Shown: positions 1 to 64,000 of the stretch, one piece after another | Numbering within the stretch: position 1 is the first letter of the stretch | Layout: the number at the start of each line of letters is the position of its first letter | IMG/VR virus record: IMGVR_UViG_3300034022_000723 | Location: 52,520-116,519 of that record | DNA from: a virus | DNA: 64,000 nucleotides | Reading direction: 5' to 3' (one strand) | Program-made: the position numbers and the translations under genes | Notes under the pieces: model-generated | What the model saw: only the letters and a program-made list of their open reading frames with translations | The model's database searches: none | What the model was told of the DNA's origin: nothing

Positions 1-2
1 AA

Positions 3-350
3 AATTGGCACAAGGGTCACGAATGGTTACTTAACCAACAATTAGAAAAGGGAAAGAATGTGTGGGTGGCAATTAGAAATGTGGAGACAGATGAAAACAA
101 CCCAAAAACGGCACAACAAGTTATGATGGATTTAGCTGAAGAATCCTTCTTTAAGGAAAATTCACATAGAATTAACATATCCATCATCCCTGATATTGAG
201 AGTATCAATTATGGTAGAGGAGTTGGGTATGATGTCATTTACCATGAACCACCTGAAGACGTGGCAAAAATTAGTGGTACAAGTATAAGAAACGGGTATA
301 TTGACTCAAACGGAGATATTATAGAATATCCAGATATGAATGACAAATGA
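3..350 (+). CDS. Nucleotidyltransferase, C-terminal part (gene cut by window edge)
   Basis: The reading frame is open from the first bases of the window, so the gene starts upstream. The visible part has features of the nucleotidylyltransferase (HIGH-type Rossmann) superfamily: an early KGHEW segment, VAIRNVETDENNP, and a late ISGTSIR matching the family's C-terminal ISxTxxR nucleotide-binding motif. Related phage proteins can be fused to an adenylylsulfate (APS) kinase, but that part would lie outside the window. It overlaps the next gene by four bases (ATGA). The superfamily is fairly sure; the substrate is unknown. An internal GTG at 60 could be taken for a start, but homologous sequence continues upstream of it. 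Confidence 0.65.
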   Translation, partial: NWHKGHEWLLNQQLEKGKNVWVAIRNVETDENNPKTAQQVMMDLAEESFFKENSHRINISIIPDIESINYGRGVGYDVIYHEPPEDVAKISGTSIRNGYIDSNGDIIEYPDMNDK

Positions 351-562
351 TAGTAGAACGTAAACGACATATAGCTAAAACCATCTCATATCGTATTGTA
401 AGTACCCTTATTGGGTTTCTAATAATATGGTGGGTAAGTGGATCAATTAAGGTCGGTACGGCTTTCGGAGTGGTAGAACTGATATATAAACCCATCCAAT
501 ATTATCTTCATGAAAGAATTTGGTATAAATGGATAAAATTTGGATTAAAAGATAAAAAATAA
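347..562 (+). CDS. DUF2061 family small membrane protein
   Basis: A 71-residue protein matching the DUF2061 pattern: KTISYRIVSTLIGFLI at the start, a second hydrophobic stretch, and YYLHERIWYKW near the end. One or two transmembrane helices are likely. Its biochemical role is not known, but in bacteria and phages DUF2061 genes are often next to or fused with sulfate-activation genes such as APS kinase. The ATG overlaps the stop of the preceding nucleotidyltransferase, so the two are probably co-translated. That may connect them to the sulfotransferase at 2.9 kb (inference). Confidence 0.75.
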   Translation: MIVERKRHIAKTISYRIVSTLIGFLIIWWVSGSIKVGTAFGVVELIYKPIQYYLHERIWYKWIKFGLKDKK

Positions 563-571
563 GTATTTATA
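563..571 (+). promoter_or_regulatory. Late-type promoter element GTATTTATA
   Basis: GTATTTATA lies 18 bases before the start at 590. The same 8-mer, TATTTATA, on the coding strand precedes many other genes in the window (13155, 29423 minus, 40478, 42458, 44931, 45782, 46878, 48158, 55061, 56852). It is the reverse complement of the T4 late box TATAAATA. The promoter role is inferred. Confidence 0.45.
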
Positions 572-589
572 TACAAATAACAAAACAAT

Positions 590-2119
590 ATGAGGACAGT
601 ATTAATAGGTTCGGACTTTATGTACGACAAAGATGGTAATTTAAAACCAATTGAAATCAATACCGCAGTTGGTTGGCATAATAATACAATTGAAGAAACC
701 GACTCACTGTTGGATTTAACAACATTGACTACATTTATAACCGATAATTCTTTTACCAAAGTCGTATATATCGGAAATATTTCTAATTTAGATGTAGAAT
801 TATCAGGTTCATGTACCACATTAGGAATTGAATATGAAAAACATTTGGTATATACAAACTCAATCACCATCCCATTTGTTGAGGATAACAATCAAACTCT
901 AATTATTAGAAGTGCTTACGACACCACTGCATTGGTAGATGACACATATTGTAGAGATAAAGTTAATTTTTTAAATTTAATAAAAGATTCTTCTTTTGGG
1001 TCTCAATTTGCTTATTTAGATGAAAACAATTCAATCGTTAGTAATATAACAACAATTAACGATAATGGGGAACATCCAAATTTTATTTTAAAAGCAAGAT
1101 TACCTGATTATGATAAAGAAGTTTATCCTAAATTTTATAAAGTATCTACACAAGAAGAATTAGATAGTCTTATTTCAAATGTAGTTACTTCTGATTATTT
1201 TTTAATGGAGTTTCATTTAAATCAATCTGAATTAATACAAGACCATATAAAAGTTTTTAGAGGATTAAATTTATTATTCCCACCAAATTTAGAATCTATA
1301 TCATTAGGTGGTTATACAAGAGCATGCGATGATAAGATTACAATAAACTCATCATTTAATCCTACTACATTTGAATTAACAAATGGTCGTGAAAAATATA
1401 TTGCAGGTAATTATCAATTATTACTACCAAAATTATCAGATACAGACTTGGTATTGATGAGTGATGGTACATACAAGGTTGCAACCGAATTGGTGGTAGG
1501 GGATGTATTAAAAACAATCGATATTCCTAATCCATTTGATGTTGTAGATATGAGCGCAGTTGCAAATTATAGAATATCACAATCCGAATTAGAGAGTGGT
1601 ACAACATACTCAACAAATGCTATTACTAACATAAGACGAGTGAATACATATTCTAAAATTGTTAAAATAACATTTACCGATGGTAGTGATTGGTTTGATA
1701 ACCGACATTCAAATTACCTTTCAATTAGAAATAATGAAGTAAGATTTTTAAAACTAAATGGTGGGGATAACGATGATTCAATGGTTATTGGTGACAATAT
1801 ATTATTATTAGATACATTAAATTTTGAAACACCTTTATTTATAATAAAAGAAGTATCAAATATTGAAATGGTTTCTGAATTTTTTGGTGGGTATGAAATA
1901 ACCGTAGAAAACGCTCATATATTCTTAACAAAATCAGATGTGGACTCAGATAAATCATATGTTTCAATTGAACATAATGGAGTGGATTGTACATATGAAA
2001 GTTTAAATAATTGTGAGTTCGGTGGTATATGTGGAAAAAACCAGCAGTGTTGTCCACTATCATGGAACGATAGACAATGTCTAAAAACGATTCAATGTCT
2101 CGCATGTAACCAAAAATAA
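590..2119 (+). CDS. Hint-domain protein with ATP-grasp-like N-terminal part and Cys-rich tail
   Basis: A 509-residue protein in three parts. Residues 1 to about 275 contain pieces reminiscent of ATP-grasp enzymes (DGNLKPIEINTA, NFILKARLP), but this is weak. Residues about 282-463 look like a Hint (hedgehog/intein) domain: DLVLMSDGTYK, ELVVGDVL, a central VKITFTDGS strand, and a terminal ITVENAHIFLT with a later EHN. The Cys that normally opens a Hint domain is absent (the local sequence is PKLSDTDLV), so self-splicing is unlikely. The last 46 residues hold eight cysteines and could bind metal or form disulfides. A GTATTTATA element lies upstream. It might be a virion or maturation protein; the function is unknown. 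Confidence 0.6.
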   Translation: MRTVLIGSDFMYDKDGNLKPIEINTAVGWHNNTIEETDSLLDLTTLTTFITDNSFTKVVYIGNISNLDVELSGSCTTLGIEYEKHLVYTNSITIPFVEDNNQTLIIRSAYDTTALVDDTYCRDKVNFLNLIKDSSFGSQFAYLDENNSIVSNITTINDNGEHPNFILKARLPDYDKEVYPKFYKVSTQEELDSLISNVVTSDYFLMEFHLNQSELIQDHIKVFRGLNLLFPPNLESISLGGYTRACDDKITINSSFNPTTFELTNGREKYIAGNYQLLLPKLSDTDLVLMSDGTYKVATELVVGDVLKTIDIPNPFDVVDMSAVANYRISQSELESGTTYSTNAITNIRRVNTYSKIVKITFTDGSDWFDNRHSNYLSIRNNEVRFLKLNGGDNDDSMVIGDNILLLDTLNFETPLFIIKEVSNIEMVSEFFGGYEITVENAHIFLTKSDVDSDKSYVSIEHNGVDCTYESLNNCEFGGICGKNQQCCPLSWNDRQCLKTIQCLACNQK

Positions 2120-2138
2120 TAAAATAAAATAATATAAA

Positions 2139-2216
2139 ATGACAATAACAGAAAAACAAACAATTAATAATGTAATGGGTCAAATTGGTTCACTAATTAT
2201 TACCGCAAATTCTTAA
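2139..2216 (+). CDS. Possible 25-residue peptide
   Basis: An ATG-initiated frame of 25 residues (starting MTITEKQTINNVMGQ) fills the gap between the Hint-domain gene and the zinc-binding gene, 19 bases after the former's stop. It has no recognisable domain. It is listed only because the gap is otherwise empty and such tiny genes are common here. Confidence 0.3.
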   Translation: MTITEKQTINNVMGQIGSLIITANS

Positions 2217-2237
2217 TAAAGAAATAAAATAAGTTAT

Positions 2238-2522
2238 ATGGATTTTGATTTCAAAAAAATCACTAAGGCTTGGTTTGATTCGTATTTTGGTTCGGATAAA
2301 CAAAAAGAGATGGCGGTAAAACGTTCATCAATATGTGAAGTGTGCCCATCCCGTGACGTAAAAGTTAAAGGGATTGATTTATTAACAGTATGTGGTGAAT
2401 GCGGGTGCCCAATCAAGAAAAAAATATTTTCAGACGTTTTCAACGATTGTCCATTAAAAAAATGGGAATCAGTTGATTTAGAATATTTTCCATCAAGAAA
2501 AACTAATAAAACTTTATATTAA
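2238..2522 (+). CDS. Small zinc-binding phage protein
   Basis: 94 residues with a likely zinc site formed by CEVCPS, CGECGCPI and a later CPLKKW. The CGxCGCP...CPLxKW layout is common in small phage proteins of unknown function. The protein ends in KTNKTLY, the first of a series of KTL-type C-termini in this region. The next gene starts six bases after its stop. No enzymatic role can be assigned. Confidence 0.7.
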   Translation: MDFDFKKITKAWFDSYFGSDKQKEMAVKRSSICEVCPSRDVKVKGIDLLTVCGECGCPIKKKIFSDVFNDCPLKKWESVDLEYFPSRKTNKTLY

Positions 2523-2527
2523 ATTGT

Positions 2528-2908
2528 ATGATAACAGAAATCCATACATCAAATAAAATTTATATAAAATTTATTGATACTAAAAAAGGTTGGGGTGTCT
2601 TTTGTAAAGAAAAAATATTAAAAGATGAAATTGTAGAACAATGTTACGGAATAATTGATAATTATAAAACTACACCGTTAAAAGATTATTGTTTTGTATT
2701 AAACACAAAAAATCATCAGAACCACGACGCAATAATGCCAGTGGGGTATGGTGCAATATATAATCATAGTGATACACCAAACATAACTTGGCAAAATATA
2801 GGTAAAATAGTAGAATTTATAGCCACTCAAGATATTGAAATTGGTGAAGAAATTTGTCATAATTATGGAGAAGGATATTTAGAAAAATGGGCCCACCGAT
2901 TTATATAA
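2528..2908 (+). CDS. SET-domain protein (putative protein lysine methyltransferase)
   Basis: 126 residues, essentially one compact SET domain. The markers are KGWGVF (20-25), GIIDNY (41-46), the SAM-binding YNHSDTPNI (78-86) and the C-terminal EICHNYG (108-114). SET proteins transfer a methyl group from SAM to lysine side chains. There are no obvious pre- or post-SET zinc motifs, so this is a minimal form. It opens a run of protein or glycan modifying genes. The stop codon overlaps the next start (TAATG). The target is unknown. Confidence 0.8.
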   Translation: MITEIHTSNKIYIKFIDTKKGWGVFCKEKILKDEIVEQCYGIIDNYKTTPLKDYCFVLNTKNHQNHDAIMPVGYGAIYNHSDTPNITWQNIGKIVEFIATQDIEIGEEICHNYGEGYLEKWAHRFI

Positions 2909-3507
2909 TGAAAATCGCATTAATATATATCGCTAGAACAGGATCAACTTCCTTATTGAAGTATTTTGCAAAATTAAAACCTAATTATGTTTGTTATAAT
3001 GAACCATGGTTTCCATGGGCAAAGAAAAATATACATACCGAAAATACGGAGTACAATGAATTAATTAAAAACGATAATTTATTTATAAAATCTACATTAA
3101 CCCATCTACCATGTTCATTAGAAACATTAATTTCTGATTTTGATACTGTTATTTTTTTAATAAGAAAAGACCTTAAATCCCAAATAGAAAGTCATATTTT
3201 AGTGAATAAAGAAATGTCATATTTAAACACCACAAAAAGAAAATATAACATACACAATATAACTGAAAGTGAAATTGAACATTATAGTGAGATTACAAAT
3301 AATCACATACAAAAAATAAAAACCACATCTAATACATATAATGTACCTCTATTTTATTATGAAGATTTATATTATGGTGATTTTCAACCGATATTTGATG
3401 AATTGGGAATTGTATATAATAAAGAATATTATGATGAATATTTAAATATTTCTAACAAATATAGAATTGGTAATATGGACATTAAAAACCATAAAACTTT
3501 AATTTAA
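2908..3507 (+). CDS. Sulfotransferase-like protein
   Basis: 199 residues from the ATG at 2908. An ATG at 2887 would add seven residues but overlap the SET gene further; the internal start gives the normal family beginning MKIALIYIARTGSTSL. ARTGSTSL is the 5'-phosphosulfate-binding loop of PAPS-dependent sulfotransferases, and IFLIRKDLKSQIESHI fits the 3'-phosphate motif. It probably moves sulfate from PAPS to a sugar or tyrosine hydroxyl. A shortened relative lies at 5568-5732. The DUF2061/nucleotidyltransferase pair at the window start could relate to PAPS supply (inference). The C-terminus is HKTLI, and the next gene begins at once. Confidence 0.7.
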   Translation: MKIALIYIARTGSTSLLKYFAKLKPNYVCYNEPWFPWAKKNIHTENTEYNELIKNDNLFIKSTLTHLPCSLETLISDFDTVIFLIRKDLKSQIESHILVNKEMSYLNTTKRKYNIHNITESEIEHYSEITNNHIQKIKTTSNTYNVPLFYYEDLYYGDFQPIFDELGIVYNKEYYDEYLNISNKYRIGNMDIKNHKTLI

Positions 3508-3984
3508 ATGAATATATGTAAAAATTTATTATCAGACAAAGAGTTATTTTTTTTAAATTCAATATGTTCAAATTTTGTTGAGACACAATTACCACACAAT
3601 CGTAATAACTACGTTAGAAAAAACTTAAATATAAAAGAAGAGTTGTTAGAATATCAAAAAAGATGCTCAAAATATTTACCAGATGGGTATCAATTATATG
3701 ATTTATGGATTAACAAGGTAACCAATAAAACAAATATTGATGACAATTATCATATTGATGTTGCGGATTTAAGTATCATCACCTACATTAATGAAAATTT
3801 TGAGGGTGGAGAATTTCAGTATATTTTTAAAAATGAAGAAATAAAAGTAAAACCAATTATAAACCATAGCTTAATTATAAATAAAGAAATAGAACATAGA
3901 GTTCTTAATGTAACTAATGGAGAAAGATTTAGTTTAATTTCTTTTTATAAAAAAATACAAAAAAAACAAAAAACATTAATTTAA
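3508..3984 (+). CDS. 2-oxoglutarate/Fe(II)-dependent oxygenase (prolyl 4-hydroxylase-like)
   Basis: 158 residues with the double-stranded beta-helix signature: H82-x-D84 (YHIDVAD), distal H130 (IEHRVLN) and R140 (GER) for the 2-oxoglutarate carboxylate. GGEFQY between them is typical of P4Hc-type hydroxylases. Such enzymes hydroxylate side chains or small molecules using Fe(II), O2 and 2-oxoglutarate. The gene starts directly after the sulfotransferase stop, ends with KTLI, and is followed directly by the radical SAM gene, so these are probably one transcript. The substrate is unknown. Confidence 0.8.
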   Translation: MNICKNLLSDKELFFLNSICSNFVETQLPHNRNNYVRKNLNIKEELLEYQKRCSKYLPDGYQLYDLWINKVTNKTNIDDNYHIDVADLSIITYINENFEGGEFQYIFKNEEIKVKPIINHSLIINKEIEHRVLNVTNGERFSLISFYKKIQKKQKTLI

Positions 3985-5046
3985 ATGAATACATTTAAAA
4001 ATATAGATTTAAAAAATTATGTTTGTAGTGTTCCATTTAATTCATTAGAAATACATAATAATGTTTGCTTTGTATGTTGTCCATCTTGGTTACCAAATAA
4101 AATAGAACTTAATGAGATTCCTTTAAAAGATGTATATAATAGTGAACCTGTTATTGATATTAGAAATTCTATTTTAGATGGTTCATTTAAATATTGTAAT
4201 AAAGAACTTTGCCCATATTTAAGTAAATTGGTAAATTACGGGGTAACATCTGGACCCGTTACTTTAAAAACAAAATTAAACCCAAGTTTTTATAATCCTA
4301 TTATAAAAAATAATACACCGGATTATCTTATAATGAATTTTGACAGGACATGCAATTATAAATGCCCTTCATGTAGAATTGATTTAATTGTTGAAAATGG
4401 AGAAGGTATACAACGTGTTGAAAAAACAATTGAAGATATAGATAATTATTATTCTGCAAATGTAAAAACACTATACATAACTGGTTCAGGTGACCCATTT
4501 GTATCGGTGGGGTTTAGAAATTATTTAAGAAATTTTAATCCTAAAAAATATCCAAAATTAATATCAATTCATTTACATACAAATGCAAGTATGTGGGATA
4601 AAAAAATGTGGGATAGTATGCCAAATATTCATAATTATGTAAACACTTGTGAAATCAGTATAGACGCTGGCACTAAAGATACTTACGAAAATAAAACAAG
4701 AATAGGTGGCAATTGGGAAAATTTAATGAATAATCTTAAATTTATCAATACATTACCAATACGTGTTAAAACATCGTTTGTTGTTCAAGATAGTAATTAT
4801 ATGGAAATGGAAACATTTTATAATTTAATGTATTCTATATTTAGAAAAAAAGTAGATGTGTTTTTTGGAAAGATAACAAATTGGGGAACATTTTCCGAAG
4901 GTGAATTTAAATTAAAACAAGTATGGGATGCCGAACATCCAGAACATGAATTATTTAAAAAAGAATTTAATAAAATATGGAAAAATCAAAATCTATTCCA
5001 TAATTTATATGAGTTTATTGATAACACTAATAAAACTTTAATATAA
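3985..5046 (+). CDS. Radical SAM enzyme
   Basis: 353 residues. The radical SAM cluster motif CNYKCPSC is at 123-130 (C123, C127, C130), placed after about 120 residues that carry extra cysteines (VCFVCC at 28-32, C71, C76) that may hold another metal site, as in SPASM-like enzymes. A glycine-rich YITGSGDPF segment follows. These enzymes make a 5'-deoxyadenosyl radical for difficult C-H chemistry, often on peptides. It sits among hydroxylases and a sulfotransferase, which suggests post-translational or glycan modification. It would need Fe-S clusters, relevant to the iscU/iscA genes near 38 kb. The C-terminus is NKTLI. Confidence 0.85.
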   Translation: MNTFKNIDLKNYVCSVPFNSLEIHNNVCFVCCPSWLPNKIELNEIPLKDVYNSEPVIDIRNSILDGSFKYCNKELCPYLSKLVNYGVTSGPVTLKTKLNPSFYNPIIKNNTPDYLIMNFDRTCNYKCPSCRIDLIVENGEGIQRVEKTIEDIDNYYSANVKTLYITGSGDPFVSVGFRNYLRNFNPKKYPKLISIHLHTNASMWDKKMWDSMPNIHNYVNTCEISIDAGTKDTYENKTRIGGNWENLMNNLKFINTLPIRVKTSFVVQDSNYMEMETFYNLMYSIFRKKVDVFFGKITNWGTFSEGEFKLKQVWDAEHPEHELFKKEFNKIWKNQNLFHNLYEFIDNTNKTLI

Positions 5047-5052
5047 TTAAAT

Positions 5053-5568
5053 ATGAAACATAACATAATAAAAATTGACATAAATGACATAAATTTAATA
5101 AAACAAGTTTATAAAAATGGTGAAGAAAATGGTCATAATGTAGAAACAAATCCATACAATAAAAGAAGGGATAAAAATACTTATAGTACTGAATTAGTTA
5201 AAAGTGAAACGTTTTTTTGTGATACACGTAATAAAGAATTAGTCGATATTGTTAAAAAATATATTAACATAAATGAAACAACGGAATATATTGTTAATAT
5301 GCATTATATTAATTATAAAATAGGTGAGGAAGCAAAAGAGCATATTGATACCGGTGCCTCAATAAGAACATATATAATATTATTAAATGATAATTTTAAT
5401 GGTGGTGAATTTTATCTGGATAATATCCATATCCCTCTAAAATTGGGCGAAATAATTGAATTTGATGCCAATTTATTACATAAGGTTACTCCCATAATAT
5501 CTGGCAATAGAGAAGTATTAGCGATATGGATTTTACCATCGCAAAAAAATAAAAAAACTTTAACATAG
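5053..5568 (+). CDS. 2-oxoglutarate/Fe(II)-dependent oxygenase
   Basis: 171 residues with H97-x-D99 (EHIDTG), H143 (LLHKVTP) and R153 (GNREVLAIW), plus GGEFYL, giving a complete P4Hc-type active site. This is the second hydroxylase of the island and differs in sequence from the others outside the motifs. The C-terminus is KKTLT. The stop TAG shares its G with the GTG of the sulfotransferase remnant that follows. Confidence 0.8.
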   Translation: MKHNIIKIDINDINLIKQVYKNGEENGHNVETNPYNKRRDKNTYSTELVKSETFFCDTRNKELVDIVKKYININETTEYIVNMHYINYKIGEEAKEHIDTGASIRTYIILLNDNFNGGEFYLDNIHIPLKLGEIIEFDANLLHKVTPIISGNREVLAIWILPSQKNKKTLT

Positions 5569-5732
5569 TGATAGTCCTGATTTTATCACGTACAAGATGT
5601 GGATCTACTACATTATGTAAATGGATATCAAAAGAATTAGATATTGAATTAGATGAAACCCCATATGATAAAAAATATAGAAAAGACACATATACTTTAA
5701 CGTATGATTTTAAAAGAAAAAATATTATTTAG
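5568..5732 (+). pseudogene. Sulfotransferase remnant with internal deletion
   Basis: A GTG-initiated frame of 54 residues begins VIVLILSRTRCGSTTLCKW, clearly the phosphosulfate-binding loop of a sulfotransferase (compare IALIYIARTGSTSL at 2908). After about 40 residues it reaches a TYTLT tail like the KTLT/KTLI endings nearby, then runs on into the next gene out of frame. The middle of a roughly 200-residue protein is missing, so this looks like an internal deletion that left both ends. It could be a short expressed peptide, but an active enzyme is unlikely. Confidence 0.55.
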
Positions 5733-6258
5733 TAAAGAGGAGTGTCAGTCCATTTTGAAAAATATTGAAAAATGGGATGATACTATTATAAGCGTACGAT
5801 TGGGTGGACAATTAACCAACAAAGGAGGTATTATGAAATCGTTTAAAATAAATTGGGACGATAATAATAGTTGGATTAAAAATAGAGTTATAAATTGGGT
5901 TAATTCTTTGGATGAGGTTTTGTATAAAATAAATCATAATAAAAACTTAAATGCGGGTTATAGAAAATATATCAAAGGTGATTATTTTATAAAACATGAT
6001 GATCATATTTACAATGGGGATAGGAGATTGTATACTATTGGTGTGATGATTCATAAATCGGAAGATTTAATTGGTGGAGATTTAAAAATGTATATTAATA
6101 ATGATGTAGTTAATATTGATTTTAATTTAGGTAATGTATATATATTTGATTCAAATACACCACATTCAGTTGATTTAATTGAATTGGGAGAAAGAATTAC
6201 ACTTATGTTTTTTATAGTTCAATCTGATACTATTAAAAATATAAAACATATTATATGA
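5704..6258 (+). CDS. 2-oxoglutarate/Fe(II)-dependent oxygenase
   Basis: 184 residues with H98-x-D100 (IKHDDH), H154 (TPHSVD) and R164 (GERITLMFF), and GGDLKMY between. It opens with ILFSKEECQSI, shared almost exactly with the next gene; the DNA there is an exact 29-base repeat. It overlaps the sulfotransferase remnant by 29 bases and the next gene by four (ATGA). Probably a side-chain or sugar hydroxylase; the substrate is unknown. Confidence 0.78.
   Translation: MILKEKILFSKEECQSILKNIEKWDDTIISVRLGGQLTNKGGIMKSFKINWDDNNSWIKNRVINWVNSLDEVLYKINHNKNLNAGYRKYIKGDYFIKHDDHIYNGDRRLYTIGVMIHKSEDLIGGDLKMYINNDVVNIDFNLGNVYIFDSNTPHSVDLIELGERITLMFFIVQSDTIKNIKHII
5726..5754 (+). repeat. 29-base direct repeat, copy 1
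   Basis: Exact match to 6274-6302. Both copies encode the same piece of the N-terminus (FSKEECQSI) of two adjacent oxygenase genes that have otherwise diverged strongly. This suggests recombination or recent gene conversion at the gene start. Confidence 0.85.
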
Positions 6259-6752
6259 TAAAACAAAATAAACTATTTAGTAAAGAGGAGTGTCAGTCCA
6301 TTATTTTTTATGGAAGTAATAATATTACCGATTGGGATTATAACGATAGAAAATACCACTCACAACCAATTAATTATTCATTAGATACTAAATGGTTATT
6401 TGATAAGTTAAAGGATTTTGTTGAAAGAGAAACAACAATTAGGATTAGAACAATAAAAAAAACGATACATTTTCATAAATTTACAAAAGGTGATTGGTTT
6501 GGAAAACATAACGATGTTAGAGATAGAAGATTATACGCCGTGGGAGTTTTATTGAACGATGATTTTGAAGGTGGTGATTTTAAATTATACAACCCAAATG
6601 AAATTATATTAGATAAAGTTATTGGAAATACATATTTATTTGATGTAAGAATAGACCACGAAATAACACCAATTTTAGATGGAGAACGATATTCTTTATT
6701 GTGGTTTTTACAAAACGAACATGTAAAAATAGAAACAAATAAATTAATATAA
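6255..6752 (+). CDS. 2-oxoglutarate/Fe(II)-dependent oxygenase
   Basis: 165 residues with H85-x-D87 (GKHNDV), H135 (RIDHEITP) and R145 (GERYSLLWF), and GGDFKLY between. A neighbouring paralogue of the preceding gene: both share the FSKEECQSI opening and a DRRLY segment after the HxD motif. The ATG overlaps the preceding stop. The C-terminus is NKLI, a weaker relative of the KTLI endings. Confidence 0.78.
   Translation: MIKQNKLFSKEECQSIIFYGSNNITDWDYNDRKYHSQPINYSLDTKWLFDKLKDFVERETTIRIRTIKKTIHFHKFTKGDWFGKHNDVRDRRLYAVGVLLNDDFEGGDFKLYNPNEIILDKVIGNTYLFDVRIDHEITPILDGERYSLLWFLQNEHVKIETNKLI
6274..6302 (+). repeat. 29-base direct repeat, copy 2
   Basis: Identical to 5726-5754; see that entry. The flanking bases differ, so the identity stops sharply at both ends. 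Confidence 0.85.
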
Positions 6753-6753
6753 T

Positions 6754-7404
6754 ATGGAAAAAATATACTTTGATGATGAGACATACATATGGAAAACTAA
6801 ATTTGATATATCACATATGAAAGATAGTGTATTAGAAGAATGCCTTATTATTATTAAAGATATGGAAGATTTAAAGCCGACGGATGCTTTTGGATTCTTT
6901 AGTGAATGGAAAGAAAATATAGATTTTAATGGTAATTTTGAATCAACTGCAAAAATACATGAAATAGTTAAAGAAGGAATAAATGTGTGTATTGAATTGT
7001 TTAATGAAAATATAAAATTACCATACAATAAAATAAATACAGAGGCGTGGATAAATGTTGTGAGAGCTAAAAATCCAAAGCAAAAAGATATTTCTAAGGA
7101 AAACGAAATAGTAATGCACAATCATACTGATTTAAATCATATGAGTAAAGTTTTTAGACCTGATTACACATATGTTCACTATGTTCAGATGCCTGATAAT
7201 TTAGAAGGTAACGATGGTGTGTTATACATAGAGGGTAAAGATGGAATTATTTATAATATTCTTCCAAAAGAAAATGATATAATAATAATGGAAGGAAGAG
7301 TTCCACACGTACCTGCCTCTGCTAGAAAATCTACCAAAGATAGAATAGTTATAGCGGGTAATGTTGGATTTGAAATGATTAAAAAAACAAATACCTTAAT
7401 ATGA
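6754..7404 (+). CDS. 2-oxoglutarate/Fe(II) oxygenase-like protein
   Basis: 216 residues. The C-terminal half matches the '2OG-Fe(II) oxygenase' type often found in phages: H122/H124 and D126 (MHNHTD), a YVHYVQ strand, H185 (VPHVPAS) and R197 (KDRIVIAGNVGF). The N-terminal 90 residues are of unknown type. It belongs to a different subfamily from the four smaller oxygenases upstream. It ends TNTLI and overlaps the next gene by four bases. Confidence 0.7.
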   Translation: MEKIYFDDETYIWKTKFDISHMKDSVLEECLIIIKDMEDLKPTDAFGFFSEWKENIDFNGNFESTAKIHEIVKEGINVCIELFNENIKLPYNKINTEAWINVVRAKNPKQKDISKENEIVMHNHTDLNHMSKVFRPDYTYVHYVQMPDNLEGNDGVLYIEGKDGIIYNILPKENDIIIMEGRVPHVPASARKSTKDRIVIAGNVGFEMIKKTNTLI

Positions 7405-8204
7405 GTCCATTAGAATATTGGAAACCTGAGACTTTTGAAATCTCATCATTTAAGTTTAAATTAGATGAACGAAAAAACAAAATATTTAAAACATCGGGAT
7501 CAGATAATACAGGTTTATGTACCTACACCTATAATGAATTAGGATTTAGGGGGGATAGTATAAAAAAAGAAGGATTTAAAGTAATGTCTTTGGGTTGTTC
7601 AATTACGGAAGGAGTTGGTGTAAATGATAATGAAACTTGGCCTGCACAATTTTGTAGTCATATGGAAAATGCGGTAAATTTTAATTTCGGAACAGGTGGA
7701 AGAAGTAATGATTTTATATGTAGATGTTTAATGAGTTATTATGATTTGATTAAACCAGATTTGGTTTTAATAATGTATACATTCCCACATAGAAGAGAAA
7801 TTTATACCGAAGATGGTGGAATTGAACCATTTATTCCAACAACTTCTTGGGGTTATTTAAAGGAGACGGATGACGGTATTAAAACACAAGAATATTTAAC
7901 TTATTTACAAAATAATAATGAGGACATAATAAATTGGTATAAAAATCATTTATTAATAAAATATTTTTTAGAATCAAAAAAATGTAATTGGATTTGGAAT
8001 GGTGGAGAATTAAAATCACTTGAATATGATGACCCCAATAGGTTTGATGGAGATTACGGGAAATATTTAGATTTAGGTGTGGATAATCATCATCCAGGTC
8101 CAAACCATAATAAAACATATGCTCATAATTTACATGATTTTATATCAAAAAATTTCCCACAGTACATAAATAATTTACCAAAAAATATAGAAAATTTGAT
8201 TTGA
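7401..8204 (+). CDS. SGNH/GDSL hydrolase-like protein
   Basis: 267 residues with the SGNH layout: GCSITEG with nucleophile S67, GGRSN, and a late DNHHPGPNHN that supplies the D-x-x-H pair. SGNH enzymes remove or transfer acyl groups on sugars and lipids. Two further SGNH genes lie at 52.4-53.8 kb. Position after the hydroxylase run and before a large glycosyltransferase suggests a role on glycans (inference). ATG overlaps the preceding stop. Confidence 0.75.
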   Translation: MSPLEYWKPETFEISSFKFKLDERKNKIFKTSGSDNTGLCTYTYNELGFRGDSIKKEGFKVMSLGCSITEGVGVNDNETWPAQFCSHMENAVNFNFGTGGRSNDFICRCLMSYYDLIKPDLVLIMYTFPHRREIYTEDGGIEPFIPTTSWGYLKETDDGIKTQEYLTYLQNNNEDIINWYKNHLLIKYFLESKKCNWIWNGGELKSLEYDDPNRFDGDYGKYLDLGVDNHHPGPNHNKTYAHNLHDFISKNFPQYINNLPKNIENLI

Positions 8205-8231
8205 TTTTTCATTTATTTTCATTATATTATC
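8205..8231 (+). promoter_or_regulatory. Promoter-like element, TTTTCATTT / TATATTAT class
   Basis: A TTTTTCATTTATTTTC block followed by ATTATATTATC, ending four bases before the ATG at 8236. The same layout precedes 13448, 38683 and (more loosely) 33268 and 57223. The short distance suggests a leaderless mRNA. Confidence 0.5.
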
Positions 8232-8235
8232 ATTA

Positions 8236-11232
8236 ATGAAAATACTTGCACATACATGTTTTATCGGAGTAACAGGATATGCTAATCACGCAAAGTCCTT
8301 TTTTTGTGCTCTGAACAAATACCACACAGTTAAGGTTAGAAACTCTACCATAGGTGGGGGTTGGAAGGGAATGAACGATACACCTCATGATGATGAACCA
8401 TATATCACCGATGAGATGAAGGATATGTTAATTCTACAAACCCTAATCAATGGTGATGGTAGTAGATCTCATTTACCTATGTATGGTTATAAGAATGATT
8501 ATAAACCTGACGTTCATATTGTATTGGTGGATATGAACAACTATTATTTTCACGAGAATTACGATGGATATAAGATAGCATATAACGTTTGGGAATCAAC
8601 ACGTTACCCACAAGATTTCTTTAAAAGATTAATGTATTTTGATGAGGTATGGGTACCGACCCAATGGCAGTTTGATTGTTTGGTTGAACAAGGATATCCA
8701 TCATCAAAAATATCAATTGTACCTGAAGGAGTTGATGTGGAGACATTTAAACCGTTAAATAAGACACCAAAGAAAGATAAATTTAGATTCTTACACTTTG
8801 GTAGATGGGATTATAGAAAAGGAACTACAGAGGTTTTAAGGACATTTGGTGAGGTTTTTAAAGGTAGAACCGATGTGGAGTTGATTGCGTCAGTTGAAAA
8901 CCCATACGCATACGACGGAATGAAGACCACAGATGAAAGGGTTAAGTATCATAATATTAATGATGAGAATATTAACTTTATTAAGTTCACCCCAAGAGAG
9001 GATTATGTGAAGTATCTACAAGAAGGTGACGTGTTCGTTACTTGTGCTCGTAGTGAGGGATGGAACTTACCGTTGATTGAGGCTATGGCTTGTGGAACAC
9101 CATCAATTTACTCTAATTGGGGAGGTCAATTAGAATTTGCGGAAGGTAATGGTGTTCCCGTTAAGATAGATGGTTTAAGACCTGCAAATGTGGAACATAA
9201 AGATTTCCCTGGTGAATATTGTGAACCAGATTGGAAAGATTTGGGAGAACAAATGTTAAATGTAATGAATGATTATAAAAAGTTTAAATCATTCGCAATA
9301 GAAGAATCAAAGGAAATTCATATAGATTTCAATTGGGATAAAATAGCAAAAACAGCATCAGAAATATTAATGGAAAAGAAAACAATTAGAGAAGATGATT
9401 TTTATAAATCAGGAAAATTCTACACAGATGTAGACGTATTAGAAAATTTAGGGGACATTAAAGATTACCAAGGAGGGACTCTTGAAGTTGCGGATAAGTT
9501 TGGTTGGCCGAGAGCAATTTATCATGAAATTTTTAATTTAAAAGATTATTATAAATTCCCCAATCAAGACAAACGAATATTTGATGGAGATGTGGTAGTT
9601 GATTTAGGAGGAAACTTAGGTATCTTTAATAGATGGGCTTATAGTCAAGGTGCGTCTAAAGTAATTTCATTTGAACCAGATAGAAGGTATTTCCAATTAC
9701 TTTCAAAAAATGCCGACCCACGTTCAATATTATATAATGGTGCAATTGCGGATGAGATGGGTGAATTGGTTTTATCCGAAACTGGACATTTAGGTGGATC
9801 TACATTATTGGAAACAAATGAAGTAACTAACACTTATGCTGTTAAAACATATACATTAAATCATTTGTTTGAAACAGGTGTTGTAAATAAAATAGATTTT
9901 TTAAAGATGGATATTGAAGGTGCTGAACATCACGCATTTTTAGGTATATCGGATGAAAATCTATTAAAGGTTAGAAACATAGCAATGGAATATCACCATA
10001 ATTTATTAGGGTATAATGTTGAACTAAGAGAAAACCTTATCAAAAGAATGGCAGGATTAGGATTTGGTCATTTTACTTTATTTTGTGGAGGTAACGACAA
10101 CTTACAAATGTTATATTTTGAAAGAAAGGTCGCATCAAATAGAAGAACAAATGTACATTTCGTAGATGGTCCATTTGTTGAAATTAATGAGGATAATGAA
10201 CACCAGTACAATGTTCAATTTATTGATGGGGATACGGGTGACATTGTCTATGAAACCAACATCAAGAGTAATCATTGGACAAGAGCATCTAAAAAATATT
10301 ATGTTAATTGGATTGTTAAGATTAAAGGTATTGATAATAATTTTTATAGAGAGGAGAAATTTAATCCTGAAGGTCAAAGAATTATGATATGTTTCGAATC
10401 TAAATCTTTGGGGGATAGTTTAGCGTGGATACCATATGTAGAAGAGTTTAGAATTAAAAATAAGTGTCATATTATATGTTCAACATTTAAAAATGATTTA
10501 TTTAAAGGGCAATATCCTGAAATTGAATTTGTGGAACCTGGTGTTGGGGTGAATAACATTTATGGTCTATATAGATTAGGTTTATTTTATGATGATAAAA
10601 GAACAATTAGATATGATAATCATCCGTCCAATCCTAAAGTAGAACCATTGGGTAAAATGGCAACGGATATATTGGGTTTAGAATATAAAGAGATTAGACC
10701 TAAATTACCAACTTTTAGTAATAAGAAAAAGAAAAGAGTGTGTATTGCTGTCCATTCAACATCACAATGTAAGTATTGGAACAACGCAACAGGATGGCAA
10801 CAAGTGGTTAATCATCTTAAAAGGAAAGGTTATGAGGTAAGATTATTATCTAGAGAAGAGGATGGATATATGGGTAATAAGAACCCACAAGGGGTCGTAC
10901 AACAAAAATCAGGACCAATCGAGAAGGTAATTCAAGTTTTAGAAGAGTCGGAACTTTTTATAGGTATTGGTAGTGGATTAAGTTGGTTGGCGTGGTCTGT
11001 GGGTATTCCTTGTGTCATCATTTCAGGTTTTAGTGAGGAATATAGTGAACCAACAATCGGAGTTTCAAGAATTATTAATAAAGATGTTTGTCATGGATGT
11101 TGGAATGTTTACGATTTTAACCCTGGAGATTGGAACTGGTGCCCTGTAAATAAAGGTACAAAACAACAATTTGAATGTTCCAAATCAATCACAGGTCAAG
11201 ATGTCATAAAAGAAATTGATAAATTAATATAA
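8236..11232 (+). CDS. Three-domain glycosyltransferase: GT4 + FkbM methyltransferase + autotransporter-type heptosyltransferase-like
   Basis: 998 residues. Residues 1 to about 385 are a GT-B/GT4 glycosyltransferase (PEGVDVETFKP, LHFGRWDYRKGT, EGWNLPLIEAMACGTPSIY). Residues about 450-640 are an FkbM-type SAM methyltransferase (VVDLGGNLGIF, FEPDRRY, KMDIEGAEHHAF). From about 640 to the end is a domain like the bacterial autotransporter heptosyltransferase (TibC/Aah) family: paired VHFVDGP and VQFIDGD strands, ESKSLGDSLAWIPYVEEF, IGIGSGLSWLAW, and a cysteine set CHGCW...WCP...ECSKSIT like the family's iron-binding motif. That family O-glycosylates serines on repeats of surface proteins. The gene sits just upstream of a Ser/Thr-rich repetitive fibre, its likely target (inference). 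Confidence 0.85.
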   Translation: MKILAHTCFIGVTGYANHAKSFFCALNKYHTVKVRNSTIGGGWKGMNDTPHDDEPYITDEMKDMLILQTLINGDGSRSHLPMYGYKNDYKPDVHIVLVDMNNYYFHENYDGYKIAYNVWESTRYPQDFFKRLMYFDEVWVPTQWQFDCLVEQGYPSSKISIVPEGVDVETFKPLNKTPKKDKFRFLHFGRWDYRKGTTEVLRTFGEVFKGRTDVELIASVENPYAYDGMKTTDERVKYHNINDENINFIKFTPREDYVKYLQEGDVFVTCARSEGWNLPLIEAMACGTPSIYSNWGGQLEFAEGNGVPVKIDGLRPANVEHKDFPGEYCEPDWKDLGEQMLNVMNDYKKFKSFAIEESKEIHIDFNWDKIAKTASEILMEKKTIREDDFYKSGKFYTDVDVLENLGDIKDYQGGTLEVADKFGWPRAIYHEIFNLKDYYKFPNQDKRIFDGDVVVDLGGNLGIFNRWAYSQGASKVISFEPDRRYFQLLSKNADPRSILYNGAIADEMGELVLSETGHLGGSTLLETNEVTNTYAVKTYTLNHLFETGVVNKIDFLKMDIEGAEHHAFLGISDENLLKVRNIAMEYHHNLLGYNVELRENLIKRMAGLGFGHFTLFCGGNDNLQMLYFERKVASNRRTNVHFVDGPFVEINEDNEHQYNVQFIDGDTGDIVYETNIKSNHWTRASKKYYVNWIVKIKGIDNNFYREEKFNPEGQRIMICFESKSLGDSLAWIPYVEEFRIKNKCHIICSTFKNDLFKGQYPEIEFVEPGVGVNNIYGLYRLGLFYDDKRTIRYDNHPSNPKVEPLGKMATDILGLEYKEIRPKLPTFSNKKKKRVCIAVHSTSQCKYWNNATGWQQVVNHLKRKGYEVRLLSREEDGYMGNKNPQGVVQQKSGPIEKVIQVLEESELFIGIGSGLSWLAWSVGIPCVIISGFSEEYSEPTIGVSRIINKDVCHGCWNVYDFNPGDWNWCPVNKGTKQQFECSKSITGQDVIKEIDKLI

Positions 11233-11269
11233 AAATTTATAGATTTATTTCACAAATGTGATTTATAAA

Positions 11270-11278
11270 GTATTTATT
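11270..11278 (+). promoter_or_regulatory. Late-type promoter element GTATTTATT (one mismatch)
   Basis: Resembles the GTATTTATA element with the last base changed, 20 bases before the fibre gene. Between it and the ATG an imperfect hairpin (11279-11298, AGGgTATA / TATAaCCT) ends on the base before the start codon. Confidence 0.35.
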
Positions 11279-11298
11279 AGGGTATAACAATATAACCT

Positions 11299-13110
11299 AT
11301 GAAAATATTTGACGCAAACATCTCGGGATCACTTAATGTATCGGGCGCAGCTCGTTTTTTTGGAGATCTTCAGGTAGACGGAACAATAAATGCCACCATA
11401 AGTGGTACCACATCAAACGCTTCGGCCCTAAACACAACAGGTTCCGCTCGTTTTGCAACCACAGGTAGTAACCTATTCACCGCAAATCAGACAATTAGTG
11501 GATCAATAATTCCTTCTGTTAATAATGCTTACGATTTAGGTGACGCAACACATTGGTGGAAGGACATCTACGTATCAACAGGATCTATCTTTATTGGTGG
11601 AATTAAAGCTATCAGTACAAACTCTGATGGTACAATACAAGTAGGTGCTCAAGTTGTACAAACTTCAGCGAGTTTGGCTTCAGTGGGTCTTCCAGTTCCT
11701 CCAACAGGTTCAGCAGGATCAAGTCAAAGTACATTAGTAGGTAGTCAAAATATTACAGGTAGTCAATCTATCACAGGTAGTATGTCGGTTAGTGGTAGTA
11801 TGGTTGTGACTGGTTCATTATTCATTAACGGAACATCATATACAGCAGCTTCTTCAGGAACATCAGGTTCTAACGGAACTAACGGTTCATCAGGTACTAG
11901 CGGTTCTAATGGAACTGACGGTACTTCAGGTACAAACGGTTCTTCAGGAAGTAACGGAACAAATGGTTCTTCAGGAACAAGTGGTAGTAATGGTACGAAC
12001 GGTTCATCAGGTTCTAATGGAACGAATGGTAGTTCAGGTTCATCAGGTTCCAATGGTACAAATGGTACTTCTGGTTCCAATGGTACAAATGGTTCTTCAG
12101 GTTCTAATGGAACTAATGGTTCTTCAGGAACTTCAATCACAACATCAGGTACTAACAATAAAGTAGTTAAATTTACTTCTGCATCAACTGTGGGTGACTC
12201 ATCAATAACTGATGATGGTACAACTGTAACTATTGGCGGTAATTTGGTCGTTTCTGGTACATCTACAACAGTCAACTCAACAACCGTTGAAATTGGAGAT
12301 AATATTATATCATTAAATGGTTCAGGAGCGGCAAATGCGGGTTTGGTTGTTAGAGACGCAACCGCAGCATCATTAGTATCAGGTTCGTTATTATGGAATA
12401 CAACAACTGATAAGTGGATAGCAGGTCCTTTAGGATCTGAACTTGAAATTGCAACTATTAGTGGTACACAAACACTTACAAACAAAACAATAAATGGTTC
12501 ACAATTAGTTGATACATCCGTTGCAAATGGTAAGTTAACTAACTCATCAGTAACGGTTTCAGCAGGAACAGGTATGAGTGGTGGTGGTGCGGTATCATTA
12601 GGTGGTACTGTAACATTAACAAATGCGGGTGTAACTTCGGCAGTTGCAGGTACAGGTGTTGGTGTAAGTGCAGGAACGGGAGCGGTTACAATATCAATCG
12701 GTCAAGCGGTTGCAACATCATCAAACGTTCAATTTAACGCATTACTTGTTGGTGCTGGTACTCCACCAACAACCGCAGGTTTAATTAGAGCAACAAATGA
12801 TGTTATTGCGTACTACGGTTCTGACGAAAGACTAAAAGAAAACATCACACCAATTGAAAATTCTTTAGATATCTTAAAACAAATAAATGGTTATTACTTC
12901 GATTGGAAGGAAATGCCAGGTATACATGAGAATGAAGGTCATGATATAGGGGTGGTTGCACAAGAAATTGGTGCAGTTTTACCTGAAATCGTAACAACAA
13001 GAGAGAACGGTTATATGGCGGTTAAATACGAAAAATTAGTTGCATTGTTAATTCAAACAAACAAAGAATTATTAAATCGTGTTGAAGCTTTAGAAGCAAA
13101 AATAAAATAA
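11299..13110 (+). CDS. Collagen-like tail fibre with S74 intramolecular chaperone
   Basis: 603 residues. Residues 1-185 are low-complexity fibre with repeated beta-structured pieces (SGSxxVTGS). About residues 186-280 are perfect Gly-X-Y triplets made of Ser, Thr, Asn and Asp with no proline, holding 16 N-G-S/T sequons. A beta-rich region follows. The C-terminal 100 residues are a Peptidase_S74 chaperone: GSDERLKENI with the cleavage serine, GVVAQEIGAVLPEIV, and a coiled-coil end. Such domains trimerise the fibre and cut themselves off. It probably binds the host surface. The upstream glycosyltransferase may decorate the repeats. A long proline-rich frame on the opposite strand of the repeat is only a shadow. 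Confidence 0.92.
   Translation: MKIFDANISGSLNVSGAARFFGDLQVDGTINATISGTTSNASALNTTGSARFATTGSNLFTANQTISGSIIPSVNNAYDLGDATHWWKDIYVSTGSIFIGGIKAISTNSDGTIQVGAQVVQTSASLASVGLPVPPTGSAGSSQSTLVGSQNITGSQSITGSMSVSGSMVVTGSLFINGTSYTAASSGTSGSNGTNGSSGTSGSNGTDGTSGTNGSSGSNGTNGSSGTSGSNGTNGSSGSNGTNGSSGSSGSNGTNGTSGSNGTNGSSGSNGTNGSSGTSITTSGTNNKVVKFTSASTVGDSSITDDGTTVTIGGNLVVSGTSTTVNSTTVEIGDNIISLNGSGAANAGLVVRDATAASLVSGSLLWNTTTDKWIAGPLGSELEIATISGTQTLTNKTINGSQLVDTSVANGKLTNSSVTVSAGTGMSGGGAVSLGGTVTLTNAGVTSAVAGTGVGVSAGTGAVTISIGQAVATSSNVQFNALLVGAGTPPTTAGLIRATNDVIAYYGSDERLKENITPIENSLDILKQINGYYFDWKEMPGIHENEGHDIGVVAQEIGAVLPEIVTTRENGYMAVKYEKLVALLIQTNKELLNRVEALEAKIK
11854..12138 (+). repeat. Tandem Gly-X-Y coding repeat in the fibre gene
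   Basis: About 95 codons repeat 9-base units (GGN plus two Ser/Thr/Asn codons), often grouped as SGSNGTNGS. The third codon positions vary (ggt/gga, tct/tca/agt), so the peptide pattern, not just the DNA, is kept. Repeat number could change by slippage or recombination and alter fibre length. Confidence 0.85.
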
Positions 13111-13121
13111 TTACATTAAAC

Positions 13122-13158
13122 AATACTCACCGCGTCCTAAAAAAATGTGGTGAGTATT
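13122..13158 (+). terminator. Ten-base inverted repeat after the fibre gene
   Basis: AATACTCACC (13122-13131) pairs perfectly with GGTGAGTATT (13149-13158) across a 17-base loop. It lies 12 bases after the fibre stop but has no T-run, so a standard intrinsic terminator is doubtful. Its right arm shares GTATT with the late-type element at 13154, so it might instead control that element. Confidence 0.4.
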
Positions 13159-13162
13159 TATA
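13154..13162 (+). promoter_or_regulatory. Late-type promoter element GTATTTATA
   Basis: Lies 29 bases before the ATG at 13192 and overlaps the right arm of an inverted repeat (13122-13158). Confidence 0.45.
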
Positions 13163-13191
13163 ACAAAGAACTTAGTTAAAAGAAATATATC

Positions 13192-13410
13192 ATGGGTACA
13201 GTACCAGCAACGGGAACCGAAGTAAGTATGGGAAGAATTAGTGTAGTTTTAGGACTGGCAGCTACTCCGGGTCAAGTACAAGTGGGGTTAAACTCAACTT
13301 TAGGTGTTGGACGTAATAGATCATATTCAGCAGTTGCAAGTATACCTTCAGGTTCAGCATCACAAGAAAGTTCAGATTTCGGTGGTTTATCAGGATCGGG
13401 CACATATTAA
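13192..13410 (+). CDS. Small glycine/serine-rich virion-type protein
   Basis: 72 residues rich in Gly, Ser and Thr with the pattern SMGRISVVLGL, GLNSTLGVGR and a terminal DFGGLSGSGTY. Short proteins with an SMGxIxxxLGL motif occur as tail-fibre tips or neck-type virion proteins in tailed phages (recollection of family style, not a search). It directly follows the fibre gene and has its own late-type element, so a fibre accessory role is plausible. Confidence 0.6.
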   Translation: MGTVPATGTEVSMGRISVVLGLAATPGQVQVGLNSTLGVGRNRSYSAVASIPSGSASQESSDFGGLSGSGTY

Positions 13411-13413
13411 TTT

Positions 13414-13443
13414 TACATTTTCACCTTTTTTTCTTATATTATA
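13414..13443 (+). promoter_or_regulatory. Promoter-like element, TTTTCA / TATATTATA class
   Basis: ACATTTTCACC followed by a T-run and TATATTATA (13435-13443), exactly four bases before the ATG at 13448. Confidence 0.5.
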
Positions 13444-13447
13444 ATGT

Positions 13448-13891
13448 ATGGATTTACGTTATAAAAACTACCCCTCAAAATACGAATTACAATACGTTAA
13501 ATGGAATGGAATTAACTTTGATAGAGAAAGACTCATCAAGTTCATTAAACGTCTTAAATTGACCCGTTTCCTATCATTTATCCCATCTTTCAAAGAAGAA
13601 CATACCATACTTAATGAGATACTTACATCTTATGACGATAAAATTATAAAAGGTTTATTGGAAAATGATGAAAACATATCAAGGATATGTTTTATTGAAA
13701 AATGGGCAAGGATTGCATCCGTTGATATCCTCCTTACTAATGTTTATTCAAGATTAACATTTACAACAATTAGTAATTTACCTGTGAGTGATTATCAATT
13801 GTTAACAAAAAGAGTTGAGGAATTAATTTCATTAGCACAAAATTTCACAACACAAAAAGATAAAATTACCGATAACATACCCGGCACATGA
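13448..13891 (+). CDS. Hypothetical protein
   Basis: 147 residues, mostly alpha-helical in appearance and basic in the first half (YKNYPSKYELQYVKW, KFIKRLKLTRFLSF). No known domain recognised. It begins a short two-gene unit with the glycosyltransferase that overlaps its stop by four bases (ATGA), and has a TATATTATA-class element directly before its start. It may serve the glycosyltransferase or the neighbouring fibre, but nothing in the sequence shows this. Confidence 0.65.
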   Translation: MDLRYKNYPSKYELQYVKWNGINFDRERLIKFIKRLKLTRFLSFIPSFKEEHTILNEILTSYDDKIIKGLLENDENISRICFIEKWARIASVDILLTNVYSRLTFTTISNLPVSDYQLLTKRVEELISLAQNFTTQKDKITDNIPGT

Positions 13892-14535
13892 GTAAATCAA
13901 TACAAAATAGTTCACTATGGGATAGTAAATCAACTAAACTTGCGATTTTAGTACCAACTAGAGATACTGTTCATTCACAATTTGCTTATTGTTTAGCACA
14001 ATTAATTAAAACAACATCTGAAGCTGGTATCGACACATATTTGTTTTTTGATTCCAGTACTATTCTTTTAAATCAAAGAGAAAAGTTAATAGAAAATGCT
14101 AAAGACATTAAATGTGATTATGTTTTGTGGTTAGATAGTGATATGATGTTCCCATCCACAACCGCATTAAGACTATTAGCACACAATAAAGATATTGTTG
14201 CATGTAATTACATGAAAAGGTCTAAACCTTTAAAAACTGTCGCATATACCGATTTAAGAAATTGGGATAGTTGGTTACCATTAGAACCTAAAGATGATTT
14301 AATAAAAGTTGAAGGTGTTGGAATGGGATGTATGTTAATGAAAACTGAAATCTTCAATTCATTACAAAAACCATATTTTGAATTCACATACAAAGGAGAC
14401 ACTCAAGATTGGTATGGTGAAGATTTTATGTTATTAACCAAATTAAGATTAAATGAATTTAATGTTTATATTGATACAATTTTAAGTATGGATATAAAAC
14501 ATTTAGGAATATATGCCTTCGGAAATAACGATTAA
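13888..14535 (+). CDS. GT-A fold glycosyltransferase
   Basis: 215 residues. KLAILVPTRDTVHSQF opens a Rossmann-like nucleotide-sugar fold and VLWLDSDMMFP carries the D-S-D metal-binding motif. GEDFMLLTKL in the last third resembles the catalytic ED motif of GT2-like enzymes. Soluble. It converges on the minus-strand glycan island, whose last gene ends one base further on. Confidence 0.78.
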   Translation: MSKSIQNSSLWDSKSTKLAILVPTRDTVHSQFAYCLAQLIKTTSEAGIDTYLFFDSSTILLNQREKLIENAKDIKCDYVLWLDSDMMFPSTTALRLLAHNKDIVACNYMKRSKPLKTVAYTDLRNWDSWLPLEPKDDLIKVEGVGMGCMLMKTEIFNSLQKPYFEFTYKGDTQDWYGEDFMLLTKLRLNEFNVYIDTILSMDIKHLGIYAFGNND

Positions 14536-14536
14536 G

Positions 14537-15637
14537 TTATTTAATTTCCACAGATAAATTACCAATAGAATACATACCAGGTTCGTATTCCTGAATAATC
14601 ATCTTCAATACTGTTATATTGTTAAAATCTTCTTGTGTTAAAACAGATGTTAATTTTACCATAACATCAACATCATCATAATTTTCAAATTTAGTTTTTA
14701 AACTATATCGAGTCGTTGGTTGTTCAGCATCAATATAATCTTGAGGAATTATACCTAAATTAATTTTATTAAAAAATGGTTCTAACAAAATTAAATTACT
14801 ATCATCATTTATTGTTAAACCCATATTTAAATTCTTATATGTAAAATCTTCTTTCTGTTGGTATTTCACTTGATTAAATGTTGAAATTACAGTACCCCAT
14901 TTTCTTACGAAATTTCTGTTTGAAAATATCTCAATATTTTGTCTCTTATCTTTCATTTCATCACTGAATCTTGATGTTTGTGAAACAAAGTGATATGTGA
15001 TTGCACATTCTGTTGTTTTTAGTTTATACCCTTTTAATTTTGCTCTAATTAAAAAATCGTCATCCTCACAAAAACATGGAACAAAACTAAATCCATCAAA
15101 CCCACCCAAATCAACAAACATATCTTTACGACCACTCATAAAGAAAACAGCACCATCGTAAAGTTCACATTTATCTTTGTTTTGTTTAACGTACTTATCA
15201 AACATTTTTTTATTAAAATTATCAAAACCAGTACCCATATCTAATATTACTTTACCAGGTCTTTGATGACCAGCAAATATTGGAGGTTCAATTGTTGTAT
15301 ATGATAACAATGTATTAGGATTCTCATCAATTAATTTATCTAAGTTCTCTAAAAAATGTTTACCGATAACCATATCATTATGAATTAGAACTAATTTTTC
15401 TGTATCAACTAAATCAATACCAGCGTTATATGTTTCAGAAAATGTTAATCTGTCATCATCATGAAAGAAAGATAAGTTTTCATCTTTTAAAGATTCTAAC
15501 CATTCTTTAGTACCATCACTTGAACCACCACTACTAATTACTAATGGTGATTTAGGATAAATCTTACGTAGATGTTTATAACATTCTTTTGTTAATTCTA
15601 ATTTATTATAAACTGCTAATACAAAACTAATATTCAT
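14537..15637 (-). CDS. GT2-family glycosyltransferase with C-terminal extension
   Basis: 366 residues. The N-terminal 250 residues are a GT2 enzyme (SFVLAVYNKLELTKECY, SSGGSSDGTKEWL, LVLIHNDMVIG, GGFDGFSFVPCFCEDDDFLIRAKL). The last 100 residues are beta-rich and of unknown type. It is the final gene of the minus-strand island and lies three bases downstream of the methyltransferase gene. It probably adds a sugar to a glycan built by the neighbouring enzymes. Confidence 0.82.
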   Translation of the reverse strand: MNISFVLAVYNKLELTKECYKHLRKIYPKSPLVISSGGSSDGTKEWLESLKDENLSFFHDDDRLTFSETYNAGIDLVDTEKLVLIHNDMVIGKHFLENLDKLIDENPNTLLSYTTIEPPIFAGHQRPGKVILDMGTGFDNFNKKMFDKYVKQNKDKCELYDGAVFFMSGRKDMFVDLGGFDGFSFVPCFCEDDDFLIRAKLKGYKLKTTECAITYHFVSQTSRFSDEMKDKRQNIEIFSNRNFVRKWGTVISTFNQVKYQQKEDFTYKNLNMGLTINDDSNLILLEPFFNKINLGIIPQDYIDAEQPTTRYSLKTKFENYDDVDVMVKLTSVLTQEDFNNITVLKMIIQEYEPGMYSIGNLSVEIK

Positions 15638-15640
15638 TTT

Positions 15641-16861
15641 TTATTTTTTAATTATTTCAAATTTAGGACAAGGTACAATTAATTTTCCACCTTTATTTAA
15701 GTATTCTTCTTCTCTTTTTGTAAACTCGGATATAAAATGCCAAGGTAATATTAATAGATAGTCAGGATTCATCGACCTAACATCATCTTCGGATATCACT
15801 GGTATGTTTGTTCCAATTGTTTTATAACCATATTTGTATGGACTACGTTCGGCGATAGCATCAATTAATGTATTATCTAAACCAAAGTATTGTAATAATG
15901 TGTTTCCTTTAGTTGATGCACCATAACCACAAATCCTTTTACCTTTTAATTTTTCTTCTTTAATAAAATCCACAGTTTGTTTTTTTAAATCTTCAATACC
16001 TTGAAAAAAATCTAACCACGTATCTAATGAATCTAAATATTGAGTCTCTTCCCATTTAAGTACAGATTCAATTCTAACATCGCAAACATCTCTATATGGT
16101 CTTGTTGCAAATTTAGTTATGTCGGAATTTTCTTTTTTAATGTATACTCTAAAACTACCACCGTTCAAATCATTTAGTTGACAATCAACAATTTTTAATC
16201 CAGCATCAACCATTAATTTTTGTAAAGATGTTAATGACCAATAATATACGTGTTCATGACATATATTATCAAATGCCAATTGTTTAATCATCAGTGGTGT
16301 ATAACTCATTTGAAGTACAAATATTCCATCATCATCTAATACTTCAATAATATCTTTTAAGAAATCAATCGGTTCATCTAAATCATAAAACATCGCAATA
16401 CAAGTTATAACTTTAGCTTTCTTTGATGAAAATTTAGAACGATTGAATGTTTCTAACGTGAAGTAATCTTGAATAATTTCATCTGAAACTCTTCTAGATT
16501 CTATTGCAAACGTCTCGTCGGCTGGATCAATACCTAATTTAGATATGTGTTTAGGTACATAACTTAATAATGTACCATCATTACATGCTATATCTAACCA
16601 CAGGTCATCTTTTTCAAGTTTCTGTACTTTAACTATACTATCAACAATATCAGATAATTCTTTCTTCATAGTCGTATTAACACCACTACGATACCAATAT
16701 TTACCAAACATAGAATGAATCGGTGTACATTTTTCTAATCTCGCCGCACCATATCTTTCATCGATTACTAATGATAAATCATGTTTACCCGCTCTCGCAT
16801 CTTCATCTTGTTTAATGAAGTCAGATACATATAATTCACCTAAACTAAATAATTTTTTCAT
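15641..16861 (-). CDS. Sugar C-methyltransferase-like SAM enzyme
   Basis: 406 residues resembling the three-part C-methyltransferase family that acts on nucleotide-linked deoxysugars. There is a SAM fold (WLDIACNDGTLLSYV), the family motif FDNICHEHVYYWSLTSL, and a C-terminal Rossmann-like domain (ICGYGASTKGNTLLQYFGL, ERSPYKYGYKTIGT). The usual N-terminal zinc cysteines are not visible, so that part is altered. It overlaps the next gene upstream by four bases. The substrate is probably an NDP-sugar. Confidence 0.8.
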   Translation of the reverse strand: MKKLFSLGELYVSDFIKQDEDARAGKHDLSLVIDERYGAARLEKCTPIHSMFGKYWYRSGVNTTMKKELSDIVDSIVKVQKLEKDDLWLDIACNDGTLLSYVPKHISKLGIDPADETFAIESRRVSDEIIQDYFTLETFNRSKFSSKKAKVITCIAMFYDLDEPIDFLKDIIEVLDDDGIFVLQMSYTPLMIKQLAFDNICHEHVYYWSLTSLQKLMVDAGLKIVDCQLNDLNGGSFRVYIKKENSDITKFATRPYRDVCDVRIESVLKWEETQYLDSLDTWLDFFQGIEDLKKQTVDFIKEEKLKGKRICGYGASTKGNTLLQYFGLDNTLIDAIAERSPYKYGYKTIGTNIPVISEDDVRSMNPDYLLILPWHFISEFTKREEEYLNKGGKLIVPCPKFEIIKK

Positions 16862-17274
16862 TTCAATTTTTCTTTAATTAATGTTGTGGATATGTTTTCA
16901 GTGTATGGTAAATAAACTAAAATGATTCCATTATCATCTAACCATTGTTGGGTAAAATTCATTTGTCCATAGTAATCTTTCTTTGCCCAATCACTACCTA
17001 TTATAACGAATTTTGGTTTAATAGTCAATATTGCCGGTTTAGAATCTTCACCATCAGTATTTGGTATAACCTCATCAACGTATCGACAACCTAATAAAAC
17101 ATCACGTCTTTCTTCGTAATTCATTATTGGGTATTTTCCTTTATATCTATAGATGAAATCGTCAGTATTTAATGACACAACGATATAATCACCAATTTCT
17201 TTACATTGTTTCAAAAAATTCACATGTCCTCTATGGAATAAATCAAATGTTCCGCCAGTGTATACTTTCTTCAT
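16858..17274 (-). CDS. Glycerol-3-phosphate cytidylyltransferase-like enzyme
   Basis: 138 residues from the ATG at 17274, which overlaps the stop of the epimerase gene (TAATG); an ATG four codons upstream is less likely. KKVYTGGTFDLFHRGHVNFL contains the HxGH-type nucleotide-binding motif and STTLIKEKL the C-terminal one. It is close to TagD (CDP-glycerol synthesis) and to the adenylyltransferase half of heptose activation. It could supply an activated glycerol or heptose; the latter would fit the heptosyltransferase-like domain at 8.2 kb (inference). Confidence 0.8.
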   Translation of the reverse strand: MKKVYTGGTFDLFHRGHVNFLKQCKEIGDYIVVSLNTDDFIYRYKGKYPIMNYEERRDVLLGCRYVDEVIPNTDGEDSKPAILTIKPKFVIIGSDWAKKDYYGQMNFTQQWLDDNGIILVYLPYTENISTTLIKEKLK

Positions 17275-18266
17275 TATTTTTTCCAAAAACTATAAATTCC
17301 CTTATCCACCTCATAGTTATCCCAAACAAATCTTTTACGATTCGGTTGTTTTTGAACCCATTCCCACATTTGAGATAAACCATCATGTAATGTTGTTTTA
17401 TGTTCAAACCCCAATATATCAATTGATTTTTGATATGTGGGAATTGAATGTTTAACTTCGTGTCTTCCTTCTTTTAAAACAACTTCACCAGCCCCAATTA
17501 CATTTCTCAGTACGGTATTTGCTTCTCTAATGTTATAACTTTGAATACCACCTAAATTAATAATCTCCTTAGACGCTTCAGGTCTAACAGAGGAATTCCA
17601 TAATGGTTCAACAATATCGTCAATATAACTAAATGCTCTTGTTTGCAAACCATCACCAAAAATTGTCATTGGTTCACCGTTTAAATGTTGATACATCCAA
17701 ATACCCAATACATTTCTATATTTGTCCCATATATTCTGATTACGACCATATACATTGTGAGGTCTAATGATACACCAATCAAGTCCATGCTGTTCACCAG
17801 CAATCTGTATATCCATTTCACAACCATATTTTGCAACTCCATATGGGTCAATTGGCTTTGGTACTTGGGCCTCATCAAATATATTACCATTACCATGACC
17901 GTAAATTGCAAGTGTCGACGTGAAGACTAATCTTTTAACATCATGTTTAATACATTCATTTATGATACGTGATGTGGCAACTAAATTGTTTTGGTAATTG
18001 TAACTTCTAATGAACGGTGACAATCCTTCGGCTGCGTAAGCTGCCATATGATAAACGTAATCAAATTGATGTCTTTCAAAACATTCTGAAATGTTACCAT
18101 TAACCAAATTCATTTGCCACAATTCGACTTTTGGATTAACATTTTCAATGTATCCACCACTTAAATCATCAATACCAACAATTTGAACTTCTGGTTTATT
18201 TTCAATTATCCAATCAGATAACCTCGATCCGAGTAAACCGGCAACACCGGTAATTAGTATTTTCAT
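17274..18266 (-). CDS. NAD-dependent nucleotide-sugar epimerase/dehydratase
   Basis: 330 residues, extended SDR family: TGVAGLLGSRL is the NAD-binding glycine motif, TSTLAIYGHG holds the catalytic Ser/Thr, and YGVAKYGCEMD the Y-x-x-x-K pair. NVYGRNQN and GDGLQTRAFSYIDDIVEP are typical of NDP-sugar epimerases. It sits between a cytidylyltransferase and a GT2 gene and probably converts a nucleotide-sugar used in the island. Confidence 0.88.
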   Translation of the reverse strand: MKILITGVAGLLGSRLSDWIIENKPEVQIVGIDDLSGGYIENVNPKVELWQMNLVNGNISECFERHQFDYVYHMAAYAAEGLSPFIRSYNYQNNLVATSRIINECIKHDVKRLVFTSTLAIYGHGNGNIFDEAQVPKPIDPYGVAKYGCEMDIQIAGEQHGLDWCIIRPHNVYGRNQNIWDKYRNVLGIWMYQHLNGEPMTIFGDGLQTRAFSYIDDIVEPLWNSSVRPEASKEIINLGGIQSYNIREANTVLRNVIGAGEVVLKEGRHEVKHSIPTYQKSIDILGFEHKTTLHDGLSQMWEWVQKQPNRKRFVWDNYEVDKGIYSFWKK

Positions 18267-18272
18267 ATTATT

Positions 18273-18848
18273 TTAATTATGTACATAAAGAACTTTATTT
18301 ATTTTTTTTATAGTTCCATGAGGGTATTTTAATAAGTATTCTTCAACAAATAGACCATCAGCATCCCCTTTAGTAATGTTTATTTTTAATTTATTTGAAA
18401 GTTGAGTTCTTGTCATAAAATTACCAATATCTATTGCACCTGCTATTGGTCTTGAATTAATAACTAAATATTGTTGTTGTGTCCAATTATGTACCATATT
18501 ACAATAAACAAAATGAGTATTGTCATCAACTTCGTTTAAAAAATCTTGAACAAAAATTGGTACATAATAATTATCATCACCTGTCATCACTACCCATTCT
18601 TCAGTTGTATTTTGTAATCCATAATTTCTAGCGGTATGTCCCCAATCCATATGTGGACCATTTAATTCTGTAAATTTAATTCTTTCATCATTTTCAAAAT
18701 AATCTTTTACTTTTTGATATCCATCGTAAAATGCGTCTGCAACAACATGTATTTTCCAATTGGATGATGTTTGGGAAAATATAGAACATATTACACTCAT
18801 TAATTGATGTGGTCTATTGTATGTTGGTATTACGAATTCTATCTTCAT
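18273..18848 (-). CDS. GT2-family glycosyltransferase
   Basis: 191 residues, a compact GT-A domain: EFVIPTYNRPHQLMSVICSI, HTARNYGL, and WVVMTGDDNYYVP with the acidic metal site. It lacks any membrane segment. Small GT2 proteins of this length are common in phages. It lies within the co-directional minus-strand set with three- to six-base gaps. Confidence 0.8.
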   Translation of the reverse strand: MKIEFVIPTYNRPHQLMSVICSIFSQTSSNWKIHVVADAFYDGYQKVKDYFENDERIKFTELNGPHMDWGHTARNYGLQNTTEEWVVMTGDDNYYVPIFVQDFLNEVDDNTHFVYCNMVHNWTQQQYLVINSRPIAGAIDIGNFMTRTQLSNKLKINITKGDADGLFVEEYLLKYPHGTIKKINKVLYVHN

Positions 18849-18851
18849 ATT

Positions 18852-19697
18852 TTATTTATTTAAATAGTTTTTAATATAATCACTTATATTTTTAGTTGGT
18901 TGCCATCCCAATATTAATTTTGCTAAATAATTTTCACATAAAGTTACTTGAGCCTCCCCTGGTTTATCTTTGCAGAAGATAAACTCACGATTAAACATTA
19001 AAGCAATGTCCTTTATTGAAAAGTTTATTCCTCTACCCAATTCAAAAATATGACCCCAAGCATTTTTTTCAAATATTTTTACTAATCCATCAACAATATC
19101 GTCTATATGTGTAAAATCTCTTCTTTTTGTACCATCACCATAAATTGTCAATGGTTGGTTATTTTCAATTGATTTCTCCCACGCACCAATTAAAGTACAA
19201 TAGCCACCACTTTTTAAATGATATGGGCCATAGACATTATAAAAACGAGCAATGGATGCATTTAATCCAAAATGTTCTTGATATAATGTAACAATTTCTT
19301 CTCCCACATCTTTACTGAAAGTATATGGATTTTTTAATTTACCACTATGATGTGAACTACTACCAGCGTAAACCAAAGGTATATTATTCTTATAGCAATA
19401 GTTAACAACATTTAACGTACCATTCGCATTAGTTTCAAAGTATTCTACCGGTTGTTTAAATGATGGTTGTATTCTCGCAATTGCCGCAAGATGATAAACC
19501 ATATCAAAAGTACCATAAACATTGTAGTGTTTAATTTCTCTAACATCACCTGTAATGTATTTCGCACCTTCTTGGTGATTACTTTCAAATCCTGTATTGT
19601 AATTGTCAATTGAGGTTACATTATGTCCTTCACTAATTAATCTTTTAATTAGATTTGTACCAACAAACCCTGCACCACCTGTTACTAGTACATTCAT
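18852..19697 (-). CDS. NAD-dependent nucleotide-sugar epimerase
   Basis: 281 residues, extended SDR: VTGGAGFVGTNLIKRL, then YAGSSSHHSG, YTFSKDVGEE (Y-x-x-x-K), ARFYNVYGP and GDGTKRRDFTHIDDIVDGL. It is closest in style to UDP-glucose 4-epimerase types, though slightly short. It overlaps the aminotransferase by one base. Together they could make an amino sugar. Confidence 0.88.
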   Translation of the reverse strand: MNVLVTGGAGFVGTNLIKRLISEGHNVTSIDNYNTGFESNHQEGAKYITGDVREIKHYNVYGTFDMVYHLAAIARIQPSFKQPVEYFETNANGTLNVVNYCYKNNIPLVYAGSSSHHSGKLKNPYTFSKDVGEEIVTLYQEHFGLNASIARFYNVYGPYHLKSGGYCTLIGAWEKSIENNQPLTIYGDGTKRRDFTHIDDIVDGLVKIFEKNAWGHIFELGRGINFSIKDIALMFNREFIFCKDKPGEAQVTLCENYLAKLILGWQPTKNISDYIKNYLNK

Positions 19698-20818
19698 TAT
19701 CTGTTATTTATAACATTAATTATTGTTTCCAAATCTTCATCAGTTAATCCTAAATGTAATGGTAATGTTAATTCATGTTTATCATACCATTCCGCGTTTA
19801 CTAAACCACCAACCTTTTTAAAGTCCTTGAATGGTTCGTACTTATCATTTCTTTTATAATGCATACCACAGTAAACACCATTGTTTTTTAATAAATCATA
19901 CACCTCATCCCTATCCTCAAAGAATAAAGGTAAGAAGTGTGATGAAGAGACTCTATCTGTATTATATTCAGGTAACATCGCACCTTTAACATTATTTAAA
20001 TAATATGACGATATTAATCTACGACGTAAATTATTTTGATTAATTGTTTCTAACCCAATAATACCCATAGTTGACGCGATATCCGTTAAATGATATTTGT
20101 AACCAACTTCCTCTACTTCATAATCCCAATTGTATGTTGGTTTCTCTGTGTTCAAATTACTTCTAGATACTGTATCTTTATTAATACCCAACCATCTTAA
20201 TTTGTTTAATCGTGTATACAACTCTTCATTGTTTGTTGAGATTGCACCACCATCACCAACTGGTAAGTTCTTAACCGCTTGAAAACTCCACACACAAATA
20301 TTATCTGTATCACCAATCATCTTACCATTGTACATCCCACCAAAGGAATGTGCACAATCCTCGATAACGGGAACACCATAACGATTTGCAATTTCATTAA
20401 TACGAATCATATCACAACTATATCCACCAATGTGAACTACCATGATTGCTTTTATTTCATTATCCTCTTGGAGTGCTTGTTCTATTGAATCGGCAGATAT
20501 GTTACCTGTCATCTTTTCATTATCACAAAACACAGGAATATGACCTTCATACAAAATTGCATGATTGGTACTAACAAATGTATTTGATGTTGTAATAATT
20601 TTAGAGTTAGGTGGCAAGTTTAAAACTTTAACCGCCAAGTGTAAACCAGCAGTTGCGCTGTTTAACGCAACAAAATATTTTGAACCAATATATTCGGATA
20701 ACTTGGTTTCAAATTCTTTTGTTTTAGGACCTAACCCAATCCAACCAGAGTTAAGAATTGGTCTTAGTTCGTTTAATATTCTTTCAGTGTCTATTTGTGG
20801 TTTGAATACTTGTATCAT
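19697..20818 (-). CDS. DegT/DnrJ/EryC1/StrS sugar aminotransferase
   Basis: 373 residues, full family length. PLP-binding lysine K183 lies in WSFQAVKNLPVGDGGAIST, with IEDCAHSFGG upstream and the NSATAGLHLAVK phosphate loop near residue 53. These enzymes transfer an amino group to a keto-sugar nucleotide. A much shorter member of the family lies at 58674. Located with two epimerases, it probably provides an amino-deoxysugar precursor. Confidence 0.92.
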   Translation of the reverse strand: MIQVFKPQIDTERILNELRPILNSGWIGLGPKTKEFETKLSEYIGSKYFVALNSATAGLHLAVKVLNLPPNSKIITTSNTFVSTNHAILYEGHIPVFCDNEKMTGNISADSIEQALQEDNEIKAIMVVHIGGYSCDMIRINEIANRYGVPVIEDCAHSFGGMYNGKMIGDTDNICVWSFQAVKNLPVGDGGAISTNNEELYTRLNKLRWLGINKDTVSRSNLNTEKPTYNWDYEVEEVGYKYHLTDIASTMGIIGLETINQNNLRRRLISSYYLNNVKGAMLPEYNTDRVSSSHFLPLFFEDRDEVYDLLKNNGVYCGMHYKRNDKYEPFKDFKKVGGLVNAEWYDKHELTLPLHLGLTDEDLETIINVINNR

Positions 20819-21390
20819 AAATTTAAAAATTTTTCAGGTGTTATAAGGTTTAATATTTCTTTTCTGTTTTCATCTAATAATTTAAAATTTAATACATCCG
20901 ATTTAGGATATAATGTTTGTTTACCTTTTTTAATGATACCAACACCATGATCAGTATCAACAACACACATAGATAAATTTTCATCTGTCATTCTAAATTT
21001 AACATATGCTTTCCATGTTGTACCATTCCATGTTTTTCCAACAACATATTCCTCAACTTGATGTTCTTCTTTAATTGGACTACAATCGTGCATAACAATA
21101 GTTCCACCCTGATTTAAATGTTTTAATGAGTTTGTTATGTCTTGTTCTACTTGATAGTCTAAATGTAAACCATCTATGAAAATAATATCATATTTCACAT
21201 CAATATCTAATTGATTAAAAAAATCATCAGATGGTATTGGGTAATTACAATTACCGGCAGGATCTACCCCGTCTTTATGTTCTACGGTAATTTTATTTAA
21301 ATTCTCATCTGGATTTCTAACACCAATCTCAAGGTAACGTTTATAGTTATTCTTTTTGATTAGATGATTTATAATGTCAGTTCTTTTCAT
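20815..21390 (-). CDS. SAM-dependent methyltransferase (class I)
   Basis: 191 residues. KRYLEIGVRNP opens the SAM site, IIFIDGLHLDYQVEQD is typical of the Methyltransf_24 group, and GGTIVMHDC follows. The group often methylates sugars in glycan pathways. It overlaps both neighbours by four bases, so it is translationally coupled. Confidence 0.78.
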   Translation of the reverse strand: MKRTDIINHLIKKNNYKRYLEIGVRNPDENLNKITVEHKDGVDPAGNCNYPIPSDDFFNQLDIDVKYDIIFIDGLHLDYQVEQDITNSLKHLNQGGTIVMHDCSPIKEEHQVEEYVVGKTWNGTTWKAYVKFRMTDENLSMCVVDTDHGVGIIKKGKQTLYPKSDVLNFKLLDENRKEILNLITPEKFLNL

Positions 21391-21902
21391 TTCTTTTTTG
21401 CTTTCATTATTAAATCACTATGTTCGTTATTGTGTTCACCAGTTTCATAGATTTCTAATATTTCAAAATCATCTTTAAAAATATTTTCTAAATCCATTTT
21501 AGAATATCTTTTTTGATCAACAAAATCTTTATAGTTACTTGGTGATGTTGAATGATTATTTTTACATCTATCATTACACATAGTTAAAAATAATAAACCT
21601 TCATCATATAGTAAATCAATAATTTGTTTTTTATATAAATTTGAATCTGGACAAAATTGAAATGAACTTATAGATGTAACTGCACCATATATTCCAATAT
21701 GGTTTGGTGGAATTACACCTGGATTTATTACAACATCAACACCCTTACCTTCTAAAATATCAAATCCTGTTAAATTATTGATAATATCTCTAGTACTCCC
21801 GTTAATATTAAAAGAACCTAAGTCGGCTAACTTTACGGAATTAATATATTCTTTATTTTTTTGATACCATCTTGTTAGATGATTTTTAACACTATCATGC
21901 AT
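21387..21902 (-). CDS. Methyltransferase-like protein
   Basis: 171 residues with the outline of a class I SAM methyltransferase: KLADLGSFNINGSTRDI, then GVDVVINPG, a KKQIIDLLYDEGLLFLTMCND segment, and a beta-hairpin end. The glycine-rich SAM loop is weak, so it may bind SAM poorly or be a distant member. It overlaps its neighbours in the minus-strand operon. Confidence 0.55.
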   Translation of the reverse strand: MHDSVKNHLTRWYQKNKEYINSVKLADLGSFNINGSTRDIINNLTGFDILEGKGVDVVINPGVIPPNHIGIYGAVTSISSFQFCPDSNLYKKQIIDLLYDEGLLFLTMCNDRCKNNHSTSPSNYKDFVDQKRYSKMDLENIFKDDFEILEIYETGEHNNEHSDLIMKAKKK

Positions 21903-22806
21903 ATTGTTCTATTAATTTAATTAATTTTTTAGTTAAAACCTTGGTACTCAAACTGTTCAATATAAAAGGTTGAATGTCTCTTAAATATTTTTTTCTATTT
22001 TCAATATCGTTTAAAATGTTCAATGCGTTTTTTAAAGATAATGGGTCATTTGTGATTGAATAATCTAAATTAAATTCTTTAGCAAGTTCTTCATAACTTC
22101 TAGATGCATTAACTATACATGGAACTCCACAAGCAATGGAAGCAATCATCTTATTATTACTTTTTATACCGGCATCCGAACCTAAATGAGATAGTGCACA
22201 CACATTGGATTGTCTTAAATCACTAACAAACGTATCTAATCCCCATTCGGTTTTTCTAATTGGTAGTTGAACATTTATATTTTTAGTGTCGGTAATTAAA
22301 TTTAATTCAAACTTCTTATCAATAATATGTGGAATCATCCATTGAATAGATTGCACATTAGGATAATTACCAAACCACGATATTTTATTTGAAACTGTAG
22401 GGGTATCCAATAAATCTACAATACCATAATCTAAACAATCCTCTATAACAATACATTCTTTACCGGTACCTAATGAATTAAAATGTTCTTTTCTACCTAA
22501 CGTATCAGTCGTAACAATATCAACATAATCCATCATTTCCTTGAAATGTGGATTGTTATGCACTGGATCATCAAAATCAAATACTTTAAAACCCTCAAAT
22601 GCTTTAACATATGTAAGTGTTTGATTATCAATTCTTTTTTGAATAATCAAAATATTTGAATTGATATCAAATCCAATGTTACTTTCATATTTATCTGAAT
22701 GATAAGTATTGATTGAGTTATTAGGATAAAATAATCTTATTCTTGTTGATGCAAATGATGTTACATCAGAGTACATTGGTACCCACGATATTTTTTTAAT
22801 TGACAT
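21895..22806 (-). CDS. GT-B glycosyltransferase-like protein
   Basis: 303 residues. The C-terminal half has the GT4-type donor-binding pattern: ALSHLGSDAGIKSNNKMIASIACGVPCIVNASRSYEEL read in parts as a loop, an acidic/lysine helix and a CGVPCIV turn. The N-terminal half is shorter than in classic GT4 proteins. It overlaps both neighbours by eight to eleven bases. Confidence 0.68.
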   Translation of the reverse strand: MSIKKISWVPMYSDVTSFASTRIRLFYPNNSINTYHSDKYESNIGFDINSNILIIQKRIDNQTLTYVKAFEGFKVFDFDDPVHNNPHFKEMMDYVDIVTTDTLGRKEHFNSLGTGKECIVIEDCLDYGIVDLLDTPTVSNKISWFGNYPNVQSIQWMIPHIIDKKFELNLITDTKNINVQLPIRKTEWGLDTFVSDLRQSNVCALSHLGSDAGIKSNNKMIASIACGVPCIVNASRSYEELAKEFNLDYSITNDPLSLKNALNILNDIENRKKYLRDIQPFILNSLSTKVLTKKLIKLIEQYA

Positions 22807-23392
22807 ATTCCCAATTGAATCTTAAACGTTTAGTAGGTTCATTACCTTTCTTTCTTATTAGTTCTAAATTGTGGTTACTATCTCTTACACCTTCACTTGA
22901 ACTTTCTTCGGCATATACTTTAGCTTTGATATGTCTTAGTTCGTGTACCTCAAGTAATTTAATACATTTATTATAAAAATGAATGTCATCATAACCATAG
23001 TTACCACAAAAATCTTCATCATACCCACCTATCTTTTCAAAATCATCTTTATGAATGAGATATATATTTACACTATTGGTATCTTCCCTACCTAAATAAT
23101 ATACACATCCCTTTCTTAAATTAGTATTAACTAATTGTTCCATATTTTCTTTAGTGACAAGATGATCAATATCAGCACAAAGAATCCATCCCTCACATAT
23201 ATGAAATCCTAAATTTCTCGCACCCGGCTGATTCCATTTAATATCATCAGTTATTCTTGCCACTCTAATACCATCTACAGGACCCAAAGGTTCTTTTGAA
23301 CAATCATCTATTATAACCGTCTTTAACCCTTGATTAATAATACCTTGTATTCTTTCTCTTTGACCAAAATAGGTATATAGAACTGTTATCAT
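22796..23392 (-). CDS. GT2-family glycosyltransferase
   Basis: 198 residues. VLYTYFGQRERIQGII opens the fold, LCADIDHLV supplies the D-x-D motif, and GGYDEDFCGNYGYDDIHFY is the GT2/galactosyltransferase acceptor-side motif. One base separates it from the upstream DUF616 gene. Confidence 0.8.
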   Translation of the reverse strand: MITVLYTYFGQRERIQGIINQGLKTVIIDDCSKEPLGPVDGIRVARITDDIKWNQPGARNLGFHICEGWILCADIDHLVTKENMEQLVNTNLRKGCVYYLGREDTNSVNIYLIHKDDFEKIGGYDEDFCGNYGYDDIHFYNKCIKLLEVHELRHIKAKVYAEESSSEGVRDSNHNLELIRKKGNEPTKRLRFNWEYVN

Positions 23393-23393
23393 A

Positions 23394-24095
23394 TTAATAC
23401 TTTAAATGTCTTCCTTGGTCCACAAAATATTCATTGTCTTTTTGTTCCCCTTGTAATGTAAATTTATTTGCATAACCTCTTAATTTTTTTATTTTGATGT
23501 TTTTTTCCATTCTCCATAAACAAAATGGAAAACTAATTTGGTCTCTAGAACTAAATTTAGTGATTTGTTCCCACCACATTAATTGAAGTTCTTTAACTGA
23601 GTGCGTTGTTTTAACAATAAATGTACACATTTCATAAAGACCATATCCATCTGGCATACCTAATGATTTATATAAACTGAATTGGTTTTGAATATTTTCA
23701 TGAATATCTAAATTCCATTGAGCGCATGCCGTCATCTCTTGATATAAACATTTCCTATCAGGATGTTTAAATAAGAATATATCCACACCATCACCATACT
23801 CATCTATAATTAATTGAGGGTCTTTTTTTAATTGGTGATTACCATCTTCCCATATAATGTATTCATATTGAGAAAAAATTAACGACGATAAAATCTTATA
23901 AGTTTTAGCATCCCTTCTATTTTTATAATTATCTATAGTTGAGAATTTTAACACGTCTCTTTGTTCCCAAACCTTAACATCGTTTTCTTTTTTATCTACA
24001 TATGCAATATAATCACAATTTTCAAAAACCATTGGAGGATCAATCAACTTATCTTTTCCGTTAGTGATTGCAGTTAATACTAAGAATTTTTTCAT
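23394..24095 (-). CDS. DUF616-type glycosyltransferase-like protein
   Basis: 233 residues resembling the DUF616 (TOD1/MUCI70-like) family: FENCDYIAYVDKK, RRDAKTYKILSSLIFSQYEY, IIWEDGNHQL and a WW..Q......RDQISFPFCLW tail. Family members are predicted glycosyltransferases. Here the WEDGN segment may replace the usual D-x-D site. It is part of the minus-strand island. Confidence 0.65.
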   Translation of the reverse strand: MKKFLVLTAITNGKDKLIDPPMVFENCDYIAYVDKKENDVKVWEQRDVLKFSTIDNYKNRRDAKTYKILSSLIFSQYEYIIWEDGNHQLKKDPQLIIDEYGDGVDIFLFKHPDRKCLYQEMTACAQWNLDIHENIQNQFSLYKSLGMPDGYGLYEMCTFIVKTTHSVKELQLMWWEQITKFSSRDQISFPFCLWRMEKNIKIKKLRGYANKFTLQGEQKDNEYFVDQGRHLKY

Positions 24096-24098
24096 ATT

Positions 24099-24662
24099 TT
24101 AAAATTTATATAAGATTAAAACATCGTCACTTCTATTTTTTATATGTCGATTATCAATTATTTCACTGTTGGGATGTAAATTAATAAAATTTTGTTTTTT
24201 TGAATCGATGTCATTCACATCTTCAATGATATAAATTCCATCTGATTTCATTTTGTTCTTTAAAATCCCAAAAGATTTAACTTGGTCATTAAATAAATGA
24301 CTACCATCATCAATTATTATATCAAATTCATAATTTTTTAATTCTTCTAAAATATTCTCATCGGTAGCATCACCATGTATTATATGTAATAAGTTTGTAT
24401 TTTCATTAAATGGTACATCATTTTTCAATGTATTAATTGAATCAACACTTACTTCAATACCAACAATGTTAGAATTTATAAAATATTCATTCCACATTCT
24501 AATTGAATGACCATATCTAACACCAATTTCTAAAATGGATATACTATCTCTACGACCACTTAATAATTTTTCGTATTCGTCAATGTATGTGTGAGCAGTA
24601 CCCTTATCTCCATGACCTTCTGGAAATTGATAATTTATGTATATTTCATTTAATGATTTCAT
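24099..24662 (-). CDS. SAM-dependent methyltransferase (class I)
   Basis: 187 residues. ISILEIGVRYGHSIRMW is the SAM loop, NIVGIEVSVDSI the acidic strand, IHGDATDE, and FDIIIDDGSHLFNDQ the catalytic acidic motif of cephalosporin-hydroxylase/Methyltransf_24-like enzymes. It overlaps the next gene upstream by four bases. Confidence 0.8.
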   Translation of the reverse strand: MKSLNEIYINYQFPEGHGDKGTAHTYIDEYEKLLSGRRDSISILEIGVRYGHSIRMWNEYFINSNIVGIEVSVDSINTLKNDVPFNENTNLLHIIHGDATDENILEELKNYEFDIIIDDGSHLFNDQVKSFGILKNKMKSDGIYIIEDVNDIDSKKQNFINLHPNSEIIDNRHIKNRSDDVLILYKF

Positions 24663-25270
24663 ATCTTATAATAATTTTCTTTTAAATCGTTTTCATTAAT
24701 GTATTTTATTTTCTTCATAATTACTTGATAACCAACGTGTAATATTTCAATGTATTTGTAGTAAGAATGGTTGAAAGAATCCACTGCGGTCCTAACCTGT
24801 AGATATTTTTCTTGTTCCCATCCACCACCATAGTCATCGAATATAATATAACCATTTTCTTTCAGACAATAAAATGAATTAACAGAATCTTCCAAAACAT
24901 AATTGGACATGTGATTACCATCAACATATATCAAATCTAAAAATTCCTTTGATTTACCATTATGTTTGAATTGTTTAAAACTATCCGAGGACTCACCTAA
25001 TAGATATGTTAATTTATCTTTATATGGATTAATATTATTTTCAATAAATTCGTTAGTATTAATATCCATAATATAGTGATGTGAACCTTCTTTTTTACAA
25101 AATTCTTCTAATATGTATACAGAAGATCCACCATATAATGCACCAATTTCTAAAGTAATGTTGGGTTTATCTTTTAATGAACTAAGTATTTCTTCCCATA
25201 TAGTAATGTGGTCGGTAAAGAACATTCTTTCTTCAGGATATTTGAAATGTTTTGGATATTGATAACTCAT
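24659..25270 (-). CDS. SAM-dependent methyltransferase (class I)
   Basis: 203 residues. LEIGALYGGSSVYIL, HHYIMDINTNEF, DLIYVDGNHMSNYVLEDS and GYIIFDDYGGGWEQ match the Methyltransf_24/TylF-like group that methylates sugar hydroxyls. It is related in layout to the gene just downstream but clearly different in sequence. Overlaps its neighbours by four bases. Confidence 0.8.
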   Translation of the reverse strand: MSYQYPKHFKYPEERMFFTDHITIWEEILSSLKDKPNITLEIGALYGGSSVYILEEFCKKEGSHHYIMDINTNEFIENNINPYKDKLTYLLGESSDSFKQFKHNGKSKEFLDLIYVDGNHMSNYVLEDSVNSFYCLKENGYIIFDDYGGGWEQEKYLQVRTAVDSFNHSYYKYIEILHVGYQVIMKKIKYINENDLKENYYKI

Positions 25271-25887
25271 AATGTACTATAATAATTGTTTTGTTTTTCT
25301 TGTCTTGATATTGTTTTATGATGTTGGATACAATATTCCTCGTCTAAAGGTAAAGATGAGAATTTTTGACCACCTATTACTCTTTCGTGGACCTTACCAT
25401 ACCAACTCATACCTTTACGAAATATACGTCCTTGTGCATCAGGGAAGTTAACCCATCCCTTATCGTTAACTCTCCATCCCCATTTGTTTATGTGTTCTTG
25501 GGTTAAACCATCTACAGTGTTAATACGAGGAACAAATATTAAATCCACATCAGGATTCATTTCCAACATTTGATTTATATTTTTAACCATATATTCACTA
25601 ATCATTTCATCGGCATCTATTTGATAGATGTAATCACCCGTACAATAATCATTTAATTTGTTTTTCCAATTGGCAAAGTTACCTTCAAAATCAAACCCTC
25701 TCCACGTTTGAACGTGAGGGAATTTATTATATGGTAGTAAGAAATCCAATATTTCAGGGTTACCATTCTTTTCATCATATAAAATAACAATCTCATCTTC
25801 CTTTCTTTTATGTTCAAATAAAAATGAAACCAATCTTTTTATTTCTTCTAGTTCATTACAAACTGTAATTGCAAAACTTATTTTCAT
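25267..25887 (-). CDS. GT2-family glycosyltransferase
   Basis: 206 residues. SFAITVCNELEEIKRLVSFL is the GT2 N-terminal strand-helix, and YIQIDADEMI carries the D-A-D metal site. EEYCIQHHKTIS lies near the end. This type often adds a core sugar to LPS or phage glycans. It lies one base after the small FRFFHG-motif gene. Confidence 0.82.
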   Translation of the reverse strand: MKISFAITVCNELEEIKRLVSFLFEHKRKEDEIVILYDEKNGNPEILDFLLPYNKFPHVQTWRGFDFEGNFANWKNKLNDYCTGDYIYQIDADEMISEYMVKNINQMLEMNPDVDLIFVPRINTVDGLTQEHINKWGWRVNDKGWVNFPDAQGRIFRKGMSWYGKVHERVIGGQKFSSLPLDEEYCIQHHKTISRQEKQNNYYSTL

Positions 25888-25888
25888 A

Positions 25889-26131
25889 TTATGCTCTTTG
25901 TCCTCCGTTTATTCTACCCGTTAATATATTTACTACTTCGTTGTCTATTTCTTCCACAATTTGTTCCGACATTAATCTCGTTAATTCAGCCTCAGCATCA
26001 ATTGAGTAAACGGTATTTAAATCATCAACCAATTCAGGTCTCCATTGAGCACGTAGTGTTCTAACAATATTCTGAATACCTTCCGATTGAATTGTTATCC
26101 CATGAAAAAATCTAAACTCTCTAACTCCCAT
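25889..26131 (-). CDS. Small FRFFHG-motif protein, possibly capsid-related
   Basis: 80 residues from the ATG at 26131, two bases downstream of the preceding stop; an upstream alternative would overlap. It starts MGVREFRFFHG, one of the F-K/R-F-F/L-x-G motifs repeated at the ends of many small proteins in this window. The C-terminal half (AELTRLMSEQIVEEIDNEVVN) resembles a helix seen in phage major capsid-type proteins (recollection, low certainty). It is lodged within the glycan island. Confidence 0.6.
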   Translation of the reverse strand: MGVREFRFFHGITIQSEGIQNIVRTLRAQWRPELVDDLNTVYSIDAEAELTRLMSEQIVEEIDNEVVNILTGRINGGQRA

Positions 26132-26132
26132 A

Positions 26133-26378
26133 TTATTGTTTTGGTCTAGCATAAAACTTAAATGTTTTACCAGTGGTGCTGTCGGTAAAAGTCATTATTG
26201 ATTGGTTTGTGTTAGGTATTGTAATAACAACTTCAGGTCTTTCTACCGTTTCATCTGCGGTTGCAAAAATCTGAGGTTCATCATTATCAAATTGAACAAC
26301 CCATTCACATGGCATGTACTTGATAATAGTGTTTTCAATTTGAACTTCCTCTTTTTTCTTTTTTGTTGACTTCGCCAT
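26133..26378 (-). CDS. Hypothetical phage protein
   Basis: 81 residues: a lysine-rich start (MAKSTKKKKEEV) followed by a beta-rich part (WVVQFDND, VVITIPNTNQSIMTF, KTFKFYARP). No domain recognised. It is paired with the FRFFHG gene and may belong to the virion rather than to the glycan pathway. The next base after its start region is the stop of the GT4 gene upstream. Confidence 0.6.
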   Translation of the reverse strand: MAKSTKKKKEEVQIENTIIKYMPCEWVVQFDNDEPQIFATADETVERPEVVITIPNTNQSIMTFTDSTTGKTFKFYARPKQ

Positions 26379-27629
26379 TTATTTAACTCTATTTAATTTA
26401 GGTAGTATCAGTTTAGTTTGTTGTGGTATAGTAATGAATGGTGTTAATATACTTTTAAATTTTTCTATCATTTTACTTAATGAAAAATTATTTTTATTTT
26501 CTTCTTTTAATATTTTAGATTTAGTTAAAAATTTATTATAATCTTTTTTAACTAATTTTAAAACCTCAACCACCTCATTGTAATTAGCGGTAAACCATTT
26601 AGAACCTTTAATTATAAAAGTATCAACCGCACTATCATCAACTTCAGTTAATTTACCACCAACCATGATTGAATTATTGATAGACAAAAAATCTTTATGA
26701 CCTGACCAGTTAGATGCGATTACAGGTTTACCAGTCATAGTGAACTCTAATAGAGGTCTACCGAATCCCTCACCTTTAGTAATTGATACCATTGATTTAA
26801 TTTTAGGATGATTATATAAATCGTTCATTTCTTTATTAGTTAAATCACCAAATAATAAATAAATAGAAGGTGGATTTTTTATATCACCAACAATTTCTTT
26901 TATTTTTTTCCTAAATGATTCTCTCTCTTTTACTGAAAAATTAGCGGAAGATGTTTTAAGAACTAACGCGGGTTTATCTTTTTCATCTTTAAATGATTCC
27001 ACAAAACATCTAATTAACATACCAACATCTTTTCTATCTTGACCAAGGTTACCCTTTAACCAATGACCAACAAAAAGATAAGCAAAATTTTCTTTGATAT
27101 CTAATTTAAAATCTTTATTAATTACATCATTATAAATTGATATGTCCGCACCTTCAAATAAAACCTCAATAGGTTTTTCTATTTTATGTTGTTTTAATAG
27201 TTTATCACTATCTTTTTCTTTTTCATCATATACTGTTGATAAAAGAACTTCTTTAGAAAAATTAGATGTTGCAATGATTAAATCCATTCTATTACAACCA
27301 TCAACCCAATCTTTAGGTGCAATGGTTGTTTCAATACCGGCAGTTATACCAATGTTAAATTTACCAAATCTTCTAAATTCATTTGGTACTGTAACTTGAA
27401 CGTAAATTTCGGGCAAACCCTCAAAAGAATTAACAATATTACTTTCAATCCACTGATGAAATAAATTGTCTTTTTCTAATGCGGTCATTGGTGTTGAACC
27501 CCACACACAACTATCAATTTTAATATCAAACATATTCATTTGATATAACGATTCTAATAAATCTCTTGAATGTGAACCATATCCACTTCTTGTTTTAATT
27601 GGTCCTCTAAATAATAACGTTGGTTTCAT
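26379..27629 (-). CDS. GT4-family glycosyltransferase
   Basis: 416 residues. FRGPIKTRSGYGSHSRDLL is the acceptor-side glycine loop of GT4 enzymes; YLFVGHWLKGNLGQDRK, VSITKGEGFGRPLLEF and GKPVIASNWSGHKDFL form the nucleotide-sugar site with the E-x7-E pattern. Related in layout to the next gene upstream, with which it shares one base. Confidence 0.88.
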   Translation of the reverse strand: MKPTLLFRGPIKTRSGYGSHSRDLLESLYQMNMFDIKIDSCVWGSTPMTALEKDNLFHQWIESNIVNSFEGLPEIYVQVTVPNEFRRFGKFNIGITAGIETTIAPKDWVDGCNRMDLIIATSNFSKEVLLSTVYDEKEKDSDKLLKQHKIEKPIEVLFEGADISIYNDVINKDFKLDIKENFAYLFVGHWLKGNLGQDRKDVGMLIRCFVESFKDEKDKPALVLKTSSANFSVKERESFRKKIKEIVGDIKNPPSIYLLFGDLTNKEMNDLYNHPKIKSMVSITKGEGFGRPLLEFTMTGKPVIASNWSGHKDFLSINNSIMVGGKLTEVDDSAVDTFIIKGSKWFTANYNEVVEVLKLVKKDYNKFLTKSKILKEENKNNFSLSKMIEKFKSILTPFITIPQQTKLILPKLNRVK

Positions 27630-28987
27630 TAAACTATTTTATATAAATTAAATCTTTCACGTGGTGTGAATTTTTTTATTGTTGTCTCAATACCTTCACT
27701 CATAGCATCACACATTACTTTTGATGACAGGTTTTTAATTGCAAATTCCCTTCCTTTCAAACCGTTATGTTTTCTTAATTCTTTATCTGTCGTATATATT
27801 TCCATTATTTTACTCGCAACTTCTTCATCGTTAACTCTATCGTCAAATATGTAAGGAGTAATAGGTGAACCATTTATGTTAATTGCTGATGGCCAAACTG
27901 GTAAAACCCATTCACCGTGTCGGGTATGGTTATGTTTCTTTTTATTACTTAATGTTTCAATATCAATATAATCATCTGCAGTATAATCAAATCCACATTG
28001 GTCTTGTAATCCACCAGTAATATTAACAATAATAGGTGTACCCGCCATTATACTTTCCGCAGTACCCAAACCAAATCCTTCATTACTTGCAATGTTAACA
28101 GTACAATCGGCAATGTTATATAATTCATTTAACTTTTCGGCTTCAATTTTATTAGTTGAGAATACAACATTGTAATCAGGACACAATTTATCTTTAACAG
28201 CATATAAATCAGTACCATTATTATCTATTGGTGTTGTATGTAATAACAAGACACATTTATCCGAATCTTCTTTTGACAATTTATCACAAAATAATCTATA
28301 AGAATAAATTAAATCTGATGTTTGTTTTCTTCTAATGTTTCTACTGTTATAAAATAACACGAAACTATATTCTTTATCACCAAACAATTGTTTCTTGGTT
28401 TCTGTTAAATCAATATCTAATGGTTTGAAAACGTTTGGATTAATTCCATGTGGAACATAACTAACTTGCCAATCTTCTAATGGTTTACGAATACCATCGT
28501 CCATTTTACCCACACGATTAACAATACCATAAGTTAATTTAGAAATACATCCTAACCAATCACAACTTTCGTAGTAATCTTTATTATATGATGGATCAGG
28601 AAGATTATCCCAAATATGATAATAAAGAATTGGAACTTGTTGTCTAATCTCGTGTTCATTATCATACAACCATTGCCAATAATGAGGGTCGGTGAAATGT
28701 AATATGGCGTCTATCTTTTCTTCTTTAAGAATTGTCCTTAAAACATTAATATCCCCATAACCATTATATGGTATGATTTTTAATTCGGCATCTTTAACAC
28801 CAGTTCTTTTTCTCACATCATCATTACAATCAACAAATTTACCGGTTTCGGGGTGATTAATACCTGCGCCTAATTGTATCCAATTAAACCTATCAACGGT
28901 ACCCATTACGAATTCTTTAGACATTGTTGAAATACCTGAAGTCATTCGTAAATCGTCCGATAATAATAATATTCTTTTTTTACCCAT
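27629..28987 (-). CDS. GT4-family glycosyltransferase
   Basis: 452 residues from the ATG at 28987, which gives the usual start MGKKRILLLSDDLRMTSGIS; a start six codons earlier would overlap the regulator gene. SGISTMSKEF, VPHGINPNVFKPLD, LFYNSRNIRRKQ and IASNEGFGLGTAESIMAGTPIIV are GT4 motifs. It probably uses an NDP-hexose donor. It is the first large gene of the island, directly after the ribbon-helix-helix gene. Confidence 0.88.
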   Translation of the reverse strand: MGKKRILLLSDDLRMTSGISTMSKEFVMGTVDRFNWIQLGAGINHPETGKFVDCNDDVRKRTGVKDAELKIIPYNGYGDINVLRTILKEEKIDAILHFTDPHYWQWLYDNEHEIRQQVPILYYHIWDNLPDPSYNKDYYESCDWLGCISKLTYGIVNRVGKMDDGIRKPLEDWQVSYVPHGINPNVFKPLDIDLTETKKQLFGDKEYSFVLFYNSRNIRRKQTSDLIYSYRLFCDKLSKEDSDKCVLLLHTTPIDNNGTDLYAVKDKLCPDYNVVFSTNKIEAEKLNELYNIADCTVNIASNEGFGLGTAESIMAGTPIIVNITGGLQDQCGFDYTADDYIDIETLSNKKKHNHTRHGEWVLPVWPSAININGSPITPYIFDDRVNDEEVASKIMEIYTTDKELRKHNGLKGREFAIKNLSSKVMCDAMSEGIETTIKKFTPRERFNLYKIV

Positions 28988-28988
28988 A

Positions 28989-29186
28989 TTAATATTTTGA
29001 TCCACTCACAGATAAATCTGTGTAATTATTTATTTTATTTCTAAATGATTCGTCTTTGACGTAAAGGTCTAATGTACGATTAACTAATTTTTGTAAGTTA
29101 ATATTACCATCAATCGCATTTATCTTAAATTTTCTGTAAACGTCTTCCAATATATGGACACTCGTTAATTTTTTTTCTACTTTCAT
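28989..29186 (-). CDS. Ribbon-helix-helix (CopG/Arc-like) regulator candidate
   Basis: 65 residues from the ATG at 29186. A basic beta strand (KKLTSVHIL) is followed by two helices (EDVYRKFKINAIDG, NLQKLVNRTLDLYV), the RHH layout. Such proteins bind DNA as dimers and often repress their own operon. It is the promoter-proximal gene of the minus-strand island with a TATATTTG box three bases before its start, so it may control the island (inference). Confidence 0.6.
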   Translation of the reverse strand: MKVEKKLTSVHILEDVYRKFKINAIDGNINLQKLVNRTLDLYVKDESFRNKINNYTDLSVSGSKY

Positions 29187-29189
29187 ATT

Positions 29190-29221
29190 CAAATATATAT
29201 TTATTGATATATACCATAATC
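29190..29221 (-). promoter_or_regulatory. Host-type promoter for the minus-strand island
   Basis: Read on the minus strand, TATATTTG (29197-29190) lies three bases before the ATG at 29186, with TTATGGTATAT about 18 bases upstream as a weak -33 box. The -7 box matches the Bacteroidota TAnnTTTG. The mRNA would be almost leaderless. Confidence 0.5.
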
Positions 29222-29250
29222 AAAAAAATATCGTCAATAATAACGATATC
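29222..29250 (-). terminator. Intrinsic terminator (minus strand)
   Basis: On the minus strand ATATCGT and ACGATAT pair across an eight-base loop and are followed by seven T. It follows the small Cys-rich gene at 29268-29402 and separates it from the glycan island. Confidence 0.65.
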
Positions 29251-29267
29251 TTAAATTATCGTCTATA

Positions 29268-29402
29268 TTATTGATTAGTGTTTGGTGTCTCTTCTTGTGT
29301 TACTGGTTCAGTAACCTCTGGTGTTTGAACTTCACTTAATCTAATGTTTACCGGTGGTTGAACCGGTGGTTCTTGTTTTTTACCTTTACATCCACATCCC
29401 AT
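29268..29402 (-). CDS. Small MGCGC-type protein
   Basis: 44 residues: MGCGCKGKKQEPPV, then a Pro/Val/Thr/Glu-rich tail with no helices. Very short proteins opening MGCGC are often seen in Bacteroidota phages (recollection). The twin cysteines could bind metal. It has its own TATTTATA element and an intrinsic terminator, so it seems to be a single-gene unit. Confidence 0.6.
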   Translation of the reverse strand: MGCGCKGKKQEPPVQPPVNIRLSEVQTPEVTEPVTQEETPNTNQ

Positions 29403-29415
29403 AGTTGTTGTTTTT

Positions 29416-29424
29416 TATAAATAT
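29416..29424 (-). promoter_or_regulatory. Late-type promoter element TATTTATA (minus strand)
   Basis: TATTTATA read on the minus strand (29423-29416), 13 bases before the ATG at 29402. It shows that the element keeps its orientation relative to the gene on either strand. Confidence 0.45.
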
Positions 29425-29486
29425 TTTGGTTTATTGAAATTAATTTCTTATATTTTAATTATAAACAAAGAAAATTAAAAAGTCAA

Positions 29487-30323
29487 ATGGAAACCAACAA
29501 AATTTACAACGGAGATTGCTTAGAATTATTTAAAGAATTAGAAAATAATATGATAGATTTAGTGGTAACATCACCACCCTATAATGTTGGTATTGAATAT
29601 GATGTTCACGTTGATAATTTACCGATGGATGAGTACTTTGTGTGGGTAAAAACTTGGTTAACCGAAGTTTATCGTACATTAAAAGACGATGGTAGAATTG
29701 CAATTAATATACCATATGAAGTAAATGTTAGAGACAGAGGTGGACGTGTTTTTATGGTGTCTGAGTATTGGCAAATTATGAAGGAAATTGGATTTGGATT
29801 CTTTGGTGTTGTGGACTTAGAAGAATCGTCACCACATAGACATAAAACAACAGCATGGGGTTCTTGGATGTCACCATCGGCACCATACATTTATAATCCT
29901 AAAGAGGCGGTTATTTTAGCATATAAGAAAGATTATATTAAAAAGGTTAAAGGTGTTCCGGAATGGGCGTATAATGACGTAGAGATTGAAAATGAGGACG
30001 GTACAAAGAAAATGAAGAGAATGTACGATGACCAAGATAAAATCGAATTTATGGAACTTGTATTCGGTCAATGGAAGTATTTTGCAGATACTAAGTCATT
30101 AACAAAAGCAACCTTTTCATTGGACATCCCAATGAAAGCGATAAAGATTTTAAGTTATAAAGGAGATATCATATTAGATCCGTTTTCTGGTTCAGGAACG
30201 ACAGCATTGGCAGCTAAGAGGTTAGAAAGAAATTATATAGGATTTGAGTTATCGGAAAAATATGCTAACATTTCTAAACACCGAGTTGGGATACAGGATT
30301 CTGAGGAGTCCCCAAATACATAG
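29487..30323 (+). CDS. DNA adenine-N6 / cytosine-N4 methyltransferase
   Basis: 278 residues. The catalytic TSPPYN (28-33) comes first and the SAM motif DPFSGSGTTALAA near residue 230, the beta-class order. NGDCLELFKEL precedes the catalytic motif as in many such enzymes. No restriction endonuclease gene is adjacent, so it is probably an orphan that protects phage DNA. Its last 50 bases overlap the convergent DUF192 gene. Confidence 0.9.
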   Translation: METNKIYNGDCLELFKELENNMIDLVVTSPPYNVGIEYDVHVDNLPMDEYFVWVKTWLTEVYRTLKDDGRIAINIPYEVNVRDRGGRVFMVSEYWQIMKEIGFGFFGVVDLEESSPHRHKTTAWGSWMSPSAPYIYNPKEAVILAYKKDYIKKVKGVPEWAYNDVEIENEDGTKKMKRMYDDQDKIEFMELVFGQWKYFADTKSLTKATFSLDIPMKAIKILSYKGDIILDPFSGSGTTALAAKRLERNYIGFELSEKYANISKHRVGIQDSEESPNT

Positions 30324-30651
30324 CAACTTTATCACCCACTTTCCACCCATCACAGGTACCTGCGGGAAATTCAATAATATGATCACCAATACCTGTGTAA
30401 CGAGGTAAAGTCATCCTATGTGGGTCAGGAGCCTCACAGTTAGAATGTATACGATTAATACGGTTGTTAAGAACAAATAAAATATCTAATGGTATTAAAC
30501 AGTTCTTCATCCAAAATGAGTGGTGACCTTTACCCATCTTGAATACCATACAACCGTTTAGTTCTGTTCTACCCATCATACCTTTTTGAATATCATCTGG
30601 TGATGAAAGGTATTCGGCGGGAAATGTTTTGTTATTGATGTGAACTGACAT
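30274..30651 (-). CDS. DUF192 family protein
   Basis: 125 residues matching DUF192: FPAEYLSSPDDIQKGMMGRTEL, the hallmark SFWMKNCLIPLDILFV, then a VIEFPAG strand and GWKVGDKV. DUF192 proteins are small beta-barrels of unclear function. Most bacterial members are exported, but no signal peptide is visible here. It is convergent with and overlaps the end of the methyltransferase gene. Confidence 0.85.
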   Translation of the reverse strand: MSVHINNKTFPAEYLSSPDDIQKGMMGRTELNGCMVFKMGKGHHSFWMKNCLIPLDILFVLNNRINRIHSNCEAPDPHRMTLPRYTGIGDHIIEFPAGTCDGWKVGDKVAMYLGTPQNPVSQLGV

Positions 30652-30707
30652 ATCTATAATTATTTGGAAATTTCAAATTAAAAGGTTATATTATAAAAAA
30701 CAAAGTT

Positions 30708-30887
30708 ATGCAAATAAAAATTAGAGAAATAATCTATATAATGATGATGATAACTGGTATCCTTATTGAAAAATACGGGTTGAATACGGGTAACCCTGAA
30801 TTGGAAAAGATGTTTGGTTGGGGTATGATTAGTTTAGGACCAATCAATATGGTCATTGATTATATTAAGAAACCTAAAAAGAAGTAA
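30708..30887 (+). CDS. Small membrane protein
   Basis: 59 residues with one hydrophobic segment near the start (IREIIYIMMMITGILI), a second weak one (FGWGMISLGPINMVIDYI) and a lysine-rich end. A TTATATTATA sequence lies 13 bases before the ATG. The next gene starts two bases after its stop. Confidence 0.6.
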   Translation: MQIKIREIIYIMMMITGILIEKYGLNTGNPELEKMFGWGMISLGPINMVIDYIKKPKKK

Positions 30888-30888
30888 T

Positions 30889-31086
30889 ATGTTTAAGAAT
30901 TATTATAAAGATTTCTTTGTTTATAAAAAGAAACATCATTGGTATATTTTACCTGCAATTATTTTCTATTACGATAAGGATGAATATTATGAGGATGGTA
31001 AAACATCACCATCTTGGGGGTTAACTATTAGGTGGTTGACATATATGGTGGGGTTCCAAATACAAAAAAACCCTGATAATCAATAA
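30889..31086 (+). CDS. Hypothetical small membrane-associated protein
   Basis: 65 residues from the ATG at 30889, chosen because it directly follows the previous stop. Aromatic-rich (FVYKKKHHWYILPAIIFYY) with two short hydrophobic stretches. No family recognised. A weak stem (CCCTG / CAGGG, about 31071-31096) follows it at the convergence with the small minus-strand gene. Confidence 0.6.
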   Translation: MFKNYYKDFFVYKKKHHWYILPAIIFYYDKDEYYEDGKTSPSWGLTIRWLTYMVGFQIQKNPDNQ

Positions 31087-31112
31087 ATTACCAGGGTTAA
31101 CAAGGGAGAGAA

Positions 31113-31238
31113 CTATCGACCTTGTCCACGATAGTTGTTTTCAGTTCTATCGTGTTTGTTGCGAGTTTTTGTTGCCGAACCTTTTTTTCTCTTACCAAAA
31201 GAGACCTTATTGTTACTAGCACTTTTTCCTTTAGCCAT
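31113..31238 (-). CDS. Small basic protein ending YRGQGR
   Basis: 41 residues, about a third Lys/Arg: MAKGKSASNNKVSFGKRKKG and a final NNYRGQGR. It is likely disordered and able to bind nucleic acid. A similar short basic protein is at 55080 (ending KTGRGK). Not a recognised ribosomal protein. Confidence 0.6.
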   Translation of the reverse strand: MAKGKSASNNKVSFGKRKKGSATKTRNKHDRTENNYRGQGR

Positions 31239-31303
31239 AAAATTTATTTATTAATAAGTATATCTGAAAATAGTTTTGTATATTTGATACCTAAACTTAC
31301 TTT

Positions 31304-33232
31304 ATGGAGGAAATATTACTTTACCAAACATATACTTACGCGAGAATTACCCCATTTAAGAACTATTCTAAGTTCCCAAGAGTAGACACATCACATAGTG
31401 GTATACATAAACAAGTGTCATATGAAGACAAGTATGGTGGTAGTACGACCACTGAATATTATGATGGGGGTAGTGGGGTTCCAATATCACCACTAACAGA
31501 TGAAATCAAAAAGAAAAAAACAAGATTTTTTTATTGGGACGATGAATATAAAAATGTTCCGATTATTATGTACGCTTCCACTCATAAACTAAATGGAACA
31601 CCGGGGGAGTTTTATACTACAAAGGATAGACACATCAAGAAATACTATAATGAACCCCTTAGTGAAATATCAGTTCACATATTAGAAAGGTCAATAATAA
31701 AAAAAGGAGATAAGATTACAATTAAAACAAACAAATTCACAAAATTCAGAGGATTTAACTGTAAGTATTTTAAAACAAACAAATACACCACATCAGTTAC
31801 TTTTGATATGGTTAAAGGGGATTTTTTATTTGTTGATAGTGGTAAACATGGAAAAACCAAAACCACACCTCGATTTAGAAAGAACGGGTTTCAACAACTT
31901 GACAATTTTTTAGATAGTAGCGATGGACCATTGAAGTTTTTAAGAAATCATATGGGTAAAAATAATCCATTGTACAAAGAATTAAAAAATAATTTTAAAG
32001 ATAAAGAATTTAACGACGTACTTAGTAAAGTGTTTAACATTAATTTTACAACAGATGGTTCATTTTTTAAAACTTTTTTTTATGAAGAGGTAATGAGATG
32101 GTTTATTAATACCAAGAAAATAAAGATACCAAACGACTACAAAAAACTATTGGTTCATTATTACCCAACAGAAAAATACTTAAAGAAAAACGATAGAAAA
32201 TTAATTGCGTCAGTATTAGATGTTTATCAAATAAAATCTAAAGTGACAATAAAACTATTACATGAGAAACCTAACATTGATTTAGGTTCTTTATATATGT
32301 TATGTTATTTGTTTGGTAATAACTACCAAAAATATATCGGTTCCATAAATAAAGATTTATTTGGAACAACATCCGATAACGATAAGGGACATTTAATTGG
32401 TGCATCATCATTAAAAATGATGGAAAATATACGTGACAGAATTAAAAATCACGGATATGACATATCTGATATTGAAAAAGAAAATTTATTATCGGTGTTA
32501 ACAAGTGAAACAGAAAAAGGAATATCGGTAGATGAAAATTTTATGGGGTTAGTGATGGATCATTTTAGGATGTTGAGTAAAATAAGAGAGTATGATCCTA
32601 ATATTAGAATGAGAGCAAATACTAGAGTTAAGTTTCATAGTGAACACAATGAATTATCTAGAATGATATCTGCAATTAAAAAAGGTTGGGTCATTCAATA
32701 TTTCTATCCTGAAGAAACGGTGAGACAAATTCAACAACCAATTAGTTGTGAGAAAAAAAGTGAGTTGTGGAAACACAGTAGTAATGGTAATAAAGAACTT
32801 ATCACTACAATAAGTGACGGTGAGATAATGATACACCCATATGTTCTAACAAGAGAAGAGGAATACGTTGAAGAAGGTAGGTTTATGCATCACTGTGTTG
32901 CATCATACGCGGAGACAGACACATCAATTATTGTATCGTTGAGGACTGAAGATAAACAAGATAGAGTTACGTGTGAGTTTAAAATATCAGATGGAAGAAT
33001 GGTGCAATCAAAATATTTCTCAAACTCACAACCACCAAAACATTATCAAAATGTGATAGATGATGTAAGTGATTTGATTAGAATGCACGCGAGATTTGGA
33101 ACACTCAACTGGTTAAAGAAGGATAGAGTACCTGTTATGATAAATGGAGTTGAAATTGCTCCCGAAATGAGAGAACCGAGAAGATTAATAGATATTTTAA
33201 ATTTAGATGACGCCGAACCACTACCATTTTAA
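31304..33232 (+). CDS. PcfJ-like protein, long paralogue
   Basis: 642 residues. The C-terminal part has the PcfJ-like core: REEEYVEEGRFMHHCVASYA, IIVSLRT, VTCEFKISDGRMVQSKYFSNSQPP. PcfJ-like proteins occur on conjugative plasmids and phages; their function is unknown, although the HHC motif looks like an active or metal site. The N-terminal 450 residues have no recognised domain. The start at 31304 follows a TTTTGTATATTTG sequence. A shorter relative follows at 33268. Confidence 0.72.
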   Translation: MEEILLYQTYTYARITPFKNYSKFPRVDTSHSGIHKQVSYEDKYGGSTTTEYYDGGSGVPISPLTDEIKKKKTRFFYWDDEYKNVPIIMYASTHKLNGTPGEFYTTKDRHIKKYYNEPLSEISVHILERSIIKKGDKITIKTNKFTKFRGFNCKYFKTNKYTTSVTFDMVKGDFLFVDSGKHGKTKTTPRFRKNGFQQLDNFLDSSDGPLKFLRNHMGKNNPLYKELKNNFKDKEFNDVLSKVFNINFTTDGSFFKTFFYEEVMRWFINTKKIKIPNDYKKLLVHYYPTEKYLKKNDRKLIASVLDVYQIKSKVTIKLLHEKPNIDLGSLYMLCYLFGNNYQKYIGSINKDLFGTTSDNDKGHLIGASSLKMMENIRDRIKNHGYDISDIEKENLLSVLTSETEKGISVDENFMGLVMDHFRMLSKIREYDPNIRMRANTRVKFHSEHNELSRMISAIKKGWVIQYFYPEETVRQIQQPISCEKKSELWKHSSNGNKELITTISDGEIMIHPYVLTREEEYVEEGRFMHHCVASYAETDTSIIVSLRTEDKQDRVTCEFKISDGRMVQSKYFSNSQPPKHYQNVIDDVSDLIRMHARFGTLNWLKKDRVPVMINGVEIAPEMREPRRLIDILNLDDAEPLPF

Positions 33233-33236
33233 CTAC

Positions 33237-33263
33237 ACATTTTCATTTAATCCATATATATTT
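33237..33263 (+). promoter_or_regulatory. Promoter-like element, TTTTCATTT class
   Basis: CATTTTCATTTAATCC followed by TATATATTT, four bases before the ATG at 33268. It is the loosest match in its class. Confidence 0.35.
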
Positions 33264-33267
33264 CTAT

Positions 33268-34668
33268 ATGGATTTATTATTTTCGTACTCCCAACAAAAG
33301 AAGGATAAGAATAGAAAGAGAGATGAATCAATTAGTGAATGTTTAATTAGATTACACAAACACAATGATGAACTTACATATGAAGGTATTTTTGATTTTG
33401 ACTACGATAGATATGGTACACCAAGACATGTAACGTTCGAACACAATTTAATTGTTAATTTAATCACTGGTGATGTTTCGGTAAAGTATGAGATTAAAAA
33501 TAATGTTAATATCGATGAAAAAATATTTAGAAGTACAGATCAAAACAAAAAGAATGATTTTAAACTGTTGTTTGATTTAATTGAAAATGGAATTGCTCGA
33601 GGAGAAAAACGTAGAGGTTATTGGGGGGTCAAATATGAGAGATCAGTTGATAAAATATGTGACATTTTTATCCAACAAATACAACCAAAATTTAAATCAC
33701 AATTTCTTAAAGATAAGAACTATAAATTAAAACCTTTTTACAATACTATCTATGATATGTTAGTTGATTATCATTTAGACATAAAAGGTATTAAAGGACA
33801 CAACGCGGTATATTATGATATCCAAAATGATTACCCAAAAAAGAAATGGTTGGACAAAAACGATAATAAATTTCTACCGGCAGTTTTAGATTATTATGGT
33901 ATTAAATCAAAATATCTAATAAAAGAATTGAGTCAGAACGTTAGACAAATTCAAATCAGTACATTAAATTATTTCTGTAAGTTATTCGGTGACAATCACG
34001 TTGAATACTTAAAGAAATTTATTTGGGAAATACATTGTTATGATACCCCACCCAACAAAAAAATACATTATTTAAAGAATGAATCTGAAAAAGATTTTTT
34101 AGTTAAAGTAATTAATGATTGGGAAATAGACACAATTAAAACAGATTCGTTAATTTATACATTAAATAAGTTATTTTCAATTAGAGATTTGTTAGAACAA
34201 AGAGGAGTTAATCTTAAATTTAAGGCAAAAAACGATGTTGAATTTGATAATATTATGGAGACATGGTCAGGATTAAAATTACATTTCGCACGTGGATATA
34301 AAGTAAGATATCTTATACCTGAAGATTTTGTGAAAGAAATGGAAGAAGATATTGTGATTGATGAATTAGTATTTAAACCCAAATTATTATTAACAGAAGA
34401 TGATTTTAGAATTGAAGGATTTAATATGAAAAATTGTATGTCTAAACAATTTGCACACGGAGTCGTTTACATATTCGCATCATTGCAACATAAAAGGAAA
34501 AGAATTAATTTACAATACAGAAAGGGTAATTTAATACAGTCCTATGGTAAGGCCAACACACCGGTTATTGAGATATTTGAAGAGGCTACCAATATTTTAA
34601 CATCAAGGTTTAAGAAGTACCCAACGATAGAGTGGAAGAAAGACAAATATGATTTCATAACTTATTGA
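33268..34668 (+). CDS. PcfJ-like protein, short paralogue
   Basis: 466 residues. The C-terminus echoes the upstream paralogue: LTEDDFRIEGFNMKNCMSKQFA replaces the EGRFMHHC core (the first His of HHC is Lys and the second Asn), and INLQYRKGNLIQSYGKANTP follows the same strand order. Shared features in the middle include KKWLDKNDNKFLPAVLDYYGIKSK against the relative's KNDRKLIASVLDVYQIKSK. The core motif is degenerate, so the activity may be lost or changed. Confidence 0.65.
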   Translation: MDLLFSYSQQKKDKNRKRDESISECLIRLHKHNDELTYEGIFDFDYDRYGTPRHVTFEHNLIVNLITGDVSVKYEIKNNVNIDEKIFRSTDQNKKNDFKLLFDLIENGIARGEKRRGYWGVKYERSVDKICDIFIQQIQPKFKSQFLKDKNYKLKPFYNTIYDMLVDYHLDIKGIKGHNAVYYDIQNDYPKKKWLDKNDNKFLPAVLDYYGIKSKYLIKELSQNVRQIQISTLNYFCKLFGDNHVEYLKKFIWEIHCYDTPPNKKIHYLKNESEKDFLVKVINDWEIDTIKTDSLIYTLNKLFSIRDLLEQRGVNLKFKAKNDVEFDNIMETWSGLKLHFARGYKVRYLIPEDFVKEMEEDIVIDELVFKPKLLLTEDDFRIEGFNMKNCMSKQFAHGVVYIFASLQHKRKRINLQYRKGNLIQSYGKANTPVIEIFEEATNILTSRFKKYPTIEWKKDKYDFITY

Positions 34669-34698
34669 TAATCAATGTATTTTTTTAATAAAATTTTT

Positions 34699-34729
34699 TT
34701 TGGTATATTCTAATTAATACCTATCTTTG
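34699..34729 (+). promoter_or_regulatory. Host-type promoter
   Basis: TTTGG at 34699 and TATCTTTG at 34722-34729 with 19 bases between, matching the Bacteroidota consensus. The ATG of the methyltransferase is 21 bases further, so this mRNA has a short leader. Confidence 0.7.
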
Positions 34730-34750
34730 ATGTGAACTAAACTAAATCAA

Positions 34751-35725
34751 ATGAAATATCTATCAGTTTGTAGTGGTATTGAATCCGCTACAGTTGCGTG
34801 GGAACCACTTGGTTGGGAATGTGTTGGTCTATGTGACTTCGCATCATTTCCACAAAAAGTATTATCCCATCATTATCCAAACACAACATTATTTACTGAC
34901 ATTACTAAACTAACTCAACATGAAAAGTACAAAAAAATTAAATTTGACTTATTGGTCGGCGGAACGCCTTGTCAATCTTTTTCCGATGCAGGACTCAACA
35001 AAGGAATGGATGACATCCGTGGTAGAATCTCCCTTGAATATGCAAGAATTCTTAAAGAAAAACGACCAAGATGGTTCATTTGGGAAAATGTCGAAGGGGT
35101 TTTTAAAAACAAACACAAAAAATCCTTATGTGAAATCATCTCCTCTTTCACTGGTGTTGACTTCAAACCAGAAGGTCTCGACAAACAAGGTATTGTCCAA
35201 GGAGAAGAGTACTCAATCGCTTATAGGGTTCTCGACAGCCAATACTTCGGAGTTCCCCAACGACGCAAAAGAATCTATATTGTCGGATATCGTGGAAAAA
35301 ACTGGAAAATCCCATTCTCAGTATTATTTGAGCAAGGATGTTTTGAAAGCGTTAAAGAAAAGAATAAAAGCAAGAGGGATGAGTACACCAAAAATATTCT
35401 CGGAGAAATTAAACTCGCTGGTACGATAACAAAATCATACGGACAAACCCAAACAGATGGAATGGGTCGTGTGTCAACATCTAATTTTTGGGTTGATGAT
35501 AATGGTATAAGATGTTTCACTGAAAGAGAATTAGAAAGATTACAGGGGTTCCCTGATGGTTATTTAGATTTTGAAGTTGATGGTAAGAAACCTGGTTATT
35601 CCGCTGTAAAGGGTGCTCTCGGTAATTCAATGACTGTAAACGTTATGTATTGGATTGGACAGAGAATTAATTTTATTGACAATTATATTGAATCCAAAAA
35701 GATTTTGAAATTCAAGAAAATTTAA
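34751..35725 (+). CDS. DNA cytosine-5 methyltransferase
   Basis: 324 residues, compact Dcm-like. SVCSGIESATVAW is the SAM motif, GGTPCQSFSDAG contains catalytic C74, FIWENVEGV is motif VI, and QRRKRIYIVG motif VIII; the C-terminal GNSMTVNVMYWIG is motif X. No partner nuclease is seen. It is the second of three DNA methyltransferases in the window, consistent with protection from host restriction. Long frames on the same and opposite strand inside it are shadows. Confidence 0.93.
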   Translation: MKYLSVCSGIESATVAWEPLGWECVGLCDFASFPQKVLSHHYPNTTLFTDITKLTQHEKYKKIKFDLLVGGTPCQSFSDAGLNKGMDDIRGRISLEYARILKEKRPRWFIWENVEGVFKNKHKKSLCEIISSFTGVDFKPEGLDKQGIVQGEEYSIAYRVLDSQYFGVPQRRKRIYIVGYRGKNWKIPFSVLFEQGCFESVKEKNKSKRDEYTKNILGEIKLAGTITKSYGQTQTDGMGRVSTSNFWVDDNGIRCFTERELERLQGFPDGYLDFEVDGKKPGYSAVKGALGNSMTVNVMYWIGQRINFIDNYIESKKILKFKKI

Positions 35726-35737
35726 TTATATTACATT

Positions 35738-35902
35738 ATGCAAGAAAAAGAATCAAAGACATCGACACATTTTTGGATTAGTTTAGTTAAATCTTTTTTT
35801 AGAATTTGTGCGGGTGTTGCTTTAGTTGACGGGTCTTTAACGGATGCTGGTGGTTTATTAATCATAGCCGAAGCACTTGGAATCGCCGAAGAAATATTTT
35901 AA
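35738..35902 (+). CDS. Small hydrophobic protein
   Basis: 54 residues between two methyltransferase genes: a polar start (MQEKESKTSTHF) and two weakly hydrophobic stretches (ICAGVALVDGSL, GGLLIIAEALGIAEEI). Possibly membrane-associated. An ATTATATTACAT sequence lies just before its ATG, and the following gene begins three bases after its stop. Confidence 0.55.
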   Translation: MQEKESKTSTHFWISLVKSFFRICAGVALVDGSLTDAGGLLIIAEALGIAEEIF

Positions 35903-35904
35903 TT

Positions 35905-36522
35905 ATGGTATTTGAAACAAACAATATTAAGATTTCTTACGAACCACATTTAGATGGTGGTGGCACTACATTTGGTATAAACGCCTTAGATAGTGAAAAA
36001 GTAAAAAAATTCATTAAGAAAGGTAGAGTTATGGAAATGTGTTCAGGACCTGGTTTTATGGGATTTCATTTACTTGGACAGGGTTATTGTGATGAGTTAT
36101 ATTTGGTCGACATCAATCGAGAAAATCTTAAACATATAAATGAAACAATAAGTTTAAATAATTTAGATAATGTTAAATTTATTGAATCAAATGGATTTAA
36201 TGAATTAGTCGGTGAACCAAATATCGATGTTATCATTAGTAATCCACCTCATTTTAAAACATTAAGACCTGAAGGTTATAGATTTGACAATGAGAAATTA
36301 TTATCGTTAGACAAAGATATGAACTTCCATAGAGAATTTTTTAAAGATGTTAAAAAACATTTATCAAAAGATGGTATCATAATTCTTGTTGAAAATTGCG
36401 ATGGTGTAACCGAAGATGATATTAGAGAATTAACAAAAGATGATTTTAAAGTTGAATATGTGGAATACGATGATTATGGGTGGACAGGTAAATCAAAATT
36501 TTATACAATTGTTCTATCATGA
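35905..36522 (+). CDS. SAM-dependent methyltransferase (PrmC/RsmC-like small domain)
   Basis: 205 residues. VMEMCSGPGFMGFHLL is the SAM loop, YLVDINREN motif II, and VIISNPPHFKTL the N-P-P-H motif typical of methyltransferases that act on a planar nitrogen (in rRNA, DNA or a glutamine). Its target cannot be told from the sequence. The stop overlaps the next start by four bases. Confidence 0.75.
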   Translation: MVFETNNIKISYEPHLDGGGTTFGINALDSEKVKKFIKKGRVMEMCSGPGFMGFHLLGQGYCDELYLVDINRENLKHINETISLNNLDNVKFIESNGFNELVGEPNIDVIISNPPHFKTLRPEGYRFDNEKLLSLDKDMNFHREFFKDVKKHLSKDGIIILVENCDGVTEDDIRELTKDDFKVEYVEYDDYGWTGKSKFYTIVLS

Positions 36523-36809
36523 ATCATTACCAAACAATAGCATTTGCAAACAAATTATATTACGATAATATGAAAACATTTAAAGATTTAGTATTTGAAG
36601 AACATCCTTCAGGTACTGGAAAAATAGCAAGAATGGAATTTAAAAATGGACATGGAATTAGTGTTGTTCAAGGACATATATTTTTAAATGAAAGTAATTT
36701 ATATGATATGGCGGAAATTTTTAATAATGAAGTTGTTACATCAACTAATATTATGGAAGTTACTGAAGAAGAGATTACTAATAAAATGATTGAGTTACAA
36801 GAACAATAA
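36519..36809 (+). CDS. Hypothetical protein
   Basis: 96 residues, mixed alpha/beta with a helical acidic end (EVTEEEITNKMIELQEQ). FEEHPSGTGKIARMEFKNGHGISVVQG in parts suggests a beta-hairpin fold. No family recognised. Coupled to the methyltransferase upstream through an ATGA overlap. Confidence 0.6.
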   Translation: MNHYQTIAFANKLYYDNMKTFKDLVFEEHPSGTGKIARMEFKNGHGISVVQGHIFLNESNLYDMAEIFNNEVVTSTNIMEVTEEEITNKMIELQEQ

Positions 36810-36812
36810 AAT

Positions 36813-37124
36813 ATGGGAATAATAAATAAATCAGAAAATTGGTGGTTAAGATTATCATTAGTTTTATTTGCGTTAATCACATTAGCATCGGCGTCAGTTA
36901 TTAATAGAAGTGTAACTTCGGAAAGACAAATATTAATTGATAGCGTATCATACTTTAAATTACAAAATGATTCAATTAAAATTAAATACGATAGTTTAAG
37001 AGATGAACATTTTATTTTAAATGTTGAATTAGGTAGAGACAAGTTGACGTGGGAATACCTAAAAGAAAATTTTCTTAATGTTTATAATAATGCAATGAAA
37101 TATAAATCACATGAAACAGAATAA
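36813..37124 (+). CDS. Small membrane-anchored coiled-coil protein
   Basis: 103 residues with one N-terminal transmembrane helix (WLRLSLVLFALITLASASVI) followed by a polar coiled-coil-like region (LKNDSIKIKYDSLRDEH-like heptads). The layout resembles phage spanin or lysis accessory proteins, but no such family is recognised. It overlaps the next gene by 14 bases. Confidence 0.55.
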   Translation: MGIINKSENWWLRLSLVLFALITLASASVINRSVTSERQILIDSVSYFKLQNDSIKIKYDSLRDEHFILNVELGRDKLTWEYLKENFLNVYNNAMKYKSHETE

Positions 37125-37422
37125 AGACACAGAAATTAACTTAGGTAGTGGTAATAATATGGAAATGAAGTCGTCTAGAATGGTAACAACTTATCAAGTA
37201 CTTTATTTAACAACACCCGAAGATGGTACCATACCTATGACAGTTAAAATTGAAGCCGATTTTGATACGATTCCTGAAGAATACCAAGAGGTGTTCATGA
37301 ATATGATATCTGTAAAATACTTGGATAGAGTTTCATTTGGTGATAACCCATTCTCCCAATGTTTACCAGCACCTAAAAGACGATGGTGGCAAATATGGAA
37401 ATCTAAAACTATTGAAATATGA
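37111..37422 (+). CDS. Hypothetical protein
   Basis: 103 residues, beta-rich in the middle (VTTYQVLYLTTPEDGTIPMTV) and ending with a tryptophan-rich basic tail (RRWWQIWKSKTIEI). No domain known. It overlaps the genes on both sides by four to fourteen bases. Confidence 0.55.
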   Translation: MKQNKDTEINLGSGNNMEMKSSRMVTTYQVLYLTTPEDGTIPMTVKIEADFDTIPEEYQEVFMNMISVKYLDRVSFGDNPFSQCLPAPKRRWWQIWKSKTIEI

Positions 37423-37559
37423 TTTATTTTATAATTGGTATTGTCGGAACAATACTTTGGATGGCATTTGAAATGTGGAGAGCACCATTTATGGATGACA
37501 ACGGTAGAATAACTAAACCAGGTAATAAATTATCAGATTTATTTAAAAAGAAAAGATGA
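37419..37559 (+). CDS. Small single-pass membrane protein
   Basis: 46 residues: a transmembrane helix at the start (IYFIIGIVGTILWMAFEMW) and a basic tail (LSDLFKKKR). It overlaps the previous stop (ATGA). It lies just upstream of the Fe-S assembly genes with no sign of a functional link. Confidence 0.6.
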   Translation: MIYFIIGIVGTILWMAFEMWRAPFMDDNGRITKPGNKLSDLFKKKR

Positions 37560-37582
37560 TATTTATCATATAAACAACTAAT

Positions 37583-37993
37583 ATGGCGTATTCAGAAAAA
37601 GTTTTAGATCATTATTCCAATCCACAAAATGTGGGGACATTAGATAAGTCCAAATCAAACGTAGGTACCGGATTGGTTGGGGCTCCCGAGTGTGGTGATG
37701 TGATGAGATTACAAATAGAAGTAATTGATAATATTATTGTTGATGCAAAATTCAAAACATTTGGATGTGGTTCAGCAATTGCATCTTCATCTGTAGCAAC
37801 TGAATGGTTAAAAGGAAAGAGCGTCGATGTGGCATTGACAATTGATAATATGGATTTAGTGGAAGAATTAAATCTACCACCGGTTAAGATTCACTGTTCA
37901 GTTTTAGCTGAGGACGCTATTAAATCTGCAATAAACGATTATAGGAAGAAACAAGGATTAGAGGAAATAATCTTTGACGCTTCACATGTATAA
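37583..37993 (+). CDS. iscU: IscU-like Fe-S cluster scaffold protein
   Basis: 136 residues, full length for IscU. The three cluster ligands C37, C62 and C105 and D39 are all present, within GAPECGDVMRLQ, FGCGSAIASSS and LPPVKIHCSVLAEDAIKSAI. The LPPVK loop (98-102) is the site the HscA chaperone grips in bacterial IscU, and its retention suggests use of the host chaperone. IscU receives sulfur from IscS and builds [2Fe-2S] clusters; no cysteine desulfurase gene is in the window. It is followed closely by a ferredoxin and an IscA-type carrier. Confidence 0.92.
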   Translation: MAYSEKVLDHYSNPQNVGTLDKSKSNVGTGLVGAPECGDVMRLQIEVIDNIIVDAKFKTFGCGSAIASSSVATEWLKGKSVDVALTIDNMDLVEELNLPPVKIHCSVLAEDAIKSAINDYRKKQGLEEIIFDASHV

Positions 37994-38006
37994 AAAAAAA
38001 TAAATT

Positions 38007-38315
38007 ATGAGTTTTATTATTGGAAGTAGTTGTGTTGATTGTATGGATACCGCATGTGCAAATGCATGTCCGGTTGATTGTATTCACGGACCAATAAATG
38101 TTGAAGGTTCAGGTTCAGAAGTGGGTGAACAAGGTAAAGATGCGTTCCCTGGTGGACAACTTTATATAAACCCTGACACTTGTATCAATTGTGGTGCATG
38201 TGTTCCTGAGTGTCCTGTTAGCGCTATCTATGAAGATGAAGATTTAGCAATTAAGGCTGGCGAAGAAGAATACGTTCATAAAAATTACGAGTTCTTTGGT
38301 TTAAAATACAATTAA
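38007..38315 (+). CDS. Ferredoxin with two [4Fe-4S] motifs
   Basis: 102 residues. Two cluster-binding sets are seen: CVDCMDTACANACPVDC near the start and CINCGACVPECP in the middle, an Alvin-type arrangement with a spacer between. It is 13 bases from iscU and one base from iscA, so the three appear to be a unit. It could supply electrons for cluster assembly or for the radical SAM enzyme. A second ferredoxin of the same layout lies at 46112. Confidence 0.92.
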   Translation: MSFIIGSSCVDCMDTACANACPVDCIHGPINVEGSGSEVGEQGKDAFPGGQLYINPDTCINCGACVPECPVSAIYEDEDLAIKAGEEEYVHKNYEFFGLKYN

Positions 38316-38316
38316 A

Positions 38317-38646
38317 ATGGTTACAGTTTCGGACAAAGCACTTGAACACGTTGTTGAGTTGATGACGGAAAAAGGAATAACACCTGACACCCATTTTCTT
38401 CGTGTTGGAGTTAAAGGAGGTGGATGTAGTGGTTTATCTTACGCTATGGATTTTGACGATAATGTAACAGATATGGATGAAGTCGTTGATTTAAACGTAT
38501 TGAGGGTGATTATAGATAAAAAATCACTTTTATATCTATATGGCACTGAATTAGATTATTCTGATGGATTAAACGGAAGGGGTTTTAATTGGATTAATCC
38601 GTCGGCGAGCCGCACTTGCGGATGTGGAGAAAGTTTTGCTCTCTAA
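38317..38646 (+). CDS. iscA: A-type Fe-S carrier (IscA/ErpA/HesB)
   Basis: 109 residues with the three conserved cysteines C37 (GGGCSGLSY), C101 and C103 (TCGCGESF). A-type carriers pass clusters from IscU to client proteins. It is the last of the iscU-ferredoxin-iscA set. Marine phages are known to carry lone IscA homologues; an accompanying scaffold and ferredoxin is much rarer as far as I know. Confidence 0.92.
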   Translation: MVTVSDKALEHVVELMTEKGITPDTHFLRVGVKGGGCSGLSYAMDFDDNVTDMDEVVDLNVLRVIIDKKSLLYLYGTELDYSDGLNGRGFNWINPSASRTCGCGESFAL

Positions 38647-38651
38647 TTTTT

Positions 38652-38679
38652 ATTTTTCATTTATTTTTATTATATTATA
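38652..38679 (+). promoter_or_regulatory. Promoter-like element, TTTTCATTT / TATATTATA class
   Basis: ATTTTTCATTTATTTTTAT followed by TATATTATA (38671-38679), three bases before the ATG at 38683. It is the best example of this class and almost the same as 8205-8231. Confidence 0.55.
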
Positions 38680-38682
38680 CCT

Positions 38683-39297
38683 ATGAAGGTATTAGAATTA
38701 TTTGCGGGAAGTCGTTCAGTAGGTAAAATTGCCGAAAAACTTGGTATGGAAGTTTTTTCTTCCGACCTTATTGACTTTGAAGGTATTAACTACGCGGTTA
38801 GTATATTAGATTTTGATTATAAGAAAGTTCCATTTAAACCAGATGTAATATGGGCATCACCACCCTGTACTGGGTTTAGCGTTGCCGCAATTGGTCACCA
38901 TTGGACAGGTGGTAAAGGGGCTTATATCCCTAATACAGATACCGCTCGATTAGGTATAGAACTCGTAAAGAAAACGTTAGAGATTATTGACCACTATAAA
39001 CCCCAACATTGGTTTATGGAAAATCCACGAGGATTACTTCGTAAAATGGATTTGGTTCAAAATTTGAAACGCCAAACGGTTACCTATTGTCAATATGGTG
39101 ATGAACGTATGAAACCAACAGACATATGGACTAACAGTGATGTGTGGGTTCCTCGTAAGATGTGTAAGAATGGTGACCCTTGTCACGTTGCGGCACCAAG
39201 AGGATCAAGAACTGGCACACAAGGTAGAGCTAATGCTTATGAAAGAAGTAAGATACCAGAAGACCTATGTTATGAGATATTAAAAAGTTGTTTATAA
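38683..39297 (+). CDS. Short DNA cytosine-5 methyltransferase-like protein
   Basis: 204 residues, about two thirds of a normal Dcm-type enzyme. MKVLELFAGSRSVGKIA is the SAM motif, WASPPCTGFSVAA carries catalytic C62, and WFMENPRGLL is motif VI (ENP). The target-recognition part is very small. Many phages carry this short type. Activity is likely but the target is unknown. Confidence 0.85.
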   Translation: MKVLELFAGSRSVGKIAEKLGMEVFSSDLIDFEGINYAVSILDFDYKKVPFKPDVIWASPPCTGFSVAAIGHHWTGGKGAYIPNTDTARLGIELVKKTLEIIDHYKPQHWFMENPRGLLRKMDLVQNLKRQTVTYCQYGDERMKPTDIWTNSDVWVPRKMCKNGDPCHVAAPRGSRTGTQGRANAYERSKIPEDLCYEILKSCL

Positions 39298-39314
39298 ATT
39301 AAAAATTAAATAAT

Positions 39315-39416
39315 ATGGAAATGTTAATTATAATCGGTTACGTTGCATTTGCAACATTATCCGTTTTTTCGTTAGTAAATATGCTTAGACAAATTAATAA
39401 AATTAAAGATGATTGA
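39315..39416 (+). CDS. Tiny single-pass membrane protein
   Basis: 33 residues: one transmembrane helix (MLIIIGYVAFATLSVFSLV) and a short lysine-containing tail. The stop overlaps the next start by eight bases. Plausible as a real gene because of the operon-like overlap. Confidence 0.45.
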   Translation: MEMLIIIGYVAFATLSVFSLVNMLRQINKIKDD

Positions 39417-39627
39417 ACTATTGGGTTGGATGTCGTCAGTAGTTGTGTTAGTGTCTATGACATTTAAAACAATGTGGAAATTAAGATTGATGAATAGTGT
39501 TGCTTGTGTTATGTGGATATGTTATGGTTATTTTATATCAAATAACCCAACGATGTTTGTTAATTTAGCTATATTAATAACACATATAATTTGGTTTGTT
39601 AAAAATAAAAGGTATGAAAAAAATTAA
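39409..39627 (+). CDS. Small YgjV/SemiSWEET-like membrane protein
   Basis: 72 residues with three hydrophobic helices (LLGWMSSVVVLVSMTF, LMNSVACVMWICYGYFI, NLAILITHIIWFVK). The S-x-x-F-K-T...N-x-x-x...W-x-x-Y-G pattern resembles the YgjV inner-membrane and SemiSWEET sugar transporter group. Three helices would work as a dimer. The role in the phage is unknown. Confidence 0.5.
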   Translation: MIELLGWMSSVVVLVSMTFKTMWKLRLMNSVACVMWICYGYFISNNPTMFVNLAILITHIIWFVKNKRYEKN

Positions 39628-40297
39628 ACATCCTTTAGTTAAAGGTGTGGTTAAAGAGATTGTTCCACAAATATATTGTGCCCAAATTGATGATGATTAT
39701 GATCGTGCAATGTTATTCTGTCGTTATCAAGAATATTATGAATCACCATATAAAAAGTTTAGAGGTAAACGTTTTACTTGGATGGAATATATGAGACATT
39801 ATAAAGATATGTGGAAGAAAAGAACATTTACATATCCCGATGATTGGGCTGGTTATAATATCCCATCAAATATATTGGACGGAGGAGTTGATGCGTTTTA
39901 TAAAGAAACCGAGTATGATGTAATAATGAATGACATTTATTATTATTGTGCAATTGATTCACAAAATAAAAATAATGGAACAAGATGTGATTGGTATTTG
40001 ATTGGTGCAAGTTCTAAAGATAAAGGAACTATGAATCACGAAATTGCTCATGGACTATATTTTACCAACAAAGATTATAAGAAAAAGGTAAATGAACTGA
40101 TTGGTAATATTAAACCAACTCATTACGATAAGTTGAAGAAGAAACTCATTAAGATGGGTTATGTTAATGATAAGAAAATTATCGACGATGAGATTCAAGC
40201 GTTCATGTCAACAGGATTATATAATGGATTGAACACAAAGGAACTAAAAGTGTACGAAAAGGAATTTAAAAGTAATTTTAAAAAATTAATTAAATAA
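39614..40297 (+). CDS. HExxH-motif protein, putative zinc metallopeptidase
   Basis: 227 residues from the ATG at 39614, after an AAAGGT sequence; upstream in-frame codons overlap the membrane gene. MNHEIAHGLYFT contains an HExxH zinc motif. Two acidic positions that could be the third ligand occur downstream (DDEIQAFMST). The N-terminal half is aromatic-rich (RFTWMEYMRHYKDMW). This is a known type of uncharacterised phage protein; peptidase activity is inferred from the motif only. Confidence 0.6.
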   Translation: MKKIKHPLVKGVVKEIVPQIYCAQIDDDYDRAMLFCRYQEYYESPYKKFRGKRFTWMEYMRHYKDMWKKRTFTYPDDWAGYNIPSNILDGGVDAFYKETEYDVIMNDIYYYCAIDSQNKNNGTRCDWYLIGASSKDKGTMNHEIAHGLYFTNKDYKKKVNELIGNIKPTHYDKLKKKLIKMGYVNDKKIIDDEIQAFMSTGLYNGLNTKELKVYEKEFKSNFKKLIK

Positions 40298-40300
40298 GTT

Positions 40301-40462
40301 ATGGGATACGTAATTGGTATTGGATGTAGTTTTGTTTTAGCGGCAATAGTCTCTTTCTTTTGGGTTAGAGGTATTGATTATATGAAAGAGAATCATCCTG
40401 ATTACAAGGGAGACGACCTATTTGGTAAATTTGACGAGGACGATAAGAAAAACATAGGATAA
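40301..40462 (+). CDS. Small single-pass membrane protein
   Basis: 53 residues: a hydrophobic helix (IGIGCSFVLAAIVSFFWV) followed by an acidic soluble tail (GDDLFGKFDEDDKK). It begins three bases after the preceding gene. No family recognised. Confidence 0.55.
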   Translation: MGYVIGIGCSFVLAAIVSFFWVRGIDYMKENHPDYKGDDLFGKFDEDDKKNIG

Positions 40463-40477
40463 AACGACTATTTAGGA

Positions 40478-40485
40478 TATTTATA
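40478..40485 (+). promoter_or_regulatory. Late-type promoter element TATTTATA, five bases from ATG
   Basis: TATTTATA, then TTCGT, then ATG (40491). If this is a -10-type element the transcript would start at or next to the start codon. Confidence 0.5.
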
Positions 40486-40490
40486 TTCGT

Positions 40491-41957
40491 ATGAAGAAAA
40501 GAACCTTACAGGAAGAAATTGATAGAATACATACCATAACGTATGGTAAAAAGGTTTTATTTGAAGATGAGTTATTAGATAAACTTTTACAAGGTGACTC
40601 TTCACCCAATCCAGTATCTAAAATAGACGACCCTACCAAAGCGGATTTAGTTTCTAATGACGTTCAAGATTTTTATAATACCATCCAAAAATCGATAGAA
40701 AATGGAGGATTAAAACAACAAAGTTTAGGTTCAATGACTTATCAAAAGGAAGTTGAATCGATGCAAATAGGTTTAATGTTACTTAGTTACGATTTACCAA
40801 AACATGGTGTGGACGGGTTATTTGGACCCGAAACTTCAAGTGCGGTGTCAAAATTCATTGACGATAATCAAATTCAATCAACTAATGAATCAAAAATTAC
40901 GATAAAAAGTTTAATGGAGGCTTTATTAGACTCACCATTAAGTTCAACCTCAATCAATTCTAGTTTTGGTCAAAGAGGTGCTCGTAACCATCCAGGTGTT
41001 GATTTAGCCGCCACATCAAACAGTGATGTTAAATCACCCGCAAGTGGTAAGGTTATTGATGCAGCCATAAGGAATGATGCATGTGGAGGAACGTTATTTA
41101 TTGACCACGGAAATGGTTTTAAGAGTAGATTTTGTCATTTAAAAGAATTGTTAGTTCAAAACGGAGATAGCATAACCCAAGGTCAACTTGTTGCAAGGAG
41201 TGGAGGTGACCAAACTGCAGAAGAAGGTAGAGGACGTTCAAATGGTGCTCATTTACATTTTGAACTTTATAAAGATGGTCAACTAGTTGACCCAATTGAT
41301 TATATTGATAATAATGGTATCAAAGCAACATCGGGTGGTTCGACAGTTAGAAATGTTAATGCTAGTCCTGAAATGTTAACAAAATTATTGGAGTTATTGA
41401 AAGAAAAAAACATTACATCCGAACAATTAAAACAATATATTGATAAAGTAGTAACAGGTGGAGGTAATCAATTTACTGATTTGGATTTAACTAAATCAGA
41501 AGGTGTTGAAAAATATGGTAAAATTTGTCAAAGATTTATAGATACGAGAAAACCTAACTTACTAAACATCACAGGTACAATGATGGCCACAGCAGCAAAA
41601 CAAGCATTTGATAGGTATCAAAAATTTGTACCTGCGGAATTGGCGTTAGCACAATTAGCAACAGAAGGTGGTATTGGTAACAATAACCCAAATAGTAGAC
41701 CAATTAAGACACGTAATCCATTTAATGTGGGAAATACTGACAATGGTGGTAATGTTTTTCATAACGATGTCCAATCGGGGATTAACACGTATTATAATTT
41801 AATTGCAAAAAGTTACTTAGGTAAGGGTAAAACGGCCAATGATTTAGTTAGTAACTTTGTAAACCATTCCGGTTTAAGGTATGCCGGACCTGATTACGAG
41901 AAATCAGTAAATTCGATAGCTTTACAAGCTAACAAAATAGCCAAAACAGTATCGTAA
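40491..41957 (+). CDS. Multidomain peptidoglycan hydrolase (tail lysozyme-like)
   Basis: 488 residues. The N-terminus KKRTLQEEIDRIHTI is a helix like those on other probable virion proteins here. Then come a peptidoglycan-binding fold (LPKHGVDGLFGPETSSAVSKF), an M23 endopeptidase domain with the zinc ligands (NHPGVDL and AHLHFEL), and a C-terminal domain (ALAQLATEGGIG, TRNPFNVGNTDNGG) like a glucosaminidase. It should cut both peptide stems and glycan strands. No signal peptide is present, so it probably works from the virion at entry or needs a holin. Late-type element directly before the start. Confidence 0.88.
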   Translation: MKKRTLQEEIDRIHTITYGKKVLFEDELLDKLLQGDSSPNPVSKIDDPTKADLVSNDVQDFYNTIQKSIENGGLKQQSLGSMTYQKEVESMQIGLMLLSYDLPKHGVDGLFGPETSSAVSKFIDDNQIQSTNESKITIKSLMEALLDSPLSSTSINSSFGQRGARNHPGVDLAATSNSDVKSPASGKVIDAAIRNDACGGTLFIDHGNGFKSRFCHLKELLVQNGDSITQGQLVARSGGDQTAEEGRGRSNGAHLHFELYKDGQLVDPIDYIDNNGIKATSGGSTVRNVNASPEMLTKLLELLKEKNITSEQLKQYIDKVVTGGGNQFTDLDLTKSEGVEKYGKICQRFIDTRKPNLLNITGTMMATAAKQAFDRYQKFVPAELALAQLATEGGIGNNNPNSRPIKTRNPFNVGNTDNGGNVFHNDVQSGINTYYNLIAKSYLGKGKTANDLVSNFVNHSGLRYAGPDYEKSVNSIALQANKIAKTVS

Positions 41958-42022
41958 CATTTCTTAATTTTCTTTTGATTTATCAAATATATTATGTAAA
42001 TTAGTATTCTAAAACTTAATTT

Positions 42023-42442
42023 ATGCCAAACGAAATTTGTATCCTTTGTGGAAAAGAAACTAATGTAGACATTAACACACACATAGACCATAGATATGGT
42101 TATGTAGAAGGTGCTGGTCAATGTTGTAAAGAATGTTATAATAAAACCTCAAACATAGAAGAGGATTATGTAACCAGTACAATGAGAAATCGTACAACCT
42201 TACTTACAATTTCAGCTGAAGATATTTTAGGAACACCTAATGATATGCAATTGGGCGCAAAAGTTAGACAACAATATTGGGATACCTATGGTAAACCTGA
42301 AAAGGTACCTAACCCATGGGTATGTGGTTTATGTGGTAAAGACACATCTAACGTTGATTATGATTACTTAATGGGTGTGGACCATATCGAATGCCATTTA
42401 AAGGAAGAAATGAAGAATGACCCGTCTTGGAACGTGAACTAA
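42023..42442 (+). CDS. Two-zinc-ribbon protein
   Basis: 139 residues with two zinc-binding units: ICILCGKET with GQCCKECYN, and VCGLCGKDT with DHIEC. A DH element follows each first CxxC (THIDH, GVDH), so the fold may be HNH- or treble-clef-like, but no catalytic motif is certain. Function unknown. Confidence 0.6.
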   Translation: MPNEICILCGKETNVDINTHIDHRYGYVEGAGQCCKECYNKTSNIEEDYVTSTMRNRTTLLTISAEDILGTPNDMQLGAKVRQQYWDTYGKPEKVPNPWVCGLCGKDTSNVDYDYLMGVDHIECHLKEEMKNDPSWNVN

Positions 42443-42456
42443 ATTAAATAATTGGA

Positions 42457-42465
42457 GTATTTATA
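42457..42465 (+). promoter_or_regulatory. Late-type promoter element GTATTTATA
   Basis: GTATTTATA, 21 bases before the ATG at 42487; the intervening leader is AT-rich. Confidence 0.45.
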
Positions 42466-42486
42466 TACACATAGAAGTATACTCAA

Positions 42487-43719
42487 ATGAAAGAAATATC
42501 AAAGAAAGATTTATTAGTTCAATTACAAGAACAATCTGATGTAGATGAAATGGCCTATAATCCAAAAGGGACTCAAGACACATCTGATAAAGTTGTTGCG
42601 TTCAGACCAATTTTTAAAGACGGAAATACATCTGAAATACCTGACGGGTTTCAACTTAATAAAATAAACACTACTGAAGATCCTAACACAGGTAAGAAGA
42701 AAAAAGAACTTGTGGCAGGTGAAGAACGTATTTGGGTTCCTTTAGATGGGGTCGAGTTAGAGGCATTTAAGGAAGCTAATCAAGAATGGTTAGATTCTTT
42801 AACTGACAAATTTGGTAAAGAACCTGAATTGGTTTCAGGAAAGAAACTTAAATACCCACCAAGAAATGCTCAGGTTGGAACATCTTATCAACATTCTGGA
42901 GTTAATAAACCAGCAACAACAAAGATTAAGATTGAATTAAATCGTTTGGTTGAAGAATACTTAGGTAATCCTGAAGTATCGGCTCGTTTAGAAAGATTGA
43001 GTATTCCTGAGGTTAAATCAAGAGATAGAAAACACTTAAATAGATATGGTAGAGTTGATAATGATCAAATCAATTATCAAACACACACATTCAATTCTTA
43101 TTTATCATCAACTCAGTTCTTAAAGTTTGTAACGGCAAGAATTAGTGGTAAGAAATTAGAAGATGAATTTAAATCATATCACTTGGCTCGTCAGTTCAAC
43201 CAAAACTATATGAATTGGGAGGAGACGAAGAAGAACAGTAAGAGATACGTGGGTAAAACCGCATCATATATGTTGGACGCATATGGTTTTGATGAGGAGA
43301 ACTTGGATGTAACAGTTAGAATGGACTTATCAATTAAAGGAACGATGCTTGATAATCAATATCGATGGACCGTTAAGTTCCAAACTAAATTCGGTAGAAA
43401 ACTTAAAGAAGATAGATGGGTTAATGGTTTAACATTGGACAAAGAACTTACAATCAGAAAGACAGCAGAATTAGAACCAGGAACTCAATTTGATGATAAA
43501 ATGACGGTTATGGATAGTTTACCAATTAAAACCTCATTGATTGAAGCGTTAGATGAATTAAGAGATACTATAATGACTAAATATAAACCAATTGAGACAT
43601 TGAAACTTGCTAACGTTAAACAATATGACATCACCAAAAAACCTACTGTAAACGAAGGAGTTGAGATTGCTAAAGAAGTTATTAAAAGAATAGACAAACT
43701 TAAAAAGTTAAAAAAATAA
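42487..43719 (+). CDS. Probable virion protein with N-terminal helical tag
   Basis: 410 residues. The start, MKEISKKDLLVQLQEQSDVDEMAY, is an amphipathic helix followed by an acidic stretch, like the helical heads at 40491, 45803 and 48170. The rest is a mixed fold with no recognised domain; the end is a lysine-rich coiled coil (EVIKRIDKLKKLKK). A late-type element lies upstream and a clear terminator downstream, so it seems to be transcribed alone. A structural or internal virion role is inferred. Confidence 0.6.
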   Translation: MKEISKKDLLVQLQEQSDVDEMAYNPKGTQDTSDKVVAFRPIFKDGNTSEIPDGFQLNKINTTEDPNTGKKKKELVAGEERIWVPLDGVELEAFKEANQEWLDSLTDKFGKEPELVSGKKLKYPPRNAQVGTSYQHSGVNKPATTKIKIELNRLVEEYLGNPEVSARLERLSIPEVKSRDRKHLNRYGRVDNDQINYQTHTFNSYLSSTQFLKFVTARISGKKLEDEFKSYHLARQFNQNYMNWEETKKNSKRYVGKTASYMLDAYGFDEENLDVTVRMDLSIKGTMLDNQYRWTVKFQTKFGRKLKEDRWVNGLTLDKELTIRKTAELEPGTQFDDKMTVMDSLPIKTSLIEALDELRDTIMTKYKPIETLKLANVKQYDITKKPTVNEGVEIAKEVIKRIDKLKKLKK

Positions 43720-43773
43720 AGAGCCCCTCCTTGGACAGTATCCATGGACTGACACACGTACGTGTTTCGCTAT

Positions 43774-43803
43774 AATCCTCACAGAAATGTGGGGATTTTT
43801 TTT
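43774..43803 (+). terminator. Intrinsic terminator
   Basis: AATCCTCACA pairs with TGTGGGGATT (one G-T pair) across a GAAA loop, followed by eight T. It ends the 410-residue gene's transcript. The T-run merges with the upstream side of the next promoter. Confidence 0.85.
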
Positions 43804-43810
43804 GTATTAT

Positions 43811-43841
43811 TTTGTATATTCAAAAACATTTCATATCTTTG
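43811..43841 (+). promoter_or_regulatory. Host-type promoter, leaderless
   Basis: TTTG at 43811, 19 bases, TATCTTTG at 43834-43841, then five bases and ATG (43847). Close to the Bacteroidota -33/-7 consensus. Confidence 0.75.
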
Positions 43842-43846
43842 TTGGT

Positions 43847-44260
43847 ATGAATATATTACTAATAATTTTTCTAATATTGGTTTGGGCAACCTCATCAGTA
43901 TATGTGATGTATTATCATAATAAACATTACACATTAGGTTTGGATATGGTAATAGGTGCAATATTGTTAGGACCAATATTGGCTTTAATAGTAGGAAAGG
44001 ATGTTGAAGAGAAGAAGAAATATTATGGGGTAATGGAACAGGAGAGTAATAATAGACATAGAGGATGGTTTAGAACAATGTCAGAAATTAATAGACAACG
44101 AATGACAAGTTTTGGTAGATCCATTCCACCTCCACCACCTATATCACGAATTGAACGAGCACAATTAGAAAGAGATGAAGCAATTAGGTCAGCAAGAGAA
44201 AGAGTAGATAAAAATAAATTAAAAGACTTCAAATTTTTGAGGAGTAATGTTAAAGATTGA
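43847..44260 (+). CDS. Small membrane protein with C-terminal FKFLR motif
   Basis: 137 residues from the ATG at 43847. An earlier in-frame ATG at 43787 lies inside the terminator and promoter and is rejected. Two hydrophobic helices (ILLIIFLILVWATSSVYV, MVIGAILLGPILALIV) are followed by a long polar helix (RIERAQLERDEAIRSARE). It ends DFKFLRSNVKD, a C-terminal example of the FKFF-type motif seen at the N-termini of other small proteins. Overlaps the phosphoesterase gene by 14 bases. Confidence 0.65.
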   Translation: MNILLIIFLILVWATSSVYVMYYHNKHYTLGLDMVIGAILLGPILALIVGKDVEEKKKYYGVMEQESNNRHRGWFRTMSEINRQRMTSFGRSIPPPPPISRIERAQLERDEAIRSARERVDKNKLKDFKFLRSNVKD

Positions 44261-44900
44261 TAACGATAGAAAAGTATGGGTGACTTCGGACACACATTAT
44301 TCACACACCAACATATGTCGTGGAATAACTAATTGGAGATTGCCTAATGGTGATGTGCCTGAGAAACAAACACGCCCATTTGAAACATTGGATAAGATGA
44401 ATGTTGCAATTGTAAATAACATCAATGAGGTCGTTGGTCAGGATGATGTGTTGATACATTTTGGTGATTGGTCATTCGGTGGATTTGAAACTATTGAAGA
44501 ACTTCGTAATAGAATATGGTGTAAAGAAATTCATTTAATTTATGGGAATCATGATCACCACTTGGTAAACAATAGAGAGAACTGCCAAAGACTATTCGCA
44601 TCAACACAGTGGTTCCTACAATTGAATTATATGGGTGAGACAATTGAATGTATGCACTTTCCTATCCTGTCATGGAATGGACTGGGTAAGGGTCGTATAC
44701 ACCTTCACGGACATTCTCACCTCAGTAATGAAAAAAAAATATCATTTCGGAGAATGGATGTTGGTATGGATGGACACCCTGAATTTAGACCTTATGATTT
44801 ACACAGGGAGATAATGAATCCAATGAAGAAACAACCAATAGGTTCTGAACTTGGAGATGACGAACATCATATTGATAAATTGAAAAATGTTGTGGGATAA
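44247..44900 (+). CDS. Calcineurin-like metallophosphoesterase
   Basis: 217 residues with the full two-metal motif set: SDTHYSHTNI, FGDWSFGG, YGNHDHH and LHGHSH. Phage members of this family often act as phosphodiesterases or phosphatases on nucleotides or RNA ends; here the substrate is unknown. It overlaps the FKFLR-motif membrane protein gene upstream. Confidence 0.85.
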   Translation: MLKIDNDRKVWVTSDTHYSHTNICRGITNWRLPNGDVPEKQTRPFETLDKMNVAIVNNINEVVGQDDVLIHFGDWSFGGFETIEELRNRIWCKEIHLIYGNHDHHLVNNRENCQRLFASTQWFLQLNYMGETIECMHFPILSWNGLGKGRIHLHGHSHLSNEKKISFRRMDVGMDGHPEFRPYDLHREIMNPMKKQPIGSELGDDEHHIDKLKNVVG

Positions 44901-44930
44901 TTTTTTTATATCACAATTTTTATTTATATT

Positions 44931-44938
44931 GTATTGAA
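44931..44938 (+). promoter_or_regulatory. Late-type promoter element TATTTATA
   Basis: TATTTATA, 17 bases before the ATG at 44956. A second AT box (TTATATTAT) abuts the ATG itself, so which one acts is unclear. Confidence 0.35.
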
Positions 44939-44955
44939 ATTTAAAATTATATTAT

Positions 44956-45240
44956 ATGATGTTATTTGTGGTTATTTTATTAGTGATTTTTGTTGTAGTA
45001 CCAGGTGTCATTTTTTTTAAGATGGAGATAGACATAACAAACGATAGACTACAATGGTTAGAGGAAAGGCTAACTAAATTAGAAAAGGATGCTGTTAAGA
45101 TTACATTCACAGGTAAACCAAATCCAAAACAATTTCCTGAAATTAAAAGTGAAGAACCATTTGTTAAAACCAGAACAAAACGTAAACCCAAATCAGTAAA
45201 AGATTGGGAGGATGAATTTGATATAGGAGGGAACCAATAA
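44956..45240 (+). CDS. Small single-pass membrane protein
   Basis: 94 residues: an N-terminal transmembrane helix (MLFVVILLVIFVVVPGVIFF), a short coiled coil (DRLQWLEERLTKLEKD) and a basic disordered tail ending in an acidic patch. One base of its stop is shared with the RmlC gene. No family recognised. Confidence 0.6.
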   Translation: MMLFVVILLVIFVVVPGVIFFKMEIDITNDRLQWLEERLTKLEKDAVKITFTGKPNPKQFPEIKSEEPFVKTRTKRKPKSVKDWEDEFDIGGNQ

Positions 45241-45779
45241 TGAAATTTAATAAGACAGATGTAGAAGGTTGTTATGTAATAACCTACGACACATATGTTG
45301 ATGAACGTGGTTACTTCGGGGTACCGTACAATAAAGATATATTCAATCAAAATGTGGGGTATGAAGTGGAGTTCATTCAGGATAATATGTCATATTCTCA
45401 TTTAGGGACCATTAGAGGACTTCATTTTCAAACTGGTAAGTATGAACAGGCTAAACTTGTTACGTGTATCACCGGACGAGTATTGGACGTTATCGTTGAT
45501 ATTAGAAAGGGTTCCCAAAGTTATGGTAAGGTTGTTGAGGTTGAACTTGGTTGGGGGAAAAACAAACAAGTGTTCGTACCAAGAGGATGTGCTCACGGAT
45601 TCTCAGCATTAAGTGATAATACAATATTCCAATATAAAGTTGATAACCCATACAACAAAGAAAGTGAAGGTGGGATTATATACAACGACCCAACTTTGAA
45701 TATCAAATGGAGAGTGAGTGGTTACTTAGAAAGAATATCTGAAAAGGACTTGGAACTACCCACCTTTTTATCATTATAA
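45240..45779 (+). CDS. rmlC: dTDP-4-dehydrorhamnose 3,5-epimerase (RmlC)
   Basis: 179 residues, full RmlC length. VDERGYFGVPY, SYSHLGTIRGLHFQ with the catalytic His, and RGCAHGFSALSDNTIFQYKVDNPY with the substrate-side Tyr. It converts dTDP-4-keto-6-deoxyglucose to the L-rhamnose precursor, or a related 3-epimer. RmlA, B and D are not in this window; the minus-strand island may use the product. The gene is far from that island, so the sugar pathway is spread out. Confidence 0.92.
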   Translation: MKFNKTDVEGCYVITYDTYVDERGYFGVPYNKDIFNQNVGYEVEFIQDNMSYSHLGTIRGLHFQTGKYEQAKLVTCITGRVLDVIVDIRKGSQSYGKVVEVELGWGKNKQVFVPRGCAHGFSALSDNTIFQYKVDNPYNKESEGGIIYNDPTLNIKWRVSGYLERISEKDLELPTFLSL

Positions 45780-45780
45780 G

Positions 45781-45789
45781 GTATTTATA
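45781..45789 (+). promoter_or_regulatory. Late-type promoter element GTATTTATA
   Basis: GTATTTATA, 13 bases before the ATG at 45803 and directly after the rmlC stop. Confidence 0.5.
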
Positions 45790-45802
45790 TAAAAAGAATG
45801 TT

Positions 45803-46018
45803 ATGTCAAAAGTGGTAAAAATTAAACAATCGGATATTGAACGTATTGTTGAGAATATAGTTTCAAATGAAATGGATCAAGAAAATTCAATTGCGAAGGA
45901 AGAAACAACAGAAGATGTTGATAATCAAGGTAGTGAACAATTTATGGTGGCTAAAAGTGAAGATGGTAAGTTCGCAGTGATTAACATAAAAACAGGTGAA
46001 GTTTTAGGGATGAAATAA
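45803..46018 (+). CDS. Small protein with N-terminal helical tag
   Basis: 71 residues. The head VVKIKQSDIERIVENIVSNE is a short amphipathic helix of a type that heads many proteins in large Bacteroidota phages (recollection). The tail is a beta-hairpin-like GKFAVINIKTGEVLG. Has a late-type element and a terminator of its own. Perhaps an internal or cargo virion protein (inference). Confidence 0.55.
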   Translation: MSKVVKIKQSDIERIVENIVSNEMDQENSIAKEETTEDVDNQGSEQFMVAKSEDGKFAVINIKTGEVLGMK

Positions 46019-46038
46019 AGAATATAGAGTTTTATATT

Positions 46039-46065
46039 AACCCCAAAGAAATTTGGGGTTTTTTA
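46039..46065 (+). terminator. Intrinsic terminator
   Basis: AACCCCAAA pairs exactly with TTTGGGGTT across a GAAA loop, and T's follow. It lies 20 bases after the stop of the 71-residue gene and just before the next host-type promoter. Confidence 0.88.
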
Positions 46066-46075
46066 TTGCTATTTT

Positions 46076-46107
46076 TTTGGATATCCGAATTAATTTTTAT
46101 ATCTTTG
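46076..46107 (+). promoter_or_regulatory. Host-type promoter, leaderless
   Basis: TTTG at 46076, 20 bases, TATCTTTG at 46100-46107, then four bases to the ATG of the ferredoxin gene. Confidence 0.8.
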
Positions 46108-46111
46108 TGAT

Positions 46112-46429
46112 ATGAGTTATATTATAGGTAGTAAGTGTGTTAGTTGTATTGATGGGTCTTGTTTAAAGGTTTGCCCTGTTGATTGCATTAACGGACCTAT
46201 CGATGTAAAAGGTATGGGTAAGGAATCTATTGGTATGACTGAAGAAGAAAAAGTTGGTAAACAATTATATATTAACCCTGATGTGTGTATTGATTGTGGT
46301 GCATGTGTTCCTGAATGTCCTGTGGGTGCCATTCATTCAACTGAAGAATGGGCGATTAAGGATGGTGAGTTAGAGTATGTACATAAGAACTATGAATTTT
46401 ACGGACAAACATACAAACATAGAAAATAA
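46112..46429 (+). CDS. Ferredoxin with two [4Fe-4S] motifs (second copy)
   Basis: 105 residues, a paralogue of 38007: YIIGSKCVSCIDGSCLKVCPVDC and CIDCGACVPECPVGAI, with the same VHKNYEFYG ending. Cluster cysteines are all kept. Unlike the first copy it has its own host-type promoter, so it may be made early, separately from the iscU set. Possible electron donor for the radical SAM enzyme or Fe-S assembly. Confidence 0.92.
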   Translation: MSYIIGSKCVSCIDGSCLKVCPVDCINGPIDVKGMGKESIGMTEEEKVGKQLYINPDVCIDCGACVPECPVGAIHSTEEWAIKDGELEYVHKNYEFYGQTYKHRK

Positions 46430-46629
46430 TGAAACTACTAACTTACTACAAAGGACCAGAGATATTCTGGTTCAGAATCTTTGGATATGGATTATCCTTT
46501 AGATCCCTCAAACATGGATTCGTACCATTTTCAATTAGATATGGATACCGAAAAACCTTAAATCTATTTGGTTACCGAATAGAGTTTTTAAAACGAGAAA
46601 AAAGAAACAAATGGCAAAAGCAACGTTAG
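46429..46629 (+). CDS. Hypothetical small aromatic-rich protein
   Basis: 66 residues rich in Phe, Tyr, Arg and Lys: YYKGPEIFWFRIFGYGLSF, then a basic end. No family function known. The ATG shares a base with the ferredoxin stop and the gene overlaps the next by 19 bases, so the three may be one unit. Confidence 0.6.
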   Translation: MKLLTYYKGPEIFWFRIFGYGLSFRSLKHGFVPFSIRYGYRKTLNLFGYRIEFLKREKRNKWQKQR

Positions 46630-46856
46630 AGTTTGATTTAAATGAACCAGATGATATAATGGCACATAAACGAGCGGTTAAATCTCTTGATATGGCAATT
46701 GCGTTGTGGGAAATTACACACAACACAAAGAAAGGATTGGAGTGGTCTATGGAGGGTAAAGAGTTAGATAAGTATGATGCTTTAGAATTAGTATTTGATA
46801 AGATTTATGAAATATTAAAAGAACATAATGTTTCTGTGGACGAATTAATGGATTAA
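46611..46856 (+). CDS. Hypothetical helical protein
   Basis: 81 residues, helical and acidic: LEFDLNEPDDIMAHKRAVKSLDMAIALWEI. This opening pattern is common in small phage proteins of unknown function. No motif for catalysis or binding seen. Confidence 0.6.
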   Translation: MAKATLEFDLNEPDDIMAHKRAVKSLDMAIALWEITHNTKKGLEWSMEGKELDKYDALELVFDKIYEILKEHNVSVDELMD

Positions 46857-46877
46857 ATTTGGAATTACAAATAAAAA

Positions 46878-46885
46878 TATTTATA
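46878..46885 (+). promoter_or_regulatory. Late-type promoter element TATTTATA
   Basis: TATTTATA, 22 bases before the ATG at 46908, which heads a 349-residue probable virion protein. Confidence 0.45.
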
Positions 46886-46907
46886 TTTTAGAATAAAACA
46901 ATACACC

Positions 46908-47957
46908 ATGTCGAGAATTAAAGATTTAAGAACAAATGAAGATTACAACCTAAACATCGTTTCAATATTGGAAATGTTTAGTCCTGAAGGTAAATCAAAG
47001 TACACGGAGACATTACTTCGTATGATGAAGAACACACCAAATTTAAAAGACCACTCCAAAGAAATTAAATTGGTATTGATTGATAAGTTTCCATTCATGG
47101 AAAAGAGTAAGTTAGATTTAATGAGCGATGTCCAATTAATGTTGATGTATAAATTCATTGATGGATTCTTTAATTTAGAAGATTTGCAGAAGTATAGAAA
47201 GTTTTGCGAATACAATGAAAGAAATTTAATTGAAGAGAATGATTTAACAAAATATAAATCATTTGACCAAATGATTGCCGCGATGGGTGTTGCAGAAATG
47301 AAATCAGAAGAGAAAGAATTAGAAACACAAGTTATAAAAATACATGAAGATGGTGAGTGGTTATTGATTAGACCTTTAACATTTAAATCATCTTGTAAGT
47401 ATGGTGCGAATACTAAATGGTGCACAACTACAGAACACAATCAAGAATACTATAACAAATATGCGAAGAGAGGTGTGTTAGTTTATTGTATCAACAAGAA
47501 GACCGGTTATAAAGTTGCGGCATTTTATTCGTTAGATAAAAACGAACCTGAGTTTTCATATTGGAATCAAAAAGATACTCGTATTGATTCAACTGATTCT
47601 AATTTACCATTAGAACTAATTGGTTTTATTCGTGATTATGTTAAAGATCCAAAGGTTAAATCAAACACCGCAATGTTGAGTGGAGATCAAAAAAAGAAAG
47701 AATTGGGAAATGGAAGAAAGGCAGCAATTAGTGAAAGAGTTGCATCGGCGGTAAGAAGAGCACAAGAAGAGATTGAAGTAAGTGAACCAATGGAAGAATC
47801 TGTAATGGAACAACCTGAATTACCATTTTACGATGAGAGAGGTGATGAAACGGAGGTAGATGAAGAGGTAACAAGTTACCGAATTCCTGAACAACCCGAA
47901 ACTCCAATTGATAGAATGATGTGGTCATCAACAAACAGAAGTTCAGAAACTGAATAA
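46908..47957 (+). CDS. Conserved-type phage protein with TKWCT motif
   Basis: 349 residues. A helical N-terminal half is followed by SCKYGANTKWCTTTEHNQEYYNKY, a pattern I associate with a widespread but uncharacterised phage protein type, then beta strands (VLVYCINKKTGYKVAAFYS). The final 80 residues are acidic and disordered. The single conserved Cys next to Trp could be functional. Preceded by a late-type element, so perhaps a virion protein. Confidence 0.55.
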   Translation: MSRIKDLRTNEDYNLNIVSILEMFSPEGKSKYTETLLRMMKNTPNLKDHSKEIKLVLIDKFPFMEKSKLDLMSDVQLMLMYKFIDGFFNLEDLQKYRKFCEYNERNLIEENDLTKYKSFDQMIAAMGVAEMKSEEKELETQVIKIHEDGEWLLIRPLTFKSSCKYGANTKWCTTTEHNQEYYNKYAKRGVLVYCINKKTGYKVAAFYSLDKNEPEFSYWNQKDTRIDSTDSNLPLELIGFIRDYVKDPKVKSNTAMLSGDQKKKELGNGRKAAISERVASAVRRAQEEIEVSEPMEESVMEQPELPFYDERGDETEVDEEVTSYRIPEQPETPIDRMMWSSTNRSSETE

Positions 47958-47958
47958 T

Positions 47959-48156
47959 ATGGATGCGGTTAAAATAGACAGATTACAACAGAAATTAAAA
48001 AAACTCAAGGAGGATTTCCACTATTGGAATGTTGAATTCCAACCTTCGGGTAATATGGGTAAATGGGGTAGAAGTGTTAGAATAACCACTTTAAGTCAAA
48101 AAATAAAGAATGTTGAGGATAAGATAAGGGAAGAATTAAAAAAGGGATATATGTAG
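47959..48156 (+). CDS. Hypothetical coiled-coil protein
   Basis: 65 residues: heptad-like DRLQQKLKKLKEDFHYW at the start and IKNVEDKIREELKKG at the end, with a glycine-rich loop between. Likely a helical hairpin. It starts one base after the previous stop. Confidence 0.55.
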   Translation: MDAVKIDRLQQKLKKLKEDFHYWNVEFQPSGNMGKWGRSVRITTLSQKIKNVEDKIREELKKGYM

Positions 48157-48157
48157 A

Positions 48158-48165
48158 TATTTATA
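48158..48165 (+). promoter_or_regulatory. Late-type promoter element TATTTATA, four bases from ATG
   Basis: TATTTATA, GGTT, then ATG (48170). The spacing is too short for a leader if this is a -10-type element. Confidence 0.5.
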
Positions 48166-48169
48166 GGTT

Positions 48170-48403
48170 ATGAAGGTAATTTTAACCGAAGGTCAATATA
48201 ACAAACTCATCTTGGAATTTTACGATAGAGATAAACTATATAGTAGAGAACGTATTGTGAATAGTTTAAAATCTGCACCAAAATATATTAAACAATATAT
48301 TAAAAAATTACCACATATAGATGTGACTGATGACCAAGGTAATAAGAAGGTTTTAACTAAAATACCCGAAGTTCTTTACCAATATCTCCACGGAAATTTT
48401 TAA
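48170..48403 (+). CDS. Small protein with ILTEGQYNKLI head
   Basis: 77 residues. The head KVILTEGQYNKLILE resembles the helical heads of other proteins here and of many phage proteins I have seen with ITESQYxxLI. It has a basic middle (PKYIKQYIKKLP). Function unknown; possibly packaged in the virion. Confidence 0.55.
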   Translation: MKVILTEGQYNKLILEFYDRDKLYSRERIVNSLKSAPKYIKQYIKKLPHIDVTDDQGNKKVLTKIPEVLYQYLHGNF

Positions 48404-48408
48404 ATATA

Positions 48409-48440
48409 TTTGGAATATCCCAAATGTATTCTTATCTTTG
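48409..48440 (+). promoter_or_regulatory. Host-type promoter
   Basis: TTTGG at 48409, 20 bases from the TTTG to TATCTTTG at 48433-48440. The leader to the ATG at 48460 is 19 bases. Confidence 0.75.
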
Positions 48441-48459
48441 AACTCTAAAATTAAAAAAT

Positions 48460-48834
48460 ATGAGTATCAGTCCTTATTCGTTCCCTGGTCTTAAACTTGA
48501 CCAAAAAGACAAACAACAAATTAAAAACAACACCAAGTTATTAAAATATAAAATAACTAAAGAAGAGATTTTAGAAATTATTGCAGATGAATGTGGAATA
48601 ACTGTCAGTCAAATTTTGGATAAAACAAGAAAAAAAGAGGTCATAAATGGCCGTTTTATTTTTTGTGGTGTTATGAATGACTATTTTAGTTACACATTGA
48701 AAAGAATTGGCAATGTTGTGGGTAGAGACCATACAACTGTCATTCACGCAGTTAGAAAATTTAAAGATAGAATTCGTAACGAAGATGATTTTAGAGATTT
48801 AGTTAACGGAGTTTATAATAAAATAGGAATATAA
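48460..48834 (+). CDS. Free-standing DnaA domain IV (DNA-binding) protein
   Basis: 124 residues. It consists of a short lead and a helix-turn-helix region ending in VGRDHTTVIHAVRKF (about 87-101), the DnaA signature, preceded by the ITKEEILEIIADECGITVSQI helices. The ATPase part of DnaA is absent, so it could bind DnaA boxes without initiating. Possible roles: blocking or capturing the host replication origin, or regulating the phage's own replication. Two genes further, at 48837-49382, is the caspase-like protein; a host-type promoter lies upstream, suggesting early expression. Confidence 0.85.
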   Translation: MSISPYSFPGLKLDQKDKQQIKNNTKLLKYKITKEEILEIIADECGITVSQILDKTRKKEVINGRFIFCGVMNDYFSYTLKRIGNVVGRDHTTVIHAVRKFKDRIRNEDDFRDLVNGVYNKIGI

Positions 48835-48836
48835 TT

Positions 48837-49382
48837 ATGAAAACATTAATAATACATCCAGCAGACCCAAGCACAACTTTTTTGGATATTGTCTATACAC
48901 CGATTAAAGACAAAACAATTGTTACAGGTGGAATAAGTAAATCCGAAGTCCAACAATTAATTCGTGAACACGATAGAGTTATGATGATGGGTCACGGCAG
49001 TCCGGGTGGACTCTTCAATGTTGGTAAGTTCACAAATTGTGGGGCATATGTTATCGACCAACAAATGGTACCATTATTAAAAGAAAAAACTGATAATGTA
49101 TTCATTTGGTGTAACGCTGATAAGTTCGTTGATGTATTTGGTTTGAAGGGTTTTTATTCTGGAATGTTCATCAGCGAAGTTGGTGAGGCATATTATTGTG
49201 GATTACCTGGCACTGAACAAGACCAAGTGGATGAATCAAATTATGGATTTTGTAACATTATTGCGAAGTATATCAATCAAGACAAAAATTTGATACATGA
49301 AAATGTTAAGAAAGAATATGGAATGATTGCCGAAAACAATCCCGTGGCATTTTATAATAATAATCGACTATATAAATCTTAA
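48837..49382 (+). CDS. Caspase-like (clan CD fold) protein
   Basis: 181 residues. DRVMMMGHGSPGGLF (H53) and NVFIWCNADKFVDVF (C92) match the order and setting of the catalytic His-Gly and Cys of caspase/gingipain-like proteases. A Rossmann-like strand begins the protein (KTLIIHPAD). It is only one domain, without signal peptide or partner. It could be a true peptidase, perhaps acting on a host protein, or an inactive relative; assignment is from motifs only. Starts two bases after the DnaA-like gene. Confidence 0.55.
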   Translation: MKTLIIHPADPSTTFLDIVYTPIKDKTIVTGGISKSEVQQLIREHDRVMMMGHGSPGGLFNVGKFTNCGAYVIDQQMVPLLKEKTDNVFIWCNADKFVDVFGLKGFYSGMFISEVGEAYYCGLPGTEQDQVDESNYGFCNIIAKYINQDKNLIHENVKKEYGMIAENNPVAFYNNNRLYKS

Positions 49383-49386
49383 TAAT

Positions 49387-49614
49387 ATGAATAGATACCA
49401 TTGTTTTTTAATTGTTGGAAGTGAATTAAAACCCATCACAGTTGATGCCGATACGGTTCATCTCGATTCAACATGTGCAACAAGATTTCATAAAAAAGTA
49501 AAGGTCATAGGTCTTTATGGAACACCTGAAACAGGTTTTCAAATTGTCGGACAATACCCAACCGATAAATTTATAATTGAATCAATTGAAGAAAATATTG
49601 AAACCCCTGAATAG
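49387..49614 (+). CDS. Hypothetical protein
   Basis: 75 residues from the ATG at 49387, which follows the previous stop; an in-frame ATG at 49327 would overlap that gene by 56 bases and adds only an unlikely hydrophobic stretch. Beta-rich (HCFLIVGSELKPITVDADTV, GFQIVGQYPTDKFII). No family known. Its stop codon lies inside a terminator stem. Confidence 0.6.
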   Translation: MNRYHCFLIVGSELKPITVDADTVHLDSTCATRFHKKVKVIGLYGTPETGFQIVGQYPTDKFIIESIEENIETPE

Positions 49615-49624
49615 GGGTTTTTTT
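49601..49624 (+). terminator. Intrinsic terminator overlapping the stop codon
   Basis: AAACCCCT pairs exactly with AGGGGTTT across a GAAT loop, then more T's. The TAG stop of the 75-residue gene is inside the hairpin. Confidence 0.85.
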
Positions 49625-49651
49625 ATTGGACAATTTTAGTTATATTTCAAT

Positions 49652-49999
49652 ATGGATTATAGTAAAATAATGTTGGGAATAATATTTGGAGCTTTAGGTC
49701 AATTAGGTACGTTTATGCAATTACAAGGATCTTACAAATATGGTTGGTATGAAAAATACTATTGGGTTGTCATATTTGCCAGTGTACCGTTAGGATGGTT
49801 ATATATTAAATCCGTTAATTACTTTATTGAAGGGTTTGGAGGTCAAATATGGCCCAGCCGTCTTGTTGGATTTGGTGTTGGGGTAATCATATTTACAATT
49901 ATGAGTATATATCTTTTTAAAGAACCATTAGACATGAAAAATGGTATATGTTTATTTCTTGGATTTTGTATAATTTTGGTACAATTATTGGTAAAATAA
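49652..49999 (+). CDS. Four-helix membrane protein (small multidrug / EamA-like)
   Basis: 115 residues with four hydrophobic segments, the last two being VGFGVGVIIFTIMSIYLF and NGICLFLGFCIILVQLLV. The size and the KEPLDMKNGICLFLGFCII ending resemble half of a drug/metabolite transporter (SMR-like). A TATATTTC box lies three bases before the ATG. The family call is tentative. Confidence 0.5.
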   Translation: MDYSKIMLGIIFGALGQLGTFMQLQGSYKYGWYEKYYWVVIFASVPLGWLYIKSVNYFIEGFGGQIWPSRLVGFGVGVIIFTIMSIYLFKEPLDMKNGICLFLGFCIILVQLLVK

Positions 50000-50000
50000 T

Positions 50001-50031
50001 TTTGTGATATACTAGAATATACATATCTTTG
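50001..50031 (+). promoter_or_regulatory. Host-type promoter
   Basis: TTTG at 50001, 19 bases, TATCTTTG at 50024-50031; leader of 19 bases to the ATG at 50051. It would express the lipoprotein early in infection. Confidence 0.75.
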
Positions 50032-50050
50032 TAGTCTAATATACAAATTT

Positions 50051-51481
50051 ATGAAATATTCTTATTGTCTTTTATTTTTATTTCTTTTTTCCTGTAAAAA
50101 AGATATCACAACAGAGGTTGTAATTACCCCAATTGAAAATACTGTAATTAAAAAAGATACGGTTAATGTTTTTATGGGGTACAAGATTGACCCCAACGCA
50201 AAACAATTAGGTATTGATTATTGGAAAAATATTCCAGTGTTAAGTGACTTAATATCAATTTATTTTCATGAAATTTCACCAGGTCGTAGTCATATCGGTA
50301 CTGGATTGAACACCGTATGTGGTGATTTCAATAATGACGGATATGTTGACGTATTTGCACCTGGTAATGTATATAATGGAATTTTAGATAATGGGGTTGG
50401 ATTTTTAATTTGGGACACCGTCACAAAAAAATTCGATGACAAAAACTTATTTAATGACAAATCTAAAATGTCAATAATATGGGGAGCCAATCAAGTGGTT
50501 CCAGTTTATTTAAATAATGATAATTACGTTGATTTAGTTATTTTTGGATATATTGATGAGGGATTAAAAAATGCGAAACCCAATCCTGTTAGTTTAGCTA
50601 TCAGTGATGGTAAAGGTGGATATGATTTAACACCTTTAATAACTGAAACACCAACATTCACACACGAAGGTGGAACAATTGGAGATTTAAATGGTGATGG
50701 TATAGTTGATATGGTAGTAAATTATGGTTTGATGATGAAAATTTTATGGGGGAATAAAACCTTTCCATATTTTAATAGTGATAATTCTGCAACGTTCTGC
50801 CCTCCGTTTACTTACGTAGATGATATATCGTTAAGTTATAAAAGTGATAATGGTTTTGGTGAGGATTGTTACGAATGTGCATATGATGCTGGACGAAGTG
50901 TTATCGCCGACGTAAATAAAGATGGTAAAAACGATATCATTACATCTTCAGCCGAAGACAACTTTAGCTCAACAATAGGACCTAAAATTTCTAAAGTATT
51001 AATTAATCAAGGTAACGGTAGATTTAATAAAAATAGTATAATTGAACTTCCATATTCAAACGGAGGATCCTTCCCTATGAGAGCAAATTTAGATTACGTT
51101 GTTGATGATATTAATGGGGACGGAAGGAACGATATTATAACACTTAACGAAGTTGAATATAGTACATGGAACATATTTGTTTATATACAACAAACAGATG
51201 GTTCATATAAAATTGATAATAACATATTTCAATATACAATAAACAATCCTAGATTGGCGAGAGATTGGAAATCTAAATTAATTTATAATGATTTTAATGG
51301 AGATGGGAAAAAGGATGTCGCATTTTTAGATGGTGCCGCAGGTAATATTCACCTTAATGACCCACTTAATATTATGATTAAAAAAAGATCAGTTTTTATA
51401 AGGACAGGTAATCAATTCATAGAACAAGATTTTTATCAATTTGACCCGTACATGAAAAGTTTACTTGTTAATGTAAAATAA
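50051..51481 (+). CDS. Lipoprotein with VCBS/FG-GAP beta-propeller repeats
   Basis: 476 residues. The signal peptide ends in a lipobox (LFSC, C15), then KKD. At least six calcium-binding repeats of the FG-GAP/VCBS type follow: GDFNNDGYVDVF, NNDNYVDLVIFG, GDLNGDGIVDMVV, ADVNKDGKNDIIT, DDINGDGRNDIIT, NDFNGDGKKDVAF. Together they should form an integrin-like beta-propeller on the outer membrane or periplasmic face. Phage lipoproteins often block superinfection; a captured host adhesin is also possible. Own host-type promoter. Confidence 0.85.
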   Translation: MKYSYCLLFLFLFSCKKDITTEVVITPIENTVIKKDTVNVFMGYKIDPNAKQLGIDYWKNIPVLSDLISIYFHEISPGRSHIGTGLNTVCGDFNNDGYVDVFAPGNVYNGILDNGVGFLIWDTVTKKFDDKNLFNDKSKMSIIWGANQVVPVYLNNDNYVDLVIFGYIDEGLKNAKPNPVSLAISDGKGGYDLTPLITETPTFTHEGGTIGDLNGDGIVDMVVNYGLMMKILWGNKTFPYFNSDNSATFCPPFTYVDDISLSYKSDNGFGEDCYECAYDAGRSVIADVNKDGKNDIITSSAEDNFSSTIGPKISKVLINQGNGRFNKNSIIELPYSNGGSFPMRANLDYVVDDINGDGRNDIITLNEVEYSTWNIFVYIQQTDGSYKIDNNIFQYTINNPRLARDWKSKLIYNDFNGDGKKDVAFLDGAAGNIHLNDPLNIMIKKRSVFIRTGNQFIEQDFYQFDPYMKSLLVNVK

Positions 51482-51495
51482 GTATATTTAAAATT

Positions 51496-52425
51496 ATGGA
51501 GGTATTAATACAACACAATGTACACGCAGGATTAGGGGACTATACTCATTCTATTTATAGATATTTTTATTTGGTTGAAGAGTTAAAAAAAATAGGATTT
51601 AGACATATAACTTTATACGTTAATATGGAAAGAACCTCGATGTTTAATAAAGATTATTTTTTTGTTTTATACGATAGAAAAGTATTTGAAGAATTGTTTG
51701 ATAATATTATAATTTCAGATAATAAAATTGGGACTGAAAATTATGATAATTTAAAATTATTTTATGTTAATGGACATGAAGAAATTGGAATGAATCAATT
51801 TGATATATTCATTGATTATAATGATGAGAAATTTGAATTATTTAAAATAAATTTACATAATTTTTTTGTACCTAACACACTTAAAAAATATAGATATCTT
51901 TTTAGTGAATATATTATGAACAAATATAGAGAAACTAATGTTCATAAAAATGAAGAATACGTTGCAATTCAATTTAGAGCAGGGGATAGTAAAGACAATG
52001 AAGATTTATATAAAAATCATGAAGAACAATTTAAAAAAATAATATCTGAAGAAAATAAAGTTTTTGTTTGTTCTAATTCATATAAATTCAAAGAATACAT
52101 TAAAAGTTTTAATTATGATAATGTTTTTATGTTTGATTTTCCATTTGAAAAAGAATATGGAAATCATTTAGGTGCAATCCCTTTTACAGAAAATTTTAAC
52201 CATAATGAATATCAAACAAGGACTCTACATGCTGCAATTGATATGTTAACTTTATCACAATCTAAAGAAATTTACTCTTTTAATTATTTTGGGTATGTAG
52301 ACTCAAATTTTATAAAATTGGCAATATCTAAAAATGTTAAATTTAATATTATTCCATTAATAGGTGGTATGATGTGGAAACCCGAAAATTTTATAAACGA
52401 TGAAGATATTAATAGGTGGGGATAG
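51496..52425 (+). CDS. Fucosyltransferase-like GT-B protein
   Basis: 309 residues. VAIQFRAGDS resembles the donor-binding H-x-R-x-x-D motif of fucosyltransferases (GT11/GT23/NodZ-like), and QTRTLHAAIDMLTLSQSKEI fits the later helix-strand with a conserved acidic/serine turn. The N-terminal HAGLGDYTHSIYRYF resembles the glycine loop at the start of such enzymes. The overall assignment is moderate. Its end overlaps the SGNH gene by 26 bases. Confidence 0.6.
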   Translation: MEVLIQHNVHAGLGDYTHSIYRYFYLVEELKKIGFRHITLYVNMERTSMFNKDYFFVLYDRKVFEELFDNIIISDNKIGTENYDNLKLFYVNGHEEIGMNQFDIFIDYNDEKFELFKINLHNFFVPNTLKKYRYLFSEYIMNKYRETNVHKNEEYVAIQFRAGDSKDNEDLYKNHEEQFKKIISEENKVFVCSNSYKFKEYIKSFNYDNVFMFDFPFEKEYGNHLGAIPFTENFNHNEYQTRTLHAAIDMLTLSQSKEIYSFNYFGYVDSNFIKLAISKNVKFNIIPLIGGMMWKPENFINDEDINRWG

Positions 52426-53059
52426 TTGGGGACTTGGTGAATGGCCACAAGAAACAAATCATAGAGGAATATGGCAATACTTTGAAGAAGATGGTCATGA
52501 AGTGACAATAAAGGCCGTACCTGGTGAATCAAATAAAACATCCATATCACATATGTGTAATTATGTAAATGGAAATTACGATTATGTTTTTTGGTTTCAA
52601 TCAGACCCATTAAGAGATTTAAGACCTTATGATGATTTTGGGAACACAATAAAAAATTACAATGATTTAATAGAACAATCTAATTTTTTATTAGATGAAA
52701 GTTATAAAGAATTAAATAATAGAACAAATTGTAAAATTTATTGTATCGGAGGATGTTCTAAATTAAATGTTGATTTAATTTCAAAGTATAAAAATTTAAT
52801 ACCTTTTGTTGAAAGTTTGACGGAGTTAATACTTGTTGATTACAAACATCCCGAAATATGGCACAGCGATTGGATAAACTATGTGGAAAGATTAGACGAA
52901 AGTATAATTGATTTTTTGTTACCAAATAAAATGAAACAAGATTCTTTATCTGAAGTTGAAGAATATAGAAAATATTTTTGGCCCGATGGAAGTCACCCAA
53001 ATAGACACGGACATAAAGTTTTATATGATTTTATTCTTAAAAATTGTGATATTTTTTAA
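52400..53059 (+). CDS. SGNH/GDSL hydrolase-like protein
   Basis: 219 residues. GGDSWGLGEWP has the nucleophile serine, and DGSHPNRHGHKVL the D-x-x-H pair. It overlaps the preceding glycosyltransferase and converges on another SGNH gene with a 23-base overlap. Probably removes or adds acyl groups on a glycan. Confidence 0.78.
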   Translation: MKILIGGDSWGLGEWPQETNHRGIWQYFEEDGHEVTIKAVPGESNKTSISHMCNYVNGNYDYVFWFQSDPLRDLRPYDDFGNTIKNYNDLIEQSNFLLDESYKELNNRTNCKIYCIGGCSKLNVDLISKYKNLIPFVESLTELILVDYKHPEIWHSDWINYVERLDESIIDFLLPNKMKQDSLSEVEEYRKYFWPDGSHPNRHGHKVLYDFILKNCDIF

Positions 53060-53831
53060 GATACTCATAAAACATTTCCGATTGTATTCTATGTCCACTT
53101 TCACCTAAATGTGAGTCAGGTATTTCATCATTTGTTTCTTGTTTAATATTTTTTCCTCCTCTTTTATATACTTCTCTAAAAATGGTAAAATGGTGATCCC
53201 AATTTGGTCCACCGTTACCAACTTCAAAATTACCAGCATATTGATTACAAATATATTTTTTTTGGTTTAAAATTTCTATTGGTAATGTATTGATAATTTT
53301 ATGATCTGCCGACCAATAGTACACATGACAACCTATTTTTTCACATAACGTATCTATAATTTTTTCATAATTATATATTTCATCAACATAAAACGGATGT
53401 TCTGATATTTTTACCGCTATTTCCATTTGTGTCGATTCAGTTATATGATGTTTAAAATGGTCTGCTTTATTCGCCCCCATCCTTACCCATGTGTTAATTG
53501 GTTTTCCCATATACATACCTTCATTACCATCTGTATCATAAAAAGTACTGGCCCACCTAAATCTATTCAAATACGACCAATTTATTATAATGATATCATC
53601 TTTTTTAAATAAATCACAATTTTCACATATTGTATGAAATGTCTCATGATTGGAAGAACCACCAATAGCTTTAACATTAGTCTCCATACCAAGTTTTTCA
53701 GATAATATTTCATGCCAAACAGGAGGTAAATTCCCACCTCTCCATTCTTTCCAAACCTTATACCAAGGAAATGATTTATCTAAATTGTGTCCCTCAGTAA
53801 AACTATCTCCAAATAAATGTAACGTATTCAT
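53037..53831 (-). CDS. SGNH/GDSL hydrolase-like protein
   Basis: 264 residues. LFGDSFTEGHNLDKSFPW contains the nucleophile, GGSSNHE the second block and DSHLGESGHRI the D-x-x-H pair. Convergent with the SGNH gene on the other strand but not a close copy. With 7401 it is the third SGNH protein in the window. Confidence 0.78.
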   Translation of the reverse strand: MNTLHLFGDSFTEGHNLDKSFPWYKVWKEWRGGNLPPVWHEILSEKLGMETNVKAIGGSSNHETFHTICENCDLFKKDDIIIINWSYLNRFRWASTFYDTDGNEGMYMGKPINTWVRMGANKADHFKHHITESTQMEIAVKISEHPFYVDEIYNYEKIIDTLCEKIGCHVYYWSADHKIINTLPIEILNQKKYICNQYAGNFEVGNGGPNWDHHFTIFREVYKRGGKNIKQETNDEIPDSHLGESGHRIQSEMFYEYLKKYHNF

Positions 53832-53910
53832 AGTAATTAAATATAATTAATTTTCTTTGTATTTTAAATAAAAATTCATATATTAGTCATATATATTAGA
53901 AAGGACTAAC

Positions 53911-54303
53911 ATGAAAAGATTTGTATTCTTCCACGGATATCAAGAATTACATCCACTATTGGATATTGATTGGGATGCAATCAACAGATTGAATAACATC
54001 AATACTATTCTTACTCCAAATTGGGGTGGAATAACGTATACACCTACTTGGGTTGTTAATCCAGGTCTCATTCAATACACACCACCAAACTATACTATAA
54101 CCACAACACCCGGCACTGGTACATTTACAATTCCATACAACGGTACAATTAACACAGCAACAGGGTATAGTTTAACAACATCAAATCCAAACGGAACAAC
54201 ATATACAACAACAGGAACAGTTACAACAGGAGGAATAGGAGGAACTTTAACAACTGGTACTGCAACATTTAGAAGTGGAGCATTTACCTCAAAATTTATG
54301 TAA
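53911..54303 (+). CDS. FVFFHG-motif protein with Thr/Gly-rich tail
   Basis: 130 residues. It begins MKRFVFFHGYQ, one of the FKFF-x-G motif heads. The second half is Thr/Gly/Asn-rich with repeats (TTTPGTGTF, TYTTTGTVTTGG), typical of phage fibre or decoration proteins. A good Shine-Dalgarno-like GAAAGGA lies five bases before the ATG, unusual for this window. Confidence 0.6.
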   Translation: MKRFVFFHGYQELHPLLDIDWDAINRLNNINTILTPNWGGITYTPTWVVNPGLIQYTPPNYTITTTPGTGTFTIPYNGTINTATGYSLTTSNPNGTTYTTTGTVTTGGIGGTLTTGTATFRSGAFTSKFM

Positions 54304-54743
54304 TGACTAAATTCAAGTTTTTCAGGGGGTATATTGGAACGTTAGATATAATGGACGGACAAACATATGCGACAGCATCATTATATTACCCAAGATTAGA
54401 TTCCAATAATGAAATGGAAAGATGGTTTGCCGAACGTGATTTACAAACTATAACTCATGAACAATACATGTTGAATAGAGACATGTTAATTGAACAAGAA
54501 AGAATAAGAAGATTAGGAATGATAAATCATTCAAGGGAAACTGATAATCAAATTAGATTGTTTCAAGCAACAACAACGGTAACCGTAAATCCAACACCAT
54601 GGACTAAGGTTAAGATATTTGGAACAAGAGTTAAATTGGTTTTAATTGAAACTTGGAAGTTGGAACCTATCGGTGTTGTGGTGATGACACTGTTAGTGTC
54701 AGTTGTTACATTCATAGGTGTAATGAAATTATTCGGAACATGA
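54303..54743 (+). CDS. FKFFRG-motif protein with C-terminal membrane helix
   Basis: 146 residues beginning MTKFKFFRGYIG. The middle is polar and helical (ITHEQYMLNRDMLIEQERIRR), and the end is a transmembrane helix (PIGVVVMTLLVSVVTFIGVM). So the motif head is on the soluble side of a tail-anchored protein. It shares a base with the previous gene's stop and overlaps the next by four. Confidence 0.6.
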   Translation: MTKFKFFRGYIGTLDIMDGQTYATASLYYPRLDSNNEMERWFAERDLQTITHEQYMLNRDMLIEQERIRRLGMINHSRETDNQIRLFQATTTVTVNPTPWTKVKIFGTRVKLVLIETWKLEPIGVVVMTLLVSVVTFIGVMKLFGT

Positions 54744-55060
54744 TAAAACCATTCAAATTTTTGACGGATAATGATGATGATATGTCAGAAGGATATATCA
54801 ATTTAGAAAATGTAGAGATAGCTTCTTGGATGTGGGAAAGTCTAATGGAACCATCAGATGCGACGTACGATATTGTTTCGGTGGACACTAACGGTATTAT
54901 TGAATTTTTAAGAATGTTTCCATCACAAATGGTAATTCCTGTGAGTTCTATCGTTGGTCCAAATGGTGTGGTTCATAATAGCGAAAACGAAGGAAATGGG
55001 TGGGGATTTAACATTCAAACAGACCCAATTCATATTACATATTTAAGTTACACCCCATAA
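54740..55060 (+). CDS. FKFL-motif small acidic protein
   Basis: 106 residues from the ATG at 54740 (ATGA overlap with the preceding stop); in-frame codons further upstream lie inside that gene. It begins MIKPFKFLTDNDDDM. The rest is mixed and acidic with no known domain. Third member in a row of the FKFF/FKFL-headed proteins. Confidence 0.6.
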   Translation: MIKPFKFLTDNDDDMSEGYINLENVEIASWMWESLMEPSDATYDIVSVDTNGIIEFLRMFPSQMVIPVSSIVGPNGVVHNSENEGNGWGFNIQTDPIHITYLSYTP

Positions 55061-55068
55061 TATTTATA
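55061..55068 (+). promoter_or_regulatory. Late-type promoter element TATTTATA
   Basis: TATTTATA directly after the previous stop and 11 bases before the ATG at 55080. Confidence 0.45.
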
Positions 55069-55079
55069 AAATAAAAACC

Positions 55080-55202
55080 ATGAGTTCAAAATTTTTTAAC
55101 AATTCACAACAACCTAAGGCGGTTAAAGGAGATAAGAAACCTATCCCTACCAAACCTATCAAGAACAACACACAGATTAAAAAGACAGGAAGAGGTAAAT
55201 AA
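55080..55202 (+). CDS. Small basic protein ending KKTGRGK
   Basis: 40 residues: MSSKFFNNSQQPKAVKGDKK, then PIPTKPIKN and KKTGRGK. Strongly basic and proline-containing, probably disordered and nucleic-acid or capsid associated. It resembles the basic protein at 31113 in style, not sequence. Confidence 0.55.
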   Translation: MSSKFFNNSQQPKAVKGDKKPIPTKPIKNNTQIKKTGRGK

Positions 55203-55203
55203 A

Positions 55204-55234
55204 TTTGGTATATACGAAGATTGTTGTATATTTG
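55204..55234 (+). promoter_or_regulatory. Host-type promoter, leaderless
   Basis: TTTG at 55204, 19 bases, TATATTTG at 55227-55234, then four bases to the ATG at 55239. Confidence 0.7.
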
Positions 55235-55238
55235 CTTT

Positions 55239-55412
55239 ATGAAAGTAAAAATAACAATTAAATACCACATAGAGGTTGGTAATGAGGTCATTGAGTGTGA
55301 TTCACTTGAACAGGCTGAACGTAAGATGAAACATATGTCAGATGTTGATAAGTTTCTTATTAAGACGGAACTAAAGGGAGATAAAGTATTAAATCAATAT
55401 TTGTTAGGTTAA
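55239..55412 (+). CDS. Hypothetical small protein
   Basis: 57 residues from the ATG at 55239, chosen because the promoter lies directly before it. A beta-strand pair (KVKITIKYHIEVGNEVIEC) and a helix (SLEQAERKMKHMSDVDKFL). No family known. Confidence 0.6.
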   Translation: MKVKITIKYHIEVGNEVIECDSLEQAERKMKHMSDVDKFLIKTELKGDKVLNQYLLG

Positions 55413-55457
55413 CAATTTCTTAACATATACCCAAGGCAACTTTTTCTATTTATGTAG

Positions 55458-56144
55458 ATGAAAATAGAAGCGTTATTTATCTCCGATGTTCATTTAGGTT
55501 CTAAAGGTTCAAATGCCGATATGGTATTAGATTTACTCAAACAGTATCAACCTGAATATCTATTCTTAGTTGGTGACATAATAGACGGATGGTTACTTAA
55601 ACGTAAGTTCCGTTGGCCTCAATCACATACAAATGTATTAAGAAAGATAATGTCTTATTCCAAGAATGGAACCAAAGTAATTTACATACCAGGAAATCAT
55701 GATGATTTTTTGAGGGAGTATGGTGAGTTTTCTTTTGGTAATATAGAAGTACATAACGAATATGTATGGAACAATACTTTTATTACACACGGGGATTTAT
55801 ATGATGGTGTGGTTAAACTTAAATGGTTGGGAGTATTAGGTTCAATAGGTTACGATATGGCGATATCCATAGATAGAAAATTAAAGAAATTGGGAATGAA
55901 ACGTTCATTATCTAAGTTCTTAAAGGATAAGGTAAAGGAAGCGGTTAAATTCATTACACAATTTGAGGTGGAATTAACTAGACAAGCAAAGAAACATCAT
56001 TGTACATCCGTTATATGTGGTCATATTCATCATCCTGAGGATAGAGATATTGATGGTGTTAGATATTTAAATTGTGGGGATTGGATTGAGAATAATTCCT
56101 ACATCATCTACAACGACAATGAATACACTGTTATTAAAGGATAA
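55458..56144 (+). CDS. LpxH-like metallophosphoesterase
   Basis: 228 residues. ISDVHLGSKG, VGDIIDGW, IPGNHDDFL, ITHGDLYDG and CGHIHHPE give the full two-metal set of the UDP-2,3-diacylglucosamine pyrophosphatase (LpxH) group. In bacteria this enzyme works in lipid A synthesis. It could alter the host's LPS or act on a nucleotide-sugar. The next gene, a GT2 enzyme, overlaps its end by 26 bases, supporting a joint role in surface sugars. Confidence 0.8.
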   Translation: MKIEALFISDVHLGSKGSNADMVLDLLKQYQPEYLFLVGDIIDGWLLKRKFRWPQSHTNVLRKIMSYSKNGTKVIYIPGNHDDFLREYGEFSFGNIEVHNEYVWNNTFITHGDLYDGVVKLKWLGVLGSIGYDMAISIDRKLKKLGMKRSLSKFLKDKVKEAVKFITQFEVELTRQAKKHHCTSVICGHIHHPEDRDIDGVRYLNCGDWIENNSYIIYNDNEYTVIKG

Positions 56145-56835
56145 GTTAACCATAGTAATCCCATGTAAAAATGAGGGGGTAAACATCTACGAGTGTTTGG
56201 GTTTCATATCTAAACAAAGAGGGATTGCAGGTACACGAGTAATCATTTCAGATAATTCAGACGATGAGGAATCATTGAGGTGGATATATCAAACAGAATC
56301 AGATTACAAATACTCATTAAAAATAGAAGTAATAGAGGGCGGGTTTCCCGCTCAAGCAAGGTTAAACGGATCAAAGTTAGTTACCACACCTTATATGTTA
56401 TTCTTGGATGCTGATATAATGTTGTTTAAACAAGGTTTGTTGGAAACGGTGGTAGAATATGAGAAAGACCTGGTGACCGTCCCATTTGAGACGGAAACAG
56501 GGTTTAATTGGATTTTTAGGATGTTTGATGTTACCCAAAGATTGTCAGTGTTTCTTGGAACACCATTTGCGGTTGGTGGATTTCAGTTATTTAAAACAGA
56601 ATCATATTGGAACATCGGTGGATATAACCCAAATGAAAAGTTTGCCGAAGATTATTCTTTATCACAAAAGATTAATAGTCAGAACTTTAAGATACATAAA
56701 ACTGGTGGTGTGTGGACATCAGCAAGAAGATTTAAGAATAAGGGGGTTTTTTATATGATTAAGATATTGATTAAATCTTATTTTAACCGAAACAATCCTG
56801 AGTTCTTTAAGAAGTCCCACGGATATTGGGATTAA
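56119..56835 (+). CDS. GT2-family glycosyltransferase
   Basis: 238 residues from the ATG at 56119; earlier in-frame codons lie deeper in the phosphoesterase gene. LTIVIPCKNEGVNIYECLGF is the GT2 opening, LFLDADIMLF the D-A-D site and FAEDYSLSQKI the catalytic ED region. It probably adds a sugar to a lipid or glycan; coupled to the LpxH-like gene by overlap. Confidence 0.8.
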   Translation: MNTLLLKDKLTIVIPCKNEGVNIYECLGFISKQRGIAGTRVIISDNSDDEESLRWIYQTESDYKYSLKIEVIEGGFPAQARLNGSKLVTTPYMLFLDADIMLFKQGLLETVVEYEKDLVTVPFETETGFNWIFRMFDVTQRLSVFLGTPFAVGGFQLFKTESYWNIGGYNPNEKFAEDYSLSQKINSQNFKIHKTGGVWTSARRFKNKGVFYMIKILIKSYFNRNNPEFFKKSHGYWD

Positions 56836-56851
56836 AACCAATATAATAGGG

Positions 56852-56859
56852 TATTTATA
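56852..56859 (+). promoter_or_regulatory. Late-type promoter element TATTTATA, four bases from ATG
   Basis: TATTTATA, CCTA, then ATG (56864). Third example of the short spacing seen at 40478 and 48158. Confidence 0.5.
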
Positions 56860-56863
56860 CCTA

Positions 56864-57184
56864 ATGAATAGGAAAGAGTATAGACGTTTATTACAAGACC
56901 CGAAGTGGAAGATTAAAGCGTCATTTATAAGAAAGAGAGATAACCACACCTGTGTTAGGTGTGGAAAGAAATCACACAGATTACAGGTACATCATACCAA
57001 ATACGAAGATGGTCTTATGCCGTGGGAATACGATAACAGCACATTGGAATCATTATGTTCATATTGTCATAAGAAGGAACATAATATTAAACCAAAGAAT
57101 AAAAGATTACCAAGAAAGAAAAAGAGTGTAAAAGAACCACAACCTATTAGTAGAGTTATTAAGGTTAGAAAATTAGATGAATAA
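56864..57184 (+). CDS. HNH endonuclease
   Basis: 106 residues. CVRCGKK and CSYCHKKEH provide the zinc cysteines and LQVHHTKYEDGLMPWEYDNSTLESLC the HNH core. Many phages carry such small nucleases, either for packaging or as mobile homing enzymes; here there is no sign of an intron or inserted gene, so a packaging or DNA-processing role is more likely. Basic tail. Confidence 0.85.
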   Translation: MNRKEYRRLLQDPKWKIKASFIRKRDNHTCVRCGKKSHRLQVHHTKYEDGLMPWEYDNSTLESLCSYCHKKEHNIKPKNKRLPRKKKSVKEPQPISRVIKVRKLDE

Positions 57185-57210
57185 TATTTGGATTATTCGT
57201 TAATATTTTT

Positions 57211-57219
57211 TATATTATA
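57211..57219 (+). promoter_or_regulatory. TATATTATA element before a GTG start
   Basis: TATATTATA, three bases before GTG at 57223; TTCGTTAATATTTTT lies upstream instead of a clean TTTTCATTT block. Confidence 0.4.
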
Positions 57220-57222
57220 CAT

Positions 57223-58065
57223 GTGGAAAATATTTGTAATAAGAAAATAATTAATTTTACTCCGACAGGTACGCAAACTACTCGTGAAAATTCATACGCT
57301 CCATTATTACCAAATGAGATAATTGAGGATGTTCATGAGGCAAATGAATTAGGAATTTCAATTGTTCATTTACACGCTAAAGATGAGGAAACATTAAAGA
57401 ATACATATAAAAAAGAAACCTATCAAAAAATAATAGAAGGGATAAAAAAACATTGTCCTGAATTGTTAATTTGCGTTTCATTAACTGGTAGAAACTTTCC
57501 CGAGTTAGAGAAAAGATCTGAGGTGTTGCAATTATATCCTGATATGGGTTCTTTAACAATGTCATCATTAAACTTTCCAACTGGTACGGCAATTAACGAA
57601 CCTGAGATGATTTTATCATTGATAAATGAAATGGAAAAGTATGGAGTACAACCCGAAATAGAATGTTTTGATTCTGGTATGTTAAATTATACAAATTATT
57701 TAATATCAAAAAATATATTAAATCCACCGCATCACATCAATGTTATATTGGGAAATATTTACAACGGACAATGTGATTTGAATACACTTTCATCAATTAA
57801 AAATAAGACACCAAATAATTCATATGTATGTTTAGGTGGAATAGGTTCGCAACAATTAAAGAGTACAACATATGGTCTGTTAGATTTTGACGGAATAAGG
57901 ATTGGACTTGAGGATAATCTTTATTATAGAGACAAAGAAAAAACAACAAACATAGAGTTGTTAAAACGAACACATAGGATAATGGATGAATTAGATATGT
58001 TTCACTACACATCAAAAGAATTAAAAGAAAAAGGATATGGAAACAGACATAGTAATATTAGGTAA
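57223..58065 (+). CDS. BKACE-family (beta-keto acid cleavage enzyme, DUF849) protein
   Basis: 280 residues from GTG. NFTPTGTQTTREN, then ISIVHLHAKDEET with the zinc-binding His-x-His, LICVSLTGR, DMGSLTMSSLNFP and PEIECFDSGML fit the TIM-barrel BKACE family. Known members condense or cleave beta-keto acids with acetyl-CoA. A phage copy is unusual. It overlaps an acyltransferase and is followed by an aminotransferase and two glycosyltransferase-like genes, so it may make an acyl or keto building block for a modified sugar (inference). Confidence 0.78.
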   Translation: MENICNKKIINFTPTGTQTTRENSYAPLLPNEIIEDVHEANELGISIVHLHAKDEETLKNTYKKETYQKIIEGIKKHCPELLICVSLTGRNFPELEKRSEVLQLYPDMGSLTMSSLNFPTGTAINEPEMILSLINEMEKYGVQPEIECFDSGMLNYTNYLISKNILNPPHHINVILGNIYNGQCDLNTLSSIKNKTPNNSYVCLGGIGSQQLKSTTYGLLDFDGIRIGLEDNLYYRDKEKTTNIELLKRTHRIMDELDMFHYTSKELKEKGYGNRHSNIR

Positions 58066-58672
58066 AGGAGATGCAATTGTTTGCATGATTTTAGATAACT
58101 TAAATTCCAATGGTATTTACGGTAATATATCAATCTACAATAATTTATCATTACCCATATTGAGAGAAATAAGTCATCCCGATTTTAATTTAGATGTTCG
58201 TGAAGATGTTGACATTAAACAATTTAAGAAATATGTTTTAGGTGTTTATGACCCTAAACATAAAATTAAAATTATTGAAACATTAAATCCTGAAATAAAA
58301 AAATTTCAAAGCATTTTATTTAATGATTTAGTAATTTCTAAAACATCTACAATAGGTATAGGATGCTTAATTGATGCAAATATTTCAATTGCGGCACATA
58401 CTAAAATCGGTGATTTTGTTTCAATAAACAGAAATGTATCAATTGGACATCATTGTAATATTGGAAAGTTTGTTTCAATAAATCCTGGCTGTAATATCGC
58501 CGGAAATGTTAACATAGGTGAAGGGACATTAATTGGTATGGGAACTAATGTTTTAAACACAGTTCAAATTGGTAAAAATACAATAATTGGTGCGGGATCA
58601 AACGTAACAAGAGACATTCCTGATAATGTTGTTGCATATGGTAACCCATGTAAAATAATAAGAAATAATTAA
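58037..58672 (+). CDS. NeuD-like sugar acyltransferase (left-handed beta-helix)
   Basis: 211 residues. An N-terminal Rossmann-like part (DIVILGKGDAIVCMIL) is followed by hexapeptide repeats (IGIGCLIDANISIAAHTKIGDF in parts, VNIGEGTLIGMGTNVLN, IGKNTIIGAGSNVT, VVAYGNPCKII), the layout of PglD/NeuD acetyltransferases acting on amino or sialic-type sugars. It overlaps the BKACE gene by 29 bases. Confidence 0.88.
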   Translation: METDIVILGKGDAIVCMILDNLNSNGIYGNISIYNNLSLPILREISHPDFNLDVREDVDIKQFKKYVLGVYDPKHKIKIIETLNPEIKKFQSILFNDLVISKTSTIGIGCLIDANISIAAHTKIGDFVSINRNVSIGHHCNIGKFVSINPGCNIAGNVNIGEGTLIGMGTNVLNTVQIGKNTIIGAGSNVTRDIPDNVVAYGNPCKIIRNN

Positions 58673-58673
58673 T

Positions 58674-59327
58674 ATGGCACAAGGAGTACATAAAATAACT
58701 GAAGATTTTGAAAAGTCACTATGTGACTACACAGGATCCCCACATGCAATTGCGTTGGACAATATGAGTAATGCATTATTTTTAGCATTATATTATGAAA
58801 AAAATATAAAAAAAACATTAACAAGTGACAGTGTAGATTGTCCATCTAAAACATATCCATCTGTTCCTTGTGAAATAATTCATGCTGGACTTAAAGTTAA
58901 TTTTATTCCTGTGGAAGGAAAAACAATTAAAGGTTCATATAGATTATCACCATCTAATGTTATCGATTCGGCATTAAGTTTTACCGCTAATATGTATCAA
59001 TCAGGAACACATATGTGTTTATCGTTTACTGGACCATATAAAACCTTAAAATTAAGTAAAGGTGGTGCAATTTTAACTGATGACTATGATGCAATGTTAT
59101 GGTTTAAAAGAGCAAGATTTAGTGGTAGAAGAGAATGTTCTTACCATGATGATAATTTTGATATGTTAGGTTGGAATTTTTATATGATGCCAGAACTTGC
59201 GGCAAGAGGGTTATTAATGATGAGTCAATTTTATAACTTGGATGGAACAAAAAAACAAAACGAGGATTTGGAATTACCATATCCTGATTTATCTAAATTT
59301 GAAATATATAAAAGTAAAAAAATATGA
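58674..59327 (+). CDS. Compact DegT-type aminotransferase-like protein
   Basis: 217 residues against a usual 370-400. DYTGSPHAIALDNMSNALFLAL is the phosphate-loop region, LSFTGPYKTLKLSKGGAILT holds the PLP lysine, and RFSGRRECSYHDD the helix after it. The C-terminal small domain is missing, although the gene is intact and followed directly by the next. It may be a minimal or non-catalytic form, or work with a partner. Confidence 0.72.
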   Translation: MAQGVHKITEDFEKSLCDYTGSPHAIALDNMSNALFLALYYEKNIKKTLTSDSVDCPSKTYPSVPCEIIHAGLKVNFIPVEGKTIKGSYRLSPSNVIDSALSFTANMYQSGTHMCLSFTGPYKTLKLSKGGAILTDDYDAMLWFKRARFSGRRECSYHDDNFDMLGWNFYMMPELAARGLLMMSQFYNLDGTKKQNEDLELPYPDLSKFEIYKSKKI

Positions 59328-60076
59328 GAGTTGACCAAGTTTATGTATCTAATTCAATAAGGTTTTTCAAAGACGGTTTATTAAAAAGATATAAATTAAA
59401 AGAATATTATGACATAAATAAACCGGCTTTGTTTTTCGGACTTTCGGAAAGTAGCAACTTAATTAAAGAACACCAAGGAATTAAAATACTTTTACCGTGT
59501 ACACCAAATGATTATCCTAATATTAGTAATTATGAAAATACTTTTTTTATATGTTCGGAGAATTATAATTTACCTTATAATGTTGTTAGGAAAAGTATCA
59601 CTCCCGAGATTAAAGATTATAGTATGTTTACTCCAAATGTTTTGGGGGATAAAGTTTATTATTATAGTGGATTTAAACACGGATGGAATTGGAAAAATAA
59701 TATTATAGACGAAATACAGAAAAATATTAATTTTGAAATAATCACAACATCACATGAGAATTTAAAAGATTATTATGATATAAAACATCTTAAAGATAAT
59801 TTTTATGATAAATGTTTTTTAAATTTAAATTTTAGTGGTGGCAATGGTTTAGCAACTGTAAAGGAATTAGGATTAATGGGTAGAAAAACTGTCTTTAAAT
59901 CAGGACATAAAAATAACATACAGAGGTTGGAATTTCCCAATTTCATTAATTATTCTTCAATTGAAGATGTTATTGAAATTATTGAAAACGAAAGTAAAAA
60001 AATTGGAACAATACAACCTTCCATAGATGCGCATAATGTTGGTGATGAATGGCTTAATTTAAATTATTGGTTATAA
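59324..60076 (+). CDS. GT-B glycosyltransferase-like protein (weak)
   Basis: 250 residues. FNLNFSGGNGLATVKELGLMGRKTVF is like the donor-binding Gly/Glu/Gly turn of GT-B enzymes, shortened, but the catalytic residues are not clear. The N-terminal half is alpha/beta. Overlaps the aminotransferase by four bases, so it likely works with that cluster. Confidence 0.45.
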   Translation: MRVDQVYVSNSIRFFKDGLLKRYKLKEYYDINKPALFFGLSESSNLIKEHQGIKILLPCTPNDYPNISNYENTFFICSENYNLPYNVVRKSITPEIKDYSMFTPNVLGDKVYYYSGFKHGWNWKNNIIDEIQKNINFEIITTSHENLKDYYDIKHLKDNFYDKCFLNLNFSGGNGLATVKELGLMGRKTVFKSGHKNNIQRLEFPNFINYSSIEDVIEIIENESKKIGTIQPSIDAHNVGDEWLNLNYWL

Positions 60077-60086
60077 AATTAAAAAA

Positions 60087-61037
60087 ATGAAAGATTTAAT
60101 TGTAATAACGGCACATTGCCCAACTGAAGAACAAGAATTAGAATTGGAAAAATGTATCAACTCAGTAGTTGGTATGGACGCACATATCCTATTAATTTCA
60201 CACACTCACATTCCAATACATATACAGAAAAAATGTAATTATTATGTGTATGATTATAATAACGAGACATCAACTGACCATAATTTAATTGGATATAAAC
60301 ATTACAGATTTGACGGTAAAATAATTCAATCAAAATTTTTTCATAAAACATTTTATGGGTTTGCTATTTATAGAATGTTTTGTATTGCCAGTCAAATTGC
60401 AATAAATTTTGGTTATGAAAATATACACTACATTGAATATGATTGTGAGTTATTAGATAAAAATTTAATTAATGAAAATAGTAAATTACTTGAAAATTAT
60501 GACTCGGTAATTTATACCGATAATGGAAAAGAAAATGGGTTTTTATTTGGTTCATTTAAATCATTTAAAGTTAAAACGTTACCTGAAAATTTTAAAAATT
60601 ATAACAAATCATTTATTGAAGATGAAATAAAGAAATCTGAAATTAAACATTTGGAGTTTTTTAGTAAAAATCTTTTCACAAACTCAGGTAAAGTTTTTTT
60701 CGGTAATGAACCCTCAAACGAAAGATTTAAAAGAGGTAAATGGTTTTATAATAGAGATTTACATTATACTTTTTTTTATAATCCATTAGATAAAACTTTA
60801 AATATTTTTTATAATTCACAAAAAGATAAAATTGAAAAAATTTTTGTGATGGTTAATAATCAAAAAACAGTAAAGATTGAAATACAACCAAATTGTTGGT
60901 ATATTAAACCATTGGGTATTTTTGATGAAATAAACAATGTTAGAATAGATAATTCAGAAAAGATAATTTATGAGTTATCTTTTGATAAAGAATTTAGAGA
61001 TTTTTTTAAAATAAATTCATACATTTCAAATGAATAA
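60087..61037 (+). CDS. GT-A glycosyltransferase-like protein (weak)
   Basis: 316 residues. DLIVITAHCPTEEQELELEKC opens a GT2-like fold and NIHYIEYDCELL is a possible metal-binding acidic motif. The C-terminal 80 residues are beta-rich and may bind a substrate. The last of the five-gene cluster starting with BKACE. Confidence 0.5.
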   Translation: MKDLIVITAHCPTEEQELELEKCINSVVGMDAHILLISHTHIPIHIQKKCNYYVYDYNNETSTDHNLIGYKHYRFDGKIIQSKFFHKTFYGFAIYRMFCIASQIAINFGYENIHYIEYDCELLDKNLINENSKLLENYDSVIYTDNGKENGFLFGSFKSFKVKTLPENFKNYNKSFIEDEIKKSEIKHLEFFSKNLFTNSGKVFFGNEPSNERFKRGKWFYNRDLHYTFFYNPLDKTLNIFYNSQKDKIEKIFVMVNNQKTVKIEIQPNCWYIKPLGIFDEINNVRIDNSEKIIYELSFDKEFRDFFKINSYISNE

Positions 61038-61065
61038 ATTCAAATTTTATAATTAAAAAATTAGA

Positions 61066-61302
61066 TTAACCATTTTCATTTAATCGTTGAGTCAATTCAT
61101 TAGTTAATATACGAATCCATTCGTCTTTTGTTTTCCCATTGTATGGGTCGGGTATTTCGGTTAGACCCACGCCACGTAAACATAAAATAGTGTTCTGAAT
61201 GTGACTAGAGGTCATATAAAAAATAGGTGTATCCCGACCATTTTGAGACCTCCAACAGACATTCCTATCAAATATTTCCCCCCTTAAGAATTTAAACTCC
61301 AT
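61066..61302 (-). CDS. FKFLRG-motif small protein
   Basis: 78 residues from the ATG at 61302, which has a host-type promoter directly before it; an upstream in-frame start would overlap that promoter. It begins MEFKFLRGEIFD, an N-terminal example of the FKFF/L-x-G motif. The rest is polar with a conserved-looking DPYNGKTKDEWIRIL helix. Divergent from the 26-residue gene at 61358. Confidence 0.6.
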   Translation of the reverse strand: MEFKFLRGEIFDRNVCWRSQNGRDTPIFYMTSSHIQNTILCLRGVGLTEIPDPYNGKTKDEWIRILTNELTQRLNENG

Positions 61303-61305
61303 AAA

Positions 61306-61353
61306 CAAAGATAAGATTAATTTTGTATATTCCAAATAATATCCTTATCTTTG
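61306..61353. promoter_or_regulatory. Divergent overlapping host-type promoters
   Basis: Plus: TTTG at 61322, TATCTTTG at 61346-61353, ATG at 61358. Minus: TATCTTTG at 61313-61306 and TTTGG on the opposite strand across the shared TTTTGTATATTCCAAA block, ATG at 61302. Both -33 boxes lie in the same 16 bases, so only one RNA polymerase could bind at a time. Confidence 0.7.
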
Positions 61354-61357
61354 TTAT

Positions 61358-61438
61358 ATGAATATATCAATAACTTTATCGTTGGTTCTTTTACTTCTCC
61401 CTTATGAGATGGAAAAAACCATAAACAAATTAAATTAA
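61358..61438 (+). CDS. Tiny hydrophobic peptide
   Basis: 26 residues: a hydrophobic stretch (ITLSLVLLLLPY) and a polar end. Supported by a strong host-type promoter four bases before the ATG rather than by homology. Could be a membrane peptide. Confidence 0.45.
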   Translation: MNISITLSLVLLLLPYEMEKTINKLN

Positions 61439-61460
61439 AAGATATAAAAATTTATAAAAT

Positions 61461-61712
61461 ATGATATTCATTTTATTCTACATAATAGGATTTATCCTAA
61501 CACTAACATTCTTAAAGTTATTCGGTAAGAAGATGGAGATTGATTATGACCCACCACACGATGAGGATTATGACGACTATAAAAATAATGCTGAGGCCTA
61601 TCTATTCTTTTCATTGAGTTGGTTTGTAACGGCACCAATGTTTATTGTTGTTGCAACGATTCAGTTGTTATATAAATTCACCCAATGGTTTATGAAATAC
61701 CCAAACGTTTAA
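61461..61712 (+). CDS. Small two-helix membrane protein
   Basis: 83 residues. Two transmembrane helices (IFILFYIIGFILTLTFLKLF and LFFSLSWFVTAPMFIVVATIQLL) flank an acidic loop (DYDPPHDEDYDDY). Next gene has the same plan. Confidence 0.6.
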   Translation: MIFILFYIIGFILTLTFLKLFGKKMEIDYDPPHDEDYDDYKNNAEAYLFFSLSWFVTAPMFIVVATIQLLYKFTQWFMKYPNV

Positions 61713-61713
61713 T

Positions 61714-61914
61714 ATGATACTACTAATATACTGGATACTAACAACAATATATGGAACATATTGGTTGGTTAAACACCCATCAGACAGAAGATACGAGGAT
61801 GATGATGAATTTACATTATTGGAAGTTATTGCTAAGACCGTTCCTGCCGCATTATTATCGTGGCTATTTGTCCCAATGTTTTTATTACATCAAATTAAAT
61901 TTAAAAGAAGGTGA
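61714..61914 (+). CDS. Small two-helix membrane protein
   Basis: 66 residues with the same topology as the preceding gene: an N-terminal helix (ILLIYWILTTIYGTYWLV), an acidic loop (RRYEDDDEF) and a second helix (TVPAALLSWLFVPMFLL). Perhaps an old duplication. Overlaps the next gene by four bases (GTGA). Confidence 0.6.
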   Translation: MILLIYWILTTIYGTYWLVKHPSDRRYEDDDEFTLLEVIAKTVPAALLSWLFVPMFLLHQIKFKRR

Positions 61915-62084
61915 TTGAATTTAAATTTCTTAATGAGAACACAGACAATCGACCCAAAACAAGGGACGAGGTACTTATTATAGTTAGAGATAACCTAAAC
62001 ATACTATTCGATGGGAATTATAGAAATCATGTTGATATAGACGACATCGTTGAACAAGTGTGTAGAAATTTAAGAATAGAATAA
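61911..62084 (+). CDS. FKFL-motif small protein (GTG start)
   Basis: 57 residues from GTG, coupled to the preceding gene by a four-base overlap. It begins MIEFKFLNENTDN, another motif head, followed by a helix (DEVLIIVRDNLNILF) and an acidic end. No other domain. Confidence 0.55.
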   Translation: MIEFKFLNENTDNRPKTRDEVLIIVRDNLNILFDGNYRNHVDIDDIVEQVCRNLRIE

Positions 62085-62085
62085 A

Positions 62086-62274
62086 ATGGATGTATTAGAA
62101 CAATACGAAAGGTATAATAAAATATATCAGATTGAATTAAGAGAAGTTGCGACACCATATCATTTACAACTTATGAAAGAGATTGATATGTTGGAGAAAT
62201 TAACAATAGATGAATTTAAAGAAAAGTTAAACAACCCTGAATTTAAAAAGAAATATGGGACTCTCAACATTTAG
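62086..62274 (+). CDS. Hypothetical helical protein
   Basis: 62 residues, highly charged and helical (YERYNKIYQIELREV, IDEFKEKLNNPEFKKKYG). No known family. It overlaps the next gene by 20 bases and follows the previous one after one base. Confidence 0.55.
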   Translation: MDVLEQYERYNKIYQIELREVATPYHLQLMKEIDMLEKLTIDEFKEKLNNPEFKKKYGTLNI

Positions 62275-62704
62275 ATTTTTAAGGGGAATAATCAGTGCAA
62301 GAATAGTTAACATAGAAGAAAGATTAACATTAGCACAACCAAGATATCCAAGGATACCTATGGGTCAAATTCCATATCCTGAAAATTGTGAAACACCAGG
62401 AGAAAAAAGAACATTTAGATTAGGATGGAGAGCTTGTGAAAGAGGTATGGAGATACATGAAAACCTATACAGTAATCAAGAAAATTTAATTTATTCATTA
62501 CATAGAATATGGGAAAGTGGATATCTTGAATGTTTTCTTCACCACCCATCAAGACAAATACAACCAACCGATGAGGAGTCTTATCAGGAGGGATGGGCAA
62601 CCGCTCAATTAGGTCTCCCATTAAACGAAAACCCACATACATACGGGTCACATCAATTTAATATGTGGTATGTGGGGTGGAATGACTTTGTGGATAACCA
62701 TTAG
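62255..62704 (+). CDS. FRFLRG-motif protein with RMF/CrpP-like segment
   Basis: 149 residues. Head GLSTFRFLRGI. In the C-terminal half EGWATAQLGLPLNENPHTYG and MWYVGWNDF give the GW-x-A...G...NP...W-x-x-GW pattern of ribosome modulation factor/CrpP-like domains common in phages. An earlier FRLGWRACERGM is a half copy. The domain's target (ribosome or other) is unknown. Confidence 0.6.
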   Translation: MGLSTFRFLRGIISARIVNIEERLTLAQPRYPRIPMGQIPYPENCETPGEKRTFRLGWRACERGMEIHENLYSNQENLIYSLHRIWESGYLECFLHHPSRQIQPTDEESYQEGWATAQLGLPLNENPHTYGSHQFNMWYVGWNDFVDNH

Positions 62705-62708
62705 AATA

Positions 62709-62740
62709 TTTCGTATATTCAAACTAATATCTTATATTTG
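62709..62740 (+). promoter_or_regulatory. Host-type promoter, leaderless
   Basis: TTTC at 62709, 20 bases, TATATTTG at 62733-62740, four bases to the ATG at 62745. Confidence 0.65.
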
Positions 62741-62744
62741 TATC

Positions 62745-63206
62745 ATGACCGACGCTCAAATAGTAATATCAGTAATTTTTGCTGTGATATTTTTCGTAAT
62801 TCTTATCTTTAATGTGGTTTCATACCCAAACGTGAAATTATATAAAAAGAAATATGATGAGTTGGAACGCGGTGTGTATAAGTATGAACCAGCAGAACAT
62901 ACTGAATCAAATTATTTTTATCTATACAGTTATGATATTACTACCTTAACATTTACTCGCACCGATGTTGCTATTATATTCTTTTTAGATGGTGATATAA
63001 AACTAACGGATAATTCATACATACACAAAAGTCATTTGTTTATGTCGTTTGTTAAATGGTATCATTGGAGAAAGTTTCAAAAGTTAAAAGATGAGTTGGT
63101 TGAGACATATAATATTAGAAATCAAAGAGGTCGTTATGAACAATCCCATCAGGAACGATATATGAAACAACAGAACAAATTAGATTTTAAATTTTTTAGA
63201 GGATGA
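62745..63206 (+). CDS. Membrane-anchored protein with C-terminal FKFFRG
   Basis: 153 residues from the ATG at 62745; an in-frame ATG at 62670 lies inside the preceding gene and before the promoter. One N-terminal helix (IVISVIFAVIFFVILIFNVV), a soluble part with aromatic strands, then a basic helical end closing in LDFKFFRG. This is the second C-terminal copy of the motif. The last four bases overlap the next gene. Confidence 0.62.
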   Translation: MTDAQIVISVIFAVIFFVILIFNVVSYPNVKLYKKKYDELERGVYKYEPAEHTESNYFYLYSYDITTLTFTRTDVAIIFFLDGDIKLTDNSYIHKSHLFMSFVKWYHWRKFQKLKDELVETYNIRNQRGRYEQSHQERYMKQQNKLDFKFFRG

Positions 63207-63667
63207 TAAAACCATTTAAATTTTTTGAAGGTAGAATAAAAAGGTTGTATCATTATAATGCTCCGTACATATCATTGCTACGAACTCCGCCAGGTAGTTA
63301 TTACGATAGAACAATTAATCCAGATTTGTATGGTGGAGTAAGATTGAGTGAGTTATCAGATAGAGTTCAACAAATAGTGAGAAGTCCAGAATATATACCA
63401 GCAGGTTATGTTCAAGTGCCAATACCACAAACTTTTTATGATGGATTTGTTATCAGTCGTGTAAGAACTAAAATGAGACGAAATATAAGTTGGAGAGGGT
63501 ATGAAACTTCTATACAAGAAAGAAATGGTGAGGTAATAATATTAAAGATTGTAAGTGGAATTAATATTGGTGGAATGTTTCACATAGTTTATTTAATTAC
63601 AAGAGACGGGAATACTGAAAATTATAGAGTAAGTGTCCCATTAGTCAATTTACAAAGAAGAGGATAA
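63203..63667 (+). CDS. FKFFEG-motif protein
   Basis: 154 residues: head IKPFKFFEGRIKRLYHY, then a beta-rich body with many Arg and Tyr (VPIPQTFYDGFVISRVRTKM). The next motif gene at 63916 begins almost the same way (FKFFEGRPKRLYHY), so the two are paralogues over at least 14 residues. Confidence 0.6.
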   Translation: MIKPFKFFEGRIKRLYHYNAPYISLLRTPPGSYYDRTINPDLYGGVRLSELSDRVQQIVRSPEYIPAGYVQVPIPQTFYDGFVISRVRTKMRRNISWRGYETSIQERNGEVIILKIVSGINIGGMFHIVYLITRDGNTENYRVSVPLVNLQRRG

Positions 63668-63668
63668 T

Positions 63669-63932
63669 ATGGCAAAAGCAAGAAAGATTTTATCAAACAC
63701 TATAAGTGAATTGTTAAAAGAAACATCGTTGGAAACAAGAATTAAAATGTCATGTTGGTTTATGATTAACAATCTTATTCATGAATCAGGCGCAAGAGAA
63801 GAAGCTGCGTGGGATGAAACAAATCCAAAAGACATTGAGATGATGAAACTATTGGATGATAAAACAAAAGAACTAACGGAAACAATATTAAGAAATATTA
63901 AAGAATGGGAAGAAGATGGTAAACCAATTTAA
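63669..63932 (+). CDS. Hypothetical helical protein
   Basis: 87 residues, all-helical and charged (ARKILSNTISELLKETSLETR, DKTKELTETILRNIKEWEED). No family known. It overlaps the next gene by 17 bases. Confidence 0.58.
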   Translation: MAKARKILSNTISELLKETSLETRIKMSCWFMINNLIHESGAREEAAWDETNPKDIEMMKLLDDKTKELTETILRNIKEWEEDGKPI

Positions 63933-64000
63933 ATTTTTTGAGGGGAGACCAAAAAGATTATATCACTACGACCTATTGGTTGGAGGTGTACCTGTTGAGG
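63916..64000 (+). CDS. FKFFEG-motif protein, cut by window end
   Basis: The first 28 residues are visible: MVNQFKFFEGRPKRLYHYD and a glycine/valine stretch. They match the head of the gene at 63203. The gene continues beyond the window. Confidence 0.6.
   Translation, partial: MVNQFKFFEGRPKRLYHYDLLVGGVPVE

Follow-up and report, generated by a model that had tools for sequence, protein, structure and literature searches.

BKACE (beta-keto acid cleavage enzyme) proteins are known mainly from breakdown pathways. What, then, does such an enzyme do in a virus, where its gene overlaps that of a NeuD-like acyltransferase and is followed by genes for a compact DegT aminotransferase and two glycosyltransferase-like proteins? 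An earlier note, made from the DNA letters alone, proposed that the cluster may make a new acyl side-chain or a keto precursor for a sugar. The answer we favour, with some reservation, is that these genes form a phage-borne N-acyl-amino-sugar cassette, in which the BKACE would supply the donor, the DegT protein the amine, the NeuD-like enzyme the acylation and a glycosyltransferase the attachment.

Gene layout of the phage locus

The window, a stretch of 64,000 nucleotides, comes from an IMG/VR virus record of 116.5 kb, a viral setting that the earlier note did not mention; the host of the virus probably belongs to the Bacteroidota. Searches of the record for a large terminase (PF03237, PF17289) found none, and a tblastn search with the protein encoded at 33268-34668, aimed at finding a named phage related to this one, gave no match. 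All five ORFs of the 57223-61037 region are present on a single strand at the positions first reported (Table 1), and the five-gene arrangement that the earlier note described is real. The BKACE and NeuD genes share 29 nt (58037-58065), an overlap that is kept in phages and in the loci L036 and L037. The BKACE ORF opens with a GTG codon at 57223, and its true start is unsure because most relatives begin about six residues further on.

Table 1 Features of the cassette region, in window coordinates
Feature	Position	Strand	Basis
BKACE (DUF849, PF05853); proposed acyl-CoA donor maker	57223..58065	+	PF05853 201 bits
NeuD/PglD-like hexapeptide acyltransferase, proposed amino-sugar N-acyltransferase	58037..58672	+	PF00132, TIGR03570, PerB match
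Compact DegT sugar aminotransferase, 217 aa, without C-terminal domain	58674..59327	+	PF01041, fold, K123
250-aa protein, GT-B-like glycosyltransferase by eye only	59324..60076	+	no family match
316-aa GT-A-fold glycosyltransferase-like protein	60087..61037	+	AlphaFold model, Foldseek

A BKACE with retained metal site and a replaced tyrosine

The identification of the first gene as a BKACE holds up well, with a PF05853 score of 201.2 bits against a curated cut-off of 24.8. The Zn residues H49, H51 and E230, as well as R226 and D231, are invariant in 140/140 relatives, and dN/dS values of 0.04-0.12 against six phages show that the gene is under purifying selection. With KCE (2y7d, lysine fermentation) and the beta-ketoadipate-type BKACEs the window enzyme has in common its fold family, the Zn triad and the Arg and Asp residues. 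Those enzymes differ in having catabolic neighbours; in addition, Tyr145 and Glu14 of KCE correspond to Phe149 and Gln18 here. The score against the KCE equivalog NF052387 is 173 bits, below its cut-off of 382, and with Gln at the Glu14 position a KCE-type substrate (5-amino-3-oxohexanoate) is without support. A weak match to the TIGR04323 'sporadic carbohydrate cluster' model (E 0.038, residues 3-65) is likely TIM-barrel background, and a literature search on that model returned nothing.

The active-site Tyr corresponding to KCE Tyr145 is said to occur in all BKACEs (PMC12871164). In the phage enzyme, as in the DUF849 protein BsfD, Phe (here Phe149) has replaced this Tyr, which is implicated in the catalysis of canonical BKACEs, and the observation runs against an N-acyl-sugar model. 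BsfD (9zsc), from flavophos biosynthesis, C-acetylates its substrate instead of releasing acyl-CoA (PMC12871164). The phage enzyme might likewise acetylate a beta-keto acid on carbon, with acetyl-CoA as the acetyl source; the resulting diketo compound would enter a later step of the pathway, with no acyl-CoA released. Both enzymes would be biosynthetic members of the family and both have Phe where the catalytic Tyr is expected, Phe is found at this position in all 140 relatives, and the BsfD authors tie the change to the new chemistry (PMC12871164). However, the DUF849 structures 3no5, 3fa5 and 3chv have Phe at the same position, so that Phe149 is not diagnostic of BsfD chemistry and is ruled out as proof of it. 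A diketone and free CoA would, moreover, leave unexplained why the BKACE is tied so closely to acyltransferases that use CoA and come in two folds (see below). BsfD also differs in its setting, a phosphonate cluster without an acyltransferase, and in sequence is less similar to the window BKACE than several other DUF849 structures; it carries an insertion of roughly 20 residues (PMC12871164). Overall, we consider BsfD-like chemistry unlikely here.

The acyltransferase, aminotransferase and glycosyltransferase-like proteins

The second protein, rightly described as a NeuD-like acyltransferase, has left-handed beta-helix repeats (Hexapep PF00132, 53.1 bits, above cut-off) and matches TIGR03570 (NeuD/PglB/VioB) over residues 60-206 with 141.4 bits, which is below the strict cut-off of 160.8. 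It also matches the perosamine N-acetyltransferase PerB (4ea7; E 3e-20), an enzyme of the same fold that uses acetyl-CoA. H138 aligns with the PerB active-site His (mutated in 4eaa/4eab) and is invariant in 67/67 sequences. The nucleotide-sugar-binding domain PglD_N (PF17836) gave no match in the window protein or in its counterparts from L036 and L037, and is found in the NeuD-type proteins of L102, L308 and Flavobacterium phage immuto.

The compact DegT protein, also correctly recognised, matches PF01041 in two stretches (51.8 bits, cut-off 19.8), and its model (pLDDT 89.4) has a sugar-aminotransferase fold and resembles PseC in Foldseek searches (E 1e-8, TMq 0.66). It has its fold and PLP lysine in common with PseC and perosamine synthase (2fnu, 3dr4), and all 27 aligned rows keep this lysine, K123. 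At 217 aa it is shorter than PseC-type enzymes (about 370 aa) and than the full two-domain protein in general (about 360-390 aa); it is the C-terminal domain that is missing. A broken gene is ruled out by the similar-length copies in many phages and one bacterium, together with the invariant lysine. In 75 of 80 viral loci the compact DegT has a NeuD-type gene as its partner, and in L267 a full-length DegT takes its place.

The label of glycosyltransferase was applied to both remaining proteins and stands for one of them. The protein encoded at 60087-61037 has no sequence-family match in Pfam, NCBIfam or PHROG; its AlphaFold model (pLDDT 86.1) has a GT-A-type fold, with Foldseek matches to glycogenin, GnTI and GT6 enzymes (E about 1e-5 to 1e-6; 1.9e-6 for glycogenin, with a low TM-score of 0.3-0.4). 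Its homologue adjoins the BKACE gene in most close phage relatives. For the 59324-60076 protein, which matched nothing in Pfam, NCBIfam, PHROGs or INPHARED phages, the assignment as a glycosyltransferase is unproven; it is absent from the nearest syntenic phage (L235), and L277, L278, L304 and L305 encode a relative close to the cassette.

BKACE is linked to acyltransferases in phages and bacteria

As the earlier note suggested, we looked for BKACE-NeuD neighbours elsewhere, and in most relatives a NeuD- or GNAT-type acyltransferase indeed stands beside the BKACE. In viruses it is at most two genes away in 71 of the 72 loci that could be evaluated from the tables read, mostly in an overlapping frame. 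For genome contigs, a search with the single window protein gave no match and an alignment query was needed; 65 of the 78 bacterial loci place an acyltransferase gene next to BKACE, on the same strand and no more than 150 bp away, with the NeuD type in 32 and the GNAT fold in 33. These folds are unrelated, and the partner changes at least four times on the tree, as expected if BKACE provides the CoA donor for both. By comparison, none of nine control BKACEs on plasmids has an acyltransferase neighbour (Fisher p 1e-6, with loci that are not independent).

Dozens of viral contigs whose flanks are for the most part otherwise unrelated carry the cassette, as do bacterial chromosomes, which places the arrangement far beyond chance. 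The full operon (BKACE, NeuD, compact DegT, glycosyltransferase) is also found in a Chitinophaga MAG, and Pseudarcicella, including the isolate Pseudarcicella hirudinis, has BKACE, NeuD and glycosyltransferase genes; the PglD/NeuD-like gene adjoins both BKACE and aminotransferase genes in the window, in phages and in L037. Across several phyla the BKACE subfamily lies repeatedly beside NeuD, WbqC, DegT and sugar-transferase genes, so the earlier note's remark that sugar pathways have no usual place for a BKACE is untrue of this subfamily. Polysaccharide contexts include those of Gillisia (L047) and Trichococcus (L052). A Salmonella plasmid BKACE (45% identical) was rejected as a sugar-cluster marker, its neighbours being of riboflavin type. 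A search of the open-access full-text literature, with most subscription journals outside its scope, turned up no paper that describes a BKACE in either a glycan locus or a phage.

Might the BKACE simply be an ordinary auxiliary metabolic gene for acetoacetate or acetyl-CoA metabolism, with sugar genes alongside by accident? Some of the control plasmid BKACEs do belong to protocatechuate/benzoate catabolism, but catabolic neighbours are absent here, the NeuD frame overlap is kept across phages with mostly unrelated flanks, and the window BKACE falls in its own clade (SH-aLRT 100), whose members are all from phages except for two bacterial loci, both NeuD-linked. We regard this explanation as scarcely credible.

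Two further observations sit uneasily with an N-acyl-sugar model: in Flavobacteriaceae, GNAT-linked BKACE genes lie among housekeeping genes outside glycan loci, and the L036 operon lacks a DegT gene. The former, together with the lack of a PglD_N match in the window NeuD, would fit a scheme in which acyl-CoA is made as we propose and the DegT and NeuD proteins act on another small molecule, a lipid or a protein. Such a non-sugar acceptor is improbable given the sugar-aminotransferase type of the compact DegT fold, the glycosyltransferase genes that flank the cassette in phages and in L036 and L037, and the nucleotide-sugar and sugar-transferase genes that accompany the NeuD-linked bacterial BKACEs.

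A model for the cassette and its relation to known systems

The genes, the retained catalytic residues and folds, the linkage in phages and bacteria and the purifying selection are established; which way the BKACE works and on what substrate, which acyl group it yields, which sugar receives it and the glycan's destination are inferred. In the N-acyl-amino-sugar model, the compact DegT would aminate a keto nucleotide-sugar from the host or from the phage's own glycan locus, and the BKACE would convert a beta-keto acid and acetyl-CoA to acetoacetate and a non-acetyl acyl-CoA. The NeuD-like enzyme would then transfer the acyl group from CoA to the amino group of the sugar, and one or both glycosyltransferases would attach the product to a glycan, which most likely belongs to the envelope of the infected cell or to the virion. 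The gene neighbourhood gives good support to the idea that the BKACE serves sugar modification by providing an acyl side-chain, and the alternative of a keto sugar precursor is without support. The BKACE reaction is formally reversible, and the enzyme could in principle join acyl-CoA and acetoacetate to form a beta-keto acid for incorporation in the sugar; this is very unlikely, as none of the cassette genes obviously encodes an enzyme that would consume a beta-keto acid in free form, and NeuD and GNAT enzymes use acyl-CoA.

Dedicated N-acyl-sugar cassettes are already known, and the phage cassette would be a further variant of them. In the anthrose cluster of Bacillus anthracis, a CoA-metabolism enzyme, an aminotransferase, an acyltransferase and a glycosyltransferase produce an N-acyl sugar; this cluster differs in being bacterial and in that its CoA enzyme is of enoyl-CoA hydratase type, not a BKACE. 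In Flavobacterium psychrophilum, the O-polysaccharide R-group genes wfpC-G serve to place a 3,5-dihydroxyhexanoyl group on Qui2NAc4N, a precedent for dedicated donor genes adjoining a PglD-like transferase (PMC6519341). That locus combines a PglD-type acyltransferase, adjacent genes for a non-acetyl donor and an amino-sugar aminotransferase (PMC6519341), and the phage cassette would match it, with the BKACE as the putative donor enzyme. In F. psychrophilum, ketoacyl synthases are predicted to assemble the donor on an acyl carrier protein, whereas here a DUF849 enzyme would make it; the F. psychrophilum genes form, moreover, a chromosomal O-antigen locus with a full-length aminotransferase, and a BKACE is not reported from it. 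The glycan cluster of phage immuto (NC_055915) has a compact DegT 75% identical to ours, a NeuD/PglD-like gene directly after it and several glycosyltransferases related to those of the window, but it is without a BKACE, and its NeuD, which matches PglD_N, is only 28% identical.

A broader proposal, which could equally well turn out right or wrong, is that a DUF849/BKACE subfamily found in several phyla and common to Bacteroidota and phages makes non-acetyl acyl-CoA donors for dedicated N-acyltransferases, the phage branch adding an undescribed acyl sugar to surface glycans via a half-size aminotransferase. A wide, so far unassigned branch of DUF849 would thereby gain a testable function, acyl-CoA supply for N-acyltransferases. 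The cassette also suggests that surface glycans of bacteria or phages carry a new acyl group, and its genes would be candidate tools for making new N-acyl sugars. Phages that carry it could alter the surface of their host, with effects on receptors and competing phages, or their own particles.

The five-gene cluster

The earlier note had described a BKACE overlapping a NeuD-like acyltransferase and followed by a compact DegT aminotransferase. These identities are borne out by family scans, and all five plus-strand ORFs are present (see table). The last two ORFs, which it had called glycosyltransferase-like, have no match in family scans; for the second, the AlphaFold model shows a GT-A-type fold.

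Features of the window
Feature	Position	Strand	Basis
BKACE	57223-58065	+	family scan match
NeuD-like hexapeptide acyltransferase	58037-58672	+	family scan match; 29-nt overlap with BKACE
DegT, 217 aa	58674-59327	+	family scan match
Unassigned protein	59324-60076	+	ORF
316-aa protein, predicted GT-A-type fold	60087-61037	+	AlphaFold model, pLDDT 86
Second glycan locus	13888-29005
Full-length DegT in that locus	19697-20818
87-aa ORF in that locus	25889-26152	-	Gp23 profile (PF07068), 42 bits; motif
Fe-S-type genes	37583-38646, 46112-46429		named by eye
(K/R)F(K/R)F(F/L)RG-like motif proteins	43787-44260, 53911-54303, 54303-54743, 54653-55060, 62255-62704, 62670-63206, 63203-63667	+	motif
(K/R)F(K/R)F(F/L)RG-like motif protein	61066-61335	-	motif
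Eight neighbouring genes ending in -KTLI or a close variant	2887-11232	+

The cassette enzymes look functional. The BKACE zinc ligands H49, H51 and E230, together with R226 and D231, are kept in 140/140 aligned relatives, and BKACE dN/dS against six phages is 0.04-0.12, where dS is high and only the lowness of the ratio is meaningful. NeuD His138, aligned to the PerB histidine replaced in the 4eaa/4eab mutants, is invariant (67/67). The compact DegT has its PLP lysine (K123, aligned to K186 of perosamine synthase), and its model resembles the large domain of PseC/ArnB-type sugar aminotransferases. A NeuD-type gene is present in 75 of 80 viral compact-DegT loci, mostly adjoining, and a full-length DegT takes the place of the compact one in two phages, L267 (Pfam-confirmed) and L293. 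That the compact DegT is a decayed copy was ruled out by these findings and by the presence of 146 viral copies of 185-235 aa. In viral contigs the half-size form is highly abundant (at least 567 confirmed stretches), usually adjoining a NeuD-type gene (L116-L195); Synechococcus phage S-SCSM2R has a distant form (L033, 8992-9579).

BKACE and acyltransferase genes in viruses and bacteria

The BKACE-NeuD neighbourhood, which the earlier note proposed to look for in other genomes, is found in both viral contigs and bacteria. A first scan gave 26 viral contigs with a BKACE 71-85% identical to that of the window; in 26/26, the gene after BKACE is an overlapping NeuD and the 316-aa GT lies just upstream, while genes further out are mostly unlike one another. 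A wider scan gave 74 viral loci (73 with a readable BKACE ORF), including near-duplicate contigs, with about 43 BKACE sequences left at an 88% identity cut. From reading of neighbourhoods and Pfam checks, an acyltransferase lies at most two genes downstream of BKACE in 71 of 72 evaluable viral loci, the one without being L302; L288, which ends at a contig edge, was left out of this count. The partner is mostly of NeuD type, sometimes with WbqC (PF08889) or DegT in between, and of GNAT type in L294-L297 and L298-L300 (Pfam check for L294 and L298 only). Phage counts are lower bounds, since records very close to the window may be absent from the searches. None of the INPHARED phages has this BKACE.

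An alignment-based scan of genomes gave 80 bacterial loci, with BKACE recovered in 78. The isolate Pseudarcicella hirudinis (L036) carries BKACE-NeuD-GT on a 723-kb contig (BKACE 61% identical), and a Chitinophaga MAG (L037, 58%) has the whole BKACE-NeuD-compact DegT-GT operon. The commonest neighbour families among the 78 are NeuD-type (37 loci) and GNAT-type (33 loci) acyltransferases, and a same-strand acyltransferase lies within 150 bp of BKACE in 65 (33 GNAT downstream, 17 NeuD downstream, 15 NeuD upstream). The GNAT label comes from one weak hit in Pfam, at 15.8 bits and under the cut-off. As a control, 0/9 other BKACEs on annotated plasmids adjoin an acyltransferase, their neighbours being riboflavin-type genes, protocatechuate/benzoate catabolism or unrelated genes (Fisher p = 1e-6 against the 78 loci, which are not independent). 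On Salmonella Karamoja plasmid pRSE21 (L028) and a Streptomyces camelliae plasmid (L029), BKACE lies by ribA, riboflavin synthase or rosB, gamma-glutamyltransferase and methyltransferase genes, in what looks like a flavin-analogue gene cluster, plasmid-borne in Salmonella.

NeuD-linked bacterial BKACEs are accompanied by DegT, WbqC and GT2 genes, and in Gillisia (L047) BKACE lies with nucleotide-sugar dehydratase, nucleotidyltransferase and DegT genes. GNAT-linked BKACEs of Flavobacteriaceae are mostly found amid housekeeping genes, so that the acceptor in these systems may be other than sugar. A two-gene BKACE-GNAT unit lies outside any glycan locus in L044, L054, L058 and other marine Flavobacteriaceae, in many of them at a comparable place among housekeeping genes (topoisomerase and pseudouridine synthase adjoining).

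BKACE chemistry and cassette evolution

Acyl-CoA is the donor of NeuD/PglD enzymes, a point established for PerB and PglD, and this speaks for BKACE running in the acyl-CoA direction. DUF849 enzymes are described as converting a beta-keto acid and acetyl-CoA to acetoacetate and a shortened acyl-CoA; the exception, BsfD, acetylates carbon, which its authors partly link to Phe in place of the catalytic Tyr (PMC12871164). Phe occupies this position in the window BKACE and 140/140 aligned relatives, but also in three unassigned DUF849 crystal structures, and so does not decide the chemistry. At the KCE Glu14 position, most phage BKACEs and two bacterial ones have Gln, whereas most other bacterial relatives have Ile, so the phage enzymes probably act on a substrate of their own.

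Partner changes between NeuD and GNAT number at least four on the BKACE tree (96 rows), and the pairing of an unchanging BKACE with acyltransferases that have one or other of two unrelated folds is as expected if its product is their acyl-CoA. The phage BKACEs form one clade with L036 and L037 (SH-aLRT 100), adjoined by Bacteroidota, largely NeuD-linked. The closest phage (L235) has the same surrounding genes as the window but lacks the unassigned ORF and carries another compact-DegT type (51% identical), which indicates a cassette shuffled around a constant BKACE-NeuD core.

The phage and its other genes

The window comprises bases 52520-116519 of an IMG/VR virus record 116,519 bases long, and its tail-fibre-like and peptidase/endolysin-like genes are consistent with a phage. 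The host is likely a member of the Bacteroidota, given that, among named phages, Flavobacterium phage immuto carries the closest relatives of the compact DegT and of several glycan genes. The second, larger glycan locus also holds glycosyltransferases and sugar epimerase-like genes, and several of its proteins are 28-65% identical to immuto cluster proteins. Its 87-aa ORF matches the T4-type major capsid profile at positions 135-195, starts with an FRFFHG motif and appears to be a stand-alone capsid fragment. In at least seven small window proteins a similar motif lies close to one terminus (N or C); encoded by differing codons, the motif seems conserved as protein and is perhaps a targeting or cleavage signal, and no Pfam family accounts for it. 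In several of the genes with -KTLI ends, A/T-rich DNA such as AAAACTTTAATTTAAATG extends into the next start; the ends probably belong to a common translation-start region and not to a protein tag. IscU-like, IscA/HesB-like and two ferredoxin-like genes are a possible phage Fe-S assembly set; viral locus L020 has relatives of the first and third (83%, 74%) near the cassette.

Relation to known systems

A PglD-type transferase accompanied by dedicated acyl-donor genes is known for anthrose. Flavobacterium psychrophilum has the same arrangement (PMC6519341); in the window cassette the donor role would fall to BKACE. New relative to both are a DUF849 enzyme in the proposed role of donor maker, an aminotransferase of half size and carriage by a phage; the open-access literature searched yielded no report of BKACE in a glycan locus or phage. 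The BKACE of Trichococcus (L052) lies in an exopolysaccharide-type locus with an AMP-ligase, carrier protein, ketoacyl synthase III, PglD-like gene, ATP-grasp and bacterial sugar transferase. Similar loci (L049, L051, L053) likewise combine ketoacyl synthase III, carrier-protein and ligase genes with BKACE and NeuD-type genes, and the Trichococcus exopolysaccharide-type loci are well suited to revealing the acyl group through polysaccharide chemistry.
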